Shown in pieces: positions 1 to 64,000 of a stretch of DNA of 64,000 bases. The first letter of the stretch is position 1, and each line of letters opens with the position of its first letter. The stretch covers positions 2,699,313-2,763,312 of the forward strand of contig NZ_KI912608.1 in the NCBI RefSeq assembly GCF_000519265.1, given 5' to 3'. The notes beneath the pieces are model-generated. The model was not told the origin of the DNA. It did not search any database and was given only the letters and a program-made list of their open reading frames with translations. This stretch comes from Desulfonatronum lacustre DSM 10312 (GTDB lineage Bacteria; Desulfobacterota; Desulfovibrionia; Desulfovibrionales; Desulfonatronaceae). The position numbers and the translations under genes are program-made.

Positions 1-191
1 TCATCCGTCTTGGTCATATGGGCCACGTGGACTACGCGGACGTCCTGGCCGGGCTCTACGCCCTGCGCCAGGCCTTCAAAGCCTGCGGTGGACACACCGC
101 CAGCCGGGATTATCTGGAGGCCGGGTTGACCGCCTACGAACAGGCCCTGGATCCGCGGAGCGTTCCGGGAGAGGAACCGGAGAGAACCTGA
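1..191 (+). CDS. Class V aminotransferase (alanine-glyoxylate type), C-terminal end only
   Basis: Only the last 62 codons are in the window; the reading frame is open from base 3 to the TGA at 189-191. The segment begins with IRLGHMGHVDYADVLAGL, which matches the C-terminal part of the small domain of PLP-dependent serine-pyruvate/alanine-glyoxylate aminotransferases, where an R-[IL]-G-H-M-G stretch is typical. These enzymes exchange the amino group between alanine, serine or glycine and a 2-oxo acid. The catalytic lysine lies upstream of the window, so the exact substrate cannot be judged. It runs in the same direction as the DUF1844 gene and argC that follow. Confidence 0.75.
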   Translation, partial: IRLGHMGHVDYADVLAGLYALRQAFKACGGHTASRDYLEAGLTAYEQALDPRSVPGEEPERT

Positions 192-251
192 GCGAAACCG
201 GTCGAGTGCATGAGCTTCCGTCCGACAAGCATTCGACAAGGAAGGTGAACA

Positions 252-629
252 ATGAACGAAGAGATCAAGATCACGGATCGACGCGTTGGTCATGGCAAGG
301 AAGGCACGGAGCAAGGTGCATCGGCCGTGGAACAGGCCCAGGCGGACCACCAGGCCGGAGCCGGAGCTTTTCAAGGCTGCGTGATGCCCCAGGTCTGCTT
401 TCCCACCTTTGTTCTGTCCCTGAGTTCCTCGGCCCTGGTCCATCTGGGCGAGGTTCCGGACCCGGAAACCGGAAAGACCGCCGAGAACATCGAAATAGCC
501 AAACACACCATCGATATCCTGGCCATGCTTGAGGAAAAGACCAAGGGCAATCTGGATGCCGAAGAATCCAAGCTGCTCAAGGACATGCTCTTCGAGTTGC
601 GCATGCACTACGTGCGCAAATCGGCGTAA
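252..629 (+). CDS. DUF1844 domain-containing protein
   Basis: A 125-residue protein with a well-placed AGGAAGGTG ribosome site. The first 40 residues are polar and probably disordered. The rest (about residues 40-123) has the DUF1844 pattern: a Phe-x-x-Phe-(x)-Leu-Ser-Leu-Ser-Ser-x-Ala-Leu helix, a conserved Leu-Gly-Glu-Val-Pro-[DE]-Pro turn, then two helices ending in 'LRMHYV'. DUF1844 proteins are small cytosolic proteins of unknown function common in Desulfobacterota. It lies immediately upstream of argC on the same strand and is probably co-transcribed; this gives no real clue to its role. Confidence 0.8.
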   Translation: MNEEIKITDRRVGHGKEGTEQGASAVEQAQADHQAGAGAFQGCVMPQVCFPTFVLSLSSSALVHLGEVPDPETGKTAENIEIAKHTIDILAMLEEKTKGNLDAEESKLLKDMLFELRMHYVRKSA

Positions 630-664
630 CGAACTTTTTGAAATCACCAACCGTAGAGAGAACC

Positions 665-1744
665 ATGCAACGCATTCCCGTCGGACTCGTGGGCGTGGCC
701 GGGTATACCGGCATGGAGCTGTGTCGGCTTTTGGCCGGGCATCCGGAAATGGAACTGGTTCGGGCCACCAGCCGGAGCGAGGCCGGAAAGACCCTGGGGC
801 TGCTGCTGCCCCATTTGGCCGGGACCGGTTTGGCCGATCTGGTGGTCACCCAGCCGGACACGGACGATTTGGCCGAAGCCTGCAAGCTGGTCTTCCTGGC
901 CGTGCCCCACGGGACGGCCATGGACATGGCCGCGGAGTTGCTCCAAAAAGGCGTCCGGGTGGTGGATCTGAGCGCGGACTTCCGGCTCCACGATTCTCAG
1001 GTCTACGCCCAGTGGTACAACCTGGAGCACCGCCACGCCGAACTGCTGAATCAGGCGGTCTACGGCCTGCCGGAGCTGTATGCCCGGGACATCGCCCGGG
1101 CTAGGCTGACGGCCAACCCCGGCTGCTACCCCACCAGCGTTCTGCTGGCCTTGGCCCCGGCCCTGCAAGGCGGGTTGGTGGAGCCGGACGGGATCGTGGC
1201 CGATTCCAAGTCCGGAGCCTCCGGGGCCGGGCGCAAGGCGGCAACGGCCACGCTGTTCTGCGAAGTGCATGACACCTTCCGGGCCTACGGCCTGGGCAAG
1301 CATCGCCATACCCCGGAAATGGAGCAGGAAGTGGGCAAGTTGGCCGGAACCCCGGTGGCCTTGTCCTTCAATCCGCACCTGCTGCCCATTGACCGGGGCA
1401 TCCTGTCCACGGTCTACACCCGGTTGACCCGATCCGTGACCGGGGCGGAGGTCCTGGAACTCTACCGCGATTTCTACGCCACTCGTTCCGATATCCTGGG
1501 CCCGACAGCCGGGTCCTGGGTGCGCGTCCACCCGCAAGGATCATGGCCGGAAACCCGTTTCACCCGCGGGACCATGTTCTGCGATCTCGGCCTGCTGGTG
1601 GATGCGCGAACCAATCGGCTGGTGATCGTCAGCGTCATCGACAACCTCTGCCGCGGCGCGTCCGGCCAAGCGCTTGTCAACGCCAACCTGATGCTGGGCC
1701 TCGACCCGGCCCTGGGTTTGCCGGTTGCGCCTTTGGTGCCGTAG
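665..1744 (+). CDS. argC: N-acetyl-gamma-glutamyl-phosphate reductase
   Basis: A 359-residue enzyme catalysing the NADPH-dependent reduction of N-acetyl-glutamyl-5-phosphate to the semialdehyde, the third step of arginine biosynthesis. The N-terminal Rossmann motif GVAGYTGMELCRLLAGHP, the catalytic cysteine in NPGCYPTS (about residue 155) and the SGAGRKA stretch are all diagnostic. A longer frame opens at a TTG at 638, but the ATG at 665 follows an AGAGAG ribosome site and starts directly at the family N-terminus, so I prefer it. No other arg gene is adjacent. The length is normal for the long (type 1) ArgC. Confidence 0.95.
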   Translation: MQRIPVGLVGVAGYTGMELCRLLAGHPEMELVRATSRSEAGKTLGLLLPHLAGTGLADLVVTQPDTDDLAEACKLVFLAVPHGTAMDMAAELLQKGVRVVDLSADFRLHDSQVYAQWYNLEHRHAELLNQAVYGLPELYARDIARARLTANPGCYPTSVLLALAPALQGGLVEPDGIVADSKSGASGAGRKAATATLFCEVHDTFRAYGLGKHRHTPEMEQEVGKLAGTPVALSFNPHLLPIDRGILSTVYTRLTRSVTGAEVLELYRDFYATRSDILGPTAGSWVRVHPQGSWPETRFTRGTMFCDLGLLVDARTNRLVIVSVIDNLCRGASGQALVNANLMLGLDPALGLPVAPLVP

Positions 1745-1770
1745 CAGCATGCTCAGGGATTGAGTTTATC

Positions 1771-2550
1771 GTGACCCCATTAATCGCCTTTTTCCCCCTC
1801 ATCGCCCTGGCCCTCGGCCTCGTCCTGGGCAGCTTCTACAACGTCTGTATCCATCGCTACCTGACCGGAGAGTCCATTGTCCTGCCGGCCTCGCATTGTC
1901 CGCGTTGCCGCAACGCGCTTGTCTGGTGGGAGAATATTCCGCTGGTCAGCTTCATCCTGTTGCGCGGGCGGTGCCGGGCTTGCAAGGAGCCCATTTCCTG
2001 GCGCTATCCCATCGTGGAGGCGGTTTCCGGGATCTGGGCGCTGCTGCTGGCAGTGCAATTCGGCCTGGGCTGGGAATGGCTTTTGTACATGGCCGTTGGG
2101 GGATTGCTGATCATTATGAGCTTCATCGATTTTCAGGAATTCATCCTGCCGGACGTGTTCACGTTCCCTGGGGCGATTCTGGCTTTCTCCGGGACGGCGT
2201 TGATGACGGACATGACCTGGGGCGACTCCCTGCTTGGCGCGGTGATCGGCGCGGGGGCCTTTTGGTTGTTGCAGAAAGGGTACTACCTGGTGCGCGGCGT
2301 GGAAGGGCTGGGGACAGGGGACATCAAGCTGATGCTGATGCTCGGGGCCCTGGTGGGCTGGCAGGGGCTGCCGATGATGATCTTTCTGGCCGCGTTCACG
2401 GCCCTGGCGGCCAGCCTGGGCTACATGGCAAAAAATGCCCATCAGGGCATGCGGACCCGGATTCCCTTTGGCCCGTTTCTCAGCCTGGGGGCCATGCTTC
2501 AAATCTTGTACGGGCCTGTTTTGATGCACCTTTTGATGCCCTTGGCGTAG
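1771..2550 (+). CDS. pilD: Prepilin peptidase / N-methyltransferase (A24 family)
   Basis: A 259-residue polytopic inner-membrane aspartyl protease that cleaves the leader of type IV prepilins or type II pseudopilins and methylates the new N-terminus. It begins with a hydrophobic segment containing LGSFYNVCIHRY, followed by the cytoplasmic zinc-type loop with two Cys-x-x-Cys pairs (CPRC and CRAC). The two catalytic aspartates are visible in SFIDFQ and in GTGDIKLMLMLGALVGW. The GTG start at 1771 gives the normal family N-terminus, with AGGGA upstream; the longer frame to 1543 only overlaps argC. A PilB/GspE-type ATPase encoded at 19.8 kb could belong to the same machine. Confidence 0.93.
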   Translation: MTPLIAFFPLIALALGLVLGSFYNVCIHRYLTGESIVLPASHCPRCRNALVWWENIPLVSFILLRGRCRACKEPISWRYPIVEAVSGIWALLLAVQFGLGWEWLLYMAVGGLLIIMSFIDFQEFILPDVFTFPGAILAFSGTALMTDMTWGDSLLGAVIGAGAFWLLQKGYYLVRGVEGLGTGDIKLMLMLGALVGWQGLPMMIFLAAFTALAASLGYMAKNAHQGMRTRIPFGPFLSLGAMLQILYGPVLMHLLMPLA

Positions 2551-2666
2551 CTCTGGGCATATTCAGTTCAGTGGTTTCGCGTCGGCTTGACCCATGTCGG
2601 TGGAGTTGGCAACCTATTTGCAAAAACGCAAGACATACGGATTTCACCTCCACCCAGGAGCACCCC

Positions 2667-3161
2667 ATGAAGATCAATCCAGATCAATCTTCTCTCGTCA
2701 AGGCGGATGCGGAACGGGATGTCCGGAGGGTGAACAGGGGCAGTGAACGGTTTGAAGATCTGCTCCTTCGCGCCACGGAAAACATCTCGTCCGGTCAAAG
2801 CCCGCCGTCCGGCCCGGCACAACCCCTGAGCACCGGGGATGCGATGCGTCTGACGCCGACCCAGATGCTGTTCCCCGCCGACCACACTCCAGGATTCGAG
2901 AGCAAGGCCATGGACACCCTCGACAATCTGCTTTCGAGGTGGGAAAAATATGCCCACCAGCTGACCGCCCAACCGCCGGAGTTGCGCGGCGCCAACGGAA
3001 TCCTTGATGAGATTTCCACCGAGATCGGCGCCTTGAAGGCCAACTGGCCCCAACAGACCCCGCCTCAGCCCATGGCCCCTGAACTGCGCGACATGATTGA
3101 CGAACTGGAAGTTCTGGCCGTCACCGAACGGATCAAGTTCAACCGTGGAGACTATCTGTAG
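2667..3161 (+). CDS. Hypothetical protein, 164 residues
   Basis: I do not recognise this family. The ATG at 2667 has a clear CCAGGAG site nearby. The protein is soluble, with no signal peptide or membrane segment. It has a polar N-terminal part with RGSERFEDLLLRATENI, a Pro/Ser/Gln-rich linker, and a helical C-terminal half ending in ELEVLAVTERIKFNRGDYL, which looks like a short conserved tail. The general build (a disordered stretch, then amphipathic helices) is reminiscent of small regulatory proteins, but I see no motif that assigns a function. It is convergent with thpR, with a shared hairpin between them. Confidence 0.6.
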   Translation: MKINPDQSSLVKADAERDVRRVNRGSERFEDLLLRATENISSGQSPPSGPAQPLSTGDAMRLTPTQMLFPADHTPGFESKAMDTLDNLLSRWEKYAHQLTAQPPELRGANGILDEISTEIGALKANWPQQTPPQPMAPELRDMIDELEVLAVTERIKFNRGDYL

Positions 3162-3164
3162 ATC

Positions 3165-3195
3165 GACGGGAGCCGATTATCCGAAGGCTCCCGTC
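3165..3195. terminator. Hairpin between convergent genes
   Basis: A perfect 10-bp inverted repeat, GACGGGAGCC (3165-3174) and GGCTCCCGTC (3186-3195), with an 11-base loop that contains the thpR stop codon. It sits exactly where the 164-residue hypothetical gene and thpR converge. There is no T tract on either side, so it may be a weak or factor-assisted terminator rather than a classical intrinsic one. Confidence 0.4.
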
Positions 3196-3797
3196 GCCAG
3201 TCTCCATTCCGCCAGGGGCCGATAGTTCGGCCCTTCCGCGGACAAGCGGCTCTCCCAGAGCACCATCCGGTCCACGGTAATTTCCGGCCAGGAAATCGTT
3301 TCCACGAAGCGTAGGACCTCGCCCCAGGGTGAGGCGGATGATTGTCGACTTTCGCGCGAACTGCGGCACGCCTCGCCGCGATGGTCTTTTCGGGGCTGTT
3401 TGAGCCGTGCAATGGTCAGATGCGGCCGAAACAATCGCTCTTCTCGGGCAAAGCCCAGTTCCACGCAGACTTCCTCGATCCTGGCCGCCAATCGCCGGGT
3501 TCGGTTCGCACCTTTTCCCAGTCCCACCCAAAGGACGCGAGGCTTGCGCGGATCCGGGAAAAAACCTCCACCGCGCCCTTGCAAGACAAAGGCCTCTCCC
3601 GTACCCCCTCCGAAAAACTCGCTCAGGCGGGCCACATGCCCTTGGTCCGTTTCACCCAGAAATTTCAGCGTCAAATGCCAGTTTTCCGGTTTGGTCCAGG
3701 ACGCACAGGCTCCGAGGACGGGCTTCCATTCAGTGATGACGCCCGCCAGGAGCCGTTGGTAGTCTCCGGGCAATGGCAAACCAATGAAGCAGCGCAT
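3177..3797 (-). CDS. thpR: RNA 2',3'-cyclic phosphodiesterase (2'-5' RNA ligase family)
   Basis: A 206-residue member of the two-histidine (2H) phosphoesterase superfamily. It starts with MRCFIGLPLP, the usual ThpR N-terminus, and carries both catalytic H-x-T motifs: HLTLKFLGET near residue 45 and HLTIARLK near residue 130. The enzyme hydrolyses 2',3'-cyclic phosphates on RNA ends; in vitro it also ligates tRNA halves. The open frame extends to 3851, but the ATG at 3797 has an ideal AGGAGGAAAGC leader and begins at the family start, so I chose it. It stands alone on the minus strand. Confidence 0.9.
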   Translation of the reverse strand: MRCFIGLPLPGDYQRLLAGVITEWKPVLGACASWTKPENWHLTLKFLGETDQGHVARLSEFFGGGTGEAFVLQGRGGGFFPDPRKPRVLWVGLGKGANRTRRLAARIEEVCVELGFAREERLFRPHLTIARLKQPRKDHRGEACRSSRESRQSSASPWGEVLRFVETISWPEITVDRMVLWESRLSAEGPNYRPLAEWRLATGAFG

Positions 3798-4025
3798 GCT
3801 TTCCTCCTGGTCAGGATGTTCTTCGGAATCCATTCGACGTGGGCTCGCCATCCTCGATCAGTCAGTCCAGGAGCTTCATGCTGCCTCCGCGGCTTTGGTG
3901 ATTGCTTGACGGCTGATTTTTGGACTTTTCCGCAGGGTTGAGGCAAGAAGATCGGATGTGGTCGGGGGAATGCTGGTCGAAATCCGTCCACGCCGGGAGA
4001 TGAGGAAAAGCATTGGAGGAAGCTG

Positions 4026-4811
4026 ATGCGGGATGTCACGGATGATCTTGTGCGGATCATGGAGCGGATTGCCGGTGGTGAATATGGAAGCGATCTCTTC
4101 CGGTACAGCACCGAGGAGCATCCGGAAATGATTCGCAGGATCGCCGAGGCCATGGGGATGATGATGGTCAAGGTGGAGGCCAGGGAGCAGCGAATTTTGA
4201 TGGACCTGGAAGAACTCCGCGAGCGTCACGAAGTGTTCAAAAAAGCGGTGACCACCTTCGTGCTGGCCATGTCGTCCGCGATAGGGGCTCGCGATCCCTA
4301 CACCCAGGGGCACGAGCAGCGTACCGCCGGGTATGCCTTGCGTCTGGCCCGAAGGGTCGGCTTGTCCAAGGAGGACGCCCAGTTTGTGTATCTCGGGGCC
4401 ATGCTGCATGATATCGGCAAGCTCGGGTTTTCCGACAGGCTGTTCAGCGGCGAGGATTGTCGCGATTCGCCGGAATTGCTGCAAGCGATCAAGTCCCACC
4501 CCGAAATCGGAAGTTCCATCCTGCACTGGATCGACTTTCTCGGACCCGCCGTGGACGTGGTGCGTCACCATCACGAGCGTATGGACGGCTCAGGGTATCC
4601 GCAAGGTCTGGCCGGGGAGGACATTTCTTATTTTGCCCGGATCGTGGCCGTGGCTGATACCTTTGACGCCATTACCACGGATCGTCCCTACCAACCCGGC
4701 AAGACCATGCATGAAGGACTCGAGACTCTGAAAAACATCGCCGGAACCCATCTCGATCCGGCCCTGGTGGCCGCGTTTCAGGAGGAGATTCTGGAGAACG
4801 ATTTGGAGTAG
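4026..4811 (+). CDS. HD-GYP domain phosphohydrolase
   Basis: A 261-residue cytosolic protein, probably a cyclic di-GMP phosphodiesterase. About 75 N-terminal residues form a helical region (a possible coiled coil, MVKVEAREQRILMDLEELRE) that resembles the output linker of signalling proteins. The HD-GYP domain follows: GHEQRTAGYALRLA, the metal-binding HDIGK at about residues 128-132, then HHHERMDGSGYP near residues 181-192 (a full GYP motif), and VADTFDAITTDRPY. No receiver or PAS domain is attached, so input must come through the N-terminal helices or a partner. The start has GGAGG upstream. It is convergent with pncC. Confidence 0.88.
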   Translation: MRDVTDDLVRIMERIAGGEYGSDLFRYSTEEHPEMIRRIAEAMGMMMVKVEAREQRILMDLEELRERHEVFKKAVTTFVLAMSSAIGARDPYTQGHEQRTAGYALRLARRVGLSKEDAQFVYLGAMLHDIGKLGFSDRLFSGEDCRDSPELLQAIKSHPEIGSSILHWIDFLGPAVDVVRHHHERMDGSGYPQGLAGEDISYFARIVAVADTFDAITTDRPYQPGKTMHEGLETLKNIAGTHLDPALVAAFQEEILENDLE

Positions 4812-4831
4812 CCCTTTCCTTCCCCGCCTCT

Positions 4832-5335
4832 TCAGCCCGTTTGCCGAACCATGTCCAACATACCTTCCAGAGCCGCGCGGGCGCTCTGGTGCTTGATCTC
4901 CAGGCGCGTTCCGGAAAAGCGCCACAGTGCGCTGTGCGTCGCGTCGTCCAGGGCCCAGGCCATCCAGACCGTGCCCACGGACTTTTCCGGGGTTCCGCCG
5001 TCCGGACCGGCGATGCCGGAGACGGCCAGGGCGGCCTGGACGCCGAGGAGCCGCCGTGCGCCCTGAGCCATGGCCAGGACCGTCTCCCGGCTGACCGCTC
5101 CATGATTCGCCAGCACGGCCTCCGGCACACCAAGCACCCGCTGTTTGACGTGATTGGAATAGGCCACCACGCCCCCGGCGAACCAGCGAGAGCTGCCGGG
5201 AACGTTGGTCGCCTCGTGGGCGATCAGGCCGCCGGTGCAGGATTCGGCCGCGGCCAGCAGTGCCGTTCGGTCGAGCAGCTTCGCGCCGAGCACCCGGATG
5301 GTCTCTTCGAGTTCGGTATTCCCCATGTCGGTCAT
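4832..5335 (-). CDS. pncC: Nicotinamide-nucleotide amidohydrolase (CinA C-terminal domain family)
   Basis: A 167-residue stand-alone CinA C-terminal domain. Family members deamidate nicotinamide mononucleotide to nicotinate mononucleotide, recycling the by-product of NAD-dependent DNA ligase. Diagnostic stretches are AAESCTGGLIAHE, FAGGVVAYSNHVK, VSRETVLAMAQG and VSGIAGPDGGTPEKSVGTV. The start at 5335 is chosen because AAGGAGA lies about nine bases upstream; the open frame runs further to 5443 without family similarity. It is divergent from nadK, so two genes of NAD metabolism share an intergenic region of about 245 bases. Confidence 0.9.
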   Translation of the reverse strand: MTDMGNTELEETIRVLGAKLLDRTALLAAAESCTGGLIAHEATNVPGSSRWFAGGVVAYSNHVKQRVLGVPEAVLANHGAVSRETVLAMAQGARRLLGVQAALAVSGIAGPDGGTPEKSVGTVWMAWALDDATHSALWRFSGTRLEIKHQSARAALEGMLDMVRQTG

Positions 5336-5580
5336 TGATTTCGTCTCCTTTGCCGGTCGCCTCTCTTTGGTGATGCCGGTTCGGCAATCCTTGATCCATG
5401 AATGGGTAAAGGGTAATGCCTTGCCTGGCAAGTACGTCGACACGGATCACCGATCCACCATAGCCGACGCCTTCGCGCAAGCACGCAGAGGCGCATCAAG
5501 GACCCTTCCCTCATGATTCAGTTTTTCTCCCGCCGAACTGCTCCGTTTTTTTCAATAGTTCGGCGTCATGGGATTTCGGC

Positions 5581-6435
5581 ATGAACCGAATTCATCCCAA
5601 ATCCATCCTTCTGGTGGCCAAGCGCGGTCATGGCGAAGCCCTCGGTCTGGCCGACGAAATCGCCGACTGGTTGACCCGCCGCGGGGTCGTTGCCCGGGTT
5701 ACGGAAAACGAAGACGATCTCTCCCCGTGTCTGCCGGGCCAAAGCCAGACTCCTACCCTGGTCCTCGTTCTGGGCGGGGACGGGACCATGATCAGCGTGG
5801 CCCGGAAACTTTGCTCCAACGATATGGCGGTTCTGGGAATCAATTTCGCGCGGGTGGGCTTCCTGACGGAGTGTTCCAAGGAGGCCTGGGAGGAGGTCCT
5901 GGAGGGCATTCTGGCCGACGGAGCCGCCGTGTCCTCACGCCTGCTCCTGGACGTCCGTCTGGTCCGCGACGGGGCCACCCTGCTTTCAACCGTCGCGGTG
6001 AACGATATCGTGGTCGGTCGCGGTAATTTGGCCCGGTTGGTCAACCTGGAACTGTTTTTCGCGGACGAGCGGATCTCCGCCTTGCGGGCCGACGGTCTGG
6101 TGCTCTCCACACCCACCGGGGCTTCGGCCTATTCCTACTCCGCCGGGGGGCCGTTGATCTATCCGGAACTGGAGGTGATCTGCGCCACTCCGATCTGTTC
6201 GTTTCTGACGGAAGTCAAACCGTTCGTCTTTCCGGCAGACCAGGAAATCCGGGTCCGGGTGGACGAAGAGGCAACCGAGGTGTTCCTGACCCTTGACGGA
6301 CAATCCGGGTGGCCGTTGCGCAAGGGGGACACCGTGCTGGTCGCCAGGTCGTCCCGGAAAATGCACCTGGTCAGGTATCCGGGGTCGTCCTATTTACAAA
6401 AACTCAAGGCCAAAGGTTTTCTCCGGGAGAGCTGA
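5581..6435 (+). CDS. nadK: NAD kinase
   Basis: A 284-residue cytosolic kinase converting NAD to NADP with ATP or polyphosphate. The GGDGT nucleotide motif (LVLGGDGTMISVAR) lies near residue 65. It is followed by GINFARVGFLTE, the second conserved NDIVVGRG block and the DGLVLSTPTGASAYSYSAGGP block. Length and order are normal. The conserved 'GxLGFLTE' is GINFARVGFLTE here, a mild variant. The next gene starts one base after the nadK stop, so the two are almost certainly co-expressed. pncC lies divergently upstream. Confidence 0.95.
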   Translation: MNRIHPKSILLVAKRGHGEALGLADEIADWLTRRGVVARVTENEDDLSPCLPGQSQTPTLVLVLGGDGTMISVARKLCSNDMAVLGINFARVGFLTECSKEAWEEVLEGILADGAAVSSRLLLDVRLVRDGATLLSTVAVNDIVVGRGNLARLVNLELFFADERISALRADGLVLSTPTGASAYSYSAGGPLIYPELEVICATPICSFLTEVKPFVFPADQEIRVRVDEEATEVFLTLDGQSGWPLRKGDTVLVARSSRKMHLVRYPGSSYLQKLKAKGFLRES

Positions 6436-6436
6436 C

Positions 6437-8257
6437 ATGTCCGCCCATCTTCGCGCCGGTCCTTCTCCGGAGTTCCGGCTGGGGCATGATCCCCGGCTGG
6501 ACGCCTGGATTCTGCATTTTCTCACCGAAAACAACCTGGACCACGCCACCAATCCGGAGGAGAACGCTTCACCGGAACAGATTCGGTTCATGGTGGATCT
6601 GGACGACGACCAGTTTTTTCCGGCCTGCACGGACTGGATGCTGGACTACCTGCTCAAGCAGGAGTTGGCCCCGGCCCTGCGCGCCGAGTACGCCCGGCAT
6701 TGGAAAAGTCTGTTCCGTCTGGTCCGTGAGCAGATCACCGACCCGTATCTGCGGGACAAGATCATCGCCCTGTGTCAGTTCAAGTTTCGTTCCGCCCTGC
6801 ACTCGTCCATCATCATCCCTTCGCGGTTGATCAAATGGATGCTGACGATCTTCATGAGCTACAGCGGGCTGGACGATCCGCTCCGGGACCGCAAACGCCG
6901 GGCCAACGCCCGGGCCTACGCCTTCACGCAGACCGCGTTGTACCACCGGATCGTCAGCGCCTGCCCTCAGGACATCATCGCCTGCACCAACATGGATCAG
7001 TTGCGGGAGGATCTGGACCTTCTGGAACTGAAGCGACTGGTGCGCCTGGCCACGTTGCACGGCATTTGGGAGGCCAAGGAGTTCCGCCTGCATAAGACCG
7101 TGGCCGAGTGGACCGACGTTCTCCCGGTTTGGGAGTCCAAGGAGATTCAGCCCGACGCCAAGACCTTGCTGGACGAAATGGACGCTCCCTGGCCGGAGTT
7201 TGAAGAATTGCGGGGCTATCTGTTCCAGAAGCGCCATGATTCCCTGAAGATTCTGTACCTGCCCGGCGAAAGCGGGGCCGTACTGTTCGACATTCTGATC
7301 GTCCGCTCCCTGATGCGTCAGGGCCACCGGGTCATCCTGGCCTTGAAGGAAGGATTCGACTTCATGGCTCCCACGGTCTGGGACGCGGACTACGACCCCG
7401 TGCTGGCCGAATCCCTGGACGACGCCTTTTTTCTCACGGATAACCAGGTTTCCAAAAATGAACTACTCAAACGGATCCGGGAAAATCAACTCCTGATGAT
7501 TTCGGACGGCACCCGGGAGCGTCTGAATATGTACCGGACCAGCCTGACCTTCGCCAGGGCCTGGAAGGAGGCGAATTTGGTCCTGGCCAACGGACATGAC
7601 CATTATCGTCGGCTGATCGCCGTGAGCCAGGGGTTTACCCGGGACATCGTCGCCTTTTACCGCGACGAGGACGGAAAAGTTTTTTTTTCATGCAAACCGC
7701 GCTCCGAGCGTATCCGGCACGTCACGGAGCGGGAACTGCTGGTCAAGGCCGAGAAGCTGATCGATGCCATGCGCCAGGCCAGGGCCGCGGGCAAGACCGT
7801 GATCTTTTACAGCGCCATTATCGGGTCCATTCCCGGACAGACCAAGACGGCCATCGCCGTGCTCAACGCCTTTGCCGCACACCTGCGCTCCAGACTGGAA
7901 CAGTCCCTGATCATCAATCCCGCCGAACATTTCGAACCGGGGATGGACGGGGACGATCTGATGTACATGTGGGAGAAGGTTCAGCGCAGCGGATTCATCG
8001 ACGTCTGGCGGTTCCAAACCGTGGAGGACATCGAACGCGCCTTTGAATTGCTGGGCCAAAAGATGCCTGCGGTCTGGAACGGCAAGGACGCCACGTATTC
8101 CACGGGCTGCACCAAGGAAATGAAAATCGCCCTGGACATGCAGAAACGGCACCCCGAACTCCAGATCATCGGCCCCGACCCGGCCAAATTCTTCCGTCGC
8201 CGGGAGTATGGGGTGGGCAAGTACTTCGATAGCAGCCTGGAACGGGCCTGGCGGTAG
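6437..8257 (+). CDS. Large DUF89-like protein (possible damage-control phosphatase relative)
   Basis: A 606-residue soluble protein. The central part, LKILYLPGESGAVLFDILIVRSL followed by GHRVILALKEGFDFMAP, and a later VLANGHDHYRRL resemble the core of the DUF89/ARMT1 metal-dependent phosphatases, which normally read L-D-N-[AS]-G-E-x-x-F-D and later a K/N-G-x-x-N. The N-terminal 200 residues are helical, as in long DUF89 proteins, but the metal-binding Asp-Asn pair of the family is not evident here (PGESG instead of DNAGE). I therefore infer a relationship but not an activity. The RBS GGGAGAGC overlaps the nadK stop, so the pair is coupled. A link with nucleotide-damage repair is only suggested by the nadK neighbour. 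Confidence 0.5.
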   Translation: MSAHLRAGPSPEFRLGHDPRLDAWILHFLTENNLDHATNPEENASPEQIRFMVDLDDDQFFPACTDWMLDYLLKQELAPALRAEYARHWKSLFRLVREQITDPYLRDKIIALCQFKFRSALHSSIIIPSRLIKWMLTIFMSYSGLDDPLRDRKRRANARAYAFTQTALYHRIVSACPQDIIACTNMDQLREDLDLLELKRLVRLATLHGIWEAKEFRLHKTVAEWTDVLPVWESKEIQPDAKTLLDEMDAPWPEFEELRGYLFQKRHDSLKILYLPGESGAVLFDILIVRSLMRQGHRVILALKEGFDFMAPTVWDADYDPVLAESLDDAFFLTDNQVSKNELLKRIRENQLLMISDGTRERLNMYRTSLTFARAWKEANLVLANGHDHYRRLIAVSQGFTRDIVAFYRDEDGKVFFSCKPRSERIRHVTERELLVKAEKLIDAMRQARAAGKTVIFYSAIIGSIPGQTKTAIAVLNAFAAHLRSRLEQSLIINPAEHFEPGMDGDDLMYMWEKVQRSGFIDVWRFQTVEDIERAFELLGQKMPAVWNGKDATYSTGCTKEMKIALDMQKRHPELQIIGPDPAKFFRRREYGVGKYFDSSLERAWR

Positions 8258-8312
8258 TCCGGGCGGGTTGAGGCTTTGAAAGGGTGGCCGTCAAATAACG
8301 ACCAGAAAGCTG

Positions 8313-10676
8313 TCAGGAGGCGGAGAAGATCAGCGTCCGATCCGAGGTGTCCTGGATGCGGTAGTTGGCGGCTTCGATTTCCTGGCGCAGGGCGTCGGCC
8401 GTGGCGAAGTCCTTGTCGTTTCGGGCGGTTTCGCGTCGGGCGCAGAGGTCGCGAACGTGGTCCGGCAGGTCGGATGGGCGAAGGGGAACTTCGGTCCAAT
8501 CCACCAAGCCCAGAACGGCGTCCAGGTACCGGAAGAGATCGACGCAGGCCGCGGCTTCCTGGGTGGAGAGGAGGTTCTGATTGATCGCGGCGTTGATTTC
8601 CCTGGTGCATTGGAACAGGGCAGGCCAAAAGGCGGGCAGGTTGAGGTCGTTTTCCAGGCAGTCCGTGAGAGCCTGTTTGACGTTGAACAGGGATTGACCG
8701 ATATTTTGGCCGATATTCGTCGCGGGCTTCTTCGGTTCGGTATCCGGGGCGAGGGTGTGCAGCCTTGCCAGGGTCTGCTGAATGCGTCTCCAGTTTTTGA
8801 GCCACATTTCCAGACTTTCAGCGGAACATTGCAACGCGGTATGGTAGGAGCCGGAGAGCAGCCAGAAGCGCAGGACGAGGGGGGGGATGTCCATGACCGG
8901 AAGGGACGACAGGGAACAAGAGGTCTCCGACTCGGCGCAGATCGCGGACTGGGCCGTGATCCAGGCCTGGGGCTGGGTGTTGCCCACACCGCGCCAGATG
9001 GAGCAAAGGTTTTCCAGGTGCGGGAAGCGGTGGTCGTCGTCCCCGAGGACCAGGGTCAGTTCCGACGACTGACCGTGCAGAACCACACCGGCCATTTGCA
9101 GGTACCAACTGGGACGGACGTTGCCCCACTCGGTCTGGAGGAAGAAGCCGTCCTTGAGATCCGCCAGGGAGGTGCGCTTGAGCAGGGTGAAGTCCCGAGG
9201 ATTGTCCTTGACGTAACCGTCCAGGTCCACGGTGGAGCCGGAGCGCAGTTTTTCCGGATCCACCCCGAGCAGATCCCCGTAGTGCTTGTCCCGGCGCACG
9301 TCGAAGTAGACCGAGCGCAGCTTCTCGTACCCGAGCCCCTTGCTGAGCAGCTTGCGGCAGGCCTGGAGCAGTTCCGGGGCGCACTGGCCCGCGGAGACGA
9401 AACGGACCCGGGAGGACACGCCCAGCCGTGCGGCAAGCTCACGAATCGTGGAAAGGGCTTGCTTTCCGGACACCTCCAGGCTCATTCCTCCGGCACGGGC
9501 AGCGGCCACGGCCCGGTCGTCCAGGTCGGCCACGCCCACCAGCACTTCGGCTCGATCACTGGCTTTGGCGTCCTTCTGATTGAGATACCTGGCCGCCACG
9601 TCCAGCAAAACGATGCGACGCCATGCTCCGAATCCGGTGATGTCGTCCAGGCTGGGGCCGGGGGTGAACAGGCGCATGGCCGACTTGCCGGGCCGTAACG
9701 CCGTCAACTTGCGTCGGCGCAAATCCCGGACCTGAACACCCTGCTCCTGAGGCGGGGCGAAAAGCGGGGTGCTCAGGTAGCGGATGCCGCCGTCCGGAAA
9801 GATGACCACCACCAGGGGGGGCGGGGCCGCCGGATGCTTCGCTGCCTGCTGGTCCAGTTCGCGAGCCAGTTGGAGCGCTCCGCTGAGCGCGGCCCCGGAA
9901 CTCATGCCCGCGAAAATTCCTTCCTGATTGGCCAGTTTGCGGCAGAGGTCAAAGGCGGTCTCATCCTCCACGTTCAGAATCCGGTCCGGAGCGTGCTTGT
10001 CGTAGATACCCGGCGGATAGGACTCCTGCATGTTTTTCAGGCCCTGGATCTTGTGTCCGGCATAGGGTTCCACGGCCACGACCGTGATATCCGGATTGAG
10101 TTCCTTCAGCCGCTTCGTCAACCCCATCACGGTCCCAGACGTGCCCAGGGTGGCCACCACGTGGGTCGCCCGGCCTTCGGTCTGGTCCCAGATTTCCTGG
10201 GCCGTGGTCCGGTAGTGGGCCGCGATGCTGGCCGGATTGTTGAACTGGTCCATGAGCACGTAACGTTCCGGCTCCTCGCGGTGCAGCCGGTAGGCTTCCT
10301 CGATGGCCCCGTCCGTGCTCAGGTGCCCGGGCGTGAGGTGGATGGTCGCCCCGTAGGCCAGCATGATCCGTCTGCGTTCCTCCGAGGCTGACTCGGGCAT
10401 GAGCAGCATCAGTTTGTACCCCTTGACCGCGCAGACCATGGCCAGGCCGATGCCGGTATTGCCGGAGGTGGCTTCGATGATCACCTTGTCCGGGGTCAGG
10501 ATACCGGATGCTTCGGCCTGTTCGATCATGGCCAGGGCCACCCGGTCCTTGATGGAGCCGCCGGGATTGAACTCTTCGATCTTGGCCGCGATCCGGACCC
10601 CGGGAAAGGGGTTCAGCTTGCGCAAGGCCACCAGGGGGGTCTTGCCGATGAGCGAGAGAACATGGTCGTGAATCAT
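8313..10676 (-). CDS. Cysteine synthase fused to a degenerate cysteinyl-tRNA synthetase
   Basis: A single 787-residue frame with two parts. Residues 1-310 are an O-acetylserine sulfhydrylase/cystathionine beta-synthase type PLP enzyme. PLP lysine is in GGSIKDR (K43), the phosphate loop in TSGNTGIGL, the glycine loop in TLGTSGTVMG, and PDGGIRYLST closes the domain. Residues about 314-787 align along their whole length with cysteinyl-tRNA synthetase, including the C-terminal DALR-like and tail helices (ARNDKDFATADALRQEI). However, the HIGH box is replaced by TGFGAWR, CGPT by TPGP, the WHxECSAM region by WYLQMAGV, FPHHENE by FPHLENL, and no KMSKS is present. The tRNA-synthetase part therefore cannot bind its zinc or activate cysteine in the usual way. 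It may be a tRNA, cysteine or allosteric sensor. The synthase part looks active. Confidence 0.85.
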   Translation of the reverse strand: MIHDHVLSLIGKTPLVALRKLNPFPGVRIAAKIEEFNPGGSIKDRVALAMIEQAEASGILTPDKVIIEATSGNTGIGLAMVCAVKGYKLMLLMPESASEERRRIMLAYGATIHLTPGHLSTDGAIEEAYRLHREEPERYVLMDQFNNPASIAAHYRTTAQEIWDQTEGRATHVVATLGTSGTVMGLTKRLKELNPDITVVAVEPYAGHKIQGLKNMQESYPPGIYDKHAPDRILNVEDETAFDLCRKLANQEGIFAGMSSGAALSGALQLARELDQQAAKHPAAPPPLVVVIFPDGGIRYLSTPLFAPPQEQGVQVRDLRRRKLTALRPGKSAMRLFTPGPSLDDITGFGAWRRIVLLDVAARYLNQKDAKASDRAEVLVGVADLDDRAVAAARAGGMSLEVSGKQALSTIRELAARLGVSSRVRFVSAGQCAPELLQACRKLLSKGLGYEKLRSVYFDVRRDKHYGDLLGVDPEKLRSGSTVDLDGYVKDNPRDFTLLKRTSLADLKDGFFLQTEWGNVRPSWYLQMAGVVLHGQSSELTLVLGDDDHRFPHLENLCSIWRGVGNTQPQAWITAQSAICAESETSCSLSSLPVMDIPPLVLRFWLLSGSYHTALQCSAESLEMWLKNWRRIQQTLARLHTLAPDTEPKKPATNIGQNIGQSLFNVKQALTDCLENDLNLPAFWPALFQCTREINAAINQNLLSTQEAAACVDLFRYLDAVLGLVDWTEVPLRPSDLPDHVRDLCARRETARNDKDFATADALRQEIEAANYRIQDTSDRTLIFSAS

Positions 10677-10724
10677 GGCGATCCGGTGGGGCGTTGGGAA
10701 GCGGTTCGGCGAATGGCGCGATGA

Positions 10725-10967
10725 TTAGAGATAGTCCTGGTCAATAGCGGCCTTGCCGTCCGCGTTGACCAGTTTCAGAAAGCGGGTCATCCGTTCGTCC
10801 ACGGGAACGATGGGAAATTGGTTCTTGCAGACGTCGCATTGCGCCAGGGACGCCTGGGTCGGGGAGGACAGGGGCAGTTCGCGTCCGCAAAACGGACACG
10901 GATAGAGATAAATGATTTCCATGCGCGCCGGCTTGACCGGCAACAGGGCTTTTTGCCTGGCGTTCAT
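10725..10967 (-). CDS. Small zinc-ribbon protein
   Basis: An 80-residue protein with two Cys-x-x-Cys knuckles (CPFCGRELPL and CDVCKNQF) about 20 residues apart, enough for a single zinc ribbon, followed by a short helix (DERMTRFLKLV). The ATG at 10967 overlaps the rsfS stop codon (ATGA), indicating translational coupling. An internal ATG at 10922 just before the ribbon is a possible alternative start. I do not recognise the family. Coupling with the ribosome-silencing factor hints at a role connected with translation, but that is inference. Confidence 0.6.
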   Translation of the reverse strand: MNARQKALLPVKPARMEIIYLYPCPFCGRELPLSSPTQASLAQCDVCKNQFPIVPVDERMTRFLKLVNADGKAAIDQDYL

Positions 10968-11425
10968 GGCTTATCCGCGGGCGGTTCGGGGGTCGGAGCG
11001 TCGAGCAGGTGACGGGCCCGGGACCAGAGGCCGTCCAGGTTGTAGAATTCCCGGGCTTCTTCCTGGAAGATGTGCACCAGAACGTCGTTGCCGTCCACGA
11101 GAATCCATCGTCCTTCGGTATAGCCTTCCATGCCCAGATAGCCGATGCCCTGCTCGGCATAGCGTTCCAGAAGCCAGTCCGCCAGGGCTTGGGCGTGCCG
11201 GGCGCCTTGCGCCGAGCAGATGACCATCACGTCGGCCACGGCGGAAAAAGGGGTGACGTCCAGAACGGAGACGTCTTGGGCCTTTTTTTCTTCCAACCAC
11301 CCGGCCACGGCCAGGGCCTTGCTTCGCGTGTCCTCGCTCAGGGCGCCGGGCATCTCGCGAGGTGTCGCTGCCAGGGTTTGCTCTTTTGTCGTGGGGCGTG
11401 TCTTCATGGGTGCGATTTTGGGCAA
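10964..11425 (-). CDS. rsfS: Ribosomal silencing factor RsfS
   Basis: A 153-residue Iojap-family protein. It binds ribosomal protein uL14 and blocks subunit joining when nutrients are scarce. The conserved core spans SKALAVAGWLEEKKAQDVSVLDV, the block around SAVADVMVICSAQGARHAQALAD, and GYLGMEGYTEGRWILVDGNDVLVHIF, which includes the typical G-x-x-[GS]-W-[IV]-[LV]-[LIV]-D. About 35 N-terminal residues are extra; the ATG at 11407 is an alternative start. It is coupled to the zinc-ribbon gene downstream. nadD, often nearby in other genomes, is not in the window. Confidence 0.92.
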   Translation of the reverse strand: MPKIAPMKTRPTTKEQTLAATPREMPGALSEDTRSKALAVAGWLEEKKAQDVSVLDVTPFSAVADVMVICSAQGARHAQALADWLLERYAEQGIGYLGMEGYTEGRWILVDGNDVLVHIFQEEAREFYNLDGLWSRARHLLDAPTPEPPADKP

Positions 11426-11478
11426 TGTTGCGGTTTTGCGTGGTGTTGAAGTGGTGAATCAGGTATTGAGGATGCACG

Positions 11479-11520
11479 AAAAAAAACGGGCAATCCCCCG
11501 ATTTCCGAGGAGGATTGCCC
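11479..11520 (-). terminator. Intrinsic terminator downstream of tatA
   Basis: A 9-bp inverted repeat, GGGCAATCC (11488-11496) and GGATTGCCC (11512-11520), is followed on the minus strand by a run of eight T-rich bases (the A tract at 11479-11486 on the plus strand). This is the right orientation and place to end tatA transcription before rsfS. Confidence 0.75.
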
Positions 11521-11578
11521 GGGAGTTTTGATTTCAGAGTGATTGGTCGGAGTCAATGGTAACTCTTGGGAGAAACTC

Positions 11579-11785
11579 TTAGGATTCTTTCGCGGTTTCC
11601 TTGGATTCCGTCGTCTCCTTTTGCTTCGCCGAAACCTCGATTTCCTCGGGTTCGGTGGTCGCCTTCTTGAAATTCTTGATGGCCCGGCCCATGCCGGAGC
11701 CGATTTCCGGGAGCTTGTTGGCTCCGAAGATGATCAGGATGATCACCAGCACCACAATGAGTTCTGTCATGCCTATTCCAAACAT
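11579..11785 (-). CDS. tatA: Twin-arginine translocase subunit TatA
   Basis: A 68-residue protein with the TatA/E layout: a short periplasmic N-terminus (MFGIGMTE), one membrane helix ([13 protein letters not shown]), the hinge with [18 protein letters not shown] forming the amphipathic helix, and a charged C-terminal tail rich in Glu and Lys. It forms the export pore for folded, cofactor-loaded proteins. The RBS AAGGAGGAAATCGC is strong. No tatB or tatC is adjacent; in this group they often lie elsewhere. Confidence 0.93.
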
Positions 11786-12385
11786 GCGATTTCCTCCTTG
11801 AGAAACATGGATGATCCCTACTCCGCCTTGGCCGAGAGGTCAATGATTCCGACCGGGAAAACATGCTTGGCCATCCGAGCGCGTTGTGGTAATTTGTATT
11901 CTTTCATTTCTTGCAAGAATGCCAGTTCGCGCCCGGCATGTGTTTGGCTTGAGCTTGGCTTGCATCTGATCCGTCATGTTGCCCGCATCTCCCAAGATTC
12001 TTCACTTTCCAGCTCGGTCGTGCCGCTTCTCCGTCCGGGATCGCTGCCTCAAGGCCTGGGCATGGCACCCTCTGGGGTCCGACCGGATGCAATGCCGGGT
12101 GGTTTCCATCTGGGAAGACGCCCATGATCGGGTCGTGGAGCAGGCCGACCAGTTGGCCTTGTCCATGGCCGACGCAGACGGGCTGCTCGCGGAGGTTGTC
12201 GCTCATCGACTCCAACCGGGCCTGCTTTGTCACGCGCACCGTCCGGCGGGGACGAGGACGGATTTGGATTGCATCTTTTTGCATGGACATTTATGTATGC
12301 GGCAAATGCCGCTGTGCACCGGTTCGTGTCCGAGTTACGCGACGCGCCCCGCCAGATCGTCCGAACAACCGGAGTCCGTTTGAAC
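11786..12385. other. 600-base region without a convincing gene
   Basis: The stretch between tatA and the next supported gene holds several short overlapping frames on both strands (for example 11904-12290 minus and 11976-12383 plus), none with a ribosome site or a recognisable family. It must contain the tatA promoter and perhaps that of the hypothetical gene starting at 12386. An in-frame extension of that gene to the ATG at 12293 shows coding-like base use, so the true gap may be about 90 bases shorter. Confidence 0.4.
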
Positions 12386-13366
12386 ATGCCCCACATCCAA
12401 GAGGGTTCGCCCGAGCCTCTTGAGTCTCTTGATCACGCCCCCGGCGTTGCCGCGCCGTCGACTCAACCCGACCAGCCCCACGAGAACACCCAGCCGTTGA
12501 TGCTCGTCGTTCCGTGGCTCCATCCGGAGATGGAGCCGGTTACGCTCCCGGCCGAAGCGCGTTTTTTCGACCCCGGCACCAGCCCAACGAGTGTCCCGGT
12601 GGGCACTCCGGGCAGATGGCTCCCGGCCGACGCACCGCTTTCCGAAGCCATGGCCGCGGCGTTTCTGCGCGAGTCCGCCGCGTTCGCCCTGGAGCGTGGT
12701 GGAAGCCGAGGCGCGCTGAACGTCAATGCTCTGACCGGCAATGATTTTTATGCCGGCTCGGCCCTTTCCATCCAGTCCGAACTGACCGGAGGAGCGCGGC
12801 GTCGAGACGATCCGGCGGTGCGGTGTCAGCAGCTTTTGCTGCTGGCTTGGCAGGTGGAGGAACAAGCATTGGAACTTCGAAGCTTGGACCAACATGTTCA
12901 AGCTGGATGGCGGGAACTGGACGAGGCGCTGGGCGTGGACGACACGGACGAGATTGAGGATCTTTCCGGAGAGCGCTTCGCGTTGGTTCCCGGAGATCGG
13001 GAGTCGATCCCGTCTTGGCGGCTGGTGCTGGAGGCCATGCTCTTTTTTGTTCCGCAAGGGACACTGCTGATGACGTCGCATCGGGAGATTATCGAAACCC
13101 TGGCCGACGAGCCGGATTGCTCCCTCGCCGATTGTTCCGGGAACGAGTCGAGCGATCTCGAAAGATTGCTCGCCAGCGTTCAGACCGAGGTGGCCAGGAC
13201 CGTTCACGCGCCCGGCTGGAAGCTGGTCGGTGCGACGCGCTGTCCGACGGATAAACCGTGGCTGGAGCGGGAACACTTTTTGATCTGTCTTGGCCCCGAT
13301 GTTTCCGGAACCCAAGGTCGTTCAGGGGCAAGCCCAAGAATGAACCCAGGAGCAAACCTGAAATGA
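12386..13366 (+). CDS. Hypothetical protein coupled to a HAD phosphatase
   Basis: About 326 residues; I do not recognise the family. The N-terminal 100 residues are Pro-rich with 'LMLVVPWLHPEMEPVTL'. The middle is helical (QQLLLLAWQVEEQALELRSL, then HVQAGWRELDEALG with acidic residues). The C-terminal third has WRLVLEAMLFFVPQGTLLMTS and EREHFLICLG. No signal peptide or clear membrane segment. The start at 12386 has GGAG eleven bases upstream; 12293 is an alternative in the same frame. Its TGA overlaps the ATG of the next gene (ATGA), so it is translationally coupled to the HAD hydrolase, which is the best clue to a shared task. Confidence 0.55.
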   Translation: MPHIQEGSPEPLESLDHAPGVAAPSTQPDQPHENTQPLMLVVPWLHPEMEPVTLPAEARFFDPGTSPTSVPVGTPGRWLPADAPLSEAMAAAFLRESAAFALERGGSRGALNVNALTGNDFYAGSALSIQSELTGGARRRDDPAVRCQQLLLLAWQVEEQALELRSLDQHVQAGWRELDEALGVDDTDEIEDLSGERFALVPGDRESIPSWRLVLEAMLFFVPQGTLLMTSHREIIETLADEPDCSLADCSGNESSDLERLLASVQTEVARTVHAPGWKLVGATRCPTDKPWLEREHFLICLGPDVSGTQGRSGASPRMNPGANLK

Positions 13367-14013
13367 GGACCGGTCCAAGCCAAGTCGCCGACCCTCGGCT
13401 CAAGGGCATCGTCCTGGACTGCGACGGCGTGATCCTGGACTCCTTTCAGGCCAATACGGTGTTCTACAACGCGCTGCGTCGCGGGGTGGGGCTTCCGGCC
13501 ATGAACTCCGAGGAGGCGGCGTTCGTGCACAGCCATTCGGTGCATGAATCCCTGCTCCGGATCATTCCCGCCGACCGCTGGAACGAACTGGAAGCCGTCA
13601 AAAAGACAATTCGCTACCTGGACCTGATGCCTTATCTCCAACTGGAGCCGGGTCTGGAGCGGTTCCTGAAGACGGCCCGGTCCAAGGGGTTGCGTTTGGC
13701 CATCTGCACCAACCGGACCGACACCATGGGGGCGATTTTGGACCATTATCACCTGTCCGGCTTCTTCCACCCCGTGGAGACGGCGGCAACGGTGACCTTT
13801 CCCAAGCCGCATCCGGAGGGACTGAACAAGATTCTCGGCAAGTGGGGGCTACGTCGCTCGGAAATCGCCTTTATCGGCGACTCCGCTGTGGACGAACAGA
13901 CCGCGGCCTCGGCCAGTGTCCGGTTTTGGGCCTACAAGAACGAACGGTTGCGCGGCGACGTCCTGATTCCGAACTTTGACATGCTTAGCCGGTGGCTGCT
14001 CAAGCGCGGCTGA
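13363..14013 (+). CDS. HAD-family hydrolase (phosphatase)
   Basis: A 216-residue haloacid-dehalogenase-fold enzyme. Motif I is LDCDGVILDS (nucleophile Asp and acid/base Asp), motif II is ICTNRTDTMG, the lysine is in FPKPHPEGL and motif III is IAFIGDSAVDEQTA. A small helical cap lies between motifs I and II, as in phosphoglycolate phosphatases. The substrate cannot be deduced. The ATG overlaps the previous stop codon and follows CCCAGGAG. The downstream yggT, DUF167, DUF465 and ilv genes run in the same direction with short gaps, so this may be the head of a long operon. Confidence 0.85.
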   Translation: MRTGPSQVADPRLKGIVLDCDGVILDSFQANTVFYNALRRGVGLPAMNSEEAAFVHSHSVHESLLRIIPADRWNELEAVKKTIRYLDLMPYLQLEPGLERFLKTARSKGLRLAICTNRTDTMGAILDHYHLSGFFHPVETAATVTFPKPHPEGLNKILGKWGLRRSEIAFIGDSAVDEQTAASASVRFWAYKNERLRGDVLIPNFDMLSRWLLKRG

Positions 14014-14050
14014 GCCAACAAAAAACAAGCCAGCACCTCAAGGAGGTTGA

Positions 14051-14350
14051 ATGGGTCTCACGGCCAACTTTATCTTTGCGGTGGCGTTCGTCTTGAACTC
14101 GATCCTGACCGTCTATTTCTGGATCGTGATCATTTCCGCCCTGATGTCCTGGATCAACCCCGATCCGTACAATCCAATCGTCCGCGCCTTGCGCTCGCTC
14201 ACCGAGCCGGTCTTTCACAAGATCAGGAGCGTGATACCGTTCGTCATGGTCGGCGGGCTGGATCTCTCACCCATCGCGGTGCTGTTGGGGATCAAGTTCC
14301 TGCAAATTTTCCTGGTACAGTCCCTGTATCAATTCGCTGCCGGATTCTAG
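14051..14350 (+). CDS. YggT family membrane protein
   Basis: A 99-residue integral membrane protein with two hydrophobic segments (about residues 5-35 and 70-95) and the conserved middle LMSWINPDPYNPIVRALRSL, the hallmark of YggT/Ycf19. Members have been linked to cell-envelope and division-site processes and to osmotic stress, but the molecular role is not settled. The RBS AAGGAGGTTGA is near-perfect. As in many bacteria it is followed directly by a DUF167 (YggU) gene. Confidence 0.9.
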   Translation: MGLTANFIFAVAFVLNSILTVYFWIVIISALMSWINPDPYNPIVRALRSLTEPVFHKIRSVIPFVMVGGLDLSPIAVLLGIKFLQIFLVQSLYQFAAGF

Positions 14351-14355
14351 CCGCC

Positions 14356-14691
14356 GTGACCAAGGCCGTGGACCGGATTCTTCGCGACGACGGGCAGGGG
14401 TGGTTGCTGCCCGTCTGGGTGCAGCCCGGAGCCAAACGGGATCAGGTGTCCGGGATCGTCGACGGGCGGCTGAAGTTGCGGATCACCGCCCCGGCGGTGG
14501 ACAACAAGGCGAATACGGCCTTAGCCGCGTATATCGCCGGACAGTTGGGGCTGCGTCGGAATCAGGTGGCGTTGGTCGCCGGGACCACCGGCAGAAAAAA
14601 AACGTTGCGCATTGTCGCGGAACAGGAACCCGACTGGGAGCGCTTGGCTCCCGCGGGCACGGAGCAACATGTACGAACAACCAAGGAGTAA
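14356..14691 (+). CDS. DUF167 (YggU) family protein
   Basis: A 111-residue protein with the DUF167 core: VWVQPGAKRDQVSG, LKLRITAPAVDNKANTALA, and VALVAGTTGRKKTLRI. The start is a GTG at 14356, five bases after the yggT stop; the frame itself extends upstream in overlap with yggT. The family adopts a small alpha/beta fold of unknown function and travels with yggT. Its TAA shares bases with a following ATG, and the DUF465 gene starts a few bases later. Confidence 0.88.
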   Translation: MTKAVDRILRDDGQGWLLPVWVQPGAKRDQVSGIVDGRLKLRITAPAVDNKANTALAAYIAGQLGLRRNQVALVAGTTGRKKTLRIVAEQEPDWERLAPAGTEQHVRTTKE

Positions 14692-14696
14692 TGCCC

Positions 14697-14927
14697 ATGG
14701 AACAGCATGAAATGGAACTCATTACCCGACTGGTGCCGGAAAACCCGGAGCTCGCCGAACTGTGGAACGATCACCAGGAATATGAAAAACAGCTGGCCAG
14801 GTTCGAGGGCAAGCCCTATCTTTCACCGTCGGAGGATGCCGAACTGAAGCTTTTGAAGAAGACGAAATTGGCCGGTAAGACGAAAATCCAGGTCATCCTG
14901 GACAAGCATCGAAAATCGGAGGCGTAA
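14697..14927 (+). CDS. DUF465 (YdcH-like) small protein
   Basis: A 76-residue all-helical protein. Residues 1-30 ([20 protein letters not shown]), then [20 protein letters not shown] and [16 protein letters not shown] match the YdcH/DUF465 helical hairpin. An earlier ATG at 14691 overlaps the stop of the DUF167 gene, but it is only two bases from the AAGGAG site, so the ATG at 14697, eight bases away, is more likely used. Function is unknown. It ends two bases before ilvB. Confidence 0.85.
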
Positions 14928-14929
14928 TC

Positions 14930-16624
14930 ATGGAACGGACGGGGGCGCAAGTCCTTCTGGAGTGTCTGCTCCAGGAGGGTGTGGAGTCAATCTTCGGGTT
15001 TCCAGGCGGCGCGGTCATCGATATCTACCACCATCTGCCGGAATACCCCGCGTTGCGGCATTTTCTGGTCCGCCACGAACAGGGGGCCATTCATGCCGCG
15101 GACGGGTACGCCCGAGCCACGGGCCGGGTCGGGGTCTGCCTGGTCACCAGTGGCCCGGGCGCGACCAACACGGTCACCGGCATTGCCACCGCCTACATGG
15201 ACTCCATCCCCGTCGTGATTATCACCGGCCAGGTCCCCACGCCCTTGATCGGCAACGACGCATTCCAGGAAGTGGACATCGTCGGCATCTCAAGACCGTG
15301 CGTGAAGCACAATTATCTGGTCAAGGACGTGAAGGACCTGGCCTGGATCATCAAGCAGGCTTTCTACCTGGCCCGCACCGGGAGGCCCGGACCGGTACTG
15401 GTGGATCTGCCCAAGGACGTGCTCCAGGCCAAGACCGTTTTCGAATATCCGGAATCCATCTCCATGCGTAGCTATAATCCCAACCTCGCCCCCAACCGTC
15501 GCCAGGTGCGCAAGGTCACGGAACTGTTGCGGCGAAGCAGGCGGCCTCTGGTCTATTCCGGCGGCGGGGTGATTTCCTCGGACGCCGGCGAGGAGCTGAC
15601 GTGGCTGTGCCGGACCCTGCGCATTCCGGTGACCTCCACGTTGATGGGCTTGGGCGCGTTTCCCGGCGACGATCCGCTCTGGCTGGGCATGCTGGGCATG
15701 CATGGGACCTACGCCGCGAACATGGCCGTGGGGCATACGGACCTGCTTCTGGCCGTGGGGGCGCGCTTCGACGACCGGGTGACCGGGAAAATCAGTTCTT
15801 TCGCCCCATCGGCCCAGGTGGTGCATATCGACGTGGACCCCACCTCGATTCGGAAAAACGTCAATGTGGACGTGCCCATCGTGGCCGATTGCCGCCAAGC
15901 CCTGCGCGGGATTCGCGAGGAATTGGAAATCTGCCCTGATCTGCCGGACTGGAGCGAGGCGCACCAGCCCTGGCTGGAGCAGGTCGGAGAATGGCAACGC
16001 GACCACCCCCTGCGGTACACGTTCAGCGAAGAACCGATCAAGCCGCAATTCGTGGTGGAAAAGATCTACGAATTGACCAAGGGCGAGGCGATCATCACCA
16101 CGGAAGTTGGGCAAAACCAGATGTGGGCTGCCCAATTTTCCAAATTTCACCGTCCTCGCACCTTCCTCACCTCCGGCGGATTGGGGACCATGGGCTACGG
16201 CTTTCCCGCGGCCATCGGAGCCCAGGTGGCCTTTCCGGACAAGCTGGTGATCGACATCGCCGGCGACGGTTCCATCCAGATGAACATCCAGGAAATGGCC
16301 ACCGCGGTGAGCTACAACATCCCGGTGAAGATCGTGATTTTGAACAACGGTTACCTGGGGATGGTCCGGCAGTGGCAGGAGCTGTTTTACGCCAAGAACT
16401 ACTGTTCCACCTGCATGCATCTCAATCCGGACTTCGTGAAACTGGCCGAGGCCTACGGCGCGGCCGGGTTCCGGGTGACAAGGGCCGCGGATGTGGAACG
16501 GGTGCTCAAGGAAGCCTTCGCGGTCCCCGGACCGGCCATCGTGGACGTGGTCGTGGAACCCGAGGAAAACGTTTATCCCATGGTTCCGGCCGGCGCCGCG
16601 CTGACCGACATGCTGCTGGTGTAA
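14930..16624 (+). CDS. ilvB: Acetolactate synthase, large (catalytic) subunit
   Basis: A 564-residue thiamine-diphosphate enzyme that condenses two pyruvates, or pyruvate and 2-oxobutyrate, in the first common step of valine, leucine and isoleucine synthesis. Domains in order: pyrimidine-binding domain with [14 protein letters not shown] and the catalytic glutamate in [18 protein letters not shown]; the central FAD-type domain; and the diphosphate-binding domain with [15 protein letters not shown] and [15 protein letters not shown]. The RBS GGAGGCG precedes the ATG. The small subunit and ilvC follow, making a classic biosynthetic cluster. Confidence 0.96.
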
Positions 16625-16637
16625 AGGAGGCCCTTCC

Positions 16638-17123
16638 ATGCGTCATGTGCTGTCCGTACTTGTTGAAAATGAACCCGGAGTGCTGTCCCGGGTGGTCGGT
16701 CTGTTCAGCGGCCGCGGCTTCAACATCGAAACCCTGAATGTCGGTCCGACGTTGGAGGACGGTCTTTCCCTGATGACCATCACCACCTCCGGCGAAGAAC
16801 AGATCATTGAGCAGATCACCAAGCAGCTGCGCAAGCTGGTGACCGTGGTCAAGGTCGTTGATTTAACCCACCTGCAGTCCGTGGAACGGGAAATGGTGCT
16901 GATCAAGGTTAACGCCGAGGACGAACGCCGGGCTGAAGTGCTGCGGATCGCGGACATCTTCCGTTGCAAGGTCGTTGACGTCAGCGGCAACGACCTGACC
17001 CTGGAAATCACCGGTGATCAGGGCAAAATCAGGGCCATCGTCAGCCTGTTGCAACGATTCGGCATCAAGGAGTTCGCCCGCACCGGCACCGTGGCCATGC
17101 GCCGCAGTATGCAGGTGGACTGA
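16638..17123 (+). CDS. ilvN: Acetolactate synthase, small (regulatory) subunit
   Basis: A 161-residue regulatory subunit (also called ilvH). The N-terminal ACT domain is clear: [32 protein letters not shown], the site of valine feedback inhibition. The second half ([28 protein letters not shown]) is the usual C-terminal domain. It starts 13 bases after ilvB behind AAAGGAGG. It would bind IlvB and raise its activity while making it valine-sensitive. Confidence 0.95.
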
Positions 17124-17257
17124 TTTTTATACTATTTTTTCGGCAAGATACCATTGAGAATCGGCTCAGATCATTCGCGAATTCAAGTTCGTCGCTTTGG
17201 CGATTGCCTTGTTGTCGCGGGACACAGGTACGCATTATGAACAGAAAAGGAGAAGGA

Positions 17258-18247
17258 ATGCGCGTATATTACGAACAGGACGCCCCATTGGAGCCGTTGA
17301 TCGGCAAAACCGTGGCCATCATCGGATATGGCAGTCAGGGACATGCCCATGCCCAGAATCTGCGGGATTCCGGCTGCAACGTGGTCATCGGGCAGCGGCC
17401 CGGCGGAGAGAACTGGCGTTTGGCCAAGGAGCACGGTTTCGAGCCCATGAGCGCCGCGGACGCGGCCAAGACCGCCGACGTGATCCAGATCCTGGTCCAG
17501 GACCAGTATCAGCCCAAGGTTTACCAGGAGGAAGTTCTGCCGAACCTTACGGCCGGCAAGACCCTGGTTTTCGCTCACGGGTTCAATATCCATTTCAATC
17601 AGATCCTGCCTCCCAAAGACGTGGACGTGGTCATGGTCGCCCCCAAGGGGCCGGGACACTTAGTGCGCCGGGAGTATGAACGCGGAGGCGGCGTACCGGC
17701 CCTGGTGGCCGTGCATCAGGACGCCACGGGTCAAGCCCTGGCAATGGCCCTGGCCTATGCCCGGGGTATCGGTTCAACCCGTTCCGGGGTCTTGCAGACC
17801 ACCTTCCAGGAAGAAACCGAGACCGATCTTTTCGGCGAACAGGCCGTGCTCTGCGGTGGGGTGAGCGCCCTGATCCGGGCTGGCTACGAAACCTTGATCG
17901 AGGCCGGGTACCAGCCCGAGGTGGCTTATTTTGAATGCATGCACGAACTGAAGCTGATCGTGGACCTGCTGTACGAGGGCGGGTTCAAGAAGATGCATCA
18001 CTCCATCAGCGATACCGCTGAATACGGCGACCTGACCCGCGGACCGCGTTTGGTGGACGGACGGGTCAAGCAGGAAATGAAGCGGGTTCTGGAGGAGATC
18101 CAGCAAGGCCGGTTCGCCAAGGAGTGGATACTGGAGAACCAGGCTGGTCGTCCCGCCTTTTACGCGCTGCGCAGACAGGTGGAGGAGCATCCCATCGAGG
18201 AAGTCGGCGATCGGTTGCGGGGCATGATGGCCTGGCTGCAAAAGTAG
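17258..18247 (+). CDS. ilvC: Ketol-acid reductoisomerase
   Basis: A 329-residue class I enzyme (short form) converting acetolactate or acetohydroxybutyrate to the dihydroxy acids with NADPH and magnesium. The Rossmann motif is [17 protein letters not shown]; the metal-binding helices contain [12 protein letters not shown] and [12 protein letters not shown], and [10 protein letters not shown] is also present. The ATG at 17258 follows AAAAGGAGAAGG; an earlier ATG at 17204 lacks these features. About 130 bases separate it from ilvN, enough for an own promoter. A strong terminator follows. Confidence 0.96.
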
Positions 18248-18295
18248 CCTGTTGCGCACAGCGTAAACGGCTTCCGCCGTGCCCCATCCATCCGT

Positions 18296-18332
18296 CCCGC
18301 CTTCGCCCTGGTTCGAAGGCGGGATTTTTTTT
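18296..18332 (+). terminator. Intrinsic terminator of the ilv cluster
   Basis: A perfect 10-bp stem, CCCGCCTTCG (18296-18305) and CGAAGGCGGG (18314-18323), with an 8-base loop, followed by A and eight T residues (18325-18332). It lies about 50 bases after ilvC. Confidence 0.92.
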
Positions 18333-18358
18333 ATCACGCCCTTTGCCGGTATCCCCCC

Positions 18359-19804
18359 ATGCCCCACACGTCCCCTACCTCCCATACTTCCCCAATGCCC
18401 CCCGCCAAGCCCGTTGTCCTGGTGATCGACGATGAACCCGGCCATCGGCTGATGATCCGCGCCGTTTTGGAGGACGTTGGCTGGGCGGTGCTGGAGGCCG
18501 CGGACGGTGGCGAAGGCCTGGAAGCGTGCAGCGGGAAGGCGAACCTGGATGCCGTCCTTTTGGACATCCGCCTGCCGGACCGGGACGGCATCGCGATTCT
18601 TCAGGAGATCAAGGCCCTGCATCCGCGATTGCCCGTGATCATGCTCACGGCCTTCGGCAGCGTCGGTTCGGCCGTGGAAGCCATGAAGTTGGGAGCGTTC
18701 GACTACCTGACCAAGCCGGCGGACAATGAAGAACTGAAGGCTGTTCTGCTTAAGGCCCGCGATTACCTGGGCCTGGTCCGGGAAAACCAGGACTTGCGCC
18801 GGGCCCTGGGGGAGGAGGATGGGAGCCCCAGACTGGTGGGCCAGAGCCCGGCCATGCAGCGGGTCCTTGATTTGATCCATCAGGTCGGGCCCACCGAGGC
18901 CACGGTCCTGGTTCTGGGCGAATCCGGCACCGGCAAGGAATTGGTAGTCAAGGCGATCCACGCATCCAGCCTGCGGCATGCCGGCCCGTTGGTGGAAATC
19001 AACTGCGCGGCCTTGCCCGGCGAACTCCTGGAGAGCGAGCTGTTCGGCTACGTCAAGGGCGCTTTTACCGGAGCGGTGAGTAACAAGCCCGGTCGGTTTC
19101 AACTGGCCGAAAAGGGGACCTTGTTCCTGGATGAAGTTGGTGACATGCCCCCATCCCTGCAAGCCAAATTATTGCGGGCGCTCCAGGAGCGCACCGTGGA
19201 GCCGTTGGGGGGGACCCAGACCGTACAGGTGGACGTGCGCATCATTGCCGCGACCCACCAGGATCTGCCCAAGCTGGTGTCCTCCGGGGCGTTCCGCGAA
19301 GATTTATACTTCCGGTTGAACGTCCTGGAGATCAAACTGCCTCCGCTTCGAGAACGGCTTGAGGATCTCCCCCTGTTGACCCGCCATCTTTTGCACAAAT
19401 TGTCCTTGAAAAATCGCAAACCTTTTCGAGACATGGGGCCGGGATTTTTGGAAATCCTCACGGCCTACCTCTGGCCCGGCAACGTCCGCGAACTGGAAAA
19501 CGTGCTGGAACGGGCCTTGATTCTGGCCCGCTCGGACATGCTGACGCCGGACTTGTTGCCGGATCATGTCCGGGAGACCGAAAAACCATCTCCGCTTTCC
19601 GCCGTATCTACCCAAAAATCCATCCAGCATGCCCGCTTCGAGGGTGTTGCCGATGAACCTTCATTCGACGCCGCTGAACGCCAGGTACTGGTTTCCGCCT
19701 TGGAAGCGCAGGGCGGCCATCGGGGCAAAACGGCCGAGGCGTTGGGGATAAGCCGCAGAACATTACAATACAAGCTGAACAAACACGGACTGACGTCACG
19801 GTGA
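18359..19804 (+). CDS. Sigma-54-dependent response regulator (NtrC type)
   Basis: A 481-residue three-domain regulator. The receiver domain (about 20-130) has the acidic pair VLVIDDEP, the phosphoacceptor in LLDIRLPDRDG, MLTAFGS and the lysine in LTKPAD. The AAA+ domain (about 155-390) has Walker A GESGTGKE, the sigma-54-contacting GAFTGA loop in YVKGAFTGAVSNK and Walker B GTLFLDEVGD. The C-terminal Fis-type helix-turn-helix is in GKTAEALGISRRTLQYKLNKHG. The first in-frame ATG (18359) lies in a Thr/Ser/Pro-rich prefix, and the ATG at 18395 may be the true start. No histidine kinase is adjacent. The downstream ATPase gene begins four bases later. Confidence 0.9.
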   Translation: MPHTSPTSHTSPMPPAKPVVLVIDDEPGHRLMIRAVLEDVGWAVLEAADGGEGLEACSGKANLDAVLLDIRLPDRDGIAILQEIKALHPRLPVIMLTAFGSVGSAVEAMKLGAFDYLTKPADNEELKAVLLKARDYLGLVRENQDLRRALGEEDGSPRLVGQSPAMQRVLDLIHQVGPTEATVLVLGESGTGKELVVKAIHASSLRHAGPLVEINCAALPGELLESELFGYVKGAFTGAVSNKPGRFQLAEKGTLFLDEVGDMPPSLQAKLLRALQERTVEPLGGTQTVQVDVRIIAATHQDLPKLVSSGAFREDLYFRLNVLEIKLPPLRERLEDLPLLTRHLLHKLSLKNRKPFRDMGPGFLEILTAYLWPGNVRELENVLERALILARSDMLTPDLLPDHVRETEKPSPLSAVSTQKSIQHARFEGVADEPSFDAAERQVLVSALEAQGGHRGKTAEALGISRRTLQYKLNKHGLTSR

Positions 19805-19808
19805 AAAC

Positions 19809-22082
19809 ATGAGCGAGAATTCTCTCTCCAAGACCGCCCAAAGCCCGCAATCCGGGTGCGATGCCCAGGTCCTGTTCAATTCCGTGGTGGAGCGGATTTA
19901 TCTGGCGGACCGCTTCCACGACCTGCTTCCAGATATCGAAGCCTCTTTGCTGCACTTATTGCGGGCCGAACGTTTGACGGTCTATCAGCGCTTGCGCGCC
20001 GACCAGGTGATCGTCTCCAAGTTCAAAAGCGGGGATGAGATCAAGGAGATTCGCGTCCCGCTCTCCCCCACCTCCATTGCCGGATACGTGGCATTGAATC
20101 AGGCCCACTTGTTGATCCGGGATGTATACGACGCCGATGAACTGCAACGGATCCATCCCGCCTTGCGCTTCAACATGGGCTTTGATCAGCGGACCGGTTT
20201 CCGGAGTCGGTCCATGGTTGTAGTTCCCATCACTCACAAAGGCGTCGGGCTCGGCGTGATGCAGCTTCTGAACTGCACGGCCGGGCCGTCATTTTGTGAG
20301 GTCGATCTACGCAACGCGGTCAAGCTGGCGACGATCCTTGGACAAAAATTCTCCGCGGAGTTTCAGGGCACGAACGGGCCTTTCGAATATCTTCTACTCA
20401 AGAACCGGATATCCAGGGAGCAAGTCGAGCAGGTACGTCGTCGCGTCGAGGAGGAGGGCGGAGATGTCTGCACGCTGCTGATCAACGAGGCCGGTCTGCG
20501 GCCCGACGAAGTGGGGCACTCCCTGGAACGGTTCTACCAAGTGCCCTTTCATGCCCATGATCCGAACCTGACCCCGGCCCTGGACTTGGTTCGCCACGTT
20601 TCCGTGGACTATCTGCGCAACCAGAACTGGATTCCCCTGTCCGGGAACGCGGACGAGGTCGTGATTCTGATCGACAATCCGTCGGACATGCAGCGGATCA
20701 CGGAAATCCAGAAGATCGTCAAAGCCGAACGGTACGTCTTCCGTATTGGGCTGCCCGAAGACATTCAGCGTTACCTTGGGCAGGATCTGCGGGCCAAGGA
20801 TGAGGCGGACATCTCGGACTTGGTTGTCCGCCTGGAGGAAGAGGGTGGGGCCTGTGAGCTGACGGAAGACGTGGACGACACCCTCAGCGAGAACACGGCC
20901 ACGGTGATTCAATTGGTCAACAAACTGATCCTGGAAGCCCACCGCCAGAATGCCTCGGACATCCACATTGAACCGGAAAAAGGGGCTGCTCCGGCCCTGG
21001 TCCGGTACCGCGTGGACGGCTTGTGTCGTCCGACCTTGCGGATACCGGCCAGCCACGTCCGGGCGGTCATCGCCCGGATTAAGGTCATGTCCGGGTTGGA
21101 TATTTCCGAGCGCCGCAAGCCACAGGACGGAAAATGTCTGGTCCGTCTGGCCGACACTCCTCTGGAGCTGCGCGTGGTGACCATGCCCACGGTGAACGGG
21201 GAGAGCGCCGTATTGCGGCTCTTGGCCGCAAGCCGGGCCCTGCCTCTGGAGAAACTGGCCTTGTCTCCAGGGAACATGGACCGAACCCTGGAACTGATTT
21301 CACGACCCCACGGCATCTTCCTGGTGGTCGGCCCCACCGGTTCGGGCAAGACCACGACCCTGCACGCGGTTCTTGGGCATATCAACAAACCGGACCGGAA
21401 AATCTGGGCCGCCGAAGACCCGGTGGAGATCACCCAGCCGGGGTTGCAGCAGCTTCAAGTCCAGCCCAAGATCGGGATGACCTTTGCCTCGGCGCTGCGC
21501 TCTTTCCTGCGAGCCGACCCGGACGTGATCATGATCGGCGAAATGCGGGACGCGGAAACGGCCCAAGCAGGGGTGGAAGCGTCGCTCACCGGGCACCTGG
21601 TCTTCTCAACCCTGCACACGAATTCCGCCCCCGAAACCCTGGTTCGACTTCTGGACATGGGCATTGAACCCATCATTTTTTCCGACGCCGTACTGGGCGT
21701 TCTGGCCCAACGTTTGCTGCGCACACTCTGCGAAAAGTGCAAGACGCCCTACACGCCGTCTTCCGATGAACTGGAAGCGATCGTGCATCAATACGGCGAA
21801 GAGTATGTCGACGAGTTGGGTTTGGCCGACGGCCCGCCGCCCCTGTATCGAGCGGTGGGTTGCCCTGCGTGCGGAAATTCCGGATACAAAGGGCGCATGG
21901 GAGTCCATGAGCTCCTGGTGGGTACCCCTGAAATCCGTGCCCTCATAGCAGGCAAGGCCGGGGCCGCGGAACTGCGTCGGCAAGCCATGGCGCAAGGCAT
22001 GCGGACGCTGATGCAGGACGGGATTCAAAAAGTCCTGAGGGGCTGGAGCGATTTTGAGCAGGTCCGGAGAATCGCCGTGTGA
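19809..22082 (+). CDS. GAF-containing PilB/GspE-type secretion ATPase
   Basis: A 757-residue fusion. Residues about 15-190 form a GAF sensor domain (RSMVVVPITHKGVGLGVMQLLN). Residues about 200-330 are an MshEN/T2SSE N-terminal domain. The hexameric ATPase covers about 360-720, with SDIHIEPE, Walker A GPTGSGKTTT near residue 508, the Asp box EDPVEI, Walker B LRADPDVIMIGEMRD, the His box TGHLVFSTLHTN, and the zinc tetracysteine CEKCKTPY with CPACGNSGYKGR. It would power pilus or pseudopilus assembly at the inner membrane. A GAF domain on such an ATPase is unusual and suggests that assembly is switched by a small ligand. It is coupled to the NtrC-type regulator, and no other pilus genes are adjacent. 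Confidence 0.88.
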   Translation: MSENSLSKTAQSPQSGCDAQVLFNSVVERIYLADRFHDLLPDIEASLLHLLRAERLTVYQRLRADQVIVSKFKSGDEIKEIRVPLSPTSIAGYVALNQAHLLIRDVYDADELQRIHPALRFNMGFDQRTGFRSRSMVVVPITHKGVGLGVMQLLNCTAGPSFCEVDLRNAVKLATILGQKFSAEFQGTNGPFEYLLLKNRISREQVEQVRRRVEEEGGDVCTLLINEAGLRPDEVGHSLERFYQVPFHAHDPNLTPALDLVRHVSVDYLRNQNWIPLSGNADEVVILIDNPSDMQRITEIQKIVKAERYVFRIGLPEDIQRYLGQDLRAKDEADISDLVVRLEEEGGACELTEDVDDTLSENTATVIQLVNKLILEAHRQNASDIHIEPEKGAAPALVRYRVDGLCRPTLRIPASHVRAVIARIKVMSGLDISERRKPQDGKCLVRLADTPLELRVVTMPTVNGESAVLRLLAASRALPLEKLALSPGNMDRTLELISRPHGIFLVVGPTGSGKTTTLHAVLGHINKPDRKIWAAEDPVEITQPGLQQLQVQPKIGMTFASALRSFLRADPDVIMIGEMRDAETAQAGVEASLTGHLVFSTLHTNSAPETLVRLLDMGIEPIIFSDAVLGVLAQRLLRTLCEKCKTPYTPSSDELEAIVHQYGEEYVDELGLADGPPPLYRAVGCPACGNSGYKGRMGVHELLVGTPEIRALIAGKAGAAELRRQAMAQGMRTLMQDGIQKVLRGWSDFEQVRRIAV

Positions 22083-22122
22083 CCGACATCGCTCTGGTTT
22101 AGGATGAGCGATGGGGACGCCC

Positions 22123-22158
22123 AAAAAAAACGAAAGCGGATCAATTGATCCGCTTTCG
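22123..22158 (-). terminator. Intrinsic terminator of the atp operon
   Basis: A perfect 28-base palindrome at 22131-22158 (14-bp stem, half-site CGAAAGCGGATCAA) is followed on the minus strand by eight T residues (A tract at 22123-22130). It ends minus-strand transcription after atpC and may also stop plus-strand transcription from the ATPase gene. Confidence 0.85.
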
Positions 22159-22218
22159 TCATATCCGGCTTCCACTGTCATTATTGACGCCGGTTTTGGT
22201 TCATTTTGGCTGAAGAGA

Positions 22219-22626
22219 CTAGACAGCCAGGTTGCGTGTCTTCATTCGCGCCAGGGCGCGTTGGAGTGCGGCCTGGGATCTGGCAAAGTCGATCTGGGCC
22301 TTTTGTTCGACAAGCCGATTTTCGGCTCGCTCCCTGGCCTTTCTGGCCCGTTCCAGGTCGATCTCCTCGGCCCGCTCGGCCACTTCCGCCAGGACGCTTA
22401 TCTTGTTCGAGGAAACTTCGGCAAAGCCGCCGGAGAGAAAAATCCAGTGCTTTCGTCCGTCCTTGTTGTAGTGCAGACTGCCGACGCCCAGGGCCGACAG
22501 AAAGGGCGCGTGGTCCGGCAGGATGCCGAACTCGCCGTTGTACCCCGGAGCACCGACAAACTCGACGTCCTCACTGAGCAGCTTCCGGTCGGGAGTGACG
22601 ATTTCCAAGTGTATGGTCTTGGCCAT
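22219..22626 (-). CDS. atpC: ATP synthase epsilon subunit
   Basis: A 135-residue F1 central-stalk subunit. The N-terminal beta sandwich is recognised by [18 protein letters not shown] and [20 protein letters not shown]. The C-terminal two-helix hairpin ([18 protein letters not shown]) is the part that can inhibit ATP hydrolysis. It starts 18 bases after atpD and is the last gene of the operon. Confidence 0.96.
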
Positions 22627-22644
22627 AATCTGCCACCTTCCAGC

Positions 22645-24051
<1,407 letters not shown>

Positions 24052-24067
24052 CTACTACGCCCCCTCT

Positions 24068-24949
24068 TTAGGCTGATTTCAGAGCTTCAGCGCCGCCGAC
24101 GATATCCATCAGCTCTGTGGTAATGGCGCTTTGCCTGGCCTTGTTATAGACCAACGTCAAAGATTTCGACAATTCGTCACAATTTTTCGTCGCGTTGTCC
24201 ATGGCCCGCATCCGAGCGGCATGTTCGCTGGCGTTCGTATCCAGAAGCCCTCTGTAGATCTGCACGTTTACGAAACGAGGCAGCAATTCGGCGAGAATGC
24301 CTTCCACCGACGGTTCGTAAATGTACTCGCTGGCGGGTCCCTGAACTTCCTCCACCTCGGCTGCTTCCGAAGCGATGGGCAGAACACGCAGGGAGACGAC
24401 CTCCTGCTTGGCGAAACTGATGAATTTTCCGAAGACGATGATCACTTCATCGAACTCGTGGTTCAAATATCCGTTCATCAGGCTTGTGCCCAGTTCCGTG
24501 CCCAGGGTGAAGTCGAAGGTGTTCATCACGTTGACGTGATCAGCACGGATGGGCCACGGCTGCTTGCGCATCACGTCCCGTCCCTTTTTTCCGACGCAGA
24601 CGATCTCCACTTCTTTGCCGACGGCTTCTTTCTCCGCCGCCAGCTTACGGGCCTTGGTGATCAGGTTGACGTTAAAGCTGCCGCACAATCCGCGGTCCGC
24701 GGTGACCAGGACGATCACGACTTTTTTGATTGCCTCGCGCACCTCAAGCAACGGGTGAGCCGAGGTGTCCGTGCGGCCGCTCAAATCCGTGAGCATCTCG
24801 TATAACTTGTCCGCATATGGTCTGAACTGCTCAATGCGTTGCTGAGCCTTGCGCAATTTCGCCGAGGCCACCATGTTCATGGCCTTGGTGATCTGCTTGG
24901 TTTTCTTGACCCCGCCGATCTTGCGCTGAATGTCCTTCAAAGAAGCCAT
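24068..24949 (-). CDS. atpG: ATP synthase gamma subunit
   Basis: A 293-residue rotor subunit. The N-terminus MASLKDIQRKIGGVKKTKQI and the C-terminus ARQSAITTELMDIVGGAEAL are the two coiled-coil helices that enter the alpha-beta ring; VLVTADRGLCGSFNVN is in the central domain. RBS AGGAGAG. It transmits rotation from the c ring to the catalytic sites. Confidence 0.97.
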   Translation of the reverse strand: MASLKDIQRKIGGVKKTKQITKAMNMVASAKLRKAQQRIEQFRPYADKLYEMLTDLSGRTDTSAHPLLEVREAIKKVVIVLVTADRGLCGSFNVNLITKARKLAAEKEAVGKEVEIVCVGKKGRDVMRKQPWPIRADHVNVMNTFDFTLGTELGTSLMNGYLNHEFDEVIIVFGKFISFAKQEVVSLRVLPIASEAAEVEEVQGPASEYIYEPSVEGILAELLPRFVNVQIYRGLLDTNASEHAARMRAMDNATKNCDELSKSLTLVYNKARQSAITTELMDIVGGAEALKSA

Positions 24950-24966
24950 TGTACTCTCCTCAATGG

Positions 24967-26478
24967 TTATTCAGCCTGAAAGGTCTTCTTCATCGTCTCG
25001 ATGGCTTCACGCAGCTTGGCTTCAAGATCCGCGTCCAGGGCCTGCTTGGTCTTGATGTCGTCCAGAATATCGGGACGCTGGTTGCGCATGTACTCTTGCA
25101 GTTCGGTCTCAAACTTGAACACTGCGGACACCGGGAGGTCGTCCATCAGGCCGCGGGTTCCGGCGTACAAGGAAATGACCTGTTCAGCCACGGTCATGGG
25201 CTGATACTGAGGCTGCTTCAGAAGTTCAACCAGTCGCATGCCGCGATTGAGGCGCTGCTGGGTGGACTTGTCCAGGTCGGAACCGAACTGGGCGAAGGCG
25301 GCCAGTTCGCGGTACTGGGCCAAATCCAGGCGCAAGGTTCCGGCGACCTGCTTCATGGCCTTGATCTGGGCGGCGCCGCCCACGCGGGAGACGGACAACC
25401 CGACGTTGATGGCCGGACGAACACCGGCGTAGAACAGACTGGGTTCCAGGTAGACCTGACCGTCGGTGATGGAGATGACGTTGGTCGGAATGTAAGCGGA
25501 GACGTCGCCGGCCTGGGTTTCGATGATCGGCAGGGCGGTGAGGGAACCGGCGCCCATGGCGTCGTTGACCTTGGCGGAGCGCTCCAGCAGGCGGGAGTGG
25601 TTGTAGAAGATGTCGCCGGGGAAGGCTTCACGTCCCGGAGGACGACGCAGCAGCAGGGACATCTGGCGGTAGGCCACGGCCTGCTTGGAAAGGTCATCGT
25701 AAATAATCAGGGAGTGCTTGCCGCTGTCCCGGTAGTATTCGGCCATGGTGCAGCCGGAGTAGGCCGCGATGTACTGCAGGGAGGCCGGTTCGGAAGCCGT
25801 GGCGGAGATGACCGTGGTGTATTCCATGGCACCGTATTTGCGCAGGGTGTCCACGACCAGGGCGACGGTGGACTTCTTCTGGCCGATGGCCACGTAAAAG
25901 CAGTGGATGTCGCTTTCCTTCTGGGCCAGGATGGCGTCCAGGCAGAGAGCTGTTTTCCCGATCTGACGGTCGCCGATGACCAGTTCGCGCTGTCCGCGAC
26001 CGATGGGGGTCATGGCGTCGATGGCCTTCAGCCCGGTGTACATGGGCTCGTGAACGGACTTCCTGGCCACGATGCCGGGAGCCTTGATTTCAACTTTCCG
26101 GATTTCCTTGGCTTCGATGGGTCCTAGACCGTCCAGGGGATTTCCCAAGGGGTCGATGACCCGGCCGACCACCGCGTCGCCTACGGGCACGGAGAAAATC
26201 CGTCCGGTCCGCTTGACCGTGTCGCCTTCCTTGATGTTCGTGACTTCGCCCAACAGCGCGACGCCGACGTTGTCCTCTTCGAGGTTCAATACCATGCCGT
26301 AGACGCCGCCGGGGAATTCCAGCAGCTCCATGGCCATGGCGTTTTCAACGCCGTAGACGCGAGCGATTCCGTCGCCAACGGAGAGGACGACGCCGGTTTC
26401 GCTCATTTCCACGCGCTGTTCGTAATTCTGAATCTGGCTCTCAATAATTTTGCTGATTTCATCTGCTTTGATCTGCAT
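24967..26478 (-). CDS. atpA: ATP synthase alpha subunit
   Basis: A 503-residue non-catalytic F1 subunit. The nucleotide loop is [15 protein letters not shown] and the alpha-specific signature [11 protein letters not shown] is intact. The N-terminal crown sequence [22 protein letters not shown] is typical. It lies five bases after atpH. The a and c subunits of F0 are not in the window, as is normal in Desulfovibrionales, where atpB and atpE lie elsewhere. Confidence 0.98.
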
Positions 26479-26483
26479 GGCCG

Positions 26484-27035
26484 TTACTCACCCCTCTTGA
26501 TGGTTTCTTTCATCGCGACCAGTTGGGCCCGAAGGCTGGCATCCAGTACCCTGTCCCCAATCTTCAACACGAGTCCCCCCAAAATTTGCGGGTCCACGGC
26601 ATAATCGAGAATCAACTGGCGGCTGGTCTTTTCCTCCAGCGATTTCTTGAGCTTTTTTTGAATTTCCGGCTCCAGGTTGATGGCCGTGATCATTCGGCCT
26701 CGGGCCACGCCTTGGTGCTCGTCCAGCAACTCAGCATAGTAGGCCTGGATGTCCGCCAGAAATCCCAGTCTGTTGTTGTCCGCCAGCAGATGACAGAAGT
26801 TGACGACCATCTGCTTGGCTTTGATCTTTGAAAGAATCGCGTTGACCACAGCCTTCTTTTCTTCCACCTTGAAGACGGGATTGCGGAATATGCGGTCCAA
26901 CTGCGGCGACTCGTTCAATGCCTTGGCCAACCCGGAGAGGTCCTTGCCGTAGGCGACAAGTTCCGCGTCCCCCTGGGGCACGCCCAAGGAGAAGAGAGCC
27001 CGGGCGTATCTGCGCGCCACGATGTTTCCAATCAA
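26484..27035 (-). CDS. atpH: ATP synthase delta subunit
   Basis: A 183-residue F1 subunit that links the alpha crown to the peripheral b/b' stalk. The helical N-terminal domain begins [17 protein letters not shown]. The C-terminal conserved block is [28 protein letters not shown]. Its ATG overlaps the atpF stop codon (ATGA), so translation of the two stalk proteins is coupled. Confidence 0.95.
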
Positions 27036-27598
27036 TGCAGCACCACCCTTGTTAAGGATTGTTGGATCAATTTTTCATGGCCTTCCTTGGTCAACTGGCT
27101 TTGGATCATTTTCTCGGCTGTTTCCACAACCATGTCGGCCAGCTCCTCGCGGAGTCGTTCCGTGGCCAGCTTGTATTCCTGGGTTGCGGCCGTTTCGGCC
27201 TGGGCCTTGATCTGCGCCGCTTTTTCATGTGCTTGGGCGATGATGGTTCGCTTCAGCGTCTCTCCCTGGCTCTGGAAGTCGGCAAGCACCCGTTCGCGCT
27301 CGGCGTCCAGGTCCTTGATCTGGGCTTCGACTTCCCGCAATTTTTTATCGGCATCAATGCGGCGTTGATCCATGTCGATGAGATCGTCCCGAATTTTTTC
27401 CCGCCGGGAGGTGAGCATCTGGCCGATGCGCTTTCCGGCTGCCCAATAGAGAATCCCGACGAAGATGATGAAGTTGATGATTCGCCAAGCAAGATCTTTC
27501 CATTTCGCCATTGCGTCCACACCAGCGGATGCCCAAAACAAACCAATGCTTATCAGCACCAGGACAGCCGTGATTAAAATAGCCACGTTGCGTTTCAA
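27032..27598 (-). CDS. atpF: ATP synthase b subunit
   Basis: About 188 residues: an N-terminal hydrophobic stretch (possibly a cleaved or re-entrant segment, VAILITAVLVLISIGLFWASA), a second membrane helix (RIINFIIFVGILYWAAG) and a long charged coiled coil to residue 165. The open frame starts with TTG at 27604, but a second TTG at 27598 sits at the proper distance from AAGGAGG and gives MKRNVAIL, so I prefer it. It pairs with the upstream b' subunit to form the stator. Confidence 0.9.
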   Translation of the reverse strand: MKRNVAILITAVLVLISIGLFWASAGVDAMAKWKDLAWRIINFIIFVGILYWAAGKRIGQMLTSRREKIRDDLIDMDQRRIDADKKLREVEAQIKDLDAERERVLADFQSQGETLKRTIIAQAHEKAAQIKAQAETAATQEYKLATERLREELADMVVETAEKMIQSQLTKEGHEKLIQQSLTRVVLH

Positions 27599-27627
27599 CT
27601 CCAAGCCCTCCTTACAATTGATTACGG

Positions 27628-28053
27628 TTACACGGCCCAGCTAACGACTTTTTCCGTGACCTGCCGGGCGAACCCGTCGACTCGGGATGTCAGGGTCTTC
27701 TTGCCGGCGCGCACCTGCGCCGCGGCGTCCTCGCGAGCCGCCTTCAATTCTTGAGCCGCTGACTTGTTGGCCCCGTCCAGCAACGTGGCCTCTTCTTGGT
27801 ATCCTTCGGCCTTGAACTGGGAACGGATTTCCACGCCCTGTTGCTGGGCAACGGTCAGAGCGCCGGTATAGGCCGCCATTTTTTCTTGAGCTTGAGCCGT
27901 GAAGTTCTCCACGTCACGCAGCTGCTCCGACAAACGTTGGGCGCGCTTCTTGATGACCGCCCGGATCGGTCGATAGAGGATCGCGTTGAGCACAGCCAGA
28001 ACAATGAAGAAATTGATCAGCTGAATGAGCATGGAAATGTTGACATCAATCAT
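27628..28053 (-). CDS. atpF': ATP synthase b' subunit
   Basis: A 141-residue second b-type subunit. One N-terminal membrane helix (MLIQLINFFIVLAVLNAILYRPI) is followed by an alanine- and glutamate-rich coiled coil. The split b/b' arrangement, with the shorter form first, occurs in Desulfovibrionales, cyanobacteria and alphaproteobacteria. RBS GGAGGGCAGACT. It is the first gene of the operon after a likely promoter. Confidence 0.92.
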   Translation of the reverse strand: MIDVNISMLIQLINFFIVLAVLNAILYRPIRAVIKKRAQRLSEQLRDVENFTAQAQEKMAAYTGALTVAQQQGVEIRSQFKAEGYQEEATLLDGANKSAAQELKAAREDAAAQVRAGKKTLTSRVDGFARQVTEKVVSWAV

Positions 28054-28100
28054 AGTCTGCCCTCCGGGTGAGTATGTGAATTTTAGTGCAAGCCAAACGG

Positions 28101-28129
28101 CCTCTACCGAATTTTACGTTCTCTGTCAA
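28101..28129 (-). promoter_or_regulatory. Candidate promoter of the atp operon
   Basis: On the minus strand TTGACA (28124-28129) is followed after 17 bases by TAGAGG (28101-28106), about 50 bases before the atpF' start. The -35 box is consensus, while the -10 is poor. The whole gap of about 110 bases between bactofilin and atpF' is AT-rich compared with its surroundings. Confidence 0.35.
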
Positions 28130-28163
28130 AAGGTTTTCATTTTTTTCACGTACTCTGTTTGAC

Positions 28164-28595
28164 TCAAGAAGATGATTCGGAATCTTCTCGAGGCATTGGG
28201 AGTTCGGCGACGGTCTCGGTGGCGGTTGCGGACATCACCACGTCGCCGTCCAGGACCGCTCCTTCCTCGATGATCAGGGTCGGAGCACGTACCGAACCTT
28301 GCAGCCGGGCCGTCTTGTGCAGGACGATTTTGTCCTCCGCCGTGACGCGTCCCTTCAGCAGGCCGCTGAGGATCAGACTGCCCACGGCGACTTCGCCGTC
28401 GATCTTGGCGTCCTGTCCGACGATCAGGGTGCCTTGCGAATCGATTCTTCCGAGAAAGGCCCCGTCGATGCGTACCGCCCCTTGAAAGTGAAGTTTTCCT
28501 TCGTACGACGTTCCAGAGCCCAGGAAGGCGTTGATCTCGTCTTTGGCCATGGCTGGAGTTCCTTTATTGGTGTCTTTTGAAAAGAGCGCACACAT
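28164..28595 (-). CDS. Bactofilin
   Basis: A polymer-forming cytoskeletal protein of 128 to 143 residues. The body is the bactofilin beta-helix: repeating hydrophobic turns such as GKLHFQGAVRIDGAFLGRID, DGEVAVGSLILSGLLKGRV and GSVRAPTLIIEEGAVLDGDV. Two starts are possible. The one at 28595 gives MCALFSKDTNK, resembling the short membrane-targeting tail of bactofilins. The one at 28550 (MAKDEINAFLG) has a slightly better AAAGGA leader. Bactofilins nucleate nonpolar filaments that guide cell-wall synthesis. Its place directly after rodA fits that role. Confidence 0.9.
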   Translation of the reverse strand: MCALFSKDTNKGTPAMAKDEINAFLGSGTSYEGKLHFQGAVRIDGAFLGRIDSQGTLIVGQDAKIDGEVAVGSLILSGLLKGRVTAEDKIVLHKTARLQGSVRAPTLIIEEGAVLDGDVVMSATATETVAELPMPREDSESSS

Positions 28596-28617
28596 GGATT
28601 GATGCTCTCCGGGTTGA

Positions 28618-29730
28618 TCATTTTTTGAAAAAAAAGCGACGCATGGAGACATTGAGCACGAGACCGATCAAGCAGAAGCTGGTCAAGGTCGACGTGCCGC
28701 CGTAGCTGATCAGCGGAAGGGGAATGCCCACCACGGGCATCAACCCCAGTACCATGCCCATGTTGACGACTATTTGCCAGAAAAAATAGAAAAAGATGCC
28801 CACGGCCAGATAACAGCCGAACCCGTCCTTGGCCTCGGCCGCGGTTCGGATGATGCTCAACAGGAACAGGGAAATCAGCATCAAGAGGACCAGACAACCG
28901 ATAAACCCCCATTCCTCTCCAAACACGGCCAACGCGAAGTCAGTATGCTTTTCCGGCAAAAATCGCAATTGACTTTGGGTCCCCTCCAAAAAGCCCCGAC
29001 CCCACAGCTGCCCGGAGCCCACCGCGATCTGCGACTGGATAATATGGTATCCGGCACCCAGCGGATCATTACCTGGGTCGAGGAAGCCGAGAATGCGCTG
29101 ACGCTGATAGTCGTGCAGCAGATACCAGCCCAGGGGGAGGGACGCCGGAACAAGCAGGGCCGCCACTTTGAGCACCGAGCCGCGAACTCCGCGGAACAGG
29201 GCCATGCCGCCCAGGATCAGCAGCAGGGTGACGGCCGAGCCGAGATCCGGCTGCTTGATCACCAGGAGTGCCGGCACAAGGCCGATGCCGCCGAGAATCA
29301 GAAGCCGACCCCAGTCAAGCTTGCCCTGGTCCCGGGAAAGCAGTTTGGCGGCGAGGATCAGCAGAGAAATTTTGGCGAATTCACTGGATTGGAAGTTGAA
29401 AAGACCCAAATCCAGCCAACGCCGGGCCCCCATGATGGTCTTGCCCCAAAGCAAGGTCGCGACCAGGGCGACCACGGTGGCCACGAACAGCGGCCAGGCC
29501 AGCATCCGCAAGTGACGATAATCGAAGACCAGGAAGGCGATCATTCCGGCCAGGCCGATCATGCCCCAGTAAAGTTGCTTGCGATAAAAGGAGGTCAGGG
29601 TGATGCCCTCCTCCATCCGAAACCCGCTGGCGGAGTAGAGATTGACGACTCCCAGGGCGAACAGGGCCATGGCGAAGCCGGCCAAGGCCCAGTCGAAGTG
29701 AGTGATCAGGCGGCGATCAATCAGGGTCAC
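28618..29730 (-). CDS. rodA: Rod-shape determining glycosyltransferase RodA (SEDS)
   Basis: A 370-residue inner-membrane protein with about ten hydrophobic segments. The SEDS-family signatures are VIKQPDLGSAVTLLLI, the catalytic-loop region with GGSGQ-like 'VGSGQLWGRGFLEGTQSQL', LPEKHTDFALAVFGEEWGF, and GIPLPLISYGGTSTLT near the end. RodA polymerises peptidoglycan glycan strands in the elongasome together with PBP2. Its start overlaps the end of mrdA by 14 bases. Confidence 0.96.
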   Translation of the reverse strand: MTLIDRRLITHFDWALAGFAMALFALGVVNLYSASGFRMEEGITLTSFYRKQLYWGMIGLAGMIAFLVFDYRHLRMLAWPLFVATVVALVATLLWGKTIMGARRWLDLGLFNFQSSEFAKISLLILAAKLLSRDQGKLDWGRLLILGGIGLVPALLVIKQPDLGSAVTLLLILGGMALFRGVRGSVLKVAALLVPASLPLGWYLLHDYQRQRILGFLDPGNDPLGAGYHIIQSQIAVGSGQLWGRGFLEGTQSQLRFLPEKHTDFALAVFGEEWGFIGCLVLLMLISLFLLSIIRTAAEAKDGFGCYLAVGIFFYFFWQIVVNMGMVLGLMPVVGIPLPLISYGGTSTLTSFCLIGLVLNVSMRRFFFKK

Positions 29731-31534
29731 GGGCTTCTTCCACCTTTTGGGGGTCAGGGAACAGGTAGTCGTAAATGGATTTGATGATTGGTCCGGCGGT
29801 GGAACCTCCGCCTCCGCCGTGTTCGACCATGGCCACGATGACGTAGTTGCGTCCGTCCCGCTGGCCGAAAGAGTTCATCCAGGCATGGTCGCGGAGATGG
29901 TACGGGATATCCTTGAGCTTGGCCCGCTCGAACTCGCTCATCAGTCGAACCACCTGGGCCGTGCCGGTCTTGGCCCCGAGGCGCACGCCGGGCTTGGCGA
30001 TCCGTCTCGCCGTGCCTCTCGAACCTTCGACGGTGTTGACCATGGTCTGGACAAGAAATTCCCGGTGTCCGGCCTGCAAGGGCAGCTCTCCCCGCACATC
30101 CGGGGACGCGCTGGCCAGGAGTTGGGGCTTGAGCAGTTTTCCGCCGTTGATCAGGGCCGCGGTGTATCTGGCCAGTTGGAGCGGCGTGGCCAGCATGTAG
30201 CCCTGTCCGATGGACATATTCAAGTTTTCTCCTCCATGCCAGGGTTCATTGAAGCGGCGGCGCTTCCAATCGCGGCTGGGGACCAAGCCCATGGACTCGT
30301 GGGGCAGGTCGATCCCGGTGCGCACGCCGAACCCGCTCTCCACGGCATAGGGGTGCATCCGGTCCACGCCCAGTTTGTCCCCGAGGGTGTAGAAGTAAAC
30401 GTCGCAGGATTGGACCAGCCCTTGGTTCATGTCCATCCAGCCGTGCCCGCGTCGTTCCCAGCAGCGGAACAAGCGGTTGCCCAGCCGGAGTCCGCCGGAG
30501 CAGAAGACCCGGTCCGTGGGCACGGCGATGCGGTGCGTCAGAGCGGCCCCGGCTATGACCAGCTTGAAGACCGAGCCCGGAGGGTACGCGCTCTGGATGG
30601 CCCGGTTCTGCAACGGATGGGCTGGGTTGTCCCGGAGCAGGGCCCAATCCGCGTGGCTTAACCCAGAGACGAACATATTGTTGTCGAAGGCCGGTTTGCT
30701 GACCAGGGCCAACACCTGGCCGGTGTCGGCTTCCATGACGATCACCGAGCCGACATGCTCGCCCAAGGTCTGGTCGACGAATTCCTGCAGCTCCAGGTCG
30801 ATGCTCAGCCGAACGTCGCCTCCGGCTTCAGGAGGGACCAACAACGCGGTCCCCAACTGGCGCCCGGCGGCGTCCACGTCTACCTGGCGCAGCCCCTTTT
30901 GACCCCGCAGAACCGTTTCCATGGTGAACTCGATCCCTTTCTTGCCGACGCTGTCGCCCAGGGTCAGGTCCGGATCGACGTTCATTTCCTGTTCGTTGGC
31001 CTCGGCCACGTACCCGATGACGTGGGCCAACAACGGACCCTGAGGATAAGATCGTCTCGGCTTGGTGACGATTTTCAGTTCCGGCCAGGTCATGGTGTTG
31101 GCTTCGATGGTGGCCAGTTGCTCGAAGGTCAGAGAGTGGACCAGGATTTGTGGCTCGAACCGCCGGATTCTCGGGCGTCCCTTTTCAAAAGTCTCCTGGA
31201 GATGGTCCAGGTCCAGGTCCAGCCAATCGCTGATTCGTCGGAGGGCCGCGGGGATGTCCTGGGAGTCCTCGCGAACGATGGCCAGGGCGTAGGCCGGTTC
31301 GTTCACGGCCAACAACGCTCCGCTCCGGTCCCTGATCAGGCCGCGTGGAGCGTAAACCTGCTGCTGGCGGATGCGGTTGTTTTCGGCCCGGTCCGCGAAC
31401 TCCTGGCCCCGATGCAGTTGCAGATACCAGAAGCGTAGGGCGAAGACGACGAATATTCCCAGCACCAGCAGCTGGAGAAACAGCAGGCCGTTCTTCGGAA
31501 ACTGCTGAGGCTCGGCGTCACGATTGAGATGCAT
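29717..31534 (-). CDS. mrdA: Penicillin-binding protein 2
   Basis: A 605-residue class B transpeptidase for elongation. An N-terminal membrane anchor (LLFLQLLVLGIFVVFALRFW) is followed by the pedestal/dimerisation domain with RGLIRDRSGALLAVNEP. The transpeptidase domain has the active serine in PPGSVFKLV (S-x-x-K), the second motif SCD in VQSCDVYFYTLGD, and KTGTAQV as the third. It overlaps the end of mreD by 17 bases and the start of rodA, so mreD-mrdA-rodA are tightly coupled. Confidence 0.96.
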   Translation of the reverse strand: MHLNRDAEPQQFPKNGLLFLQLLVLGIFVVFALRFWYLQLHRGQEFADRAENNRIRQQQVYAPRGLIRDRSGALLAVNEPAYALAIVREDSQDIPAALRRISDWLDLDLDHLQETFEKGRPRIRRFEPQILVHSLTFEQLATIEANTMTWPELKIVTKPRRSYPQGPLLAHVIGYVAEANEQEMNVDPDLTLGDSVGKKGIEFTMETVLRGQKGLRQVDVDAAGRQLGTALLVPPEAGGDVRLSIDLELQEFVDQTLGEHVGSVIVMEADTGQVLALVSKPAFDNNMFVSGLSHADWALLRDNPAHPLQNRAIQSAYPPGSVFKLVIAGAALTHRIAVPTDRVFCSGGLRLGNRLFRCWERRGHGWMDMNQGLVQSCDVYFYTLGDKLGVDRMHPYAVESGFGVRTGIDLPHESMGLVPSRDWKRRRFNEPWHGGENLNMSIGQGYMLATPLQLARYTAALINGGKLLKPQLLASASPDVRGELPLQAGHREFLVQTMVNTVEGSRGTARRIAKPGVRLGAKTGTAQVVRLMSEFERAKLKDIPYHLRDHAWMNSFGQRDGRNYVIVAMVEHGGGGGSTAGPIIKSIYDYLFPDPQKVEEARDPD

Positions 31535-32003
31535 GGCGGGAGATGAAACGGTAAACGGCGTCTAGAAACCACCAGCCTAGTACGGTCGTCGCGAACATGG
31601 TCAAACTTTCCAAGAATAGGCGCTGTCCTTGGATGTTCATGGACTGGAGGCCGGCCATGGTATGCAGGATGATCATCTGCGCGAGGGCAAAGGCGGCGGC
31701 CAGCAGCAGGATGAAGACCGGACTGCGGGCTTCGAACAGACCGCGCCCGATCAGGAACATGCCGACCAGGCCCCCGTACCGCAGGAGCCCGGCCCCGAAC
31801 ACCAGAGCTCCCGCGCCTTCCTGGATCAAAAGCGCCGGGAGGATCAGCGCGAGGACATGCCTGAATCGTTCACGCTGCAGGCAGAGAATGATGCCGGACA
31901 CGAAAAAGTCCGTTCCGGGGAAAAACAGTTGAAGCCAAACCGCCAAAACGAAGAAGACGACCCAAAAAATGCGAATCGGGGTCACGCCGATGACGGAAAG
32001 CAC
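31518..32003 (-). CDS. mreD: Rod-shape determining protein MreD
   Basis: A 161-residue membrane protein with five predicted hydrophobic segments, beginning with a GTG start two bases after the mreC stop. Sequence conservation in MreD is low; the call rests on its hydrophobicity profile and its position between mreC and mrdA. MreD bridges MreC and the RodA-PBP2 core in the membrane. Confidence 0.8.
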   Translation of the reverse strand: MLSVIGVTPIRIFWVVFFVLAVWLQLFFPGTDFFVSGIILCLQRERFRHVLALILPALLIQEGAGALVFGAGLLRYGGLVGMFLIGRGLFEARSPVFILLLAAAFALAQMIILHTMAGLQSMNIQGQRLFLESLTMFATTVLGWWFLDAVYRFISRHASQS

Positions 32004-32005
32004 GT

Positions 32006-33938
<1,933 letters not shown>

Positions 33939-33956
33939 TCAGAGAATCTAGCAAAT

Positions 33957-34946
33957 ATGGTGGGTGCAAGCAAGGCGGCGAGTCGGCTTCGCGCCCTCCC
34001 CGCGAAATCTTCCCAAATCGATCCCGCTGTGCTCTCCTTCCGCTACAACTCCCTTTCCGCCTATTTACGGACAAAATACGGCGTCCGAGTGCGAAAAATT
34101 CCCCTGGACGCCGGTTCCACCTGCCCGAACCGAGACGGTCTTCTTTCTCGAAGCGGCTGCGTGTTCTGCAATCCATCCGGCTCGGGCACCGGCCTGTTTG
34201 ATCGCGGCCTGTCCCTGGCCGAGCAATGGATTTCCTTAACCCGGCGCTTGGGGCAAAAATACAAGACGGACGCTTTTTGGGCCTATCTGCAATCCTTTTC
34301 CAACACGTATGGTCCGTTGAGCCGGGTCCGGCGGTTGATGGACGAGTTGGCCGACCTGCCCGGAGTTCGTCTGGTCGGTCTGGGAACCCGTCCGGATTGT
34401 TTGGATGATGAAAAACTGCGATACATCGCGGACTGTGGCTTTGCCGAAGTCTGGCTGGACATCGGGCTGCAATCCGCCAATGATCGAACCTTACGGCGCA
34501 TCAATCGCGGCCACGACTTTGCCTGCTTCGCCCGGTGCGTGGGCCGGACCCACGCCCGGGGGCTGTCGGTCTGCGCCCACGTCATGCATGGGCTGCCCGG
34601 GGAAAACGATGTCGACTTTTTGGAAACCATCCGCCAGGTGAATCGATTGCCAGTCGCCGGCATCAAGTTTCACAATCTTTTCGTGGCCGCGGGCAGCTCA
34701 CTGGAGACGATCTGGCGAAACGGCGGCTACATCCCGCCGACAAAAGATGCCTACGTTCAGTCCGTGATCGCGGGGCTGGAACTGCTCAGACCGGACATCA
34801 TCGTGCATCGTCTGAACGCGGACCCTTTGTCCGACGAACTCCTGGCTCCGCAATGGGCCGGGGACAAGCGGGACGTCCTGGATACGCTGCGCCGACGCAT
34901 GGAATCCGAGGACGCGCGGCAAGGTCGGAACTTTCCGAGTTCCTGA
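33957..34946 (+). CDS. TIGR01212 family radical SAM protein (YhcC type)
   Basis: A 329-residue radical S-adenosylmethionine enzyme. The cluster motif is the variant seen in this family: CPNRDG then GCVFC (about residues 58-73) instead of a plain C-x3-C-x2-C. The SAM-binding glycine strand VRLVGLGTRPD, WLDIGLQSANDRTLRRINRGH and HVMHGLPGEN follow the Elp3-like layout. The substrate is unknown. The first 25 residues are low in similarity and an internal start is possible. It opens a plus-strand run with MGMT and the TIGR01777 gene. Confidence 0.88.
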   Translation: MVGASKAASRLRALPAKSSQIDPAVLSFRYNSLSAYLRTKYGVRVRKIPLDAGSTCPNRDGLLSRSGCVFCNPSGSGTGLFDRGLSLAEQWISLTRRLGQKYKTDAFWAYLQSFSNTYGPLSRVRRLMDELADLPGVRLVGLGTRPDCLDDEKLRYIADCGFAEVWLDIGLQSANDRTLRRINRGHDFACFARCVGRTHARGLSVCAHVMHGLPGENDVDFLETIRQVNRLPVAGIKFHNLFVAAGSSLETIWRNGGYIPPTKDAYVQSVIAGLELLRPDIIVHRLNADPLSDELLAPQWAGDKRDVLDTLRRRMESEDARQGRNFPSS

Positions 34947-34979
34947 CGGGCGAGACTTTTGCGACAAGGAGAATTCATC

Positions 34980-35483
34980 ATGCCAACACGGGACAGCATC
35001 CGGGTCGATCCGTTTTTTCTTAATCTGACGTGGCGGGGGGACCGTCTGGAATCCATATCCCTGGAATGGTCGGAGAGGTCGGGTGCCGGGCCGCGATCCG
35101 CCTTGACCACCCCTTGGGCCGAGCCGTTCCGGAACAGTCTGGCCCGCTACCTGGCCAAGGAGGAGCCGGCTTGGCCGGAAGTTCCGCTGGCCGGAGACGG
35201 TTTGAGCGACTTCGCCTGGAAGGTTTTACGGCGCTTGCGCGCCTTGCCGACCGGAGCTTGGCTCAGCTACGGCCGATTGGCGGCGGAATGCGGGCATCCC
35301 AAGGCCGCCAGGGCCGTAGGGCGAGTCATGGCCCGTAACCCGTGGCCCTTGCTGTTTCCCTGCCACAGGGTGCTGGGACGCTCCGGCCAATTGACGGGCT
35401 TTGGCCCTGGTTTGGATATGAAACAATACCTGCTGGCCCACGAAGGTATTCCCCATGCTCCGGTGAGCCGGGCTGCCTTGTAA
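34980..35483 (+). CDS. ogt: Methylated-DNA--protein-cysteine methyltransferase
   Basis: A 167-residue suicide repair protein that takes the alkyl group from O6-alkylguanine. The acceptor cysteine is in FPCHRVLG. Upstream are the helix-turn-helix and arginine finger, GAWLSYGRLAAECGHPKAARAVGRVMARNP (read in two parts: up to AAECGHP, then KAARAVG). The N-terminal domain is short and divergent. The ATG at 34980 follows AAGGAGAATT. Confidence 0.93.
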   Translation: MPTRDSIRVDPFFLNLTWRGDRLESISLEWSERSGAGPRSALTTPWAEPFRNSLARYLAKEEPAWPEVPLAGDGLSDFAWKVLRRLRALPTGAWLSYGRLAAECGHPKAARAVGRVMARNPWPLLFPCHRVLGRSGQLTGFGPGLDMKQYLLAHEGIPHAPVSRAAL

Positions 35484-35511
35484 TCAGAAACCAACAGATA
35501 CTGGAGGATTC

Positions 35512-36444
35512 ATGCGTTTTTTCATTCTGGGCGGAACCGGTTTCGTCGGCAAGCATTTGATCAACTCGTTATTGCAACAAGGTCATGACGTGGAAGTCCT
35601 GGGACGAAGTGCGAAAAGCTTGGAACGAATCCCTTCCGAATGCCGGACCGTCATTAACGACCCGATGCGGCCCGGAGACTGGCAGGGCCGGGCCGGCCAG
35701 GCGGACGTGGTGATCAACCTGGTTGGCCGGTCGATCATGACCCGCTGGAACGACGTGACTAAAAAGGAGATTCTGGAATCCAGGGTTCAGTCCACGCGCA
35801 TGGCCGTGCAGGCACTGGCCGGAGATCACGGCAAGGGCAAGGTTCTGATCAACGCCAACGCCGTAGGGTACTACCCGTTGGACTCCAAAGCCGAGTATGC
35901 CGAGGACGGGCCGCGAGGCACGGGATTTCTGGCCGATGTGGCTCAGGCATGGCAAGAAGAAGCGGAAAAGGCCCGCGGGTTCGGGGTCCGGGTGGTCATT
36001 GCCCGGTTCGGGACCGTGCTGGGACCGGACGGCGGCGCCATGGCCCAACTGCTTCCGATTTTCCGCAAGGGTCTGGGCGGGCGCCTGGGTAGCGGAGAGC
36101 AGTGGTTCCCGTGGATTCACGTGCTTGATCTGTGCCGGGCCTTGGAGTTCATGGCCCGGCACGACGAGTTGGACGGTCCGGTGAACTGCTGCGCGCCCCA
36201 GGCCGCCACGAATACCTATTTTACAAGGGCGCTGGGAGGGCTATTGCGTCGGCCGACGATTTTCCCGGTTCCGGCTTTCGCCGTGAAACTAGCCATGGGA
36301 GAGGTCGCCCAGGTCGTGTTGCAAGGGGCAAAAATCGTTCCCAAGGTCCTGACCGACGCCGGATTTGATTTTCGATTCGGCATGCTGGAGGGAGCTTTGA
36401 AGGACATCCTCGCCCAGAAGCAAACTCAGGCGGAGTCCAAGTGA
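35512..36444 (+). CDS. TIGR01777 family epimerase (YfcH/SulA type)
   Basis: A 310-residue short-chain-dehydrogenase-like protein. The NAD(P) motif is at the very start, FILGGTGFVGKHLINSLL. The diagnostic middle motifs are DVVINLVGRSI, RWNDVTKKEILESR and NANAVGYYP, and the C-terminal half carries GAMAQLLPIF and WFPWIHVLDL. The reaction is unknown for the family. RBS CTGGAGG. Its stop overlaps the GTG start of the thioesterase. Confidence 0.9.
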   Translation: MRFFILGGTGFVGKHLINSLLQQGHDVEVLGRSAKSLERIPSECRTVINDPMRPGDWQGRAGQADVVINLVGRSIMTRWNDVTKKEILESRVQSTRMAVQALAGDHGKGKVLINANAVGYYPLDSKAEYAEDGPRGTGFLADVAQAWQEEAEKARGFGVRVVIARFGTVLGPDGGAMAQLLPIFRKGLGGRLGSGEQWFPWIHVLDLCRALEFMARHDELDGPVNCCAPQAATNTYFTRALGGLLRRPTIFPVPAFAVKLAMGEVAQVVLQGAKIVPKVLTDAGFDFRFGMLEGALKDILAQKQTQAESK

Positions 36445-37229
36445 GCCGATCGGTCTGGACGGAATCCTTCCGGGTGCGGACCAGCGAGGCGGACATGTTC
36501 GGCCTGGCTCGCCTGGACGCCCTGTTCGGTTGTTTTCAGGAGGCTGCCGGGCATCACGCCCGGGATCTCGGCGTGGGTCGGGAACACCTGGACGCGCAAG
36601 GATGCTTCTGGGTGCTTTCGCGCTGCTGGATGCGCATCCGGCGGTATCCGGCCTGGGGACAAGAACTTGTGGTCCGCACTTGGCCCCAGGGGGTGCACCG
36701 GCTTTTCGCGCTGCGCCACTTTCGCCTTCTGGATCCGGGTGGCGAAGAATTCGGCTCGGGCATTTCTGCCTGGGTGATTCTGGATGCGGCAAAGCATCGA
36801 CCGGTCCGTCCAGGTCCGTTTCTGGAGCACCTCGTCCTGCCCGACGAGCCGGACGTGGAGGGTGACGTCTTGGGAAAACAATCCGCCGTTTCCGATGTGT
36901 CGGAACTGTGCCGGGTGGTCGTGCCGTACAGCGACCTGGACGTCAACCGGCATGTCAACAACGCGGCCTACGTGCGCTGGATTCTGGACAGTTTCGATCA
37001 AGAGCACCATGAACGCCACCAACTCCGCTCCATCCGCATCGACTATCTCGCCGAAACCTTGCTTGGCGAAACCATTTCGATACAAAGCCACAGTGATTTT
37101 GAGAACAATGCCCAAGCTGTCGTCGGTCTGCGCGAGACGGAGGGTGCCCCCCTGGCTTCATCAACGCTACCTCCTGTTTTTCAAGCCAAAGTTGTCTGGG
37201 GTGAGCGAGCTCCCTGCTTCAGGCAATGA
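36441..37229 (+). CDS. Acyl-[acyl-carrier-protein] thioesterase
   Basis: A 262-residue double hot-dog enzyme of the plant-like FatA/FatB family. The first hot-dog holds the substrate helix (FGCFQEAAGHHARDLG). The second holds the catalytic Asn-His pair in DLDVNRHVNNAAYVRW. It would release fatty acids from ACP in the cytosol. The GTG start overlaps the previous TGA (GTGA), showing coupling to the epimerase. It ends two bases from the stop of the convergent OpgB-like gene. Confidence 0.9.
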   Translation: MSRSVWTESFRVRTSEADMFGLARLDALFGCFQEAAGHHARDLGVGREHLDAQGCFWVLSRCWMRIRRYPAWGQELVVRTWPQGVHRLFALRHFRLLDPGGEEFGSGISAWVILDAAKHRPVRPGPFLEHLVLPDEPDVEGDVLGKQSAVSDVSELCRVVVPYSDLDVNRHVNNAAYVRWILDSFDQEHHERHQLRSIRIDYLAETLLGETISIQSHSDFENNAQAVVGLRETEGAPLASSTLPPVFQAKVVWGERAPCFRQ

Positions 37230-37231
37230 TC

Positions 37232-39148
37232 TCAGGAATCGAGACAACCAACTTCATTCAGTCGATCTATACGCCGATCCGTAACCCAAGGCGTTGCTGG
37301 CCATTTCAAAAACTGGCCCAGCAACTCCATCGAGATATGCAACTCATCGGTTATGGGCGTTACAAACGGCTTTTCATCGTCGACCTTGCCCAAGTAAACA
37401 CAAAATGAATCCTCTTCGAACTCCAAGTCCGGGCCTGTGAAATTCTGACAGAAATCGACCCAGACAACGATGTCGTCGTGTTGCATTCGCGCGAAGTAGG
37501 ATGCCAGTTTCTCGGAGTAGTCAAAAAGTTGGTATTCGAAGAACACGTCAAGAATTTCACCGCCTTCACCCAAATGCAAAAGTGTCGGCAGCTGAAAAAC
37601 CCGTTCATCGACATGCAACCGACGCTGCGAAACATTTATATGCATACCCTCCTGAACTACGGGGTACCCCCAAAGCAGGGCGAGCTCAGATCGCAAGCTG
37701 CTCAACGTCTGCTTTAAATCAGCCTCTTGCTCGACTAAGGTGGGCTCGACGCTGAGAAGGCCGCGGCCCAGACCAAATAAGGGCACTTCGAAGCCGAGCA
37801 ATGAAAGGACGGTTGGGGCAATGTCCAGGGTCGTCCCCGGTTTGTCGATCGTCGTTCCGTTTCCGTGATCTGCATCAATAACCATGAACATGTTTTTCCG
37901 GTTCCCCTGATCTAAAAGATGGGTGGCTGTATTGCCCATGGCCAGATGATCCGAGGCGATGACGATCAGCGTGTTTTCCCAATGGGGAGAGCGCATCACG
38001 TCGCGGACGAATTTGGAAAGCAGATAGTCCGAGCATTTTACGGCATTGAGTACGGGGTTGTCGCCGGTCTGGTAGCGCATGCCGTCGCATTTCCTGGAAA
38101 GATGGCCCCTGGGATGATGGGTGTCCATGGTCAGAAGAACCAGGGCGAACGGACTGGACGCCTGGGACAGTTGTTCAAAGCGTTTAAAGGCATATTCCAG
38201 CAACACGTCGTCATACAGTCCCCACTCGTTCACGTAAGCCGGATCTTCCAACATGCTTTGCAGTTCGGATTTGCCCATAATTTCCGAGAATCCGTGGGTG
38301 GCATAAAACTTGCCTTTTCCGGCAAATTCCAGATCTGCTCCTCCAAGAAAGGTCAGAGCGTATCCCTGGGCTTGCAGCACGTCGCCCAGACAGGTTGCGC
38401 CGGGCAAAAATCGATCAATGCCGGACATGGAATTTCCCCCGGAAGCTGTAACCAACGGGATGCCGCACTGGCTGGCGACCATGCCGGCAATCGTCCAATG
38501 AGTGCCGCTGATCTGTTCCACCCCAGTGAAAGACAGGGCTTCTTGCTCCATCTCCCGGAGCCCCTGAATCAACCCGGGAAACAGGGACTCGTCGAAGTAG
38601 GTCCGTTCCAGGCTTTCGGCGTAAATGTAGACAAGGTTTTTTGGCTGCCCTGTCCCCGGGGCAATATGTGGTACATGGTAGAGGTCGAAAAAACGGTTTT
38701 TGTCCGAAGTCTGCTTCAGAGGCTGGGTCGCCAGCCTGGAAATGTCCTGGATGCCTGGATTGACCAGGAACGCCGCACCCAGCATCAGGGGAGCGGTCCA
38801 GCTTCTGGGATGTGCTGTTTTGCCCGGAATCGGCCGGAGCCTCCAGGCCGAGAGAAAGCCTACCGCGGTTGCGAGAGAAAGCATGGCCATCCCGGCGTAT
38901 ACGCTGCCGGAGTATTCCCCGAAGCCGGCTCCGGCAAGACCGAATCGGAGGTGATAGGTCACGGACTCATCGATCCCCACCGTGGTGAAGGAGTCGGCAA
39001 TCAGAAAAACGCCTGTAGCCAGAATCAGACAGAAGCCGCTGAGCCCGAATCCGTAGCGGACCGGACGCACCCGGAGGCATCCGGAGAGCAGCCGTGCACT
39101 GATGGCGTAGCAAACCAGGGAGAGAAGAATCTGTTGCGCCGGGGTCAT
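37232..39148 (-). CDS. OpgB-like phosphoglycerol transferase (sulfatase fold)
   Basis: A 638-residue membrane enzyme. The first 150 residues contain four membrane segments. The periplasmic alkaline-phosphatase/sulfatase-type domain starts with NLVYIYAESLERTYFDESLF, carries the nucleophilic threonine in SGTHWTIAGMVASQCGIPL, a metal site in MDTHHPRGH and another in VIASDHLAMGN. These match E. coli OpgB (MdoB), which moves phosphoglycerol from phosphatidylglycerol to periplasmic glucans. It shares the strand with the GH17-GT2 glucan synthase 0.7 kb upstream. LTA-synthase-like activity is an alternative. It is separated from DUF2062 by a repeat. Confidence 0.85.
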   Translation of the reverse strand: MTPAQQILLSLVCYAISARLLSGCLRVRPVRYGFGLSGFCLILATGVFLIADSFTTVGIDESVTYHLRFGLAGAGFGEYSGSVYAGMAMLSLATAVGFLSAWRLRPIPGKTAHPRSWTAPLMLGAAFLVNPGIQDISRLATQPLKQTSDKNRFFDLYHVPHIAPGTGQPKNLVYIYAESLERTYFDESLFPGLIQGLREMEQEALSFTGVEQISGTHWTIAGMVASQCGIPLVTASGGNSMSGIDRFLPGATCLGDVLQAQGYALTFLGGADLEFAGKGKFYATHGFSEIMGKSELQSMLEDPAYVNEWGLYDDVLLEYAFKRFEQLSQASSPFALVLLTMDTHHPRGHLSRKCDGMRYQTGDNPVLNAVKCSDYLLSKFVRDVMRSPHWENTLIVIASDHLAMGNTATHLLDQGNRKNMFMVIDADHGNGTTIDKPGTTLDIAPTVLSLLGFEVPLFGLGRGLLSVEPTLVEQEADLKQTLSSLRSELALLWGYPVVQEGMHINVSQRRLHVDERVFQLPTLLHLGEGGEILDVFFEYQLFDYSEKLASYFARMQHDDIVVWVDFCQNFTGPDLEFEEDSFCVYLGKVDDEKPFVTPITDELHISMELLGQFLKWPATPWVTDRRIDRLNEVGCLDS

Positions 39149-39211
39149 GAGTGGGTTGGTGAGGATATCCAGGGAAGGGTCACACTTCGTTTTTCTGGGA
39201 TCGGTTTACCA

Positions 39212-39354
39212 GTCCGTTGAAAAACTCCCAATTGCTGCGTCGCTGCAAAAAGTTCAAACTCTCACGTATGAATAAATACGCTTCGACCTTGAACTTTTTT
39301 TGCTCCTTGCACTTGGGGTTTTTGAACGGACTGCCGGATAAGGACTTTTTCAAC
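39212..39354. repeat. Palindromic MITE-like repeat
   Basis: Outer arms GTCCGTTGAAAAACTCC (39212 on) and GGGGTTTTTGAACGGAC (ending 39331) are imperfect inverted repeats. Inner arms AAAAAGTTCAA (39247-39257) and TTGAACTTTTT (39289-39299) are perfect. A further copy of the arm, GGACTTTTTCAAC, lies at 39342-39354. I recognise the layout from dispersed non-coding repeats in sulfate-reducing bacteria. It fills the gap between DUF2062 and the OpgB-like gene and could fold in mRNA. Confidence 0.7.
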
Positions 39355-39360
39355 ACTCAG

Positions 39361-39879
39361 TTACGGCACCCTGGCAAAGAAACCGACCTGCGCCCGCAGG
39401 GCTGCCAGGTAGCCAAAAACAGCCAAGGGAAAGGCCATGATCAGGCTGCCAAGGGCCGTGAACAGCAAATCATCGCCCACGTCCCAGGCTTGCGGGGCGA
39501 GAGAAGAGGCTGCGAACACCGGAAGGGTCTGAAAACAGGCTTCACCCAGGGCGTGGAAGCTCCAGTAGAGCGGGACGATGGTCAGGGGGTTGCAGACCCA
39601 GGACGCGGCCAGGGCAGTGCAGACATTCCCGCGCAACAGGATGCAGCCGGCAACGATGAGCGCGGTCTGCACGCCGAAGGTCGGGGTCAGGCCGATGAAC
39701 AGGCCCACGGCCACACCCCGGGCCAGGGCTTCGGGATCAGTCCGTAGCGCACCGCTTTGGTTCAGGAGCCTGGCGACCCGGGGATGCCGAGCCAGCCAGC
39801 CCTGAAACCGGACGGAAACGTTCGGTTGTCGAATCCGCTCAGAGAGCCGTTGGGAAAAACTGATCGTGAAAGCAGTCAT
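39361..39879 (-). CDS. DUF2062 membrane protein
   Basis: A 172-residue protein with two or three hydrophobic segments and the DUF2062 signature: ARGVAVGLFIGLTPTFGVQT, then NVCTALAASWVCNPLTIVPLYW. The family is of unknown function and is often linked to glycosyltransferase or envelope genes, as here. The ATG at 39879, behind AAGGAATATTG, is preferred over the TTG at 39882. It begins about 20 bases after the glucan synthase stop, so they are co-transcribed. Confidence 0.85.
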   Translation of the reverse strand: MTAFTISFSQRLSERIRQPNVSVRFQGWLARHPRVARLLNQSGALRTDPEALARGVAVGLFIGLTPTFGVQTALIVAGCILLRGNVCTALAASWVCNPLTIVPLYWSFHALGEACFQTLPVFAASSLAPQAWDVGDDLLFTALGSLIMAFPLAVFGYLAALRAQVGFFARVP

Positions 39880-39898
39880 CAATATTCCTTTTCTCTCC

Positions 39899-42598
39899 TT
39901 ATTTTGCCTTCAGCAACAGACTTGTCGCCAGTCGGGCCGCTGACCGATGACGCAGCCGCAATAGGGAGCTTGACGGGACTGGAATGGCGCTCCACTGCAG
40001 GTCGTCGTCCGATTGTGTCGATAGAGCGTTGGCCAGGGCCACGGCCACGGCGGCCAGATAGGGCGAGGACTGCATGACCAGTACGGCCATCCATAAATTG
40101 ACATCCCCGTCCGCGAATCCACGGCTGAGGGCCAGCCCGCCGGCCGCCATCCAGAGCAGGAGTGCCAGGAGCGCCTCCTGGCGGACCATGGACACTCCCC
40201 GGAGCAGACCGGACGCCGTCTCGCTCTTGGGAGTACGCAGAAACGGCTTGTCCGAGGTTGTCAGTCCCGAAAGCACGGCCTTGCCGATGGTGTGCATCAG
40301 GGCGGTTCCGGCCAGGGCCGCGCCCAGAATGCGCGGCAGACCGCAGCGCACCCGGACTTGGTAGAGCCAGATGAACTGTAGCAGGCGGAAGCCGAAAGCG
40401 GCCACAACCGGCAGCAGGAAAACGGACATCGGGGTGCCGATCCAGTTCGGGACAAGCAGCATTCCCGAAGCCCAGAAAAGACTGGCCGTGACGCAGATCA
40501 GGTGCGCCGCATCCGCGAACCAGGGCAGCCAGCCGGTCAGGAAATGGTACTTCTGGGCGGGGGTCAGGCCGCTGTTCCGGTCCCAGGGCAGCAACCGCCG
40601 CCAATGCCGTTTCAATATCTGGACGGCGCCGTAGGCCCACCGGAACCGCTGACTACAGTAGCTGGAAAAGGTGTCCGGGGTCAGTCCCCACCCGAAGCTC
40701 TGGGGCACATAGAGGGTCCGGTGACCTGCCGCCATCAACCGCAGACCCAGCTCGGCGTCCTCGCAGATGCACCAGGTCGACCAGCCACCGGCAGCGCGCA
40801 AGGCTTCATGGCGGATCAGGGACATGGTGCCGTGCTGAATGATGGCGTTGTCCTCGTTGCGGTGAACCATGCCGATCTGGAAAAAACCGGCGTATTCCCA
40901 GTTGCACATGGTTTTGAACGTGTTTTTCTCCCATCCGCGGTGGTCCTGGGGAGCCTGGACCAGGGCCAGCTCCGGATCCTGGGCAAAAGAGGGCACAAGG
41001 GTGCGCAGCCAGTCCGGGCGGACAATGTAGTCGCTGTCCACGATGCCGACTATACCGGTGTCCGGATGGGTGCGGGACAACGCGAAATTCAGGGCGCCGG
41101 CCTTAAACCCCTTGCATTTCCGCAAATGGAAGAACCGGAACCTGTGGCCCCGGGCCCTGCAGAATTCCTGGACCGGACGCCACACAGCGGATGAGGTGGT
41201 GTTGTTGTCCACCACCAGCACCTCGAAGTCCGGATAATCCAAGGCATCCAGGCTGCTCAACGTTTCCAGAACCATGCCCACCGGCTCGTTGCAGATGGCC
41301 ACATGCAAAGAGACTTTGGGCGGAACGGCAAGAGGGTCCACGAACGCTGACGGACCACGAAGGGGTCTTCCCGGGGTCAGCAGCCGTTCCATTTCCAAGC
41401 CGTTGGTCAGGACGACCGTGAGCAAGGCCAGATTCAGCGGGAACAGGCCCAGCCAGACGACCAGTTCCAGGCGGGAGAATGCCTCCCCCAGCGGCGCGCC
41501 CGCGTACCAGACCAACGTGGCTGCCGCGGCCTGGAGCAGTAGGCCGAAAGGGAGAATCATCATTGCCGAAGCATTGGAACGGCGACGCAGATAAACGGTC
41601 AGCATCAGCACGCCTAAAAGTGAGGCCGCGCCACATTCCAGGCCCCATGTCGCGGAGCGGACGATGGGTCCGGTCCAGGCGAACTTGGGCTGGCGGTTCT
41701 GGTCGAAGATGCCCCAGTGTCCTCCCACCAAACCTTCCATGGGCTGTTTCCAGGGTTGGTCAAAGGCCTCCATCACATAGTACTCGATGCCGAGCTTTTG
41801 AGCCGCGGGCAGGAACTCGCGAAGAAACCCGGCCTGCCTGTCCTGGCCGGGTTTGGCCGGGCCGTTGCGTTCGCCGTGACTGGGCCAGCCCACTTCGGCA
41901 ACCAGAATCCGTTTGTCGGGAAAGGCGCCCGCCACGTCGGCGTAACGGTCCAGAGCCCACTGCACGGCCATGTCCGCCGGAATATCCTCCCAGTAGGGCA
42001 GGATATGGACGGCAATGAAGTCCACCTGCGCGGCAAGCTCAGGGTGGTCCATCCAGACATGCCAGGGCTCGGCGGTGCTCAGGGGCTTGGTGGTCCGCTC
42101 CCTGGCCTCCCGGAGGTAGCGTCCCAGTTCCGCCATGGTCAGATCCCCGCGCAACAGGCTTTCGTTGCCCAGGATCAACTGTTTCACATTGGCGTGGGCC
42201 TCGGCGTTGCGCAGCAGATTGCGAAGTTCCAGAACATTGTTTGATCGGTTTGCATCCAGCCAGGCCCCGGCGGTGACAGCCAGCCCGAATTCCGCGGCCA
42301 GGGCCGGGATCTGTTCCAGGCCATTGGTGGAACCGTAGGAGCGAATCTCCCGGACCTTTCCCTGGAGCAGCCGAAGGTCGGCGCGCAGATCCTGGGCACT
42401 GGGGTGGATGTCGAGAAACGGGTCCTGCCCTGACTGGTAGGGGCTGAAGGATACGCCATGAATTGGCCCCAGCCAGTCCTGCTGCTGGGTGATCGGGCGG
42501 TTGAAAAACCACCAGATTCCAGAATGAATGGCCAGAATGGTCAAGATGACTGCCAGATTCGTCGTGGCCTGGCCTGCTGGCAAATAGGATTTGGGCAT
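39899..42598 (-). CDS. GH17-GT2 fusion, probable periplasmic beta-glucan synthase (NdvB-like)
   Basis: About 899 residues. After one membrane segment, residues 40-310 form a GH17-type domain with the acid/base Glu in LILGNESLLRG and the nucleophile Glu in ILVAEVGWPSHGERN, both intact. After two membrane helices comes a processive GT2 domain: VSLHVAICNEPVGMVLETL, DNNTT, the DxD in VDSDYIVRPDW, the catalytic Asp in CEDAELGLRL, and QRFRWAYGA. Four or more C-terminal membrane segments follow. This matches the beta-1,3-glucan synthases of the Pseudomonas NdvB type with a transglycosylating GH17 part. The open frame continues to an ATG at 42637; neither start has a good ribosome site. Confidence 0.88.
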   Translation of the reverse strand: MPKSYLPAGQATTNLAVILTILAIHSGIWWFFNRPITQQQDWLGPIHGVSFSPYQSGQDPFLDIHPSAQDLRADLRLLQGKVREIRSYGSTNGLEQIPALAAEFGLAVTAGAWLDANRSNNVLELRNLLRNAEAHANVKQLILGNESLLRGDLTMAELGRYLREARERTTKPLSTAEPWHVWMDHPELAAQVDFIAVHILPYWEDIPADMAVQWALDRYADVAGAFPDKRILVAEVGWPSHGERNGPAKPGQDRQAGFLREFLPAAQKLGIEYYVMEAFDQPWKQPMEGLVGGHWGIFDQNRQPKFAWTGPIVRSATWGLECGAASLLGVLMLTVYLRRRSNASAMMILPFGLLLQAAAATLVWYAGAPLGEAFSRLELVVWLGLFPLNLALLTVVLTNGLEMERLLTPGRPLRGPSAFVDPLAVPPKVSLHVAICNEPVGMVLETLSSLDALDYPDFEVLVVDNNTTSSAVWRPVQEFCRARGHRFRFFHLRKCKGFKAGALNFALSRTHPDTGIVGIVDSDYIVRPDWLRTLVPSFAQDPELALVQAPQDHRGWEKNTFKTMCNWEYAGFFQIGMVHRNEDNAIIQHGTMSLIRHEALRAAGGWSTWCICEDAELGLRLMAAGHRTLYVPQSFGWGLTPDTFSSYCSQRFRWAYGAVQILKRHWRRLLPWDRNSGLTPAQKYHFLTGWLPWFADAAHLICVTASLFWASGMLLVPNWIGTPMSVFLLPVVAAFGFRLLQFIWLYQVRVRCGLPRILGAALAGTALMHTIGKAVLSGLTTSDKPFLRTPKSETASGLLRGVSMVRQEALLALLLWMAAGGLALSRGFADGDVNLWMAVLVMQSSPYLAAVAVALANALSTQSDDDLQWSAIPVPSSSLLRLRHRSAARLATSLLLKAK

Positions 42599-42637
42599 GT
42601 GAAATGCTCGCTCGCATCCAGAGAGGATGCGCGACAT

Positions 42638-42973
42638 AGAGGAATGGGCGTACGCCTGGGAAAAAACAGCGAAAAGAGACGGAGGCTCCGTCGATGTCCG
42701 GGTGCGACGGGATGTCTAGGGGGAGGAAAGGTCGTTGATGATCTTGTTCGAGCGGACGTGGTGGTCGCCTGACTGCGAGAATATCAGAATCATCACGGAG
42801 TGATGGTGATGCCCGGTGGGTTGGGCAGTGATGCGGAGCTGAGCGGGGTTGACAGGCATGGCCGAAGCTACCTTAGTGGTTGGGTAAGTGGAATTGCGGC
42901 TGAGCCATTGAGACTTTTTTCAGCGGATGTCAAGAGCTGGTCACGATTCGCGGCAAAGAGGAAAGGAGTCCGC
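42638..42973. other. Intergenic region of about 335 bases
   Basis: No gene is supported here. It must hold the promoter of the glucan synthase and the 3' end of the GNAT-deacetylase transcript. A TTGACA at about 42848 on the plus strand has no acceptable -10 box, and I saw no clear terminator or repeat. Confidence 0.5.
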
Positions 42974-44734
42974 CTAGCGACTGAAGAGCCCGGCGGCCAA
43001 GCCGACGAAAAAGTGCCTGGCGTTGGTTCCAAGGGAGCGGATGCGGTAGCCGCCCTCCTGGACCACCAGGGTCGGCAGGCGCAGTTCGCCGACCATCCGG
43101 CCGTTGCGCTCGAAATCCCTGGCCGTCAGCCCCCAGGTCCCGGTGGGATCGCCCTTGGCCGGATCCAGTCCAAAGGCGATCACCAAGGTCCGGGGGGCGA
43201 ACTTGCTGATCCGACGCAGAGCCGCGGAAAGGGCCTCGCGGTACTCCTCGCCGCCGAGCCTTTCCGGCAGGGCAAAGTTCAGATTGAAGCCGACGCCCGG
43301 TCCTGCTCCTTTTTCCTCTTCATATCCGCTGAAATACGGGTAGGCGAAGCGGGGGTGTCCGTGCAGGGAAACGGTGAGCACGTCCGGGCGATGGTAGAAG
43401 ATGTCCTGGGTGCCGTTGCCGTGATGGTAGTCGATGTCCAGCACCGCCACCCGACCGTGTCGGCTCAGGCTCTGAGCGGCCGCAGCGGCTGAGTTGAAGT
43501 AGCAGAACCCTCCGAAAACACGACGCTCCGCATGGTGTCCCGGAGGCCGCACCAGGGCGTAGGCGGCGCGGTAGCCCTCGCGCAGGGCCTGGGCCGCCGT
43601 CAGGGCGCAATCCACGGCCCGTTTAGCCGCCAGAAAGGCGTTACGGTTGATGGGCGTGAAGGTGTCGATGCAGAAATATCCGGCCCGAACCGGCAGCTCC
43701 TTGGGCGGTTTGGCCTGGTTGCGGATCGGAAAAACGTAGGGGTAGACCGACTCGCCCGGCTTGAGCCGCGCCGAGGCCCGTTTCAAATACTCCACCAGTT
43801 TCCGGTCGTGGACGGCCAGGATGTGCTCCTCGCCGAAGTGCCGGACGTTGATGCGCTGAAACAGTCCCGAAGGTTCGATTTTCTTGAGAATAGAATCGAT
43901 ACGCACCGGCGCTTCCACGTATCCCCGTTCATGGACGTGATGGATGTCGTGCCGATCGTTGACCACCAGGGCGATGCTTTTGTCCTGCTGCAGCACGGCC
44001 CCTTCCGGCCACGTCGGTGATGCTGGCCGATCCACATCCGCCGCGACGTATCGCGGATCGCGGATGCGCACCGGATCGTCCTCGAAAGATGCCACGACCA
44101 TGTCCACGTATCCCGGCGGACAGCTTGCGGCGTATTTGCGCTCCAGGATGGCCTGGACAATCTTTCGCGCGTCCCGGCGGCGCAATGGCTTATTCCGGCC
44201 CAGGAGGTCGACCACCAGATACGGCGGACAGGTGTCCTCGGGTTTGAGGGGCGTCTCATAAGCCGTGCCCACGATGGGCCTGGCCCCGAAGCGTTCGTAA
44301 AAACGCAATCGGGCTTTGTTCTGGCGCACGATGGCCGGATCGGCGCACAAGGCCGGATCATCGGGCAGGCACTCGAAGAACACTCCCGTCAACTCCAAGG
44401 CTTTGGCCTCTTCCCGGACCCTGGCGTACAGCGCCCCGCCCACGCCCGCTCCGGTCTGCATGGTGGCCGCGGACATGAAATCCAGGTACCCGAAGCGCAG
44501 ATCCGGGGCGTGCATGAACAGGGCAAAGCCCTTCAGTCGATTGTCCGATCCCTCCGCGGCGAAAAGGATGGTCCGGAAACGAAATTTCAGCGGATTGAGT
44601 AATTGCTCCGGCAATTTGGCCACGTCCTCGGGCCCAAGCAACGGAAACTGCTCGCGCAGAATTTCCTGGACCTGGGCGATGACCCGGGCGTCGCCCGGCC
44701 ACGTAGCGTCCTGAACGCGACGAATGCGGAACAT
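42974..44734 (-). CDS. GNAT acetyltransferase fused to histone-deacetylase-family domain
   Basis: A 586-residue fusion. Residues 1-170 are a GNAT-type acyltransferase (GYLDFMSAATMQTGAGVGGALY gives the acetyl-CoA loop; FYERFGARPIVGT ends the fold). Residues about 255-586 are an arginase/deacetylase-fold enzyme with RPPGHHAERRVFGGFCYFN, zinc ligands in DIDYHHGNGTQDIFY and FGLDPAKGDPTG, and the catalytic tyrosine region QEGGYRI. It resembles acetylpolyamine amidohydrolases and class II deacetylases. One polypeptide able to add and remove acyl groups suggests reversible acetylation of a small amine or protein. It ends an apparent operon with the two upstream membrane-protein genes. Confidence 0.85.
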   Translation of the reverse strand: MFRIRRVQDATWPGDARVIAQVQEILREQFPLLGPEDVAKLPEQLLNPLKFRFRTILFAAEGSDNRLKGFALFMHAPDLRFGYLDFMSAATMQTGAGVGGALYARVREEAKALELTGVFFECLPDDPALCADPAIVRQNKARLRFYERFGARPIVGTAYETPLKPEDTCPPYLVVDLLGRNKPLRRRDARKIVQAILERKYAASCPPGYVDMVVASFEDDPVRIRDPRYVAADVDRPASPTWPEGAVLQQDKSIALVVNDRHDIHHVHERGYVEAPVRIDSILKKIEPSGLFQRINVRHFGEEHILAVHDRKLVEYLKRASARLKPGESVYPYVFPIRNQAKPPKELPVRAGYFCIDTFTPINRNAFLAAKRAVDCALTAAQALREGYRAAYALVRPPGHHAERRVFGGFCYFNSAAAAAQSLSRHGRVAVLDIDYHHGNGTQDIFYHRPDVLTVSLHGHPRFAYPYFSGYEEEKGAGPGVGFNLNFALPERLGGEEYREALSAALRRISKFAPRTLVIAFGLDPAKGDPTGTWGLTARDFERNGRMVGELRLPTLVVQEGGYRIRSLGTNARHFFVGLAAGLFSR

Positions 44735-44739
44735 AATCG

Positions 44740-45765
44740 TCAGCTTCCGTCCTCGAAAACGTAGCTGGAATAGAGGCGGGGATAGACGTAGGGCTGGTCC
44801 GGGGCCGGGATGATTTCCAGGCGGTCGGCCAGAATCATCGGGATGTCCTCTTCCATGAACCGCGTCGCGCCGATCCGCCCATGAACCCGGACCCAGGAAT
44901 CATTGGGCGGAAGCGGCTGCTCCGCTTGGACCAGCAGGCCGTAGACCGTGGCGTCGGCCAGACAGCAGGTAATGGAGATCCGGGCCACGGCCAGTTCGTT
45001 TTCCGCCATGGTCCCGTCGTGGTACACAAACCCGGTAAATACCACCGCTCGGCCCTGGAAGCGATCCAGGTAAGCGGAGATGATCAGCATGGCGTCCAGG
45101 AAGTCTTCATCGGTGACGCGCAAGGTTTCCCGGGCCAGGAGATCCTCGGTCAGTTCCTGGTAGATTTCGCGGTCATACCAGATGCCCAGTTCTTCTCGGA
45201 GCAGAGCCTGTTCTTCTTCCAGGTCCGTTCCCGTCGGCTCGTAATCCATGGCCTGTCCACTGTCCCAGGGCGTTTCCTCCTGGAAGAACAGATGGTTTTC
45301 CGGAGGCAGGCCGGGAATCCGTTCCGGACCAAAGACGCTCGGAGCCGGTGAACGGCTCAGCGCAATGCCTTTCTTTTCAGCCACCCTGCTGTCCAGAATC
45401 TGATGCGGCAAAAAAAAGCCAGTAATCAGGACCAGTCCGAACAAGACCGCCATGGCGATCTTGCCGACCGGGGACGGTTCATGGTCGTGGCTGCAACCGC
45501 ACCGGGCGTCAGCCCCGGCCTTTGGAACCAGCAAAACCCAAAGACCGTGCAAAGCCATCACCAGGAACGCCGCGGTGGAAAAAATCACGAATGGTTGCAT
45601 TTTCGGGGCCTGGTAGAGATGGATGGCCCCGCTGAACAACAAAACGGCTTGCAGGGCGGCCAAGCCCAAAAGCAACAAGACTTGGAACACCTCAAAAGAA
45701 AGCCCATGCCGTTCATGGTCGCGGTCTGGGCCGGCATCACGGGAGCGGCGTTTCACGGTGGTCAT
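44740..45765 (-). CDS. TIGR03943 family protein (YcgQ-like), permease partner
   Basis: A 341-residue protein with three N-terminal hydrophobic segments, a Cys/His cluster between two of them (ARCGCSHDHEPS), and a long soluble C-terminal domain with VVFTGFVYHDGTMAEN, ISITCCLADATVYGLLVQ and WVRVHGRI. These are the TIGR03943/DUF1980 signatures. Such proteins are always paired with a YraQ-type permease, as here, 13 bases upstream. The transported substrate is unknown; metal or redox-linked transport has been suggested because of the conserved cysteines. Confidence 0.85.
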   Translation of the reverse strand: MTTVKRRSRDAGPDRDHERHGLSFEVFQVLLLLGLAALQAVLLFSGAIHLYQAPKMQPFVIFSTAAFLVMALHGLWVLLVPKAGADARCGCSHDHEPSPVGKIAMAVLFGLVLITGFFLPHQILDSRVAEKKGIALSRSPAPSVFGPERIPGLPPENHLFFQEETPWDSGQAMDYEPTGTDLEEEQALLREELGIWYDREIYQELTEDLLARETLRVTDEDFLDAMLIISAYLDRFQGRAVVFTGFVYHDGTMAENELAVARISITCCLADATVYGLLVQAEQPLPPNDSWVRVHGRIGATRFMEEDIPMILADRLEIIPAPDQPYVYPRLYSSYVFEDGS

Positions 45766-45778
45766 GCTTGGTAATATC

Positions 45779-46678
45779 TCACTGGACGCCCAGAAAATGC
45801 AAGCCCATCACCAAAAGAAAAACGGTCAGGGTTCCACTGAGAATGAACACGGCCACGAACCGGGCCGGGAAATAGCCCACGAGCATCGCCGTGTTTTTGA
45901 GATCCAGCATGGGGCCGAAGACCAGAAAGGCCAGCAGCGAGGGCAGGGTGAAGGCCGCGCCGAAGGATGCCGCCACGAAGGCGTCCGCCGCTGAGCACAG
46001 GGACAAGAGGTAGGCCAGGATCATCATCACCACGGTGGAGGACCACGGCGCGGAACCGATGTCCAGAAGCACGGCCTGGTGCAGAAAGGTCTGGAACAGG
46101 GAGGCGATCAGCGCACCGAAGATGAAATAGCAGCCCACGGTGAAAAATTCGGACGAGGTGTGCCGGGCGATCTCATGCCACGTCGCGGCCCGCCGCAGAC
46201 TCTTGGGCGCATGGCCGTGGTCCATGGGCAGTTCACGGGGGAAGTCCTTCTCCAATCTACCGCGCAGCAGGCAGACCACCGAGCCGACAAGCAGGGCCGC
46301 CACGGCCGACAGGGCCAGCCGCAGGATAAGCACGTCCGGGTTCAGGCCAAAAGCGAACAAGGTGGACGCCGCCACCACCGGGTTGAGCACCGGCGCGGCC
46401 ACCAGGAAGACCGCCCCGGCGGCCAACGGCATGCCCTTGCGCACCAGGCTGCGGATCACCGGAATAATGGCGCACTCGCAGATGGGAAACAGGGCGCTGA
46501 GCAGTACCGCCGGGAGCAGGGACAACCAGGGATTCTCCGGCAGCCAACGCCGGAAAAAATGTTCCGGAATGAGTACCAGCACCAGGGAGGAAAACAACGC
46601 TCCCAGGAGAATGAAGGGAAAGGATTCAAAGACGATGCTCAGAAAGATCATCTTGGCGTGTAACAGGGCGTCGAGCAT
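45779..46678 (-). CDS. Permease of the YraQ/DUF318 family
   Basis: About 299 residues with eight hydrophobic segments. Family signatures are FESFPFILLGALFSSLVLVLI, ICECAIIPVIRSLVRKGMP and VAAPVLNPVVAASTL, with SAADAFVAASFGAAF in the second half. The frame extends to an ATG at 46720, but MLDALLHAKMIFLS at 46678 is where the family begins. With the TIGR03943 protein downstream it forms the conserved two-gene module. Confidence 0.85.
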   Translation of the reverse strand: MLDALLHAKMIFLSIVFESFPFILLGALFSSLVLVLIPEHFFRRWLPENPWLSLLPAVLLSALFPICECAIIPVIRSLVRKGMPLAAGAVFLVAAPVLNPVVAASTLFAFGLNPDVLILRLALSAVAALLVGSVVCLLRGRLEKDFPRELPMDHGHAPKSLRRAATWHEIARHTSSEFFTVGCYFIFGALIASLFQTFLHQAVLLDIGSAPWSSTVVMMILAYLLSLCSAADAFVAASFGAAFTLPSLLAFLVFGPMLDLKNTAMLVGYFPARFVAVFILSGTLTVFLLVMGLHFLGVQ

Positions 46679-46791
46679 GGGGCTGGGAGGGTTGTTGGTA
46701 AAGGAGAAAAGCGGAATCATCCTGGGAAGTACGGGGATGGCTCAGTATTGGTTGACAAATCGCAACGCCTTCTTTCCGTCATCCGCTTGGT

Positions 46792-46819
46792 GTAGGGGCG
46801 ACCGGCCGGTCGCCCCTAC
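46792..46819. repeat. 28-base perfect palindrome
   Basis: GTAGGGGCGACC is followed by GGCC and its exact complement GGTCGCCCCTAC. It lies just after the DUF4143 remnant and before the permease gene, and could act as a terminator or a REP-type repeat. No T tract follows. Confidence 0.55.
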
Positions 46820-46821
46820 GG

Positions 46822-47133
46822 CTATCGCCCCCTGAACAAAGCCGCGACGGGAATCAAGTCGACGTTGTCCACAGTGGCATAGTCTTCACCCGTGTAGAAC
46901 AGGACACGTAGGACTTTCAATCCCTTGGGCGAGGAAAACTCATTCAGGTTTCTGACGTCCCTGGCGTCGGGACGGCTGGCGGCCTTGACTTCCACCGCAT
47001 ACAGCACCTCGCCCGCTTCAAATACCAAGCCGATTGAGTGGCTGTCGACGGCAATCACCACATAAAGCGTGGAAGCTTCGTCAACTCTTGCTCGGATGGC
47101 TTGGGTTAGTGGAACGAGTACAAGAGAAATCAA
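46822..47133 (-). pseudogene. Remnant of a DUF4143-type AAA ATPase, C-terminal part
   Basis: A 103-codon frame whose middle, HSIGLVFEAGEVLYAVEVKAASRPDARDVRNL, follows the PD-(D/E)xK-like C-terminal domain of DUF4143 ATPases (usual form: E-V-D-x-[LV]-[LIV]-E ... [LY]-x-[AP]-[IV]-E-[VI]-K). The Asp of the usual EVD is Gly here. The AAA domain that should lie upstream is absent; its place is taken by the aldolase gene. I regard it as a decayed fragment, although it remains an open frame that could be expressed. Confidence 0.6.
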
Positions 47134-47942
47134 AGGGTGGACGACACAATTCCGGAATAGAACCGGATACGCTCGCGCACCACGCTTTGGACTTCCTCAG
47201 CGGCCGCTTCCAGCCAAACCAGGGGATTCTCCGCGCTCTCCCGGCGCTGTCCCTGCTGAATCCCCCGAGCCAGGGCGCGCAGGATTTCCGTATGCACGTT
47301 GATCTTGCGCACCCCGTGCCGCAGGGCTTGTTGCAACACGGGAACCGGCAAGCGGCTGGCCCCGTGCAGCACCAGGGGGACGGATGTCCTGACGGTCAGT
47401 TCGGCCAGCAGGGCGATGCGCTCGGCATATTCGGAATGAGGCAGCCCCTTGGGGACCGAAAAGGCCAGGAAGTCGACTCCGGTCCGCTCCAGAAAATCCA
47501 GCACTGGATCCATATCCTTGAATTGGACGAGGAGCGGGCCGTATTCGCCTTCGATCTCGGCCCCGGCTTCATGGGCCAGTTCACAAGCTTCACGGGTCAG
47601 GCGGATATTTTCTTCCAGGGCCAGACCGGAACCGTCGAACATCACCGACGGCAGCCCCAGTTCCAGGGCTTCGCGGATTCCGGCCAAAGACCGCCCGTGG
47701 TTCAGATGCACGGTCATGGGCACGTCCGCTCTCCGGGCCACGAACAAGGCGGCTTGGGCCAGAGGACCGAGTTTCCCGTCCCCCAGATCACTCTCATCCA
47801 AGGAAACGACGGCGGGCTTGCCCTCCGCCTCCGCCGCAGCCACCACGGCCAGCAGGCTTTCCAGGTTGGAGACGCTGAAACAGCCCACTGCCGCTTTCGA
47901 GGGGAGGGCGTTCAGGCATTGGGTGAGATTGCAAAGCGGCAT
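47130..47942 (-). CDS. Class II aldolase (fructose-bisphosphate/tagatose-bisphosphate aldolase family)
   Basis: A 270-residue TIM barrel. Recognisable blocks are AAVGCFSVSNLESLLAVVAAAE, VPMTVHLNHGRSLAGIREAL, SVMFDGSGLALEENIRLTRE, EIEGEYG and VPLVLHGASRLPVPVLQQAL, with zinc ligands His (HLNHG), Glu and His. The catalytic Asp before the first zinc His (usually H-x-D-H) is Asn here, so activity may be altered. The frame runs to 48032, but its first 30 codons are the shadow of the parE fragment; the ATG at 47942 starts the real protein. No good ribosome site. Its substrate is open; with a sulfonate operon next door, sugar sulfonate cleavage is a speculative option. Confidence 0.75.
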   Translation of the reverse strand: MPLCNLTQCLNALPSKAAVGCFSVSNLESLLAVVAAAEAEGKPAVVSLDESDLGDGKLGPLAQAALFVARRADVPMTVHLNHGRSLAGIREALELGLPSVMFDGSGLALEENIRLTREACELAHEAGAEIEGEYGPLLVQFKDMDPVLDFLERTGVDFLAFSVPKGLPHSEYAERIALLAELTVRTSVPLVLHGASRLPVPVLQQALRHGVRKINVHTEILRALARGIQQGQRRESAENPLVWLEAAAEEVQSVVRERIRFYSGIVSSTL

Positions 47943-47949
47943 GAGGGGG

Positions 47950-48054
47950 CTAAATCTGGGCTTGGCCCAGGCCAAAGTGCTCGGCAGTCCAGGCGAAAAT
48001 TTCGGCAACGTCCTGCTCTGCCTTCCGGGCAAGTCGTATTGTCCAGGACGGCAT
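47950..48054 (-). pseudogene. Truncated ParE-type toxin, N-terminal 34 codons
   Basis: Directly after parD, in a TGATG overlap typical of toxin-antitoxin pairs, a short frame reads MPSWTIRLARKAEQDVAEIF and then AWTAEHFGLGQAQI before a TAG. This is the N-terminal third of a RelE/ParE toxin. The bases after the stop show no further ParE similarity, so the remainder was lost by deletion or replacement, with the aldolase gene starting seven bases later. Confidence 0.75.
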
Positions 48055-48335
48055 CAGCAGGACTTTTCAGCATGCGCAAACAGCTCGGCAAAGTGAGCCT
48101 GTAAATCGTCCGCGGATGAAAAGGAGGTAAACAGCCCGGATTCAATATCGGCAATACCGACAGCAACGGCTTCACGCAAAGCTTGCAGACGCAAACCTTG
48201 TTCCTGTTCACGCCGTTCAACCAAGCGCAGTCCTTCCCGCAGCACCTCGCTGGCGTTTTGATAGCGGCCCGACGTGACGAGCTGTTCCACGAATTGAGTT
48301 TGATGGTCTGTCAGGACGACATTCCGTGTTGGCAT
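48054..48335 (-). CDS. parD: ParD-type antitoxin
   Basis: A 93-residue ribbon-helix-helix antitoxin. MPTRNVVLTDHQTQFVEQLV is the N-terminal DNA-binding strand and helix; GRYQNASEVLREGLRLVERRE is the family signature. The C-terminal part would wrap the toxin. The ATG at 48335 has GGGAGGTT upstream; the longer frame to 48374 is not needed. The matching toxin is truncated, so this is an orphan antitoxin now. Confidence 0.88.
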   Translation of the reverse strand: MPTRNVVLTDHQTQFVEQLVTSGRYQNASEVLREGLRLVERREQEQGLRLQALREAVAVGIADIESGLFTSFSSADDLQAHFAELFAHAEKSC

Positions 48336-48425
48336 GGCAACCTCCCGAAAAATGTTGGCGTATTCTGCCAACATGCCGACAAAGTTGCAATGGGGTCGAT
48401 CTTTTTAAATATCTCTTACTTGATG

Positions 48426-48458
48426 TGCCACAAGGGAGGGAGACCCTCCCTTGTGGCA
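48426..48458 (-). terminator. Perfect 15-bp hairpin after suyB
   Basis: TGCCACAAGGGAGGG (48426-48440), loop AGA and CCCTCCCTTGTGGCA (48444-48458). It lies about 65 bases downstream of the suyB stop in the minus direction and 90 bases before parD. There is no U tract, but its strength suggests that it ends or protects the 3' end of the sulfonate operon mRNA. Confidence 0.6.
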
Positions 48459-48524
48459 TGTTCCGCCTAGTGCGGTTACTGCCCAGGAACAGAAGCGATT
48501 CTGGGCGAAGGCAGCGACAACGAA

Positions 48525-49685
48525 CTATGCGCTCTCGTACAGCCGGGTGAAGATGAATTCCCGGTGTCCCAGGGCTTCGGCGGCGGTCAGGCGGCCGTTG
48601 GCCGTGCGCAGGGTCATGTCAATGAGTTTGTCGCCGGCCTGATCCAGGTTGATCTCCCGGCGCACCAGGCCGGACACGTCCACGTCGAAGTGTTCGCTCA
48701 TGGTCCGCAGGGTCCGGGGGTTGGCGCAGAGCTTGATCACCGGGAGGATCGGGTTGCCGATGATGTTGCCCTGGCCCGTGGGGAAGTGATGGACCACGAA
48801 GCCGGCGGCGGCGCACAGGGTGACCATTTCCGCGGCCGCAGAGGAGGAGTCCATGAACCAGAGGCCGGGGCCGGTGGGCGTTTCGGCCTTGTCCAGGCAG
48901 CCGACCACCGGGGCCTTGGTCCCGATCTTCTGGATGTTGCCCAGGGCCTTTTCCTCGATGGTGGTCAGGCCGCCCTCGATGTTGCCCTTGGTGGGCTGGG
49001 AGTCGGACAGATCGCTGGTCTTGTTGTCGTCCACGACTTTGGCGTAGCGGTCGAAGTAGAACTGGAACTGTTTGCGCACCTCGTCATTGACGCAGCGCTC
49101 CAGCACCAGGTGCTCACCGCCGGTCAGCTCCGTGGTCTCACCGAAGAGCAGGGTCGATCCTTGCTCGTAGAGTTTATCGTAGGCATTGCCCACGGTGGGA
49201 TTGGTGGCGATACCGGATGTGGTGTCGGACTCACCGCACTTGGTGGAGATCCACAGTTCCTTCACGTCGCACTCGGTGCGCTGGATTTCGCTGGCCCACT
49301 GCACGTATTCCATGGCCTTGCGGGACGCGGCGCAGATGGTGTTGAAATCCCCGTTCTGCTCAATGGCGAACCCGGTCACGGGTTTGCCGGTCTTGGCAAT
49401 GCCTTCCACAACCCGGTTGGTCCACTGGGGCTCGATGCCGATGACCACCACGGCGGCCACGTTGGGGTTGGAGCCGGTGCCGATCAGGGTGCGGAAATGC
49501 AGCTCCAGATCCTCGCCGAACTGCAACCGTCCATAGGCGTGGGGTAGGGCCAGCGTGCCCTTGACATTGTTGCCCACGGCCTCGCAGGCCGAGTTGGACA
49601 GGTCGTCCAGGGGCAGGATGATCACATGGTTGCGCACTCCCACGCGGCCGTTTTCACGACGATATCCGAGAAACTTGGTCTCCAT
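48525..49685 (-). CDS. suyB: (2R)-sulfolactate sulfo-lyase, large subunit
   Basis: A 386-residue protein of the UxaA/altronate dehydratase C-terminal family ([73 protein letters not shown]). With the separate small SAF-domain subunit SuyA this architecture is that of sulfolactate sulfo-lyase, which splits (2R)-3-sulfolactate into pyruvate and sulfite with an iron-dependent active site. Altronate or galactarate dehydratase is the alternative; however, those usually sit with sugar-acid genes, while here aldehyde oxidoreductase, LarA and TRAP genes precede it. It starts three bases after suyA. Confidence 0.8.
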
Positions 49686-49688
49686 GAC

Positions 49689-49973
49689 TTACCACCTTTT
49701 GGTTTTGATGTTGTGAACGTGGGCATGTTCGCCTTTCTTGATGGGCGCGACCACTTTTCCGATATCCGTGTTGTACTTGATGACCGTGTCGCCCGCGGCG
49801 AAATCCTTCAGGGCCAGCTTGTGACCAATGGGGATGTCGTTGAGGACCGTTGTCTTGACGGTCTGGTCTTCCTTCATCACCCAGCCGGTAATCTCCTGAC
49901 CGGCCTTCACTCCCTCCACCACAACGACGCCCACGCCGTCTGCGGCCTCGTGCACAAGATAATCAATAGCCAT
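49689..49973 (-). CDS. suyA: (2R)-sulfolactate sulfo-lyase, small subunit (SAF domain)
   Basis: A 94-residue SAF-domain protein: VHEAADGVGVVVVEGVKAGQEITGW, then NDIPIGHKLALKDFAAGD and VIKYNTDIGKVVAPIKKGEHAHVHNIKTKRW (the usual H-x-H-N near the C-terminus). The separate small subunit distinguishes SuyAB and some altronate dehydratases from one-chain enzymes. The ATG at 49973 follows AAGGAGGCC. The 340 bases upstream are filled in part by an inserted repeat, so the gene may have needed a new promoter or relies on read-through from the operon. Confidence 0.8.
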   Translation of the reverse strand: MAIDYLVHEAADGVGVVVVEGVKAGQEITGWVMKEDQTVKTTVLNDIPIGHKLALKDFAAGDTVIKYNTDIGKVVAPIKKGEHAHVHNIKTKRW

Positions 49974-50150
49974 ACTGGCCTCCTTCAAGTGGTTGATACG
50001 TAATTACCCTGAGCAGGACCTCCATCCTGCCCCCTTGCCGGCCATCCGGCCCAAACCTTACCATAATGTTCCAACGCCCCACTCTCTCCGGTGAGGCCGC
50101 GTCGTCGAGCGACGCCCTTGGTCAGATCCCGGGCTTGACCAAGGAAATAT

Positions 50151-50311
50151 CGTAACTGCTCAAAAAAGCCGGGCATAATATGAAAGTTCCCTTGCTCCCT
50201 GGATTCCCGCCTGCGCGGGAATGACTTGGAGAGACACGTTTTGCCAAGCTCATCATGCCCGCGCAGGCGGGCATCCAGGCCAAGCTCGCCACAAGTTTTT
50301 GAGCAGTTACG
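50151..50311. mobile_element. 161-bp MITE-like element
   Basis: Perfect 16-base terminal inverted repeats, CGTAACTGCTCAAAAA (50151-50166) and TTTTTGAGCAGTTACG (50296-50311), flanked by a direct repeat AAATAT on both sides (50145-50150 and 50312-50317), the mark of a target duplication. Inside are two inverted GC-rich hairpins, around CCCGCCTGCGCGGG and CCCGCGCAGGCGGG. There is no coding capacity, so it must have moved with a transposase encoded elsewhere. It sits at the thiF-like stop codon inside the sulfonate operon. The remaining 49974-50150 holds no gene, only a CTTGGTCA/TGACCAAG inverted repeat near 50117-50143. Confidence 0.8.
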
Positions 50312-50316
50312 AAATA

Positions 50317-51114
50317 TCAACCGTCCCGCGTGTGCAGACTGACCGTAGAGAATCGCATCTCAACCAGGTCGACCATCAGCAGGTTCCCGCGCAAGGCGGA
50401 GGGAATCCCGAGCAGGATGTGAATCAACTCCGTGGCTTGCAGAGATGCGGCCAGGGCCACCGTGGAGCAGGGATTGCCCTGAAGCTGTTCCGCCGAAGGC
50501 CCGGCACCGTTGCTCATGAACTCGCCCAGCCCCGGCTCTCCGGGCCACGCGCTGCCCACCAGCACGTTCCAGCCGGAGACAGCTGCGGAAACCAGGGGGA
50601 TTCCGGCCTGGGCGGCCATGGTTTGCAGGCCGCGGCGATGCAACGCTCCTCCCAGACAATCGGCCACGACCTGAGCCCCGTGCAGCCGATCCAGGATCAC
50701 TTCCTCGGCCACGGCCGTCACTTCGACCAGGGGATTGATCTCACCGGCCCGGGCCTGGGCCGCCTGGGCCTTGGAACGGCCCATGGTTCGCGTGGTGGCC
50801 AAGAGCTGGCGGTTGGCGTTGCTCGGTTCAAAGACGTCCGGATCGCAGGCCGTGATCCGGCCCACTCCGGTCCGGACCAAGGACTCCAGGACGTGCCCGC
50901 CAAGTCCGCCGCATCCGACCAAAACCACGTGCGCCCGGGCCAGGATGGCCTGATCCGAAGGACTCAGGCACTGGCCGTTGCGCTGGTAGCGCAGGGGCAT
51001 TTCGCCGTGCTCCAGGGCCAGCAACACCTCCTGGCGAATCGTTCGACCGGACTCACGAGCACGCTCCAGAATCTCGCTGTCAGTAAGATGGGTTTGCGCC
51101 GAGGGCTGGGTCAT
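50317..51114 (-). CDS. ThiF/MoeB/HesA-type adenylyltransferase
   Basis: A 265-residue E1-like enzyme. The nucleotide loop is VVLVGCGGLGGHVLESLVRTG, followed by DPDVFEPSNANRQLL (the conserved Asp and the Arg finger-like N-R-Q) and VADCLGGALHRRGL. It would adenylate the C-terminal glycine of a ubiquitin-like sulfur carrier. The MoaD/ThiS-like protein encoded two genes upstream ends in Gly-Gly and is the natural partner. Together they probably make the tungsten-pterin dithiolene of the aldehyde oxidoreductase. The two C-terminal Cys-x-x-Cys zinc knuckles of classical MoeB are not present. The ATG at 51114 is preceded by GGAGGTGATC. Confidence 0.85.
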   Translation of the reverse strand: MTQPSAQTHLTDSEILERARESGRTIRQEVLLALEHGEMPLRYQRNGQCLSPSDQAILARAHVVLVGCGGLGGHVLESLVRTGVGRITACDPDVFEPSNANRQLLATTRTMGRSKAQAAQARAGEINPLVEVTAVAEEVILDRLHGAQVVADCLGGALHRRGLQTMAAQAGIPLVSAAVSGWNVLVGSAWPGEPGLGEFMSNGAGPSAEQLQGNPCSTVALAASLQATELIHILLGIPSALRGNLLMVDLVEMRFSTVSLHTRDG

Positions 51115-51118
51115 AAGA

Positions 51119-52393
51119 TCACCTCCGCCCTTCCGTGGGCCGATAGAAATAGGTGGTATTGGCGTTGGGCACCACGGCGATACGCGGACGTCCGTTCTCT
51201 GGGTACGTCGCCAGCCATGCGTCCAGGGTGGCTTGTGCATCTCCCTTGGTCAGATGGCACTGGGCCAGGGATCGGGCATCCATTTCCGAATCCACCACCA
51301 CGGTGAACCTGGTCAGGGTCCGGCTGAACAGAAACGCTTTGTGCGCGCCCATCCGAAACCCCTGCTCCGCGAACTCCCGCATCTGTTCCACCGGACACGA
51401 AAACCGCCGGACATAGTTCTCGTAGTGCGGATCACCCACCCCTTGGCCGCAGGCCGCCAGAAGCAGGATTTTTCCGCCCTCTTCCGCGCACTGGGAAGCC
51501 ATGTTCAATCCTTTCTGGGCCTGATACAGACAGATATCCTTGGGATCTCCGCCACAGGAGGCGATGACCATCTCAAAGGGCCGGTCCAAAGGCAGGCCGT
51601 AAACCTGCTCCGTAACCGCGGCTCCGGCCCGCAGCGCGGCCTCCGGCTCGCCCACGAACAAGCCCACGGCCTGTTTGCCCGGATTCAGGCAGACGTTCAC
51701 GGCCAAATCAATGTCGATCATCCGCCCGGCCTCGTTCAAATCCAACCGGGTCGGATTGTCCGCGATGTTCCCGACCCGGGCCGCGGGATCGGCCATCAGG
51801 GAATGGTTGCGCTCGATCATGGCCTTGGATGCGCAGCCGATGGTGATGCCCTTGGAGCCGCCGGTCATGCCCTGGAACTGGTGCGGATCCACCATGCCCA
51901 CCACGATCTTCAGATCCGCCTCGCCGATGGCCGCGTTGACCTCCACCGGCGTCCCCCGTGAGGTCGTCCCGAAGGAGGTCATGGGCGAGGTCAGGGCATC
52001 GTGGGCCACGACGGCGCAGCCGTGCAGGTCATCCGGCAGGATGCGGGCCATCTGGGCCGCGTCCGGGGCCGGATGCAGCCCGCCGCCCACCACCACGGCA
52101 ACCTTCTCCGGACGCAGCTCCGGCCACGCCCGGAAAATGCGCTTGAGCAGCACCGGAAGCAGTCGTTTCAACGGCGCGGGCCGGGTCTCATCCGGAACGG
52201 CTATGGCCACACTTGAGGGCATGGACCGTTGCTCCAGGGGCAGGGCGTCCATTGGGGCGTCCAAGGCTTCATGCAGGGCTCCGGACAAATCCCCGATGAC
52301 CGGCAGATCCCTGGGCGTCATCACCACCACCTCGACCCGGTCCGGCAGGCGAAGCATTCTGGTTCCTTTTCCATACTTGAGCAGAATTTCCAT
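51119..52393 (-). CDS. LarA-family nickel-pincer racemase homologue
   Basis: A 424-residue LarA-family protein (DUF2088). Every position known to matter in Lactobacillus lactate racemase has an equivalent: Asp and Arg in VPDETRP (68, 71), His in GGGLHPAP (107), His in VDPHQFQGM (171), Lys in GGSKGITIG (181) and His in IERNHSLM (197), at spacings almost identical to the Lactobacillus enzyme. It should therefore bind the nickel-pincer nucleotide and racemise or epimerise a 2-hydroxy acid. The operon suggests sulfolactate. LarB, LarC and LarE are not in the window. The start at 52393 lies five bases after the stop of the MoaD-like gene. Confidence 0.85.
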   Translation of the reverse strand: MEILLKYGKGTRMLRLPDRVEVVVMTPRDLPVIGDLSGALHEALDAPMDALPLEQRSMPSSVAIAVPDETRPAPLKRLLPVLLKRIFRAWPELRPEKVAVVVGGGLHPAPDAAQMARILPDDLHGCAVVAHDALTSPMTSFGTTSRGTPVEVNAAIGEADLKIVVGMVDPHQFQGMTGGSKGITIGCASKAMIERNHSLMADPAARVGNIADNPTRLDLNEAGRMIDIDLAVNVCLNPGKQAVGLFVGEPEAALRAGAAVTEQVYGLPLDRPFEMVIASCGGDPKDICLYQAQKGLNMASQCAEEGGKILLLAACGQGVGDPHYENYVRRFSCPVEQMREFAEQGFRMGAHKAFLFSRTLTRFTVVVDSEMDARSLAQCHLTKGDAQATLDAWLATYPENGRPRIAVVPNANTTYFYRPTEGRR

Positions 52394-52397
52394 GATC

Positions 52398-52673
52398 TCA
52401 TCCGCCGCAAATGAACGGGCAAAGCGAAACCGAAGCCTTGTCCGGAAGTCTGGTTTGCAATGTGGCCATGTGACCGTTGACAAAGGCGAACATCACCTGA
52501 TCCTCACGCAGTCCCAACAACTGAATCAGCTCCGCCAGGGTGCAGTTCTCCGGAACTGGATACGCTTCCGGATTCGCCGGTGCATGTTCCGCCAGAATGG
52601 ACTCCAGCCGCACCCTGACCGTCACCTCCGCCTCCCCGGCTCGTCCTGTTCCTTGACCCGTATCGCCCATCAT
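52398..52673 (-). CDS. MoaD/ThiS-like ubiquitin-fold sulfur carrier
   Basis: A 91-residue beta-grasp protein: EVTVRVRLESILAEHAP at the N-terminus, LAELIQLLGL, VMFAFVNGHMA and a C-terminal Cys-Gly-Gly end. The Gly-Gly terminus is the site of thiocarboxylation by an E1-like enzyme, here encoded two genes downstream. The start at 52673 has GAAGGG seven bases upstream; a second ATG follows directly. MoaD-like genes are often found beside tungsten aldehyde oxidoreductases. Confidence 0.82.
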   Translation of the reverse strand: MMGDTGQGTGRAGEAEVTVRVRLESILAEHAPANPEAYPVPENCTLAELIQLLGLREDQVMFAFVNGHMATLQTRLPDKASVSLCPFICGG

Positions 52674-52767
52674 TTTTTTCCCTTCGCGAGGGCGCACTTC
52701 GTACGCCCCCGCGCCTTCTGGCTCCTGAATTCCGGCTCCTGAATACTAACGCATGAACTCTCTCCCC

Positions 52768-54639
52768 TCACACCAGCCAATCCAAACTCAGCCTGTACAG
52801 CGTCCCCTTGTTCGGAACGCCGTTCTCGTCCCAGCCCATCATGGCATAGTAGAGATCCACGGCCTGCTGGAAGGAATCCGGGTCAATGGTCCGGCCCTTG
52901 AGCACGCCGTCGGGCAGCGGCTCGAACATCCGCCGGAAGAGCTTGTCGTCCTTGCTGGTCATGCCCTCGCGGACATTGAACATCCGGGCCAGGACAATGG
53001 AGCGCTCAGCCACCAGCATCAGTTCATGCAGGCTGGTGCGCCAGCCGGTGATGGCCTCCACGGCCTCGCCCAGCTTGTCGTAGGTCATGGAAAACAGGGG
53101 GGCGACCACGAAATTGCACAGGCCCAGGGTGTTGTTCATGGCCCAGGTCTTTTCCCCGGCAATGAAGTAGCGGACCTTGTCCGGCCCGTTATCCAGGGCC
53201 TGAGGCGCGACGAAGATGCCCAGCGGGTTGACCAGCTTCACTCCCTCGCCCTGAAAGGGCACTTCATGGGGAGCCTCGATATGGTCCGCGCCCGTGGGGG
53301 ACAGGGCAAAGCCCAGGCCCACGCCGGTCTTGCCCCGGGGGTCGTGAAAAGCCGGTTCCTGGCCCTTGACGTGGAAGGCGTATTCCTCCGCGCCCTTGCC
53401 GATGCGCTGGGCCGCACGCTTGACGCCTTCGGCCAAAGTGTCGCCAATGCCGTCACGGGCCGCGATCTTCTCCACCAACTCCAGCATGCCGGGGCCGTCG
53501 CCAAAGGTAATCGCTCTGCCGCCCAGATCTTCGGCGGTAAGGATGCCCTTCTCCGCCAGTTCCATGGCCATGGCCACCACCGCGCCGGTGCCCACGGAGT
53601 CCAGCCCCAGGGCGTTGCAGCGCTCATGACCCTTGCAGACCGCGTCCAGGTCGCCCACGCCGCACATGGAGCCCAAGGCGGCCAAGGTTTCGTACTCCGG
53701 ACCTCCGTAGCGCTTCTCCGATGTGTTATTCACCTTGCGCTTGCAGGCCACGGAGCATTTGTAGCAGGTGTGCGTCCCGTCCTGGATCTTCTCGTAGCCG
53801 TCCCAGCCCAGCTTGGCCGCATCCTCGAACTGACAGTCCTTCCAGTTACGGGTGGGCAGAATGCCGGAATTCTGCTGGGCCATCAGGTGCTGAACCGTGC
53901 CGAACTTGCGCATGTTCACCGAGGGCATGTGCTCGCCGATGCGCGCCCGGTGCCATTTGTTCAGCTCCTTGAGGGCCTCCGGATCGGCCAGGGTCATGCT
54001 TTCCGCATCCCCGCGAACAACCACGGCCTTCAGATTTTTTGAGCCCATCACCGCGCCCATGCCGCAGCGGCCGTTGGCATGGGCCAGCTCGTTGATCACG
54101 CAGGCCAGACGGACCATATTTTCCCCGGCCGGCCCGATGGAAGCGATGCGGACCTTCTTGCCTTCCGATGCTTCTTGGAGCTCCTCACGGATGGCGTCCA
54201 GGGCCGGAGCGTTTTCCAGCCCCCAGATCCCAGCGGCGTCCCGCAGCTCCACCTGGCCCTTGTTGATCCACAAATAAACCGGCTTGGGGGCCTTGCCGGT
54301 GAAGACCACGGCGTCAAATCCGGCATGCTTCAGTTCCGGTCCGAAATACCCCGCTGCCTCGGATTCACCGAAACCGTTGGTCAAGGGATTCATGGCCGCG
54401 ACGGTGTAGCGGTTGAAACCCGACAGGCCGGAGCCGCAAAGCACGGAAGCGGCAAAGACCAGGACGTTGTCCGGACCCAGGGGATCGGCTTTGGGCGGAA
54501 TATGCTTGAGCATGTACCAGGAGGCCAGGGCTCCGCCGCCCCAGTAGGTGCGGTACCAAGCCTCGTCGTGTTCATCCACGGACCAGGTTTGATTGGTCAG
54601 ATCCACGATAAGAATTTTCCCATTGTAACCAAACGGCAT
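52768..54639 (-). CDS. Aldehyde:ferredoxin oxidoreductase, tungsten type
   Basis: A 623-residue member of the AOR family. The N-terminal pterin-binding domain begins MPFGYNGKILIVDLTNQ and has SGFNRYTVAAMNPLTNGFG. The [4Fe-4S] ligands are the C-x2-C-x3-C at residues 292-299 (CYKCSVAC) and a distal Cys near 508 (LGLCNFV). NGRCGMGAVMGSKNLKAV is the family pterin motif. The enzyme oxidises an aldehyde to the acid with ferredoxin as acceptor, in the cytosol. Between TRAP genes and a sulfolactate lyase the likely substrate is 3-sulfolactaldehyde; that is inference. RBS AAGGAGT. Confidence 0.92.
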   Translation of the reverse strand: MPFGYNGKILIVDLTNQTWSVDEHDEAWYRTYWGGGALASWYMLKHIPPKADPLGPDNVLVFAASVLCGSGLSGFNRYTVAAMNPLTNGFGESEAAGYFGPELKHAGFDAVVFTGKAPKPVYLWINKGQVELRDAAGIWGLENAPALDAIREELQEASEGKKVRIASIGPAGENMVRLACVINELAHANGRCGMGAVMGSKNLKAVVVRGDAESMTLADPEALKELNKWHRARIGEHMPSVNMRKFGTVQHLMAQQNSGILPTRNWKDCQFEDAAKLGWDGYEKIQDGTHTCYKCSVACKRKVNNTSEKRYGGPEYETLAALGSMCGVGDLDAVCKGHERCNALGLDSVGTGAVVAMAMELAEKGILTAEDLGGRAITFGDGPGMLELVEKIAARDGIGDTLAEGVKRAAQRIGKGAEEYAFHVKGQEPAFHDPRGKTGVGLGFALSPTGADHIEAPHEVPFQGEGVKLVNPLGIFVAPQALDNGPDKVRYFIAGEKTWAMNNTLGLCNFVVAPLFSMTYDKLGEAVEAITGWRTSLHELMLVAERSIVLARMFNVREGMTSKDDKLFRRMFEPLPDGVLKGRTIDPDSFQQAVDLYYAMMGWDENGVPNKGTLYRLSLDWLV

Positions 54640-54687
54640 GTGCGGACTCCTTGAGTGTTTTTTTCGTTTCCTATGCGCCGCGCAATG

Positions 54688-55998
54688 TTAGCGGGCGACG
54701 TACCCCAGGAAGATTTCGGGCAAAATGGTGGAGATTTTCGGGAAAAAGGAGATCAACAAAATACAGGCGAACAGAGCCACCAGATACGGCAGCACTCCCA
54801 CCGCTATCCGCTCCACCGAAACATTGGCTATTCGCGAGGCCACAAAGAGGTTCACCCCGAGCGGCGGCGTGGACAGGGCCACCTGGTTGGTCAGCACGAG
54901 GACCACGCCGAAGTGAATCGGATCGATGCCCAGCATGTGGATCATGGGCATGAGTACCGGCACGAGGATGATGATCGTGGACAGGGTTTCCATGAACATG
55001 CCCAGAATGACCAGCACGCCGACTATCATCATCAGCACCATGAACGGATCCTCGGAAACCCCCAGGACCAATGCGGCAAGACGCTGCGGCGCCTCTTCGA
55101 AGGTCAGGATGCGTCCGAACAGGGTGGAAGTGCCCACGATGAGCAGTACCGCGCCGCAGATCAACGAGCCTTCCAGCAGGGATTTGTAGACCCCGGAGAG
55201 CGTCAAAGCGCGGTTGATCACGAATCCGACGAACAGGGCCCAGGCAATGGCCAGTACGGAAGCTTCCACCGGCGTGGCTAGGCCGGTGTAGATGGAACCC
55301 AGGATGATCACCGGCGTAATCAGGGAGAAAAAGCTTTTCAGGCAGCAGCGTAGAAAATTGCCCATACAAAAAGGCTCGATTTCTTCACTTAAGCCGAATC
55401 CTTTCTGTCGGGCCACCAGCCAGGCGGTCATGCACATGGAGAAACCGACGATGAACCCGGGCAGAAAGCCCGCGGTGAACATGGCCGTGACCGAGACGTT
55501 GCCCAGAATGGCGTAGATGATCATCGGATTGCTGGGCGGGATCAACAGGCCGATGGTTCCTCCCGAGGATGCCACGGATGCGGCGTAGTCCTTGCTGTAC
55601 CCGGTACGGATCATGGCCGGGACCAGGATGGTGCCCACCGCGGCCACGGTGCCCGGGCCGGACCCGGATATGGCCGCGAAAAAGGTGCAGGCCAAGATCG
55701 TGGTCACGCCCAGGCCGCCGTGCATCCGGCCCACCAGTTGCTTGACAACGTTGACAATCTGGTTGGTGATGTTGCCGTACTCCATCAAGGTTCCGGCGAT
55801 CACGAAGCAGGGAATGGCCAGCAGGGGGAAAATATTCAGGCCGTCAAAAATAGAGTTGTGAATTACGGACATGGGCAGATAGCCGCCGTAAACCAGGGCC
55901 ACGGCCGAGGCCACGGCCAGGCTCATGAACACGGGCATGCCCAGCAGGAACATGGCTCCCAGGGACAGGAGGACCATTGCCAAGACACTGATTTCCAT
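54688..55998 (-). CDS. dctM: TRAP transporter large permease (DctM)
   Basis: A 436-residue membrane protein with about twelve hydrophobic segments. DctM signatures are IPCFVIAGTLMEYGNIT, ISGSGPGTVAAVGTILVPAMI, SSGGTIGLLIPPSNPMIIYA and a C-terminal half with VSEDPFMVLMMIVGVLVILGMF and NQVALSTPPLGVNLF. It forms the sodium-driven channel part of the transporter. RBS AAGGAGGAG. It lies 19 bases after dctQ. Confidence 0.95.
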   Translation of the reverse strand: MEISVLAMVLLSLGAMFLLGMPVFMSLAVASAVALVYGGYLPMSVIHNSIFDGLNIFPLLAIPCFVIAGTLMEYGNITNQIVNVVKQLVGRMHGGLGVTTILACTFFAAISGSGPGTVAAVGTILVPAMIRTGYSKDYAASVASSGGTIGLLIPPSNPMIIYAILGNVSVTAMFTAGFLPGFIVGFSMCMTAWLVARQKGFGLSEEIEPFCMGNFLRCCLKSFFSLITPVIILGSIYTGLATPVEASVLAIAWALFVGFVINRALTLSGVYKSLLEGSLICGAVLLIVGTSTLFGRILTFEEAPQRLAALVLGVSEDPFMVLMMIVGVLVILGMFMETLSTIIILVPVLMPMIHMLGIDPIHFGVVLVLTNQVALSTPPLGVNLFVASRIANVSVERIAVGVLPYLVALFACILLISFFPKISTILPEIFLGYVAR

Positions 55999-56017
55999 GT
56001 CGTCTCCTCCTTGGTCC

Positions 56018-56524
56018 TTATTGAACCTGTTCCACGAGTTGCAGAAGCGTACCTTGCAGCCATCGCCGGATGTACCCTTCGACGATTCTCCAGCTCATCA
56101 GTACGAAGCCGAAGGGAATGATCATTTCCACGTAGGCCCGGACGATGCCCAGGACCGGCGAAAGTTCCGGAAACAGCAGATTGCTCTGGATCACGTTCCA
56201 GCTCAGCCAGGCAATATAAAGGTTGAAACAGACCCAGAGCAGGTCCGTGAACATCCGAAACCCCAGACGGACTTTCAGGGGCATGAGCAGGTACTGGGCC
56301 GTAATCCGCACATGGGTTCCGTGCTTGGCCACCAAAGCCGCGCCGACAAATACGGTCCACAAAAAAGAATACCGGCTGAGTTCCTCTGTCCAGGCCATGC
56401 CGGAGCCGGTGGCCCAGCGCACCCCGACCTGAATCATCAGACAGGCGACCATGGTCCCCACGCTTAGTGCGCAGAATACTTCCTCGAAATTGTCATAGAC
56501 ATAACGTAGGCTTTTCAAAAACAT
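56018..56524 (-). CDS. dctQ: TRAP transporter small permease (DctQ)
   Basis: A 168-residue protein with four hydrophobic segments. VGVRWATGSGMAWTEELSRYSFLW and the following VGAALVAKHGTHVRI are typical of DctQ. It stabilises DctM. RBS AAGGAGGCAGG. Confidence 0.93.
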   Translation of the reverse strand: MFLKSLRYVYDNFEEVFCALSVGTMVACLMIQVGVRWATGSGMAWTEELSRYSFLWTVFVGAALVAKHGTHVRITAQYLLMPLKVRLGFRMFTDLLWVCFNLYIAWLSWNVIQSNLLFPELSPVLGIVRAYVEMIIPFGFVLMSWRIVEGYIRRWLQGTLLQLVEQVQ

Positions 56525-56559
56525 GGCCGCCTGCCTCCTTGTTCAACGTTTTTTTTGAA

Positions 56560-57558
56560 TTAGTCGGCCATGACCGCCAGGGCCTCGTTGATCACTTCCT
56601 CGCCACCCACCTGTTCATGGAACTTGGGCCACAAACCACGGGCGCGCTCCATCCAAACGTCCTCGTCTTCCAACTCATGGAATTCCATGCCGTTATCCAG
56701 GCACGCCTGCAACGCGATCTGGTCCTGTTCCGCGGCCCATTCCCACTCATAGCGAGCCGCCTCAGTGGCGGCCTTGGTGATCAGGTCTTTCACGGGTTGA
56801 TCCAGACGCTGAAACCAGGGCTCGCTGACCAGCATCGGGCCCACCCAAAGCAGATAGTGCAACTGAGTGATGTACTTCTGGACTTCCCAGAACTTCTGGT
56901 CCCGGTTCACGGCATGGGGATTTTCCTGACCGTCGATGACTCCCTGCTGCAAGGCGTTGAACGTCTCGGTCCAGGCCAGGGGGTGCGGTTCCACGCCCCA
57001 GGAGCGGAAGCTCTCCATCTGGATTTCCACCGGGGGGGTGCGAATCTTCAAGCCCTGAAGGTCACCGATGGTGGTTACGGGCCGGACGGAATTGGTCAGG
57101 TGCCGGTAGCCGCCGATCAGCCAGGACAAGGGCCGGGTGCCGCTCTGCTGGGCGATCTTGTCGGCCATCTTGGCGTTGAAGGCCTCGTCGCTGAGCAGGG
57201 TGTAGGCCGTGTCGATGCCCGGAAACATGTAGGGCAGGTAGTAGATGTTGGCCTGGGGCGCGAAGGGCGTCAGGTTGCCCACGGCCAGCACGGCCAGGTG
57301 GATTTCCTGGGTGCGCAGCTGGCGGACGTTGGCCTGCTCGTCGCCCATGGAGCCGCCGTAAAAGGTTTGGACGCGGATCTTGCCGTCGGACTCGGCCTCC
57401 ACGATTTCCTTGAATTTGTTGATGGCCGTCACATGCAGGCTGCCGTCAGGGTTGGCCGTGGCCGCCCGGATGGTCATGCTCGGATAGTCGGCCGCGGACG
57501 CGGGGAATGCGCCAAACAACAGGGCCAGGGACACGATGGTCAGAAGCACTCGTTTCAT
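56560..57558 (-). CDS. dctP: TRAP transporter solute-binding protein (DctP)
   Basis: A 332-residue periplasmic protein with a clear signal peptide (MKRVLLTIVSLALLFGAFPASA, cleavage after ASA-A). Conserved positions include VQTFYGGSMGDEQANVRQL, the specificity arginine region LKIRTPPVEIQMESFRSWG and FNALQQGVIDGQENP. DctP proteins of this type bind carboxylates or sulfonates with an arginine. It would deliver the substrate of this operon. RBS GAAGGAGAG. Confidence 0.93.
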   Translation of the reverse strand: MKRVLLTIVSLALLFGAFPASAADYPSMTIRAATANPDGSLHVTAINKFKEIVEAESDGKIRVQTFYGGSMGDEQANVRQLRTQEIHLAVLAVGNLTPFAPQANIYYLPYMFPGIDTAYTLLSDEAFNAKMADKIAQQSGTRPLSWLIGGYRHLTNSVRPVTTIGDLQGLKIRTPPVEIQMESFRSWGVEPHPLAWTETFNALQQGVIDGQENPHAVNRDQKFWEVQKYITQLHYLLWVGPMLVSEPWFQRLDQPVKDLITKAATEAARYEWEWAAEQDQIALQACLDNGMEFHELEDEDVWMERARGLWPKFHEQVGGEEVINEALAVMAD

Positions 57559-57663
57559 TCCGTCTCTCCTTCGGTTGGGGGTTGGTATGCCTTTTCACCG
57601 GATCAGCACGTGCCGATCAAGGATTTCGCCATTGTCAACACGAGACAGGAGCGGAGCAGGGCC

Positions 57664-58524
57664 CTACTTGCCGACGGCCTTGATCACCGCGTTGCAGTCC
57701 TCTTTGCCGAATCCCGCGGCGCTGGCCTCCTTGTAGTATTCCAGGGCCGCTTCCATGGCCTTCGGATCCAGGCCCCAGGCCCGGGCCATTTCCAGGCCGA
57801 GACGAACGTCCTTCAGGGCCAGATCCAGGCCGAAGCGCGGCGCGTAGTCGTCATTGGCGATCCACGGGCCGCGAACGTCCATCTGAAAGCTGCGCGCCCC
57901 GGTGTCCGTAAGCAGTTCCAGCAACAGCTTGCGGTCCAGTCCGGCCTTGTCCCCGACCCGGATGCCTTCGGCCAAAACGGCCAGGTTGGTCATCCCGATC
58001 ATGTTGGAAATCAGCTTCACGGCGCAGGCCGCGTCAACGGAGCCCACGTAGTTGGGAATGCCGATGATCTTGAAAATGTCGCCCAGTTTGTCCACCAAGA
58101 TCTTGTCTCCGCCGATGAACATGGGCTCCTCGGCCTTTTCGGCATGGGCCGGAGTCTTGCCCAGGGTGCACTGGATGTATCCCAGGCCGAGCTTCTCAGC
58201 CGCGGCCTTCAACTCGTTGGATGTGCCGGGGTCGATGGTGGAAAGCTCAATGTGCGTGGCCCCTTTTTTCATCTTGGCGTACAGGCCGCCGTCTCCGAGC
58301 ATTACGCCCGTGACGTGTTGGGGCAGGGGCAGACTGGAGAAGACCGCATCGCAGCCCGCCAAATCGGGAAGAGCCTTGGCGGCCTTTCCCGTGGTCCCGG
58401 CATCCAGGGTCCGCTGAACGGCTTCCGCGCTCAGGTCATACACCAGGACGTCCTTCCCGGCGCGAATCAGGTTCCTGGCCAGGGGGCCCCCCATAAGGCC
58501 GGCACCGATGAATCCAATCTGCAT
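57664..58524 (-). CDS. 3-Hydroxyisobutyrate dehydrogenase family reductase (possible sulfolactaldehyde reductase / DHPS dehydrogenase)
   Basis: A 286-residue beta-hydroxyacid dehydrogenase. The Rossmann motif GFIGAGLMGGPLARNLIRAG starts at residue 4, HIELSTIDPGTS is the second family motif, and the catalytic lysine lies in DAACAVKLISNMIG. YihU of E. coli, which interconverts 3-sulfolactaldehyde and 2,3-dihydroxypropanesulfonate, belongs to this family. Given the operon I infer that it oxidises dihydroxypropanesulfonate to sulfolactaldehyde with NAD. The ATG at 58524 behind AAAGGAGAG is chosen over 58602. It is the first gene of the ten-gene operon. Confidence 0.8.
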   Translation of the reverse strand: MQIGFIGAGLMGGPLARNLIRAGKDVLVYDLSAEAVQRTLDAGTTGKAAKALPDLAGCDAVFSSLPLPQHVTGVMLGDGGLYAKMKKGATHIELSTIDPGTSNELKAAAEKLGLGYIQCTLGKTPAHAEKAEEPMFIGGDKILVDKLGDIFKIIGIPNYVGSVDAACAVKLISNMIGMTNLAVLAEGIRVGDKAGLDRKLLLELLTDTGARSFQMDVRGPWIANDDYAPRFGLDLALKDVRLGLEMARAWGLDPKAMEAALEYYKEASAAGFGKEDCNAVIKAVGK

Positions 58525-58617
58525 GATACTCTCCTTTGTCTGATGAAATGGTTTATTTCCGTGATAAGCGCACTGGACTCCGGGCGTCCACGTCGCATGC
58601 ATTCACGAAAGCAGTAG

Positions 58618-58633
58618 AGCAAAGACCATTCCA
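58618..58633 (-). promoter_or_regulatory. Sigma-54 (-24/-12) promoter of the sulfonate operon
   Basis: On the minus strand TGGAATGGTCTTTGCT matches the sigma-54 consensus TGGCACG-N4-TTGCW, with the GG and GC elements exactly ten bases apart. Transcription would start near 58607, about 80 bases before the first gene. The divergent neighbour encodes a sigma-54 activator, as expected. Confidence 0.7.
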
Positions 58634-58661
58634 AGTTGAACCATTTTGTATATTTCAACTT
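58633..58661. promoter_or_regulatory. Inverted repeat next to the -24 box, possible operator
   Basis: AAGTTGAA (58633-58640) and TTCAACTT (58654-58661) form a perfect 8-base inverted repeat with a 13-base AT-rich spacer, immediately upstream of the -24 element. It could bind an accessory factor or bend DNA. Confidence 0.4.
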
Positions 58662-58719
58662 AACAAATTGATATAATGAAATTAAAATAGTTGCCAACAC
58701 AACAATTCTTTTCTTTTTA

Positions 58720-58765
58720 TGCCCACATATGGACATTGTCGCCCACTTTCCGGTACACATGGGCA
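58720..58765. promoter_or_regulatory. Candidate enhancer sites for the sigma-54 activator
   Basis: TGCCCACAT (58720-58728) and ACATGGGCA (58757-58765) are near-complementary half-sites, 28 bases apart. They lie about 90-130 bases upstream of the -24 box and just before the regulator start. Position suits an upstream activating sequence; the match is short. Confidence 0.35.
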
Positions 58766-58806
58766 CCACTTCAGGATGATCCACCACAGTGCAGTAAAGA
58801 GGCAGC

Positions 58807-60426
58807 ATGCAGAAAAGCAAAACCCAGCGTCTGGTCGTTTCCCACATCTTGAGCAAGGAACTGGTCATGGAACTCTCCCGGGCCACGTCCCGGTCGACCT
58901 TTTTTCAATCCCTCTCCCGCCTGCTCCAACAGCAGTTCGCCTTCGACCGCCTGTGCATCAACCTTTACGACCCCAACAGCGAGATGCTCAGTTATTTTTC
59001 CGCGGCCGAGGGCACGGTGGTCAGCTCCCTGTCTCCGGTGCGCAAAGCCGAGCAGAACACCGTGGCCGGACACGTCATCGCCACGCGCAAGCCGGTGGTG
59101 ATCACGGACATTGCCCAGCATTTCGCCGAATCCGTGCTGCACCCCATGGCCGAGGCCGGACTGACCACGACCATGGCTTTTCCCTTGATCCTTAACGATG
59201 AGATCGTCGGCACCCTGCACTGCTCGTTTGTGCGCAAGCCGGACAATCTTTACGGAATCATGGAGTTGTTTCTGGAACTCAGCCCATATGTGGCCGTCTG
59301 CCTGGGGGCTCTGCTGGCCTTGGAACACCTGGAACAGGGAGGAGCGCCAAGTTCCTTGCAATTGTCCTGTGCGCTTCCCGAAGCCAATGAGACCTTCATT
59401 TTCGAGAGTCCAAAGATGCGGCGATTCATGGCCATGGTGAACAAGGTCGCCCGACTGGACATCCCGGTGTTGTTGCTGGGTGAAACCGGGACCGGAAAAA
59501 CCCATCTGGCCCGGTACATCCATGCTGTCGGCAAGCGCGCCACGCAGAATTTCGTCCGGGTCAACTGCCCGGCCCTGTCCACGAGCCTGTTTGAAAGCGA
59601 GATTTTCGGGCATGCCAAGGGAGCGTTCACCGGAGCGTCCACCAAACGAATCGGTCGGATCGAGCTGGCCCACGACGGGACCCTGTTTCTGGATGAAATC
59701 GCGGAATTGAGCCAGGAGATGCAGAGCAAGCTCCTGCATGTTCTGGATGAGCAGTGCTTCGAACGGGTGGGGGAAAGCGTGTCGCTGTCCGTGGACGCGC
59801 GCCTGGTGACCGCGACCAACGTGGACGTCCAGCAGGCCATGGCCCAGGGCAAACTGCGCCGGGATTTCTATTATCGGCTCTCGGCGTGCACGCTGGAACT
59901 TCCTCCGTTGCGTGAACGCCCGGAGGACATCCCGGTGCTGGCCAACTTTTTCATCAATCAGCTTTGCCCCCAGCACGGACTGCCCAAGCCGCGCTTGACT
60001 TCGGAGATGACGAACCGCCTGCTCGACCACCACTGGCCGGGCAATATCCGCGAACTGCGCAACGTCCTGAGCAAGATCCTGCTCAAGAACTGTATTTCCG
60101 GAGAATTGACCACCGATGACATCCGCGAGGTCCTGAACAAAGAGGGTGACGACATTCAGAAGCTGGAAAGCCTCCAGCCCGCCCCCGGAGAAGCCGCTTT
60201 CGAACACGATTCGGCCCGGACGACATCGAAGCCTGCTCGCTCCACGTCAGATGGTCCGCCACGGCTGGAGGACCTGGAGCGCCAACATATCCTGGAAACC
60301 CTGCGCCGAACCCGCGGCGTGGTCTCCGGCCCCAAAGGCGCCGCCGCCCTGCTCGGCCTCCCCCGCTCCACGCTCCAACACCGGATGCGCAAGCTGGGGA
60401 TTGATTGGAAGAAAGAAGCGTGGTGA
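58807..60426 (+). CDS. GAF domain sigma-54 transcriptional activator
   Basis: A 539-residue activator. Residues about 20-185 form a GAF domain (FDRLCINLYDPNSEMLSYFS, VAGHVIATRKPVVITD, TTMAFPLILNDEIVGTLH), as in FhlA-type sensors of small metabolites. The AAA+ domain has Walker A GETGTGKTHLARYIH, the GAFTGA loop and Walker B GTLFLDEIAE. The C-terminal Fis helix-turn-helix is in GPKGAAALLGLPRSTLQHRM. It is divergent from the sulfonate operon and almost certainly activates it, with the sulfonate or an intermediate as effector. No receiver domain is present. Confidence 0.92.
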   Translation: MQKSKTQRLVVSHILSKELVMELSRATSRSTFFQSLSRLLQQQFAFDRLCINLYDPNSEMLSYFSAAEGTVVSSLSPVRKAEQNTVAGHVIATRKPVVITDIAQHFAESVLHPMAEAGLTTTMAFPLILNDEIVGTLHCSFVRKPDNLYGIMELFLELSPYVAVCLGALLALEHLEQGGAPSSLQLSCALPEANETFIFESPKMRRFMAMVNKVARLDIPVLLLGETGTGKTHLARYIHAVGKRATQNFVRVNCPALSTSLFESEIFGHAKGAFTGASTKRIGRIELAHDGTLFLDEIAELSQEMQSKLLHVLDEQCFERVGESVSLSVDARLVTATNVDVQQAMAQGKLRRDFYYRLSACTLELPPLRERPEDIPVLANFFINQLCPQHGLPKPRLTSEMTNRLLDHHWPGNIRELRNVLSKILLKNCISGELTTDDIREVLNKEGDDIQKLESLQPAPGEAAFEHDSARTTSKPARSTSDGPPRLEDLERQHILETLRRTRGVVSGPKGAAALLGLPRSTLQHRMRKLGIDWKKEAW

Positions 60427-60609
60427 CGCAGAGGCATTGCAAGTCACTCGCTTTGTCGGTGGTTGCTGTCCTTTCACATCGGGTAGACGCGCATACCCGA
60501 AAAATGCCCATTCTCCCCCCTTGCCTCCGGCCCCCAAGCCTGTTTTAGTCCCATGCTGGTAAAGAGGGACGGACAGCCCCGTCCTCTGAATGTATAACCA
60601 GGGAGGAGA

Positions 60610-62019
60610 ATGTTTCAGTTAAGCGGGCGGCAACGCAGCGTCGCCAAGAAGATGACCACCGACCTGGCGGCCCGGAAGGCCAAGGCAGCGATCCAGCTCA
60701 AACCGCGGGTACTCAAAGCCGATCCGGACAGCCAGAATCTTGAAAAAACGACGGATTGGAAATCCCAATGGACCGATTGGAAATGGCATGTCCGTAATTC
60801 CATTCGAGACCTGGATACCTTTGAACGCCTGCTCGGGGTCCGCTTTCCGGACTTGCAACGCAAGGCCTTCGCCCGGACCACGGACAAGTTCCCCATGTCC
60901 GTCACGCCCTACTATCTCTCCTTGATCGATCCCGAGGACTACGCCGAAGACCCGGTCTTCCTGCAGGCCTTTCCATCGCCCAAGGAACTGATGGTCGGAC
61001 GCAACGACATGAGCGACCCCCTGCACGAAGACGAGGACAGTCCTGCCCCGGGGATCACCCACCGTTACCCTGACCGGGTGCTCTTCCACATCAGCAACGT
61101 CTGCTCCATGTACTGCCGCCACTGCACCCGCAAACGCAAGGTGGGGGACCAGGACACCGAGGCCATGGCCGGAAAGCGGGAACTGCTCCAAGGGCTGGAC
61201 TACATCCGCAAGACCCCCCAGGTCCGGGACGTGCTGCTTTCCGGCGGGGACCCGCTGATGCTCTCCGACGAGCGCCTGGACTGGATTCTGGGCGAATTGC
61301 GGACCATCGACCATGTGGAGGTGGTGCGCATCGGCACCCGGATGCCCGTGGTCCTGCCCTACCGGATCACCGACGACCTAGTGCGGATGCTCAAAACGCA
61401 TCACCCGTTGTGGCTGAACACCCATTTCAATCATCCCCGGGAAATCACGTCCACGTCCAAGGCCGCTCTGGCCCGCCTGGCCGACGCCGGAATCCCCCTG
61501 GGCAACCAGTCCGTGCTGCTGGCCGGGGTCAACGACTGCCACCGCCTGATCCGCACCCTGAACCAGAAGCTGGTCAAGAACCGGGTACGGCCCTACTACC
61601 TTTACCAGTGCGACCTGTCCGAGGGATTGGAGCATTTTCGGACCCCGGTGGGCAAGGGCATCGAGATTATCGAAAGCCTGCGCGGTCATACCAGCGGCTT
61701 CTCCGTACCCACCTACGTTGTGGACGCCCCGGGAGGCGGCGGAAAGATCCCGATCATGCCCAACTACGTGGTTTCCTGGGGTGCGAACAAGGTCGTGCTG
61801 CGCAACTTCGAGGGCGTGATCACCACCTACGCCGAGCCGGAAAGCTACGAGGCCCGGTTTTGCGACCGCAAGTGCGATGCCTGCAATCTCCAGCTCAAGG
61901 AAGACGACGCCGTGGAGCAGTGCGTGGGCATCGAGAAGCTCCTGTCGGATTGGGACGACACGTGCAGCCTGACCCCCAGCGACAATGCCAGAATGGAGCG
62001 TCGCAACAATGTTGCCTAG
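60610..62019 (+). CDS. ablA: Lysine 2,3-aminomutase
   Basis: A 469-residue radical SAM, PLP enzyme (also named kamA) converting L-alpha-lysine to L-beta-lysine. The cluster motif is CSMYCRHC (C-x3-C-x2-C), followed by [12 protein letters not shown]. The PLP-binding lysine is in [12 protein letters not shown]. Three C-terminal cysteines ([11 protein letters not shown] region) resemble the zinc-binding tail. RBS GGGAGGAGA. With the overlapping ablB gene it forms the pathway to the compatible solute N-epsilon-acetyl-beta-lysine. Confidence 0.93.
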
Positions 62020-62956
62020 CACCGCTTCCAGCGGAGATTTCAGGCCTTCCGCGGACAAGCTGGAGCGCATCGGCGCTTCCCTGGTCCAGCACGGGCCGTT
62101 GAATGCCAGGGCCTACCTGATGCATCTGGCCCCGCCCGAGGAACCGACCATCGTGCCCACCCTGGAAAAACTGGCGCGCGCGCACGGATACACCAAGATC
62201 TTCGCCAAGGTGCCCGAAGGCGCGGCGGCCCGGTTCACCAAGGCCGGATACGCGGCCGAGGCCGTGGTTCCCGGGCTGTATAACGGCCGCGAGGCCGGCG
62301 TGTTCATGGGCCGGTATTTCGCGGACTGGCGCAGAGAACCGGCCAATCCCCATGCATTGCGCGACGTCCTGTCGGTTGCCCGGAATAAGGCGGCCCAGGC
62401 CGGAACCTCCGCGGCTTCCGCGTCCCGTCCGGCCTCGTCTCCTTCCCTGCCTCGGGACGCACGCATCGTGCCCTTGGGGCCGGACCAGGCCGAGGACATG
62501 GCCAAGGTCTACCGCGCCGTGTTCGACTCCTATCCCTTTCCGATCTTTGATCCAGCCTATCTGCGCAACTCCATGACCGGGACCACGCGCTTCTACGGCG
62601 TCCTGATCCAGGACCGGCTGGCGGCCCTGGCCTCCGCGGAGGTGGACCCGGAAACCGGGTCAGCGGAAATGACCGACTTCGCCACCCTGCCTGAATTCCG
62701 GGGCCGAAAACTGGCCGGAATCCTCCTGGCGCACATGACCGAACGGATGCGGGACCTGGGGCTGAGCACCTTGTACACCATCGCCCGTGCCGAATCCTAC
62801 GCCATGAACGTCACCTTTGCCCGAGCCGGATACGTCTTCGGCGGAACCCTGCCCAACAACACGCACATCGGCGGAGGATTGGAGTCCATGAACGTCTGGC
62901 ACCTTGCTTTGCGTGAGGACCTTTCCCAACCCTTCACCCGGAACCCGAAAACATGA
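62009..62956 (+). CDS. ablB: Beta-lysine N-acetyltransferase
   Basis: About 315 residues. The N-terminal half ([49 protein letters not shown]) is specific to AblB. The second half is a GNAT domain with [20 protein letters not shown] as acetyl-CoA loop and [17 protein letters not shown]. It acetylates the epsilon-amine of beta-lysine to give an osmolyte. The ATG at 62009 overlaps the end of ablA and has GGAG upstream; 61985 is an alternative. Its stop overlaps the next start. Confidence 0.92.
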
Positions 62957-63816
62957 AAGAAAGCCGCTGGCGGCCATGGCTGTTGCTTTCGCCGTCCCTG
63001 ACCGCCATCTTCTTCCTGCTGGTCGTCCCGGTGCTCTTCGTCGTGGTCTACAGCTTCTGGCTGCGCGCGCCCACCGGGGCGGCCATCCCGGCATTTCAGT
63101 TCGGCAACTATGCCCGCTTTTTCGAAGACCTGTTCTATCCGACCATCCTCTTCCGCACCCTGCGGGTCTCGGTGATCTGCGTCCTTTTGTGCCTGGTCAT
63201 GGGCTACATCCCGGCCTATTTTTTCTACCGCAGCAAATCCCGCTACCGCCAGGCCCTGATCCTGCTGATCATGGTCCCGTTCTGGATCAGCTTCATCATC
63301 CGAACCATGAGCTGGATCAACATCCTCGGGGCCAACGGATTTTTGAACTATACCCTGATGCGCTTCGGGATCATCACTGAACCGCTCTCCCTGCTGTACA
63401 ACGAAGCGGCCGTGCTCATGGGGCTGATCCAGTATTTGTTGCCGTTCATGATCCTGAACATCTACGTCAGCCTGGAGGCCATCGACAAAAATCTGCTGGA
63501 AGCGGCCCGGAGCATGGGCTGCAACGAGTGGCAGGCCTTCAGGGAGGTCACTTTGCCGCTGAGTCTGCCCGGAGTCAGCGCCGGATGTCTGCTGGTCTTC
63601 GTGCTTACCGCGGGCACTTACCTGCCGCCGATGATCCTGGGCGGACCTGGCAACGAAATGATCGCCAACCTGATCTTCAACCGGGTCATCGGCACCCTTG
63701 ATTGGCCCTTCGGATCGGCCATCAGCGTGATCCTGCTGCTGCTTCTGGGATGCATCGTCTGGACCTACAACCGCTATCTGGGCATCAATACGCTGTTCAA
63801 GGCGTTCAAGAGCTAA
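62953..63816 (+). CDS. ABC transporter permease, PotB type
   Basis: A 287-residue inner-membrane permease with six hydrophobic segments and the EAA loop LLEAARSMGCNEWQAFREVTLP that contacts the ATPase. It resembles the spermidine/putrescine permease PotB. It overlaps ablB by four bases (ATGA), so it is co-expressed with the beta-lysine genes; uptake of a polyamine, or of lysine or an osmolyte-related compound, is possible. Confidence 0.88.
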   Translation: MKESRWRPWLLLSPSLTAIFFLLVVPVLFVVVYSFWLRAPTGAAIPAFQFGNYARFFEDLFYPTILFRTLRVSVICVLLCLVMGYIPAYFFYRSKSRYRQALILLIMVPFWISFIIRTMSWINILGANGFLNYTLMRFGIITEPLSLLYNEAAVLMGLIQYLLPFMILNIYVSLEAIDKNLLEAARSMGCNEWQAFREVTLPLSLPGVSAGCLLVFVLTAGTYLPPMILGGPGNEMIANLIFNRVIGTLDWPFGSAISVILLLLLGCIVWTYNRYLGINTLFKAFKS

Positions 63817-63820
63817 GGCC

Positions 63821-64000
63821 ATGAAACTTCCCTTTTCCGGCTGGTCCCTGATCCGACTGTACACCATCCTGGTGTACCTGTTCATGTTTTTGCCCATCGT
63901 GGTGGTGATCGTCCTCTCCTTCAACCCGCAGCAGTTCGCCAGTTTCCCGATGCAGGGCTTCAGCCTGAAGTGGTATGTCCAGCTGGCCCAGAACGAGGCC
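63821..64000 (+). CDS. ABC transporter permease, PotC type (partial)
   Basis: The first 60 codons of the second permease. MKLPFSGWSLIRLYTILVYL and FLPIVVVIVLSFNPQQF are the PotC N-terminal membrane helix and loop. It begins four bases after the PotB-like gene and is cut by the window end. The ATPase and binding protein probably follow. Confidence 0.85.
   Translation, partial: MKLPFSGWSLIRLYTILVYLFMFLPIVVVIVLSFNPQQFASFPMQGFSLKWYVQLAQNEA

Follow-up and report, generated by a model that had tools for sequence, protein, structure and literature searches.

Ten genes on the minus strand of Desulfonatronum lacustre DSM 10312 form an operon through which this sulfate reducer probably respires 2,3-dihydroxypropane-1-sulfonate (DHPS) and any accompanying 3-sulfolactate, via proposed steps that include an aldehyde:ferredoxin oxidoreductase (AOR) and a LarA homolog of the LarAH5 family, whose neighborhood association with suyAB is new here. 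DHPS, a three-carbon sulfur compound common in nature and derived from algae and plants, is together with sulfolactate a major carrier of organic sulfur. The operon spans positions 48525-58524 of the 64,000-nucleotide stretch analyzed (the window) and comprises the following features:

57664..58524, minus strand: dhpA-like NAD-dependent dehydrogenase, 286 aa (PF03446 and PF14833 over cut-off; ATG start, GGAG upstream)
56560..57558, minus strand: DctP, TRAP substrate-binding protein (PF03480, 229 bits)
56018..56524, minus strand: DctQ, TRAP small permease (PF04290, 92 bits)
54688..55998, minus strand: DctM, TRAP large permease (PF06808, 358 bits)
52768..54639, minus strand: AOR (PF02730 and PF01314)
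52398..52697, minus strand: MoaD/ThiS-like small protein with C-terminal GG (PF02597, 27 bits, cut-off 22.5; alternative start, the ATG at 52673)
51119..52393, minus strand: LarA homolog, LarAH5 family (NF052595, 574 bits, cut-off 462; longest frame to 52483)
50317..51114, minus strand: ThiF/MoeB-like adenylyltransferase (PF00899, 138 bits; longest frame to 51240)
50151..50314, no strand: dispersed repeat, inverted at its ends, separating the thiF-like gene from suyA (26 genome matches)
49689..49973, minus strand: suyA, (R)-sulfolactate sulfo-lyase small subunit (SAF match of 20.5 versus 21 bits, just under the Pfam cut-off)
48525..49685, minus strand: suyB, (R)-sulfolactate sulfo-lyase large subunit (GD_AH domains)

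All ten genes are open frames, most of them preceded by a purine-rich ribosome-binding site, and the gaps between likely starts and upstream genes measure, from dhpA to suyB, 105, 35, 19, 48, 94 (or 70), 4, 4, 343 and 3 bases. The gaps hence span 3-105 bases with the sole exception of the 343 bases where the repeat sits (inverted arms at 50144-50166 and 50296-50318), the genome matches of which include its own site and some both-strand matches at one place. The first-pass annotation had described ten genes on one strand with short gaps and an inserted repeat, which this layout confirms, and its assignment of TRAP, AOR, MoaD-like and ThiF-like proteins is borne out by DctP, DctQ, DctM, AFOR_N, AFOR_C, ThiS and ThiF matches over Pfam cut-offs; the NAD_binding_2/11, Lar_N, LarA_C and GD_AH domains also pass theirs.

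In the proposed pathway, DHPS would be imported by the TRAP transporter and oxidized with NAD+ to 3-sulfolactaldehyde by DhpA. AOR, its pterin cofactor supplied by the MoaD-like and ThiF-like proteins, would convert the aldehyde to 3-sulfolactate with reduction of ferredoxin. LarAH5 would then interconvert (S)- and (R)-sulfolactate by means of a nickel-pincer nucleotide (NPN), so that both enantiomers could reach SuyAB, which would split (R)-sulfolactate into pyruvate and sulfite, the latter serving as electron acceptor for DsrAB. DsrA is present in the host genome. The same chain from DHPS through sulfolactaldehyde and sulfolactate to pyruvate and sulfite had been put forward earlier; it is supported by protein families, the SuyB tree and gene neighborhoods, whereas its AOR step is challenged by an assay on a related system, discussed below.

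The first enzyme had previously been called a YihU-type dehydrogenase. The dehydrogenase family holds, but the protein falls well short of the YihU model NF012005 (126 bits versus a cut-off of 348); it matches PDB 9k2j_A over nearly its full length (435 bits), and family and context agree with a DhpA of the kind found in Desulfovibrio sp. DF1. Oxidation of DHPS to 3-sulfolactaldehyde is its proposed role. In DF1, described in 2018, DhpA, SlaB and an induced AOR are encoded together and suyAB lies elsewhere in the genome (PMC6278857). The combination of DhpA, a neighboring AOR and SuyAB is therefore not new; for LarA, a literature search found no published link to sulfolactate. The proposed pathway would share with DF1 the oxidation of DHPS by a DhpA of the 3-hydroxyisobutyrate dehydrogenase type, an adjacent AOR, SuyAB cleavage and sulfite respiration. 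DF1 differs in its SlaB, a candidate ABC transporter and separate suyAB, with LarA not mentioned in the available text of the report (PMC6278857), while the window unites AOR, TRAP transporter, LarAH5 and suyAB in one operon, without SlaB. Clusters of the HpsN/HpsO/HpsP-SuyAB type, such as that on a Cupriavidus pinatubonensis plasmid (L091), likewise lead from DHPS through sulfolactate to SuyAB, with HpsN/HpsO/HpsP where the window has DhpA and AOR.

The AOR of the operon, assigned to the tungsten AORs (COG2414), scores 374 bits against PDB 9mqx and 339 bits against 1aor. Four Cys, a Glu and a His, presumed to have the roles of their counterparts in the Pyrococcus AOR, are kept in all 14 aligned AORs, including that of the window. 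Of 13 loci that have DhpA, 12 also have AOR, versus 0 of 14 that lack DhpA (Fisher, 7e-7; here and below, Fisher values overstate independence because the loci are related). The one DhpA locus lacking AOR (L037) carries a GabD/SlaB-type aldehyde dehydrogenase, and locus L065 has both AOR and such an enzyme. The AOR-MoaD unit recurs in the cuyA-cuyB cluster of the host (alcohol dehydrogenases, TRAP, RidA, CuyA, AOR, MoaD, CuyB, aldehyde dehydrogenase), with 96% protein identity for AOR and 91.5% DNA identity over the segment, which fits oxidation of a sulfo-aldehyde; an 85% copy of the MoaD-like protein adjoins the AOR copy in locus L086. We accordingly propose that AOR would oxidize 3-sulfolactaldehyde, reducing ferredoxin, a step set against one negative assay, because recombinant DF1 AOR was inactive with sulfolactaldehyde, lactaldehyde and acetaldehyde, the step being carried out by SlaB (PMC6278857).

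This precedent raises a possible, if less favored, alternative, in which AOR detoxifies aldehydes or serves another step and sulfolactaldehyde is oxidized by a SlaB-like enzyme of the GabD type encoded in the cuy cluster. The operon has no PF00171 match, so that no SlaB is encoded with DhpA, and among the three such matches in the host genome one is of the GabD type, located in the cuy cluster, which could oxidize sulfolactaldehyde; coexistence of the two enzymes in L065 points the same way. AOR is moreover part of the cysteate cluster, where sulfolactaldehyde would be unexpected if cysteate were the substrate. Against this, the GabD-type enzyme scores higher with PDB 3jz4, an NADP succinate-semialdehyde dehydrogenase (664 bits), than with 8c54 (571 bits), which is named succinate semialdehyde dehydrogenase and which we take to be the Rhizobium SlaB. 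The presence of AOR follows DhpA, not SuyAB, and two further dehydrogenases of the cuy cluster, one of the HisD family (HpsN-like) and one Fe-alcohol dehydrogenase, make an aldehyde step there plausible. The DF1 AOR, in turn, was produced recombinantly, according to a section heading in E. coli (PMC6278857), and may have lacked loaded tungsten.

The LarA homolog could be placed more precisely than before: the superfamily stands (Lar_N and LarA_C), and the protein belongs to LarAH5, curated as "malate racemase" (NF052595), rather than to lactate racemase. Sulfolactate is the sulfonate analog of malate. Equivalents of H108, H174, R75, K184, H200 and K298 are present together with the HK pair, so that the catalytic His, the NPN-binding residues and the GAHK lysine are conserved. 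In a profile search for LarC and LarE components, host LarC1/LarC2 exceeded their cut-offs and a LarE-family protein reached 190 bits (cut-off 150). Among related LarAH5 loci, 29 of 36 carry suyA or suyB, whereas none of the 12 loci with other LarA proteins does (Fisher, 7e-7). When both flanks extend for 6 kb or more, the figures are 10 of 13 and 0 of 7. At the genome level, LarAH5 passes its cut-off in 8 of 395 genomes and SuyB (called with E up to 1e-110) is found in 18 of 395, with both in 5 (Fisher, 6e-6). The first-pass annotation had the LarA homolog bring sulfolactate to the right stereoisomer, and the comparative context supports such a role for LarAH5.

A comparable task is performed by SlcC/ComC in Taurinivorans and Paracoccus, after Chromohalobacter, where (S)-sulfolactate is converted to (R)-sulfolactate ahead of SuyAB by two dehydrogenases via sulfopyruvate (PMC10507020, PMC12421959), in contrast to the single nickel-pincer enzyme proposed here. 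No Ldh_2 (ComC, PF02615) match was found in the host genome, in a search that matches 4 of 14 control genomes. Within the flanks covered, an SlcC+ComC-like pair lies near suyAB in 4 of the 13 loci that lack LarAH5, compared with 0 of the 29 that have it (Fisher, 0.006), though the contrast is not significant when at least 6 kb is required on both sides, as is available for 10 of the 29 (3 of 10 versus 0 of 10, about 0.2); ComC without SlcC occurs in three LarAH5-suyAB loci (L059, L076, L077).

One alternative, which appears unlikely, is that LarAH5 is genuinely a malate (or tartrate-like) racemase supplying or draining central metabolism, with its adjacency to suyAB reflecting sulfonate respiration coupled to malate use. 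It would agree with the curated name, with the malate racemase assay of Mar1, the LarAH5 of Desulfitobacterium hafniense (PMC7583248), with the weak activity of Mar1 on tartrate, and with the KM of 0.21 mM for D-malate of a further malate racemase with a similar pocket, LarAH62 of Sporomusa (PMC11770544). Four of the 36 LarAH5 loci (L066, L068, L070, L072) also lack SuyAB in their long flanks, and these carry TctA-like genes (L066, L070, L072) or a 2-hydroxyacid dehydrogenase-like gene (L068, L070, L072). Compared by published description, the window protein, which passes the NCBIfam model named after Mar1, has the same NPN and catalytic residues as Mar1, together with the HK pair that characterizes malate racemases (PMC7583248, PMC11770544), but the assignment of Mar1 to malate rests on a KM for L-malate of 55 mM, and its authors doubt that malate is the native substrate (PMC7583248). 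Sulfolactate is absent from the substrates given for Mar1 and LarAH62 in the available text of these reports (PMC7583248, PMC11770544). The prevalence of suyA or suyB at LarAH5 loci, and the presence near other suyAB loci of the SlcC/ComC-like pair, a known sulfolactate racemizing system (PMC12421959), argue further for sulfolactate, and our best reading of LarAH5, from sequence and context, is a nickel-pincer-dependent 3-sulfolactate racemase.

SuyB is 73.7% identical to its homolog in the C. pinatubonensis hps cluster, where a partner of the same size as SuyA (annotated as UxaA family hydrolase) precedes it. In a phylogenetic tree, SuyB fell inside a 30-row SuyB clade (support 100/99), apart from altronate and galactarate dehydratases, with 10 other UxaA-family rows outside the clade, six of them on long branches; a position among those dehydratases had been named as grounds for abandoning the earlier proposal. 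Cleavage of (R)-sulfolactate by SuyAB is proposed on this basis, and a UxaA/GarD-type dehydratase acting on a sugar acid or other C3-C4 hydroxyacid is highly improbable, even though SuyB shares the GD_AH domains and its sole NCBIfam match, to GarD at 136 bits, does not reach the cut-off of 731. Plasmid matches to SuyB also separate, with identities of 60-80% for 13 of 314 records and of less than 60% for the other 301; among the 60 of 314 matches listed, 57 reach at most 40.4% and three 66-74%, these being one hps cluster, one next to TauE and an oxidoreductase/Ldh-family pair, and one from Rhodococcus.

Taken jointly with the second cluster, these results admit a wider and more tentative reading, in which all LarAH5 proteins would be misnamed 3-sulfolactate racemases, the first single-enzyme nickel-pincer sulfonate racemases. 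Dicarboxylate enzymes would have been recruited for sulfonate look-alikes, sulfolactate being served by the malate racemase family and cysteate by CuyB, of the aspartate racemase family. A single interchangeable AOR-MoaD cassette would oxidize C3 sulfo-aldehydes in both branches, and the second cluster would respire cysteinolic acid, the amino analog of DHPS. Both DHPS enantiomers are found in phytoplankton and seawater (PMC11131964); the DF1 study used racemic substrates, and stereochemical wording in its main text is limited to the chemicals section and one reference title (PMC6278857). A nickel-dependent sulfolactate racemase would, if real, supply the missing step for use of both enantiomers by anaerobes, give a native substrate to an enzyme whose authors doubted malate, correct a curated family name on which automatic annotation draws, and link sulfonate respiration to the supply of nickel and tungsten.

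Upstream of dhpA lie two features that the first-pass annotation did not mention:

58807..60426, plus strand: divergent sigma-54-dependent transcriptional activator (NifA/NorR-type models, all below cut-offs)
58618..58633, minus strand: candidate sigma-54 (-24/-12) promoter TGGAATGGTCTTTGCT, with 2 mismatches to TGGCACGNNNNTTGCW, a match without significance across the whole window

An activator homolog is present in 25 of the 36 related LarAH5 loci, and of 23 intergenic regions between activator and operon, 19, that of the window among them, contain a sigma-54 match with no more than 2 mismatches, in every case oriented toward the operon. The activator and the promoter candidate are probably part of the operon unit, which may be under sigma-54 control.

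Ten genes on the minus strand of the window, at 48525-58524, form a genuine one-strand operon, as the first-pass annotation had proposed, with spacings of 3-105 bases bar one gap of 343 bases between the thiF-like gene and suyA, which holds an inserted dispersed repeat; counting this copy, the genome has 26 matches to it. The host genome is a single contig of 3.76 Mb, of which the window is 2699313-2763312. The gene order is dhpA-like, dctP, dctQ, dctM, AOR (aldehyde:ferredoxin oxidoreductase), moaD-like, larA, thiF-like, suyA and suyB. The operon is a conserved one of known kind, for respiration of 2,3-dihydroxypropane-1-sulfonate (DHPS) through SuyAB; it probably adds one new enzyme function, and one of its steps stays uncertain. 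In the proposed pathway, the TRAP transporter would bring in DHPS, DhpA would oxidise it in an NAD-dependent step, AOR would carry out a ferredoxin-linked oxidation of sulfolactaldehyde, the LarA homologue, of the LarAH5 family, would racemise sulfolactate, SuyAB would split (R)-sulfolactate, and sulfite would pass to DsrAB; dsrA was found in the host.

Judging from sequence comparison, SuyAB almost certainly cleaves (R)-sulfolactate. SuyB is 73.7% identical to a Cupriavidus pinatubonensis plasmid protein encoded in an hpsN-hpsO cluster and 70% identical to a Methylobacterium protein adjoining TauE and an oxidoreductase/Ldh-family pair, both homologues being annotated as 'UxaA family hydrolase'. 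Across 314 matching plasmid records, SuyB identity is 60-80% in 13 and below 60% in 301; among the matches listed (60 of 314) it drops from 66% to 40.4%. In a 40-row tree, the window SuyB lies within a 30-row clade (support 100/99, branch 1.96); the ten rows outside it are altronate dehydratases (four), galactarate dehydratases (three) and further members of the UxaA family (three). Since six of these ten, and a Rhodococcus row inside, have long branches, whose joins may be false, nothing but the distinctness of the SuyB clade is taken from this tree. The placement among altronate or galactarate dehydratases that the first-pass annotation had weighed against its SuyB assignment is not what the tree shows. 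On a Haladaptatus plasmid (L094:1-5623), an AOR and a ubiquitin-like small modifier are encoded near UxaA-family proteins, the best of them 40% like SuyB; this set is a possible archaeal counterpart.

Sulfolactate is malate with a sulfonate replacing the distal carboxylate. The window LarA homologue exceeds the cut-off of LarAH5, the NCBIfam "malate racemase" family NF052595 (574 versus 462 bits), and was rejected both as a lactate racemase (215 bits versus a cut-off of 460) and as LarAH6 (331 versus 500). Its fold is safe enough given a 216-bit match to the solved Mar2, and it has equivalents of the catalytic histidines, the nickel-pincer nucleotide ligands and the malate-type lysine, as equated from PMC7583248 and PMC11770544. 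A Gln follows the second catalytic His in 33 of 33 aligned LarAH5 rows, window included; it may or may not correspond to the group 5 Gln/His position of PMC7583248. The host encodes LarC and a LarE-family protein, as well as a second, divergent Lar_N protein (G000:C1:3180239-3180625 in the host genome; loci L002 and L053). A plasmid search with LarA returned 17 records, the nearest match reaching only 31.5%. For Mar1 of Desulfitobacterium hafniense, the namesake of the family, the reported KM for L-malate is 55 mM, and the authors allowed that the native substrate may not be malate (PMC7583248); tartrate was one of the alternatives raised there, and promiscuous activity on it was described later (PMC11770544). 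In D. hafniense, suyAB has been reported (PMC6278857), as has sulfolactate respiration (PMC12890257). LarAH62 of Sporomusa, another malate racemase, has a reported KM of 0.21 mM (PMC11770544), which could speak against sulfolactate as the substrate of LarAH5.

The first-pass annotation had suggested a search for conserved AOR-LarA-SuyAB neighbourhoods; larA and suyAB were indeed found together across genomes. Scanning named genomes with the window LarA protein gave 29 loci, none titled Bacillota, and a family search of 395 genomes of the phylum found some LarA match in 233 and a match above the LarAH5 cut-off in 8; outside these 8, the LarAH5 gene of G386 (457 bits) ends at the contig end and adjoins suyAB. 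The 36 LarAH5 loci analyzed comprise the 29 named and 7 further ones, the window not counted; L036, which shares its contig with L066, and the first, short copies (L003-L011) were left out. suyA or suyB was present in 29 of these 36 loci versus none of 12 loci with other LarA proteins (Fisher 7e-7); since the loci are related, the neighbourhood p-values are only a guide. Restricting the comparison to loci that have flanks of 6 kb or more in both directions gave 10/13 and 0/7; only 7 of the 12 controls have such flanks (L053, the host's second Lar_N gene, included by place), and one, L048, is a 3.4-kb contig. Among the misses, larA of L034 has suyB in its genome at a distance of about 10.8 kb, the contig stops 21 bases past larA in L040, and one flank is just 317 bases in L039 (38% identity), while L066, L068, L070 and L072 are real exceptions, with LarAH5 and no SuyA or SuyB within the flanks examined. 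At the genome level, SuyB occurs in 18 of the 395 genomes and together with LarAH5 in 5 (Fisher 6e-6). The L068, L070 and L072 genes come from Syntrophales or Syntrophaceae and have 2-hydroxyacid dehydrogenase-like genes nearby, at least one of them also URO-D, TctA or pyruvate:ferredoxin oxidoreductase-like genes; these LarAH5 proteins may serve another substrate or another sulfonate route.

In the published route, SlcC/ComC converts (S)- to (R)-sulfolactate ahead of SuyAB (PMC12421959, PMC10507020); PMC6018796 names the SlcC/ComC route, and PMC12330013 names ComC and SlcD. SlcC-like and ComC-like genes occur together in the examined flanks of suyAB in 4 of 13 loci without LarAH5 versus 0 of 29 with it (Fisher 0.006), many of the latter having short flanks; where both flanks reach 6 kb, the pair occurs in 0/10 LarAH5 loci versus 3/10, a difference that falls short of significance (about 0.2, calculated by hand). 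ComC alone was seen in 3 of the 29. The queries were the NAD(P)-dependent oxidoreductase and Ldh-family protein adjoining suyAB on a Methylobacterium plasmid, named from context, and matches had to reach 100 bits (SlcC) or, for ComC, 100 or 150 bits; L126 and L127 share one genome. Loci L120-L124, L127 and L131 have suyAB and, in the flanks examined, neither LarAH5 nor an SlcC/ComC-like pair. No Ldh_2 (ComC) gene was found in the host genome. Together, the suyAB neighbourhoods, the SlcC/ComC pattern and a host without ComC make LarAH5 the best single-enzyme candidate for sulfolactate racemase, and we infer that the window protein probably racemises sulfolactate. LarAH62 and the full-flank SlcC/ComC count lower confidence in this step, in the reading as a whole, which is likewise probable, and in its extension to the entire family, which is tentative and rather doubtful. 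In L132, from another genome of the phylum, a LarAH6-like protein (7865-9142; 199 bits versus a cut-off of 500) is encoded directly upstream of suyA; here the LarA family may have been recruited to sulfolactate a second time, independently.

The dehydrogenase had been labelled YihU-type; YihU itself was rejected on the curated-model score, and the closest solved structure to DhpA is PDB 9k2j. This enzyme very probably catalyses the NAD-dependent oxidation of DHPS. The window AOR retains the four cysteines, Glu and His of solved AORs, presumably with the same functional roles. AOR is present in 12 of 13 loci with DhpA (L037, L054, L056, L058, L060, L064, L065, L067, L069, L071, L074, L077, L079) versus 0 of 14 that lack DhpA and have flanks of 6 kb or more in both directions (L035, L038, L062, L120-L128, L131, L133; Fisher 7e-7). 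L129, L130 and L132, with one flank below 6 kb, were excluded from the 14, and two loci belong to neither set: L055, a truncated contig with AOR and no DhpA, and L059, also truncated, where the first 45 residues of AOR lie at the contig end. These counts indicate that AOR tracks the alcohol-oxidising branch and not sulfolactate cleavage, which fits sulfolactaldehyde oxidation. The alternative catalyst is a GabD/SlaB-type dehydrogenase. In Desulfovibrio sp. DF1, a published DHPS degrader, recombinant AOR neither reduced benzyl viologen nor formed sulfolactate, and SlaB did the step (PMC6278857); it is possible that the recombinant enzyme was inactive for want of tungsten. L037, the sole DhpA locus in which AOR is missing, encodes an ABC-type substrate-binding protein and a dehydrogenase of the GabD/SlaB type that shares 56% identity with the host enzyme, a set that recalls DF1. 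The host has one GabD-type enzyme (664 bits to PDB 3jz4, 571 to 8c54). On balance, the AOR may well be what oxidises sulfolactaldehyde.

The first-pass annotation knew of no described pathway combining AOR and LarA with SuyAB. The AOR part of this combination is already in print, since DhpA, an induced AOR beside DhpA and SuyAB were described for DF1 (PMC6278857). LarAH5 is published as a malate racemase (PMC7583248), and no paper tying LarA or nickel-pincer enzymes to sulfolactate, nor any AOR-sulfolactaldehyde link beyond DF1, was found among the papers listed from the literature covered, which mostly excludes subscription papers and bioRxiv.

The host carries a further sulfonate locus:
L088:8311-10909 plus L086:1-11088 (host about 2667310-2680590), second C3-sulfonate cluster, about 67 kb from the operon
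It encodes HisD-family (HpsN-like), iron alcohol and GabD-type dehydrogenases, two DctP, DctQ, DctM, RidA, MoaD, CuyA (524 bits, cut-off 450), the cysteate racemase CuyB (281 bits, cut-off 190) and an AOR 96% identical to that of the window. The AOR-MoaD segments of the two loci share 91.5% DNA identity across 2265 bases, a recent copy. Both loci share a plan of alcohol dehydrogenase, AOR, racemase, sulfo-lyase and TRAP transporter. In the nearest named relative (L054), cuyA starts about 7 kb past suyB, its first 72 residues, the part covered, being 97% identical to host CuyA, and the AOR, of the 53% type, adjoins dhpA. The second cluster may serve to respire cysteinolic acid or cysteate, which is a lead only, because DHPS pathways joining HpsN to CuyA are known (PMC11382572).

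Two features upstream of the operon probably bear on its control:
58807-60426, sigma-54-type activator gene, divergent from the operon
58618-58633, candidate sigma-54 site TGGAATGGTCTTTGCT, facing the operon
Sigma-54 matches across the window number 10 versus 12.3 expected, no excess over chance, so the single site proves nothing, and its significance from the window alone was rejected in favor of the comparative scan. In related clusters, sites with two mismatches or fewer, always facing the operon, were found in 19 of 23 activator-operon intergenic regions (window's included), with shuffles preserving base composition only; the other four were L055 (3 mismatches), L061 and L074 (6) and L063 (no match). 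The operon is very likely under sigma-54 control.

Downstream of suyB, a ParD-family antitoxin gene (48054-48374, minus strand) precedes a class II aldolase-like gene (47130-48032, minus strand) scoring far under curated cut-offs, whose matches all come from LarA-suyAB loci (L054, 63%; L082, 49%, ending at the contig end; L058, L059 and L063, 37-38%). An ablA-ablB pair (60610-62956, plus strand) encodes lysine 2,3-aminomutase and beta-lysine acetyltransferase, which we take to be a route to the osmolyte N-acetyl-beta-lysine and which may hint at a saline habitat.
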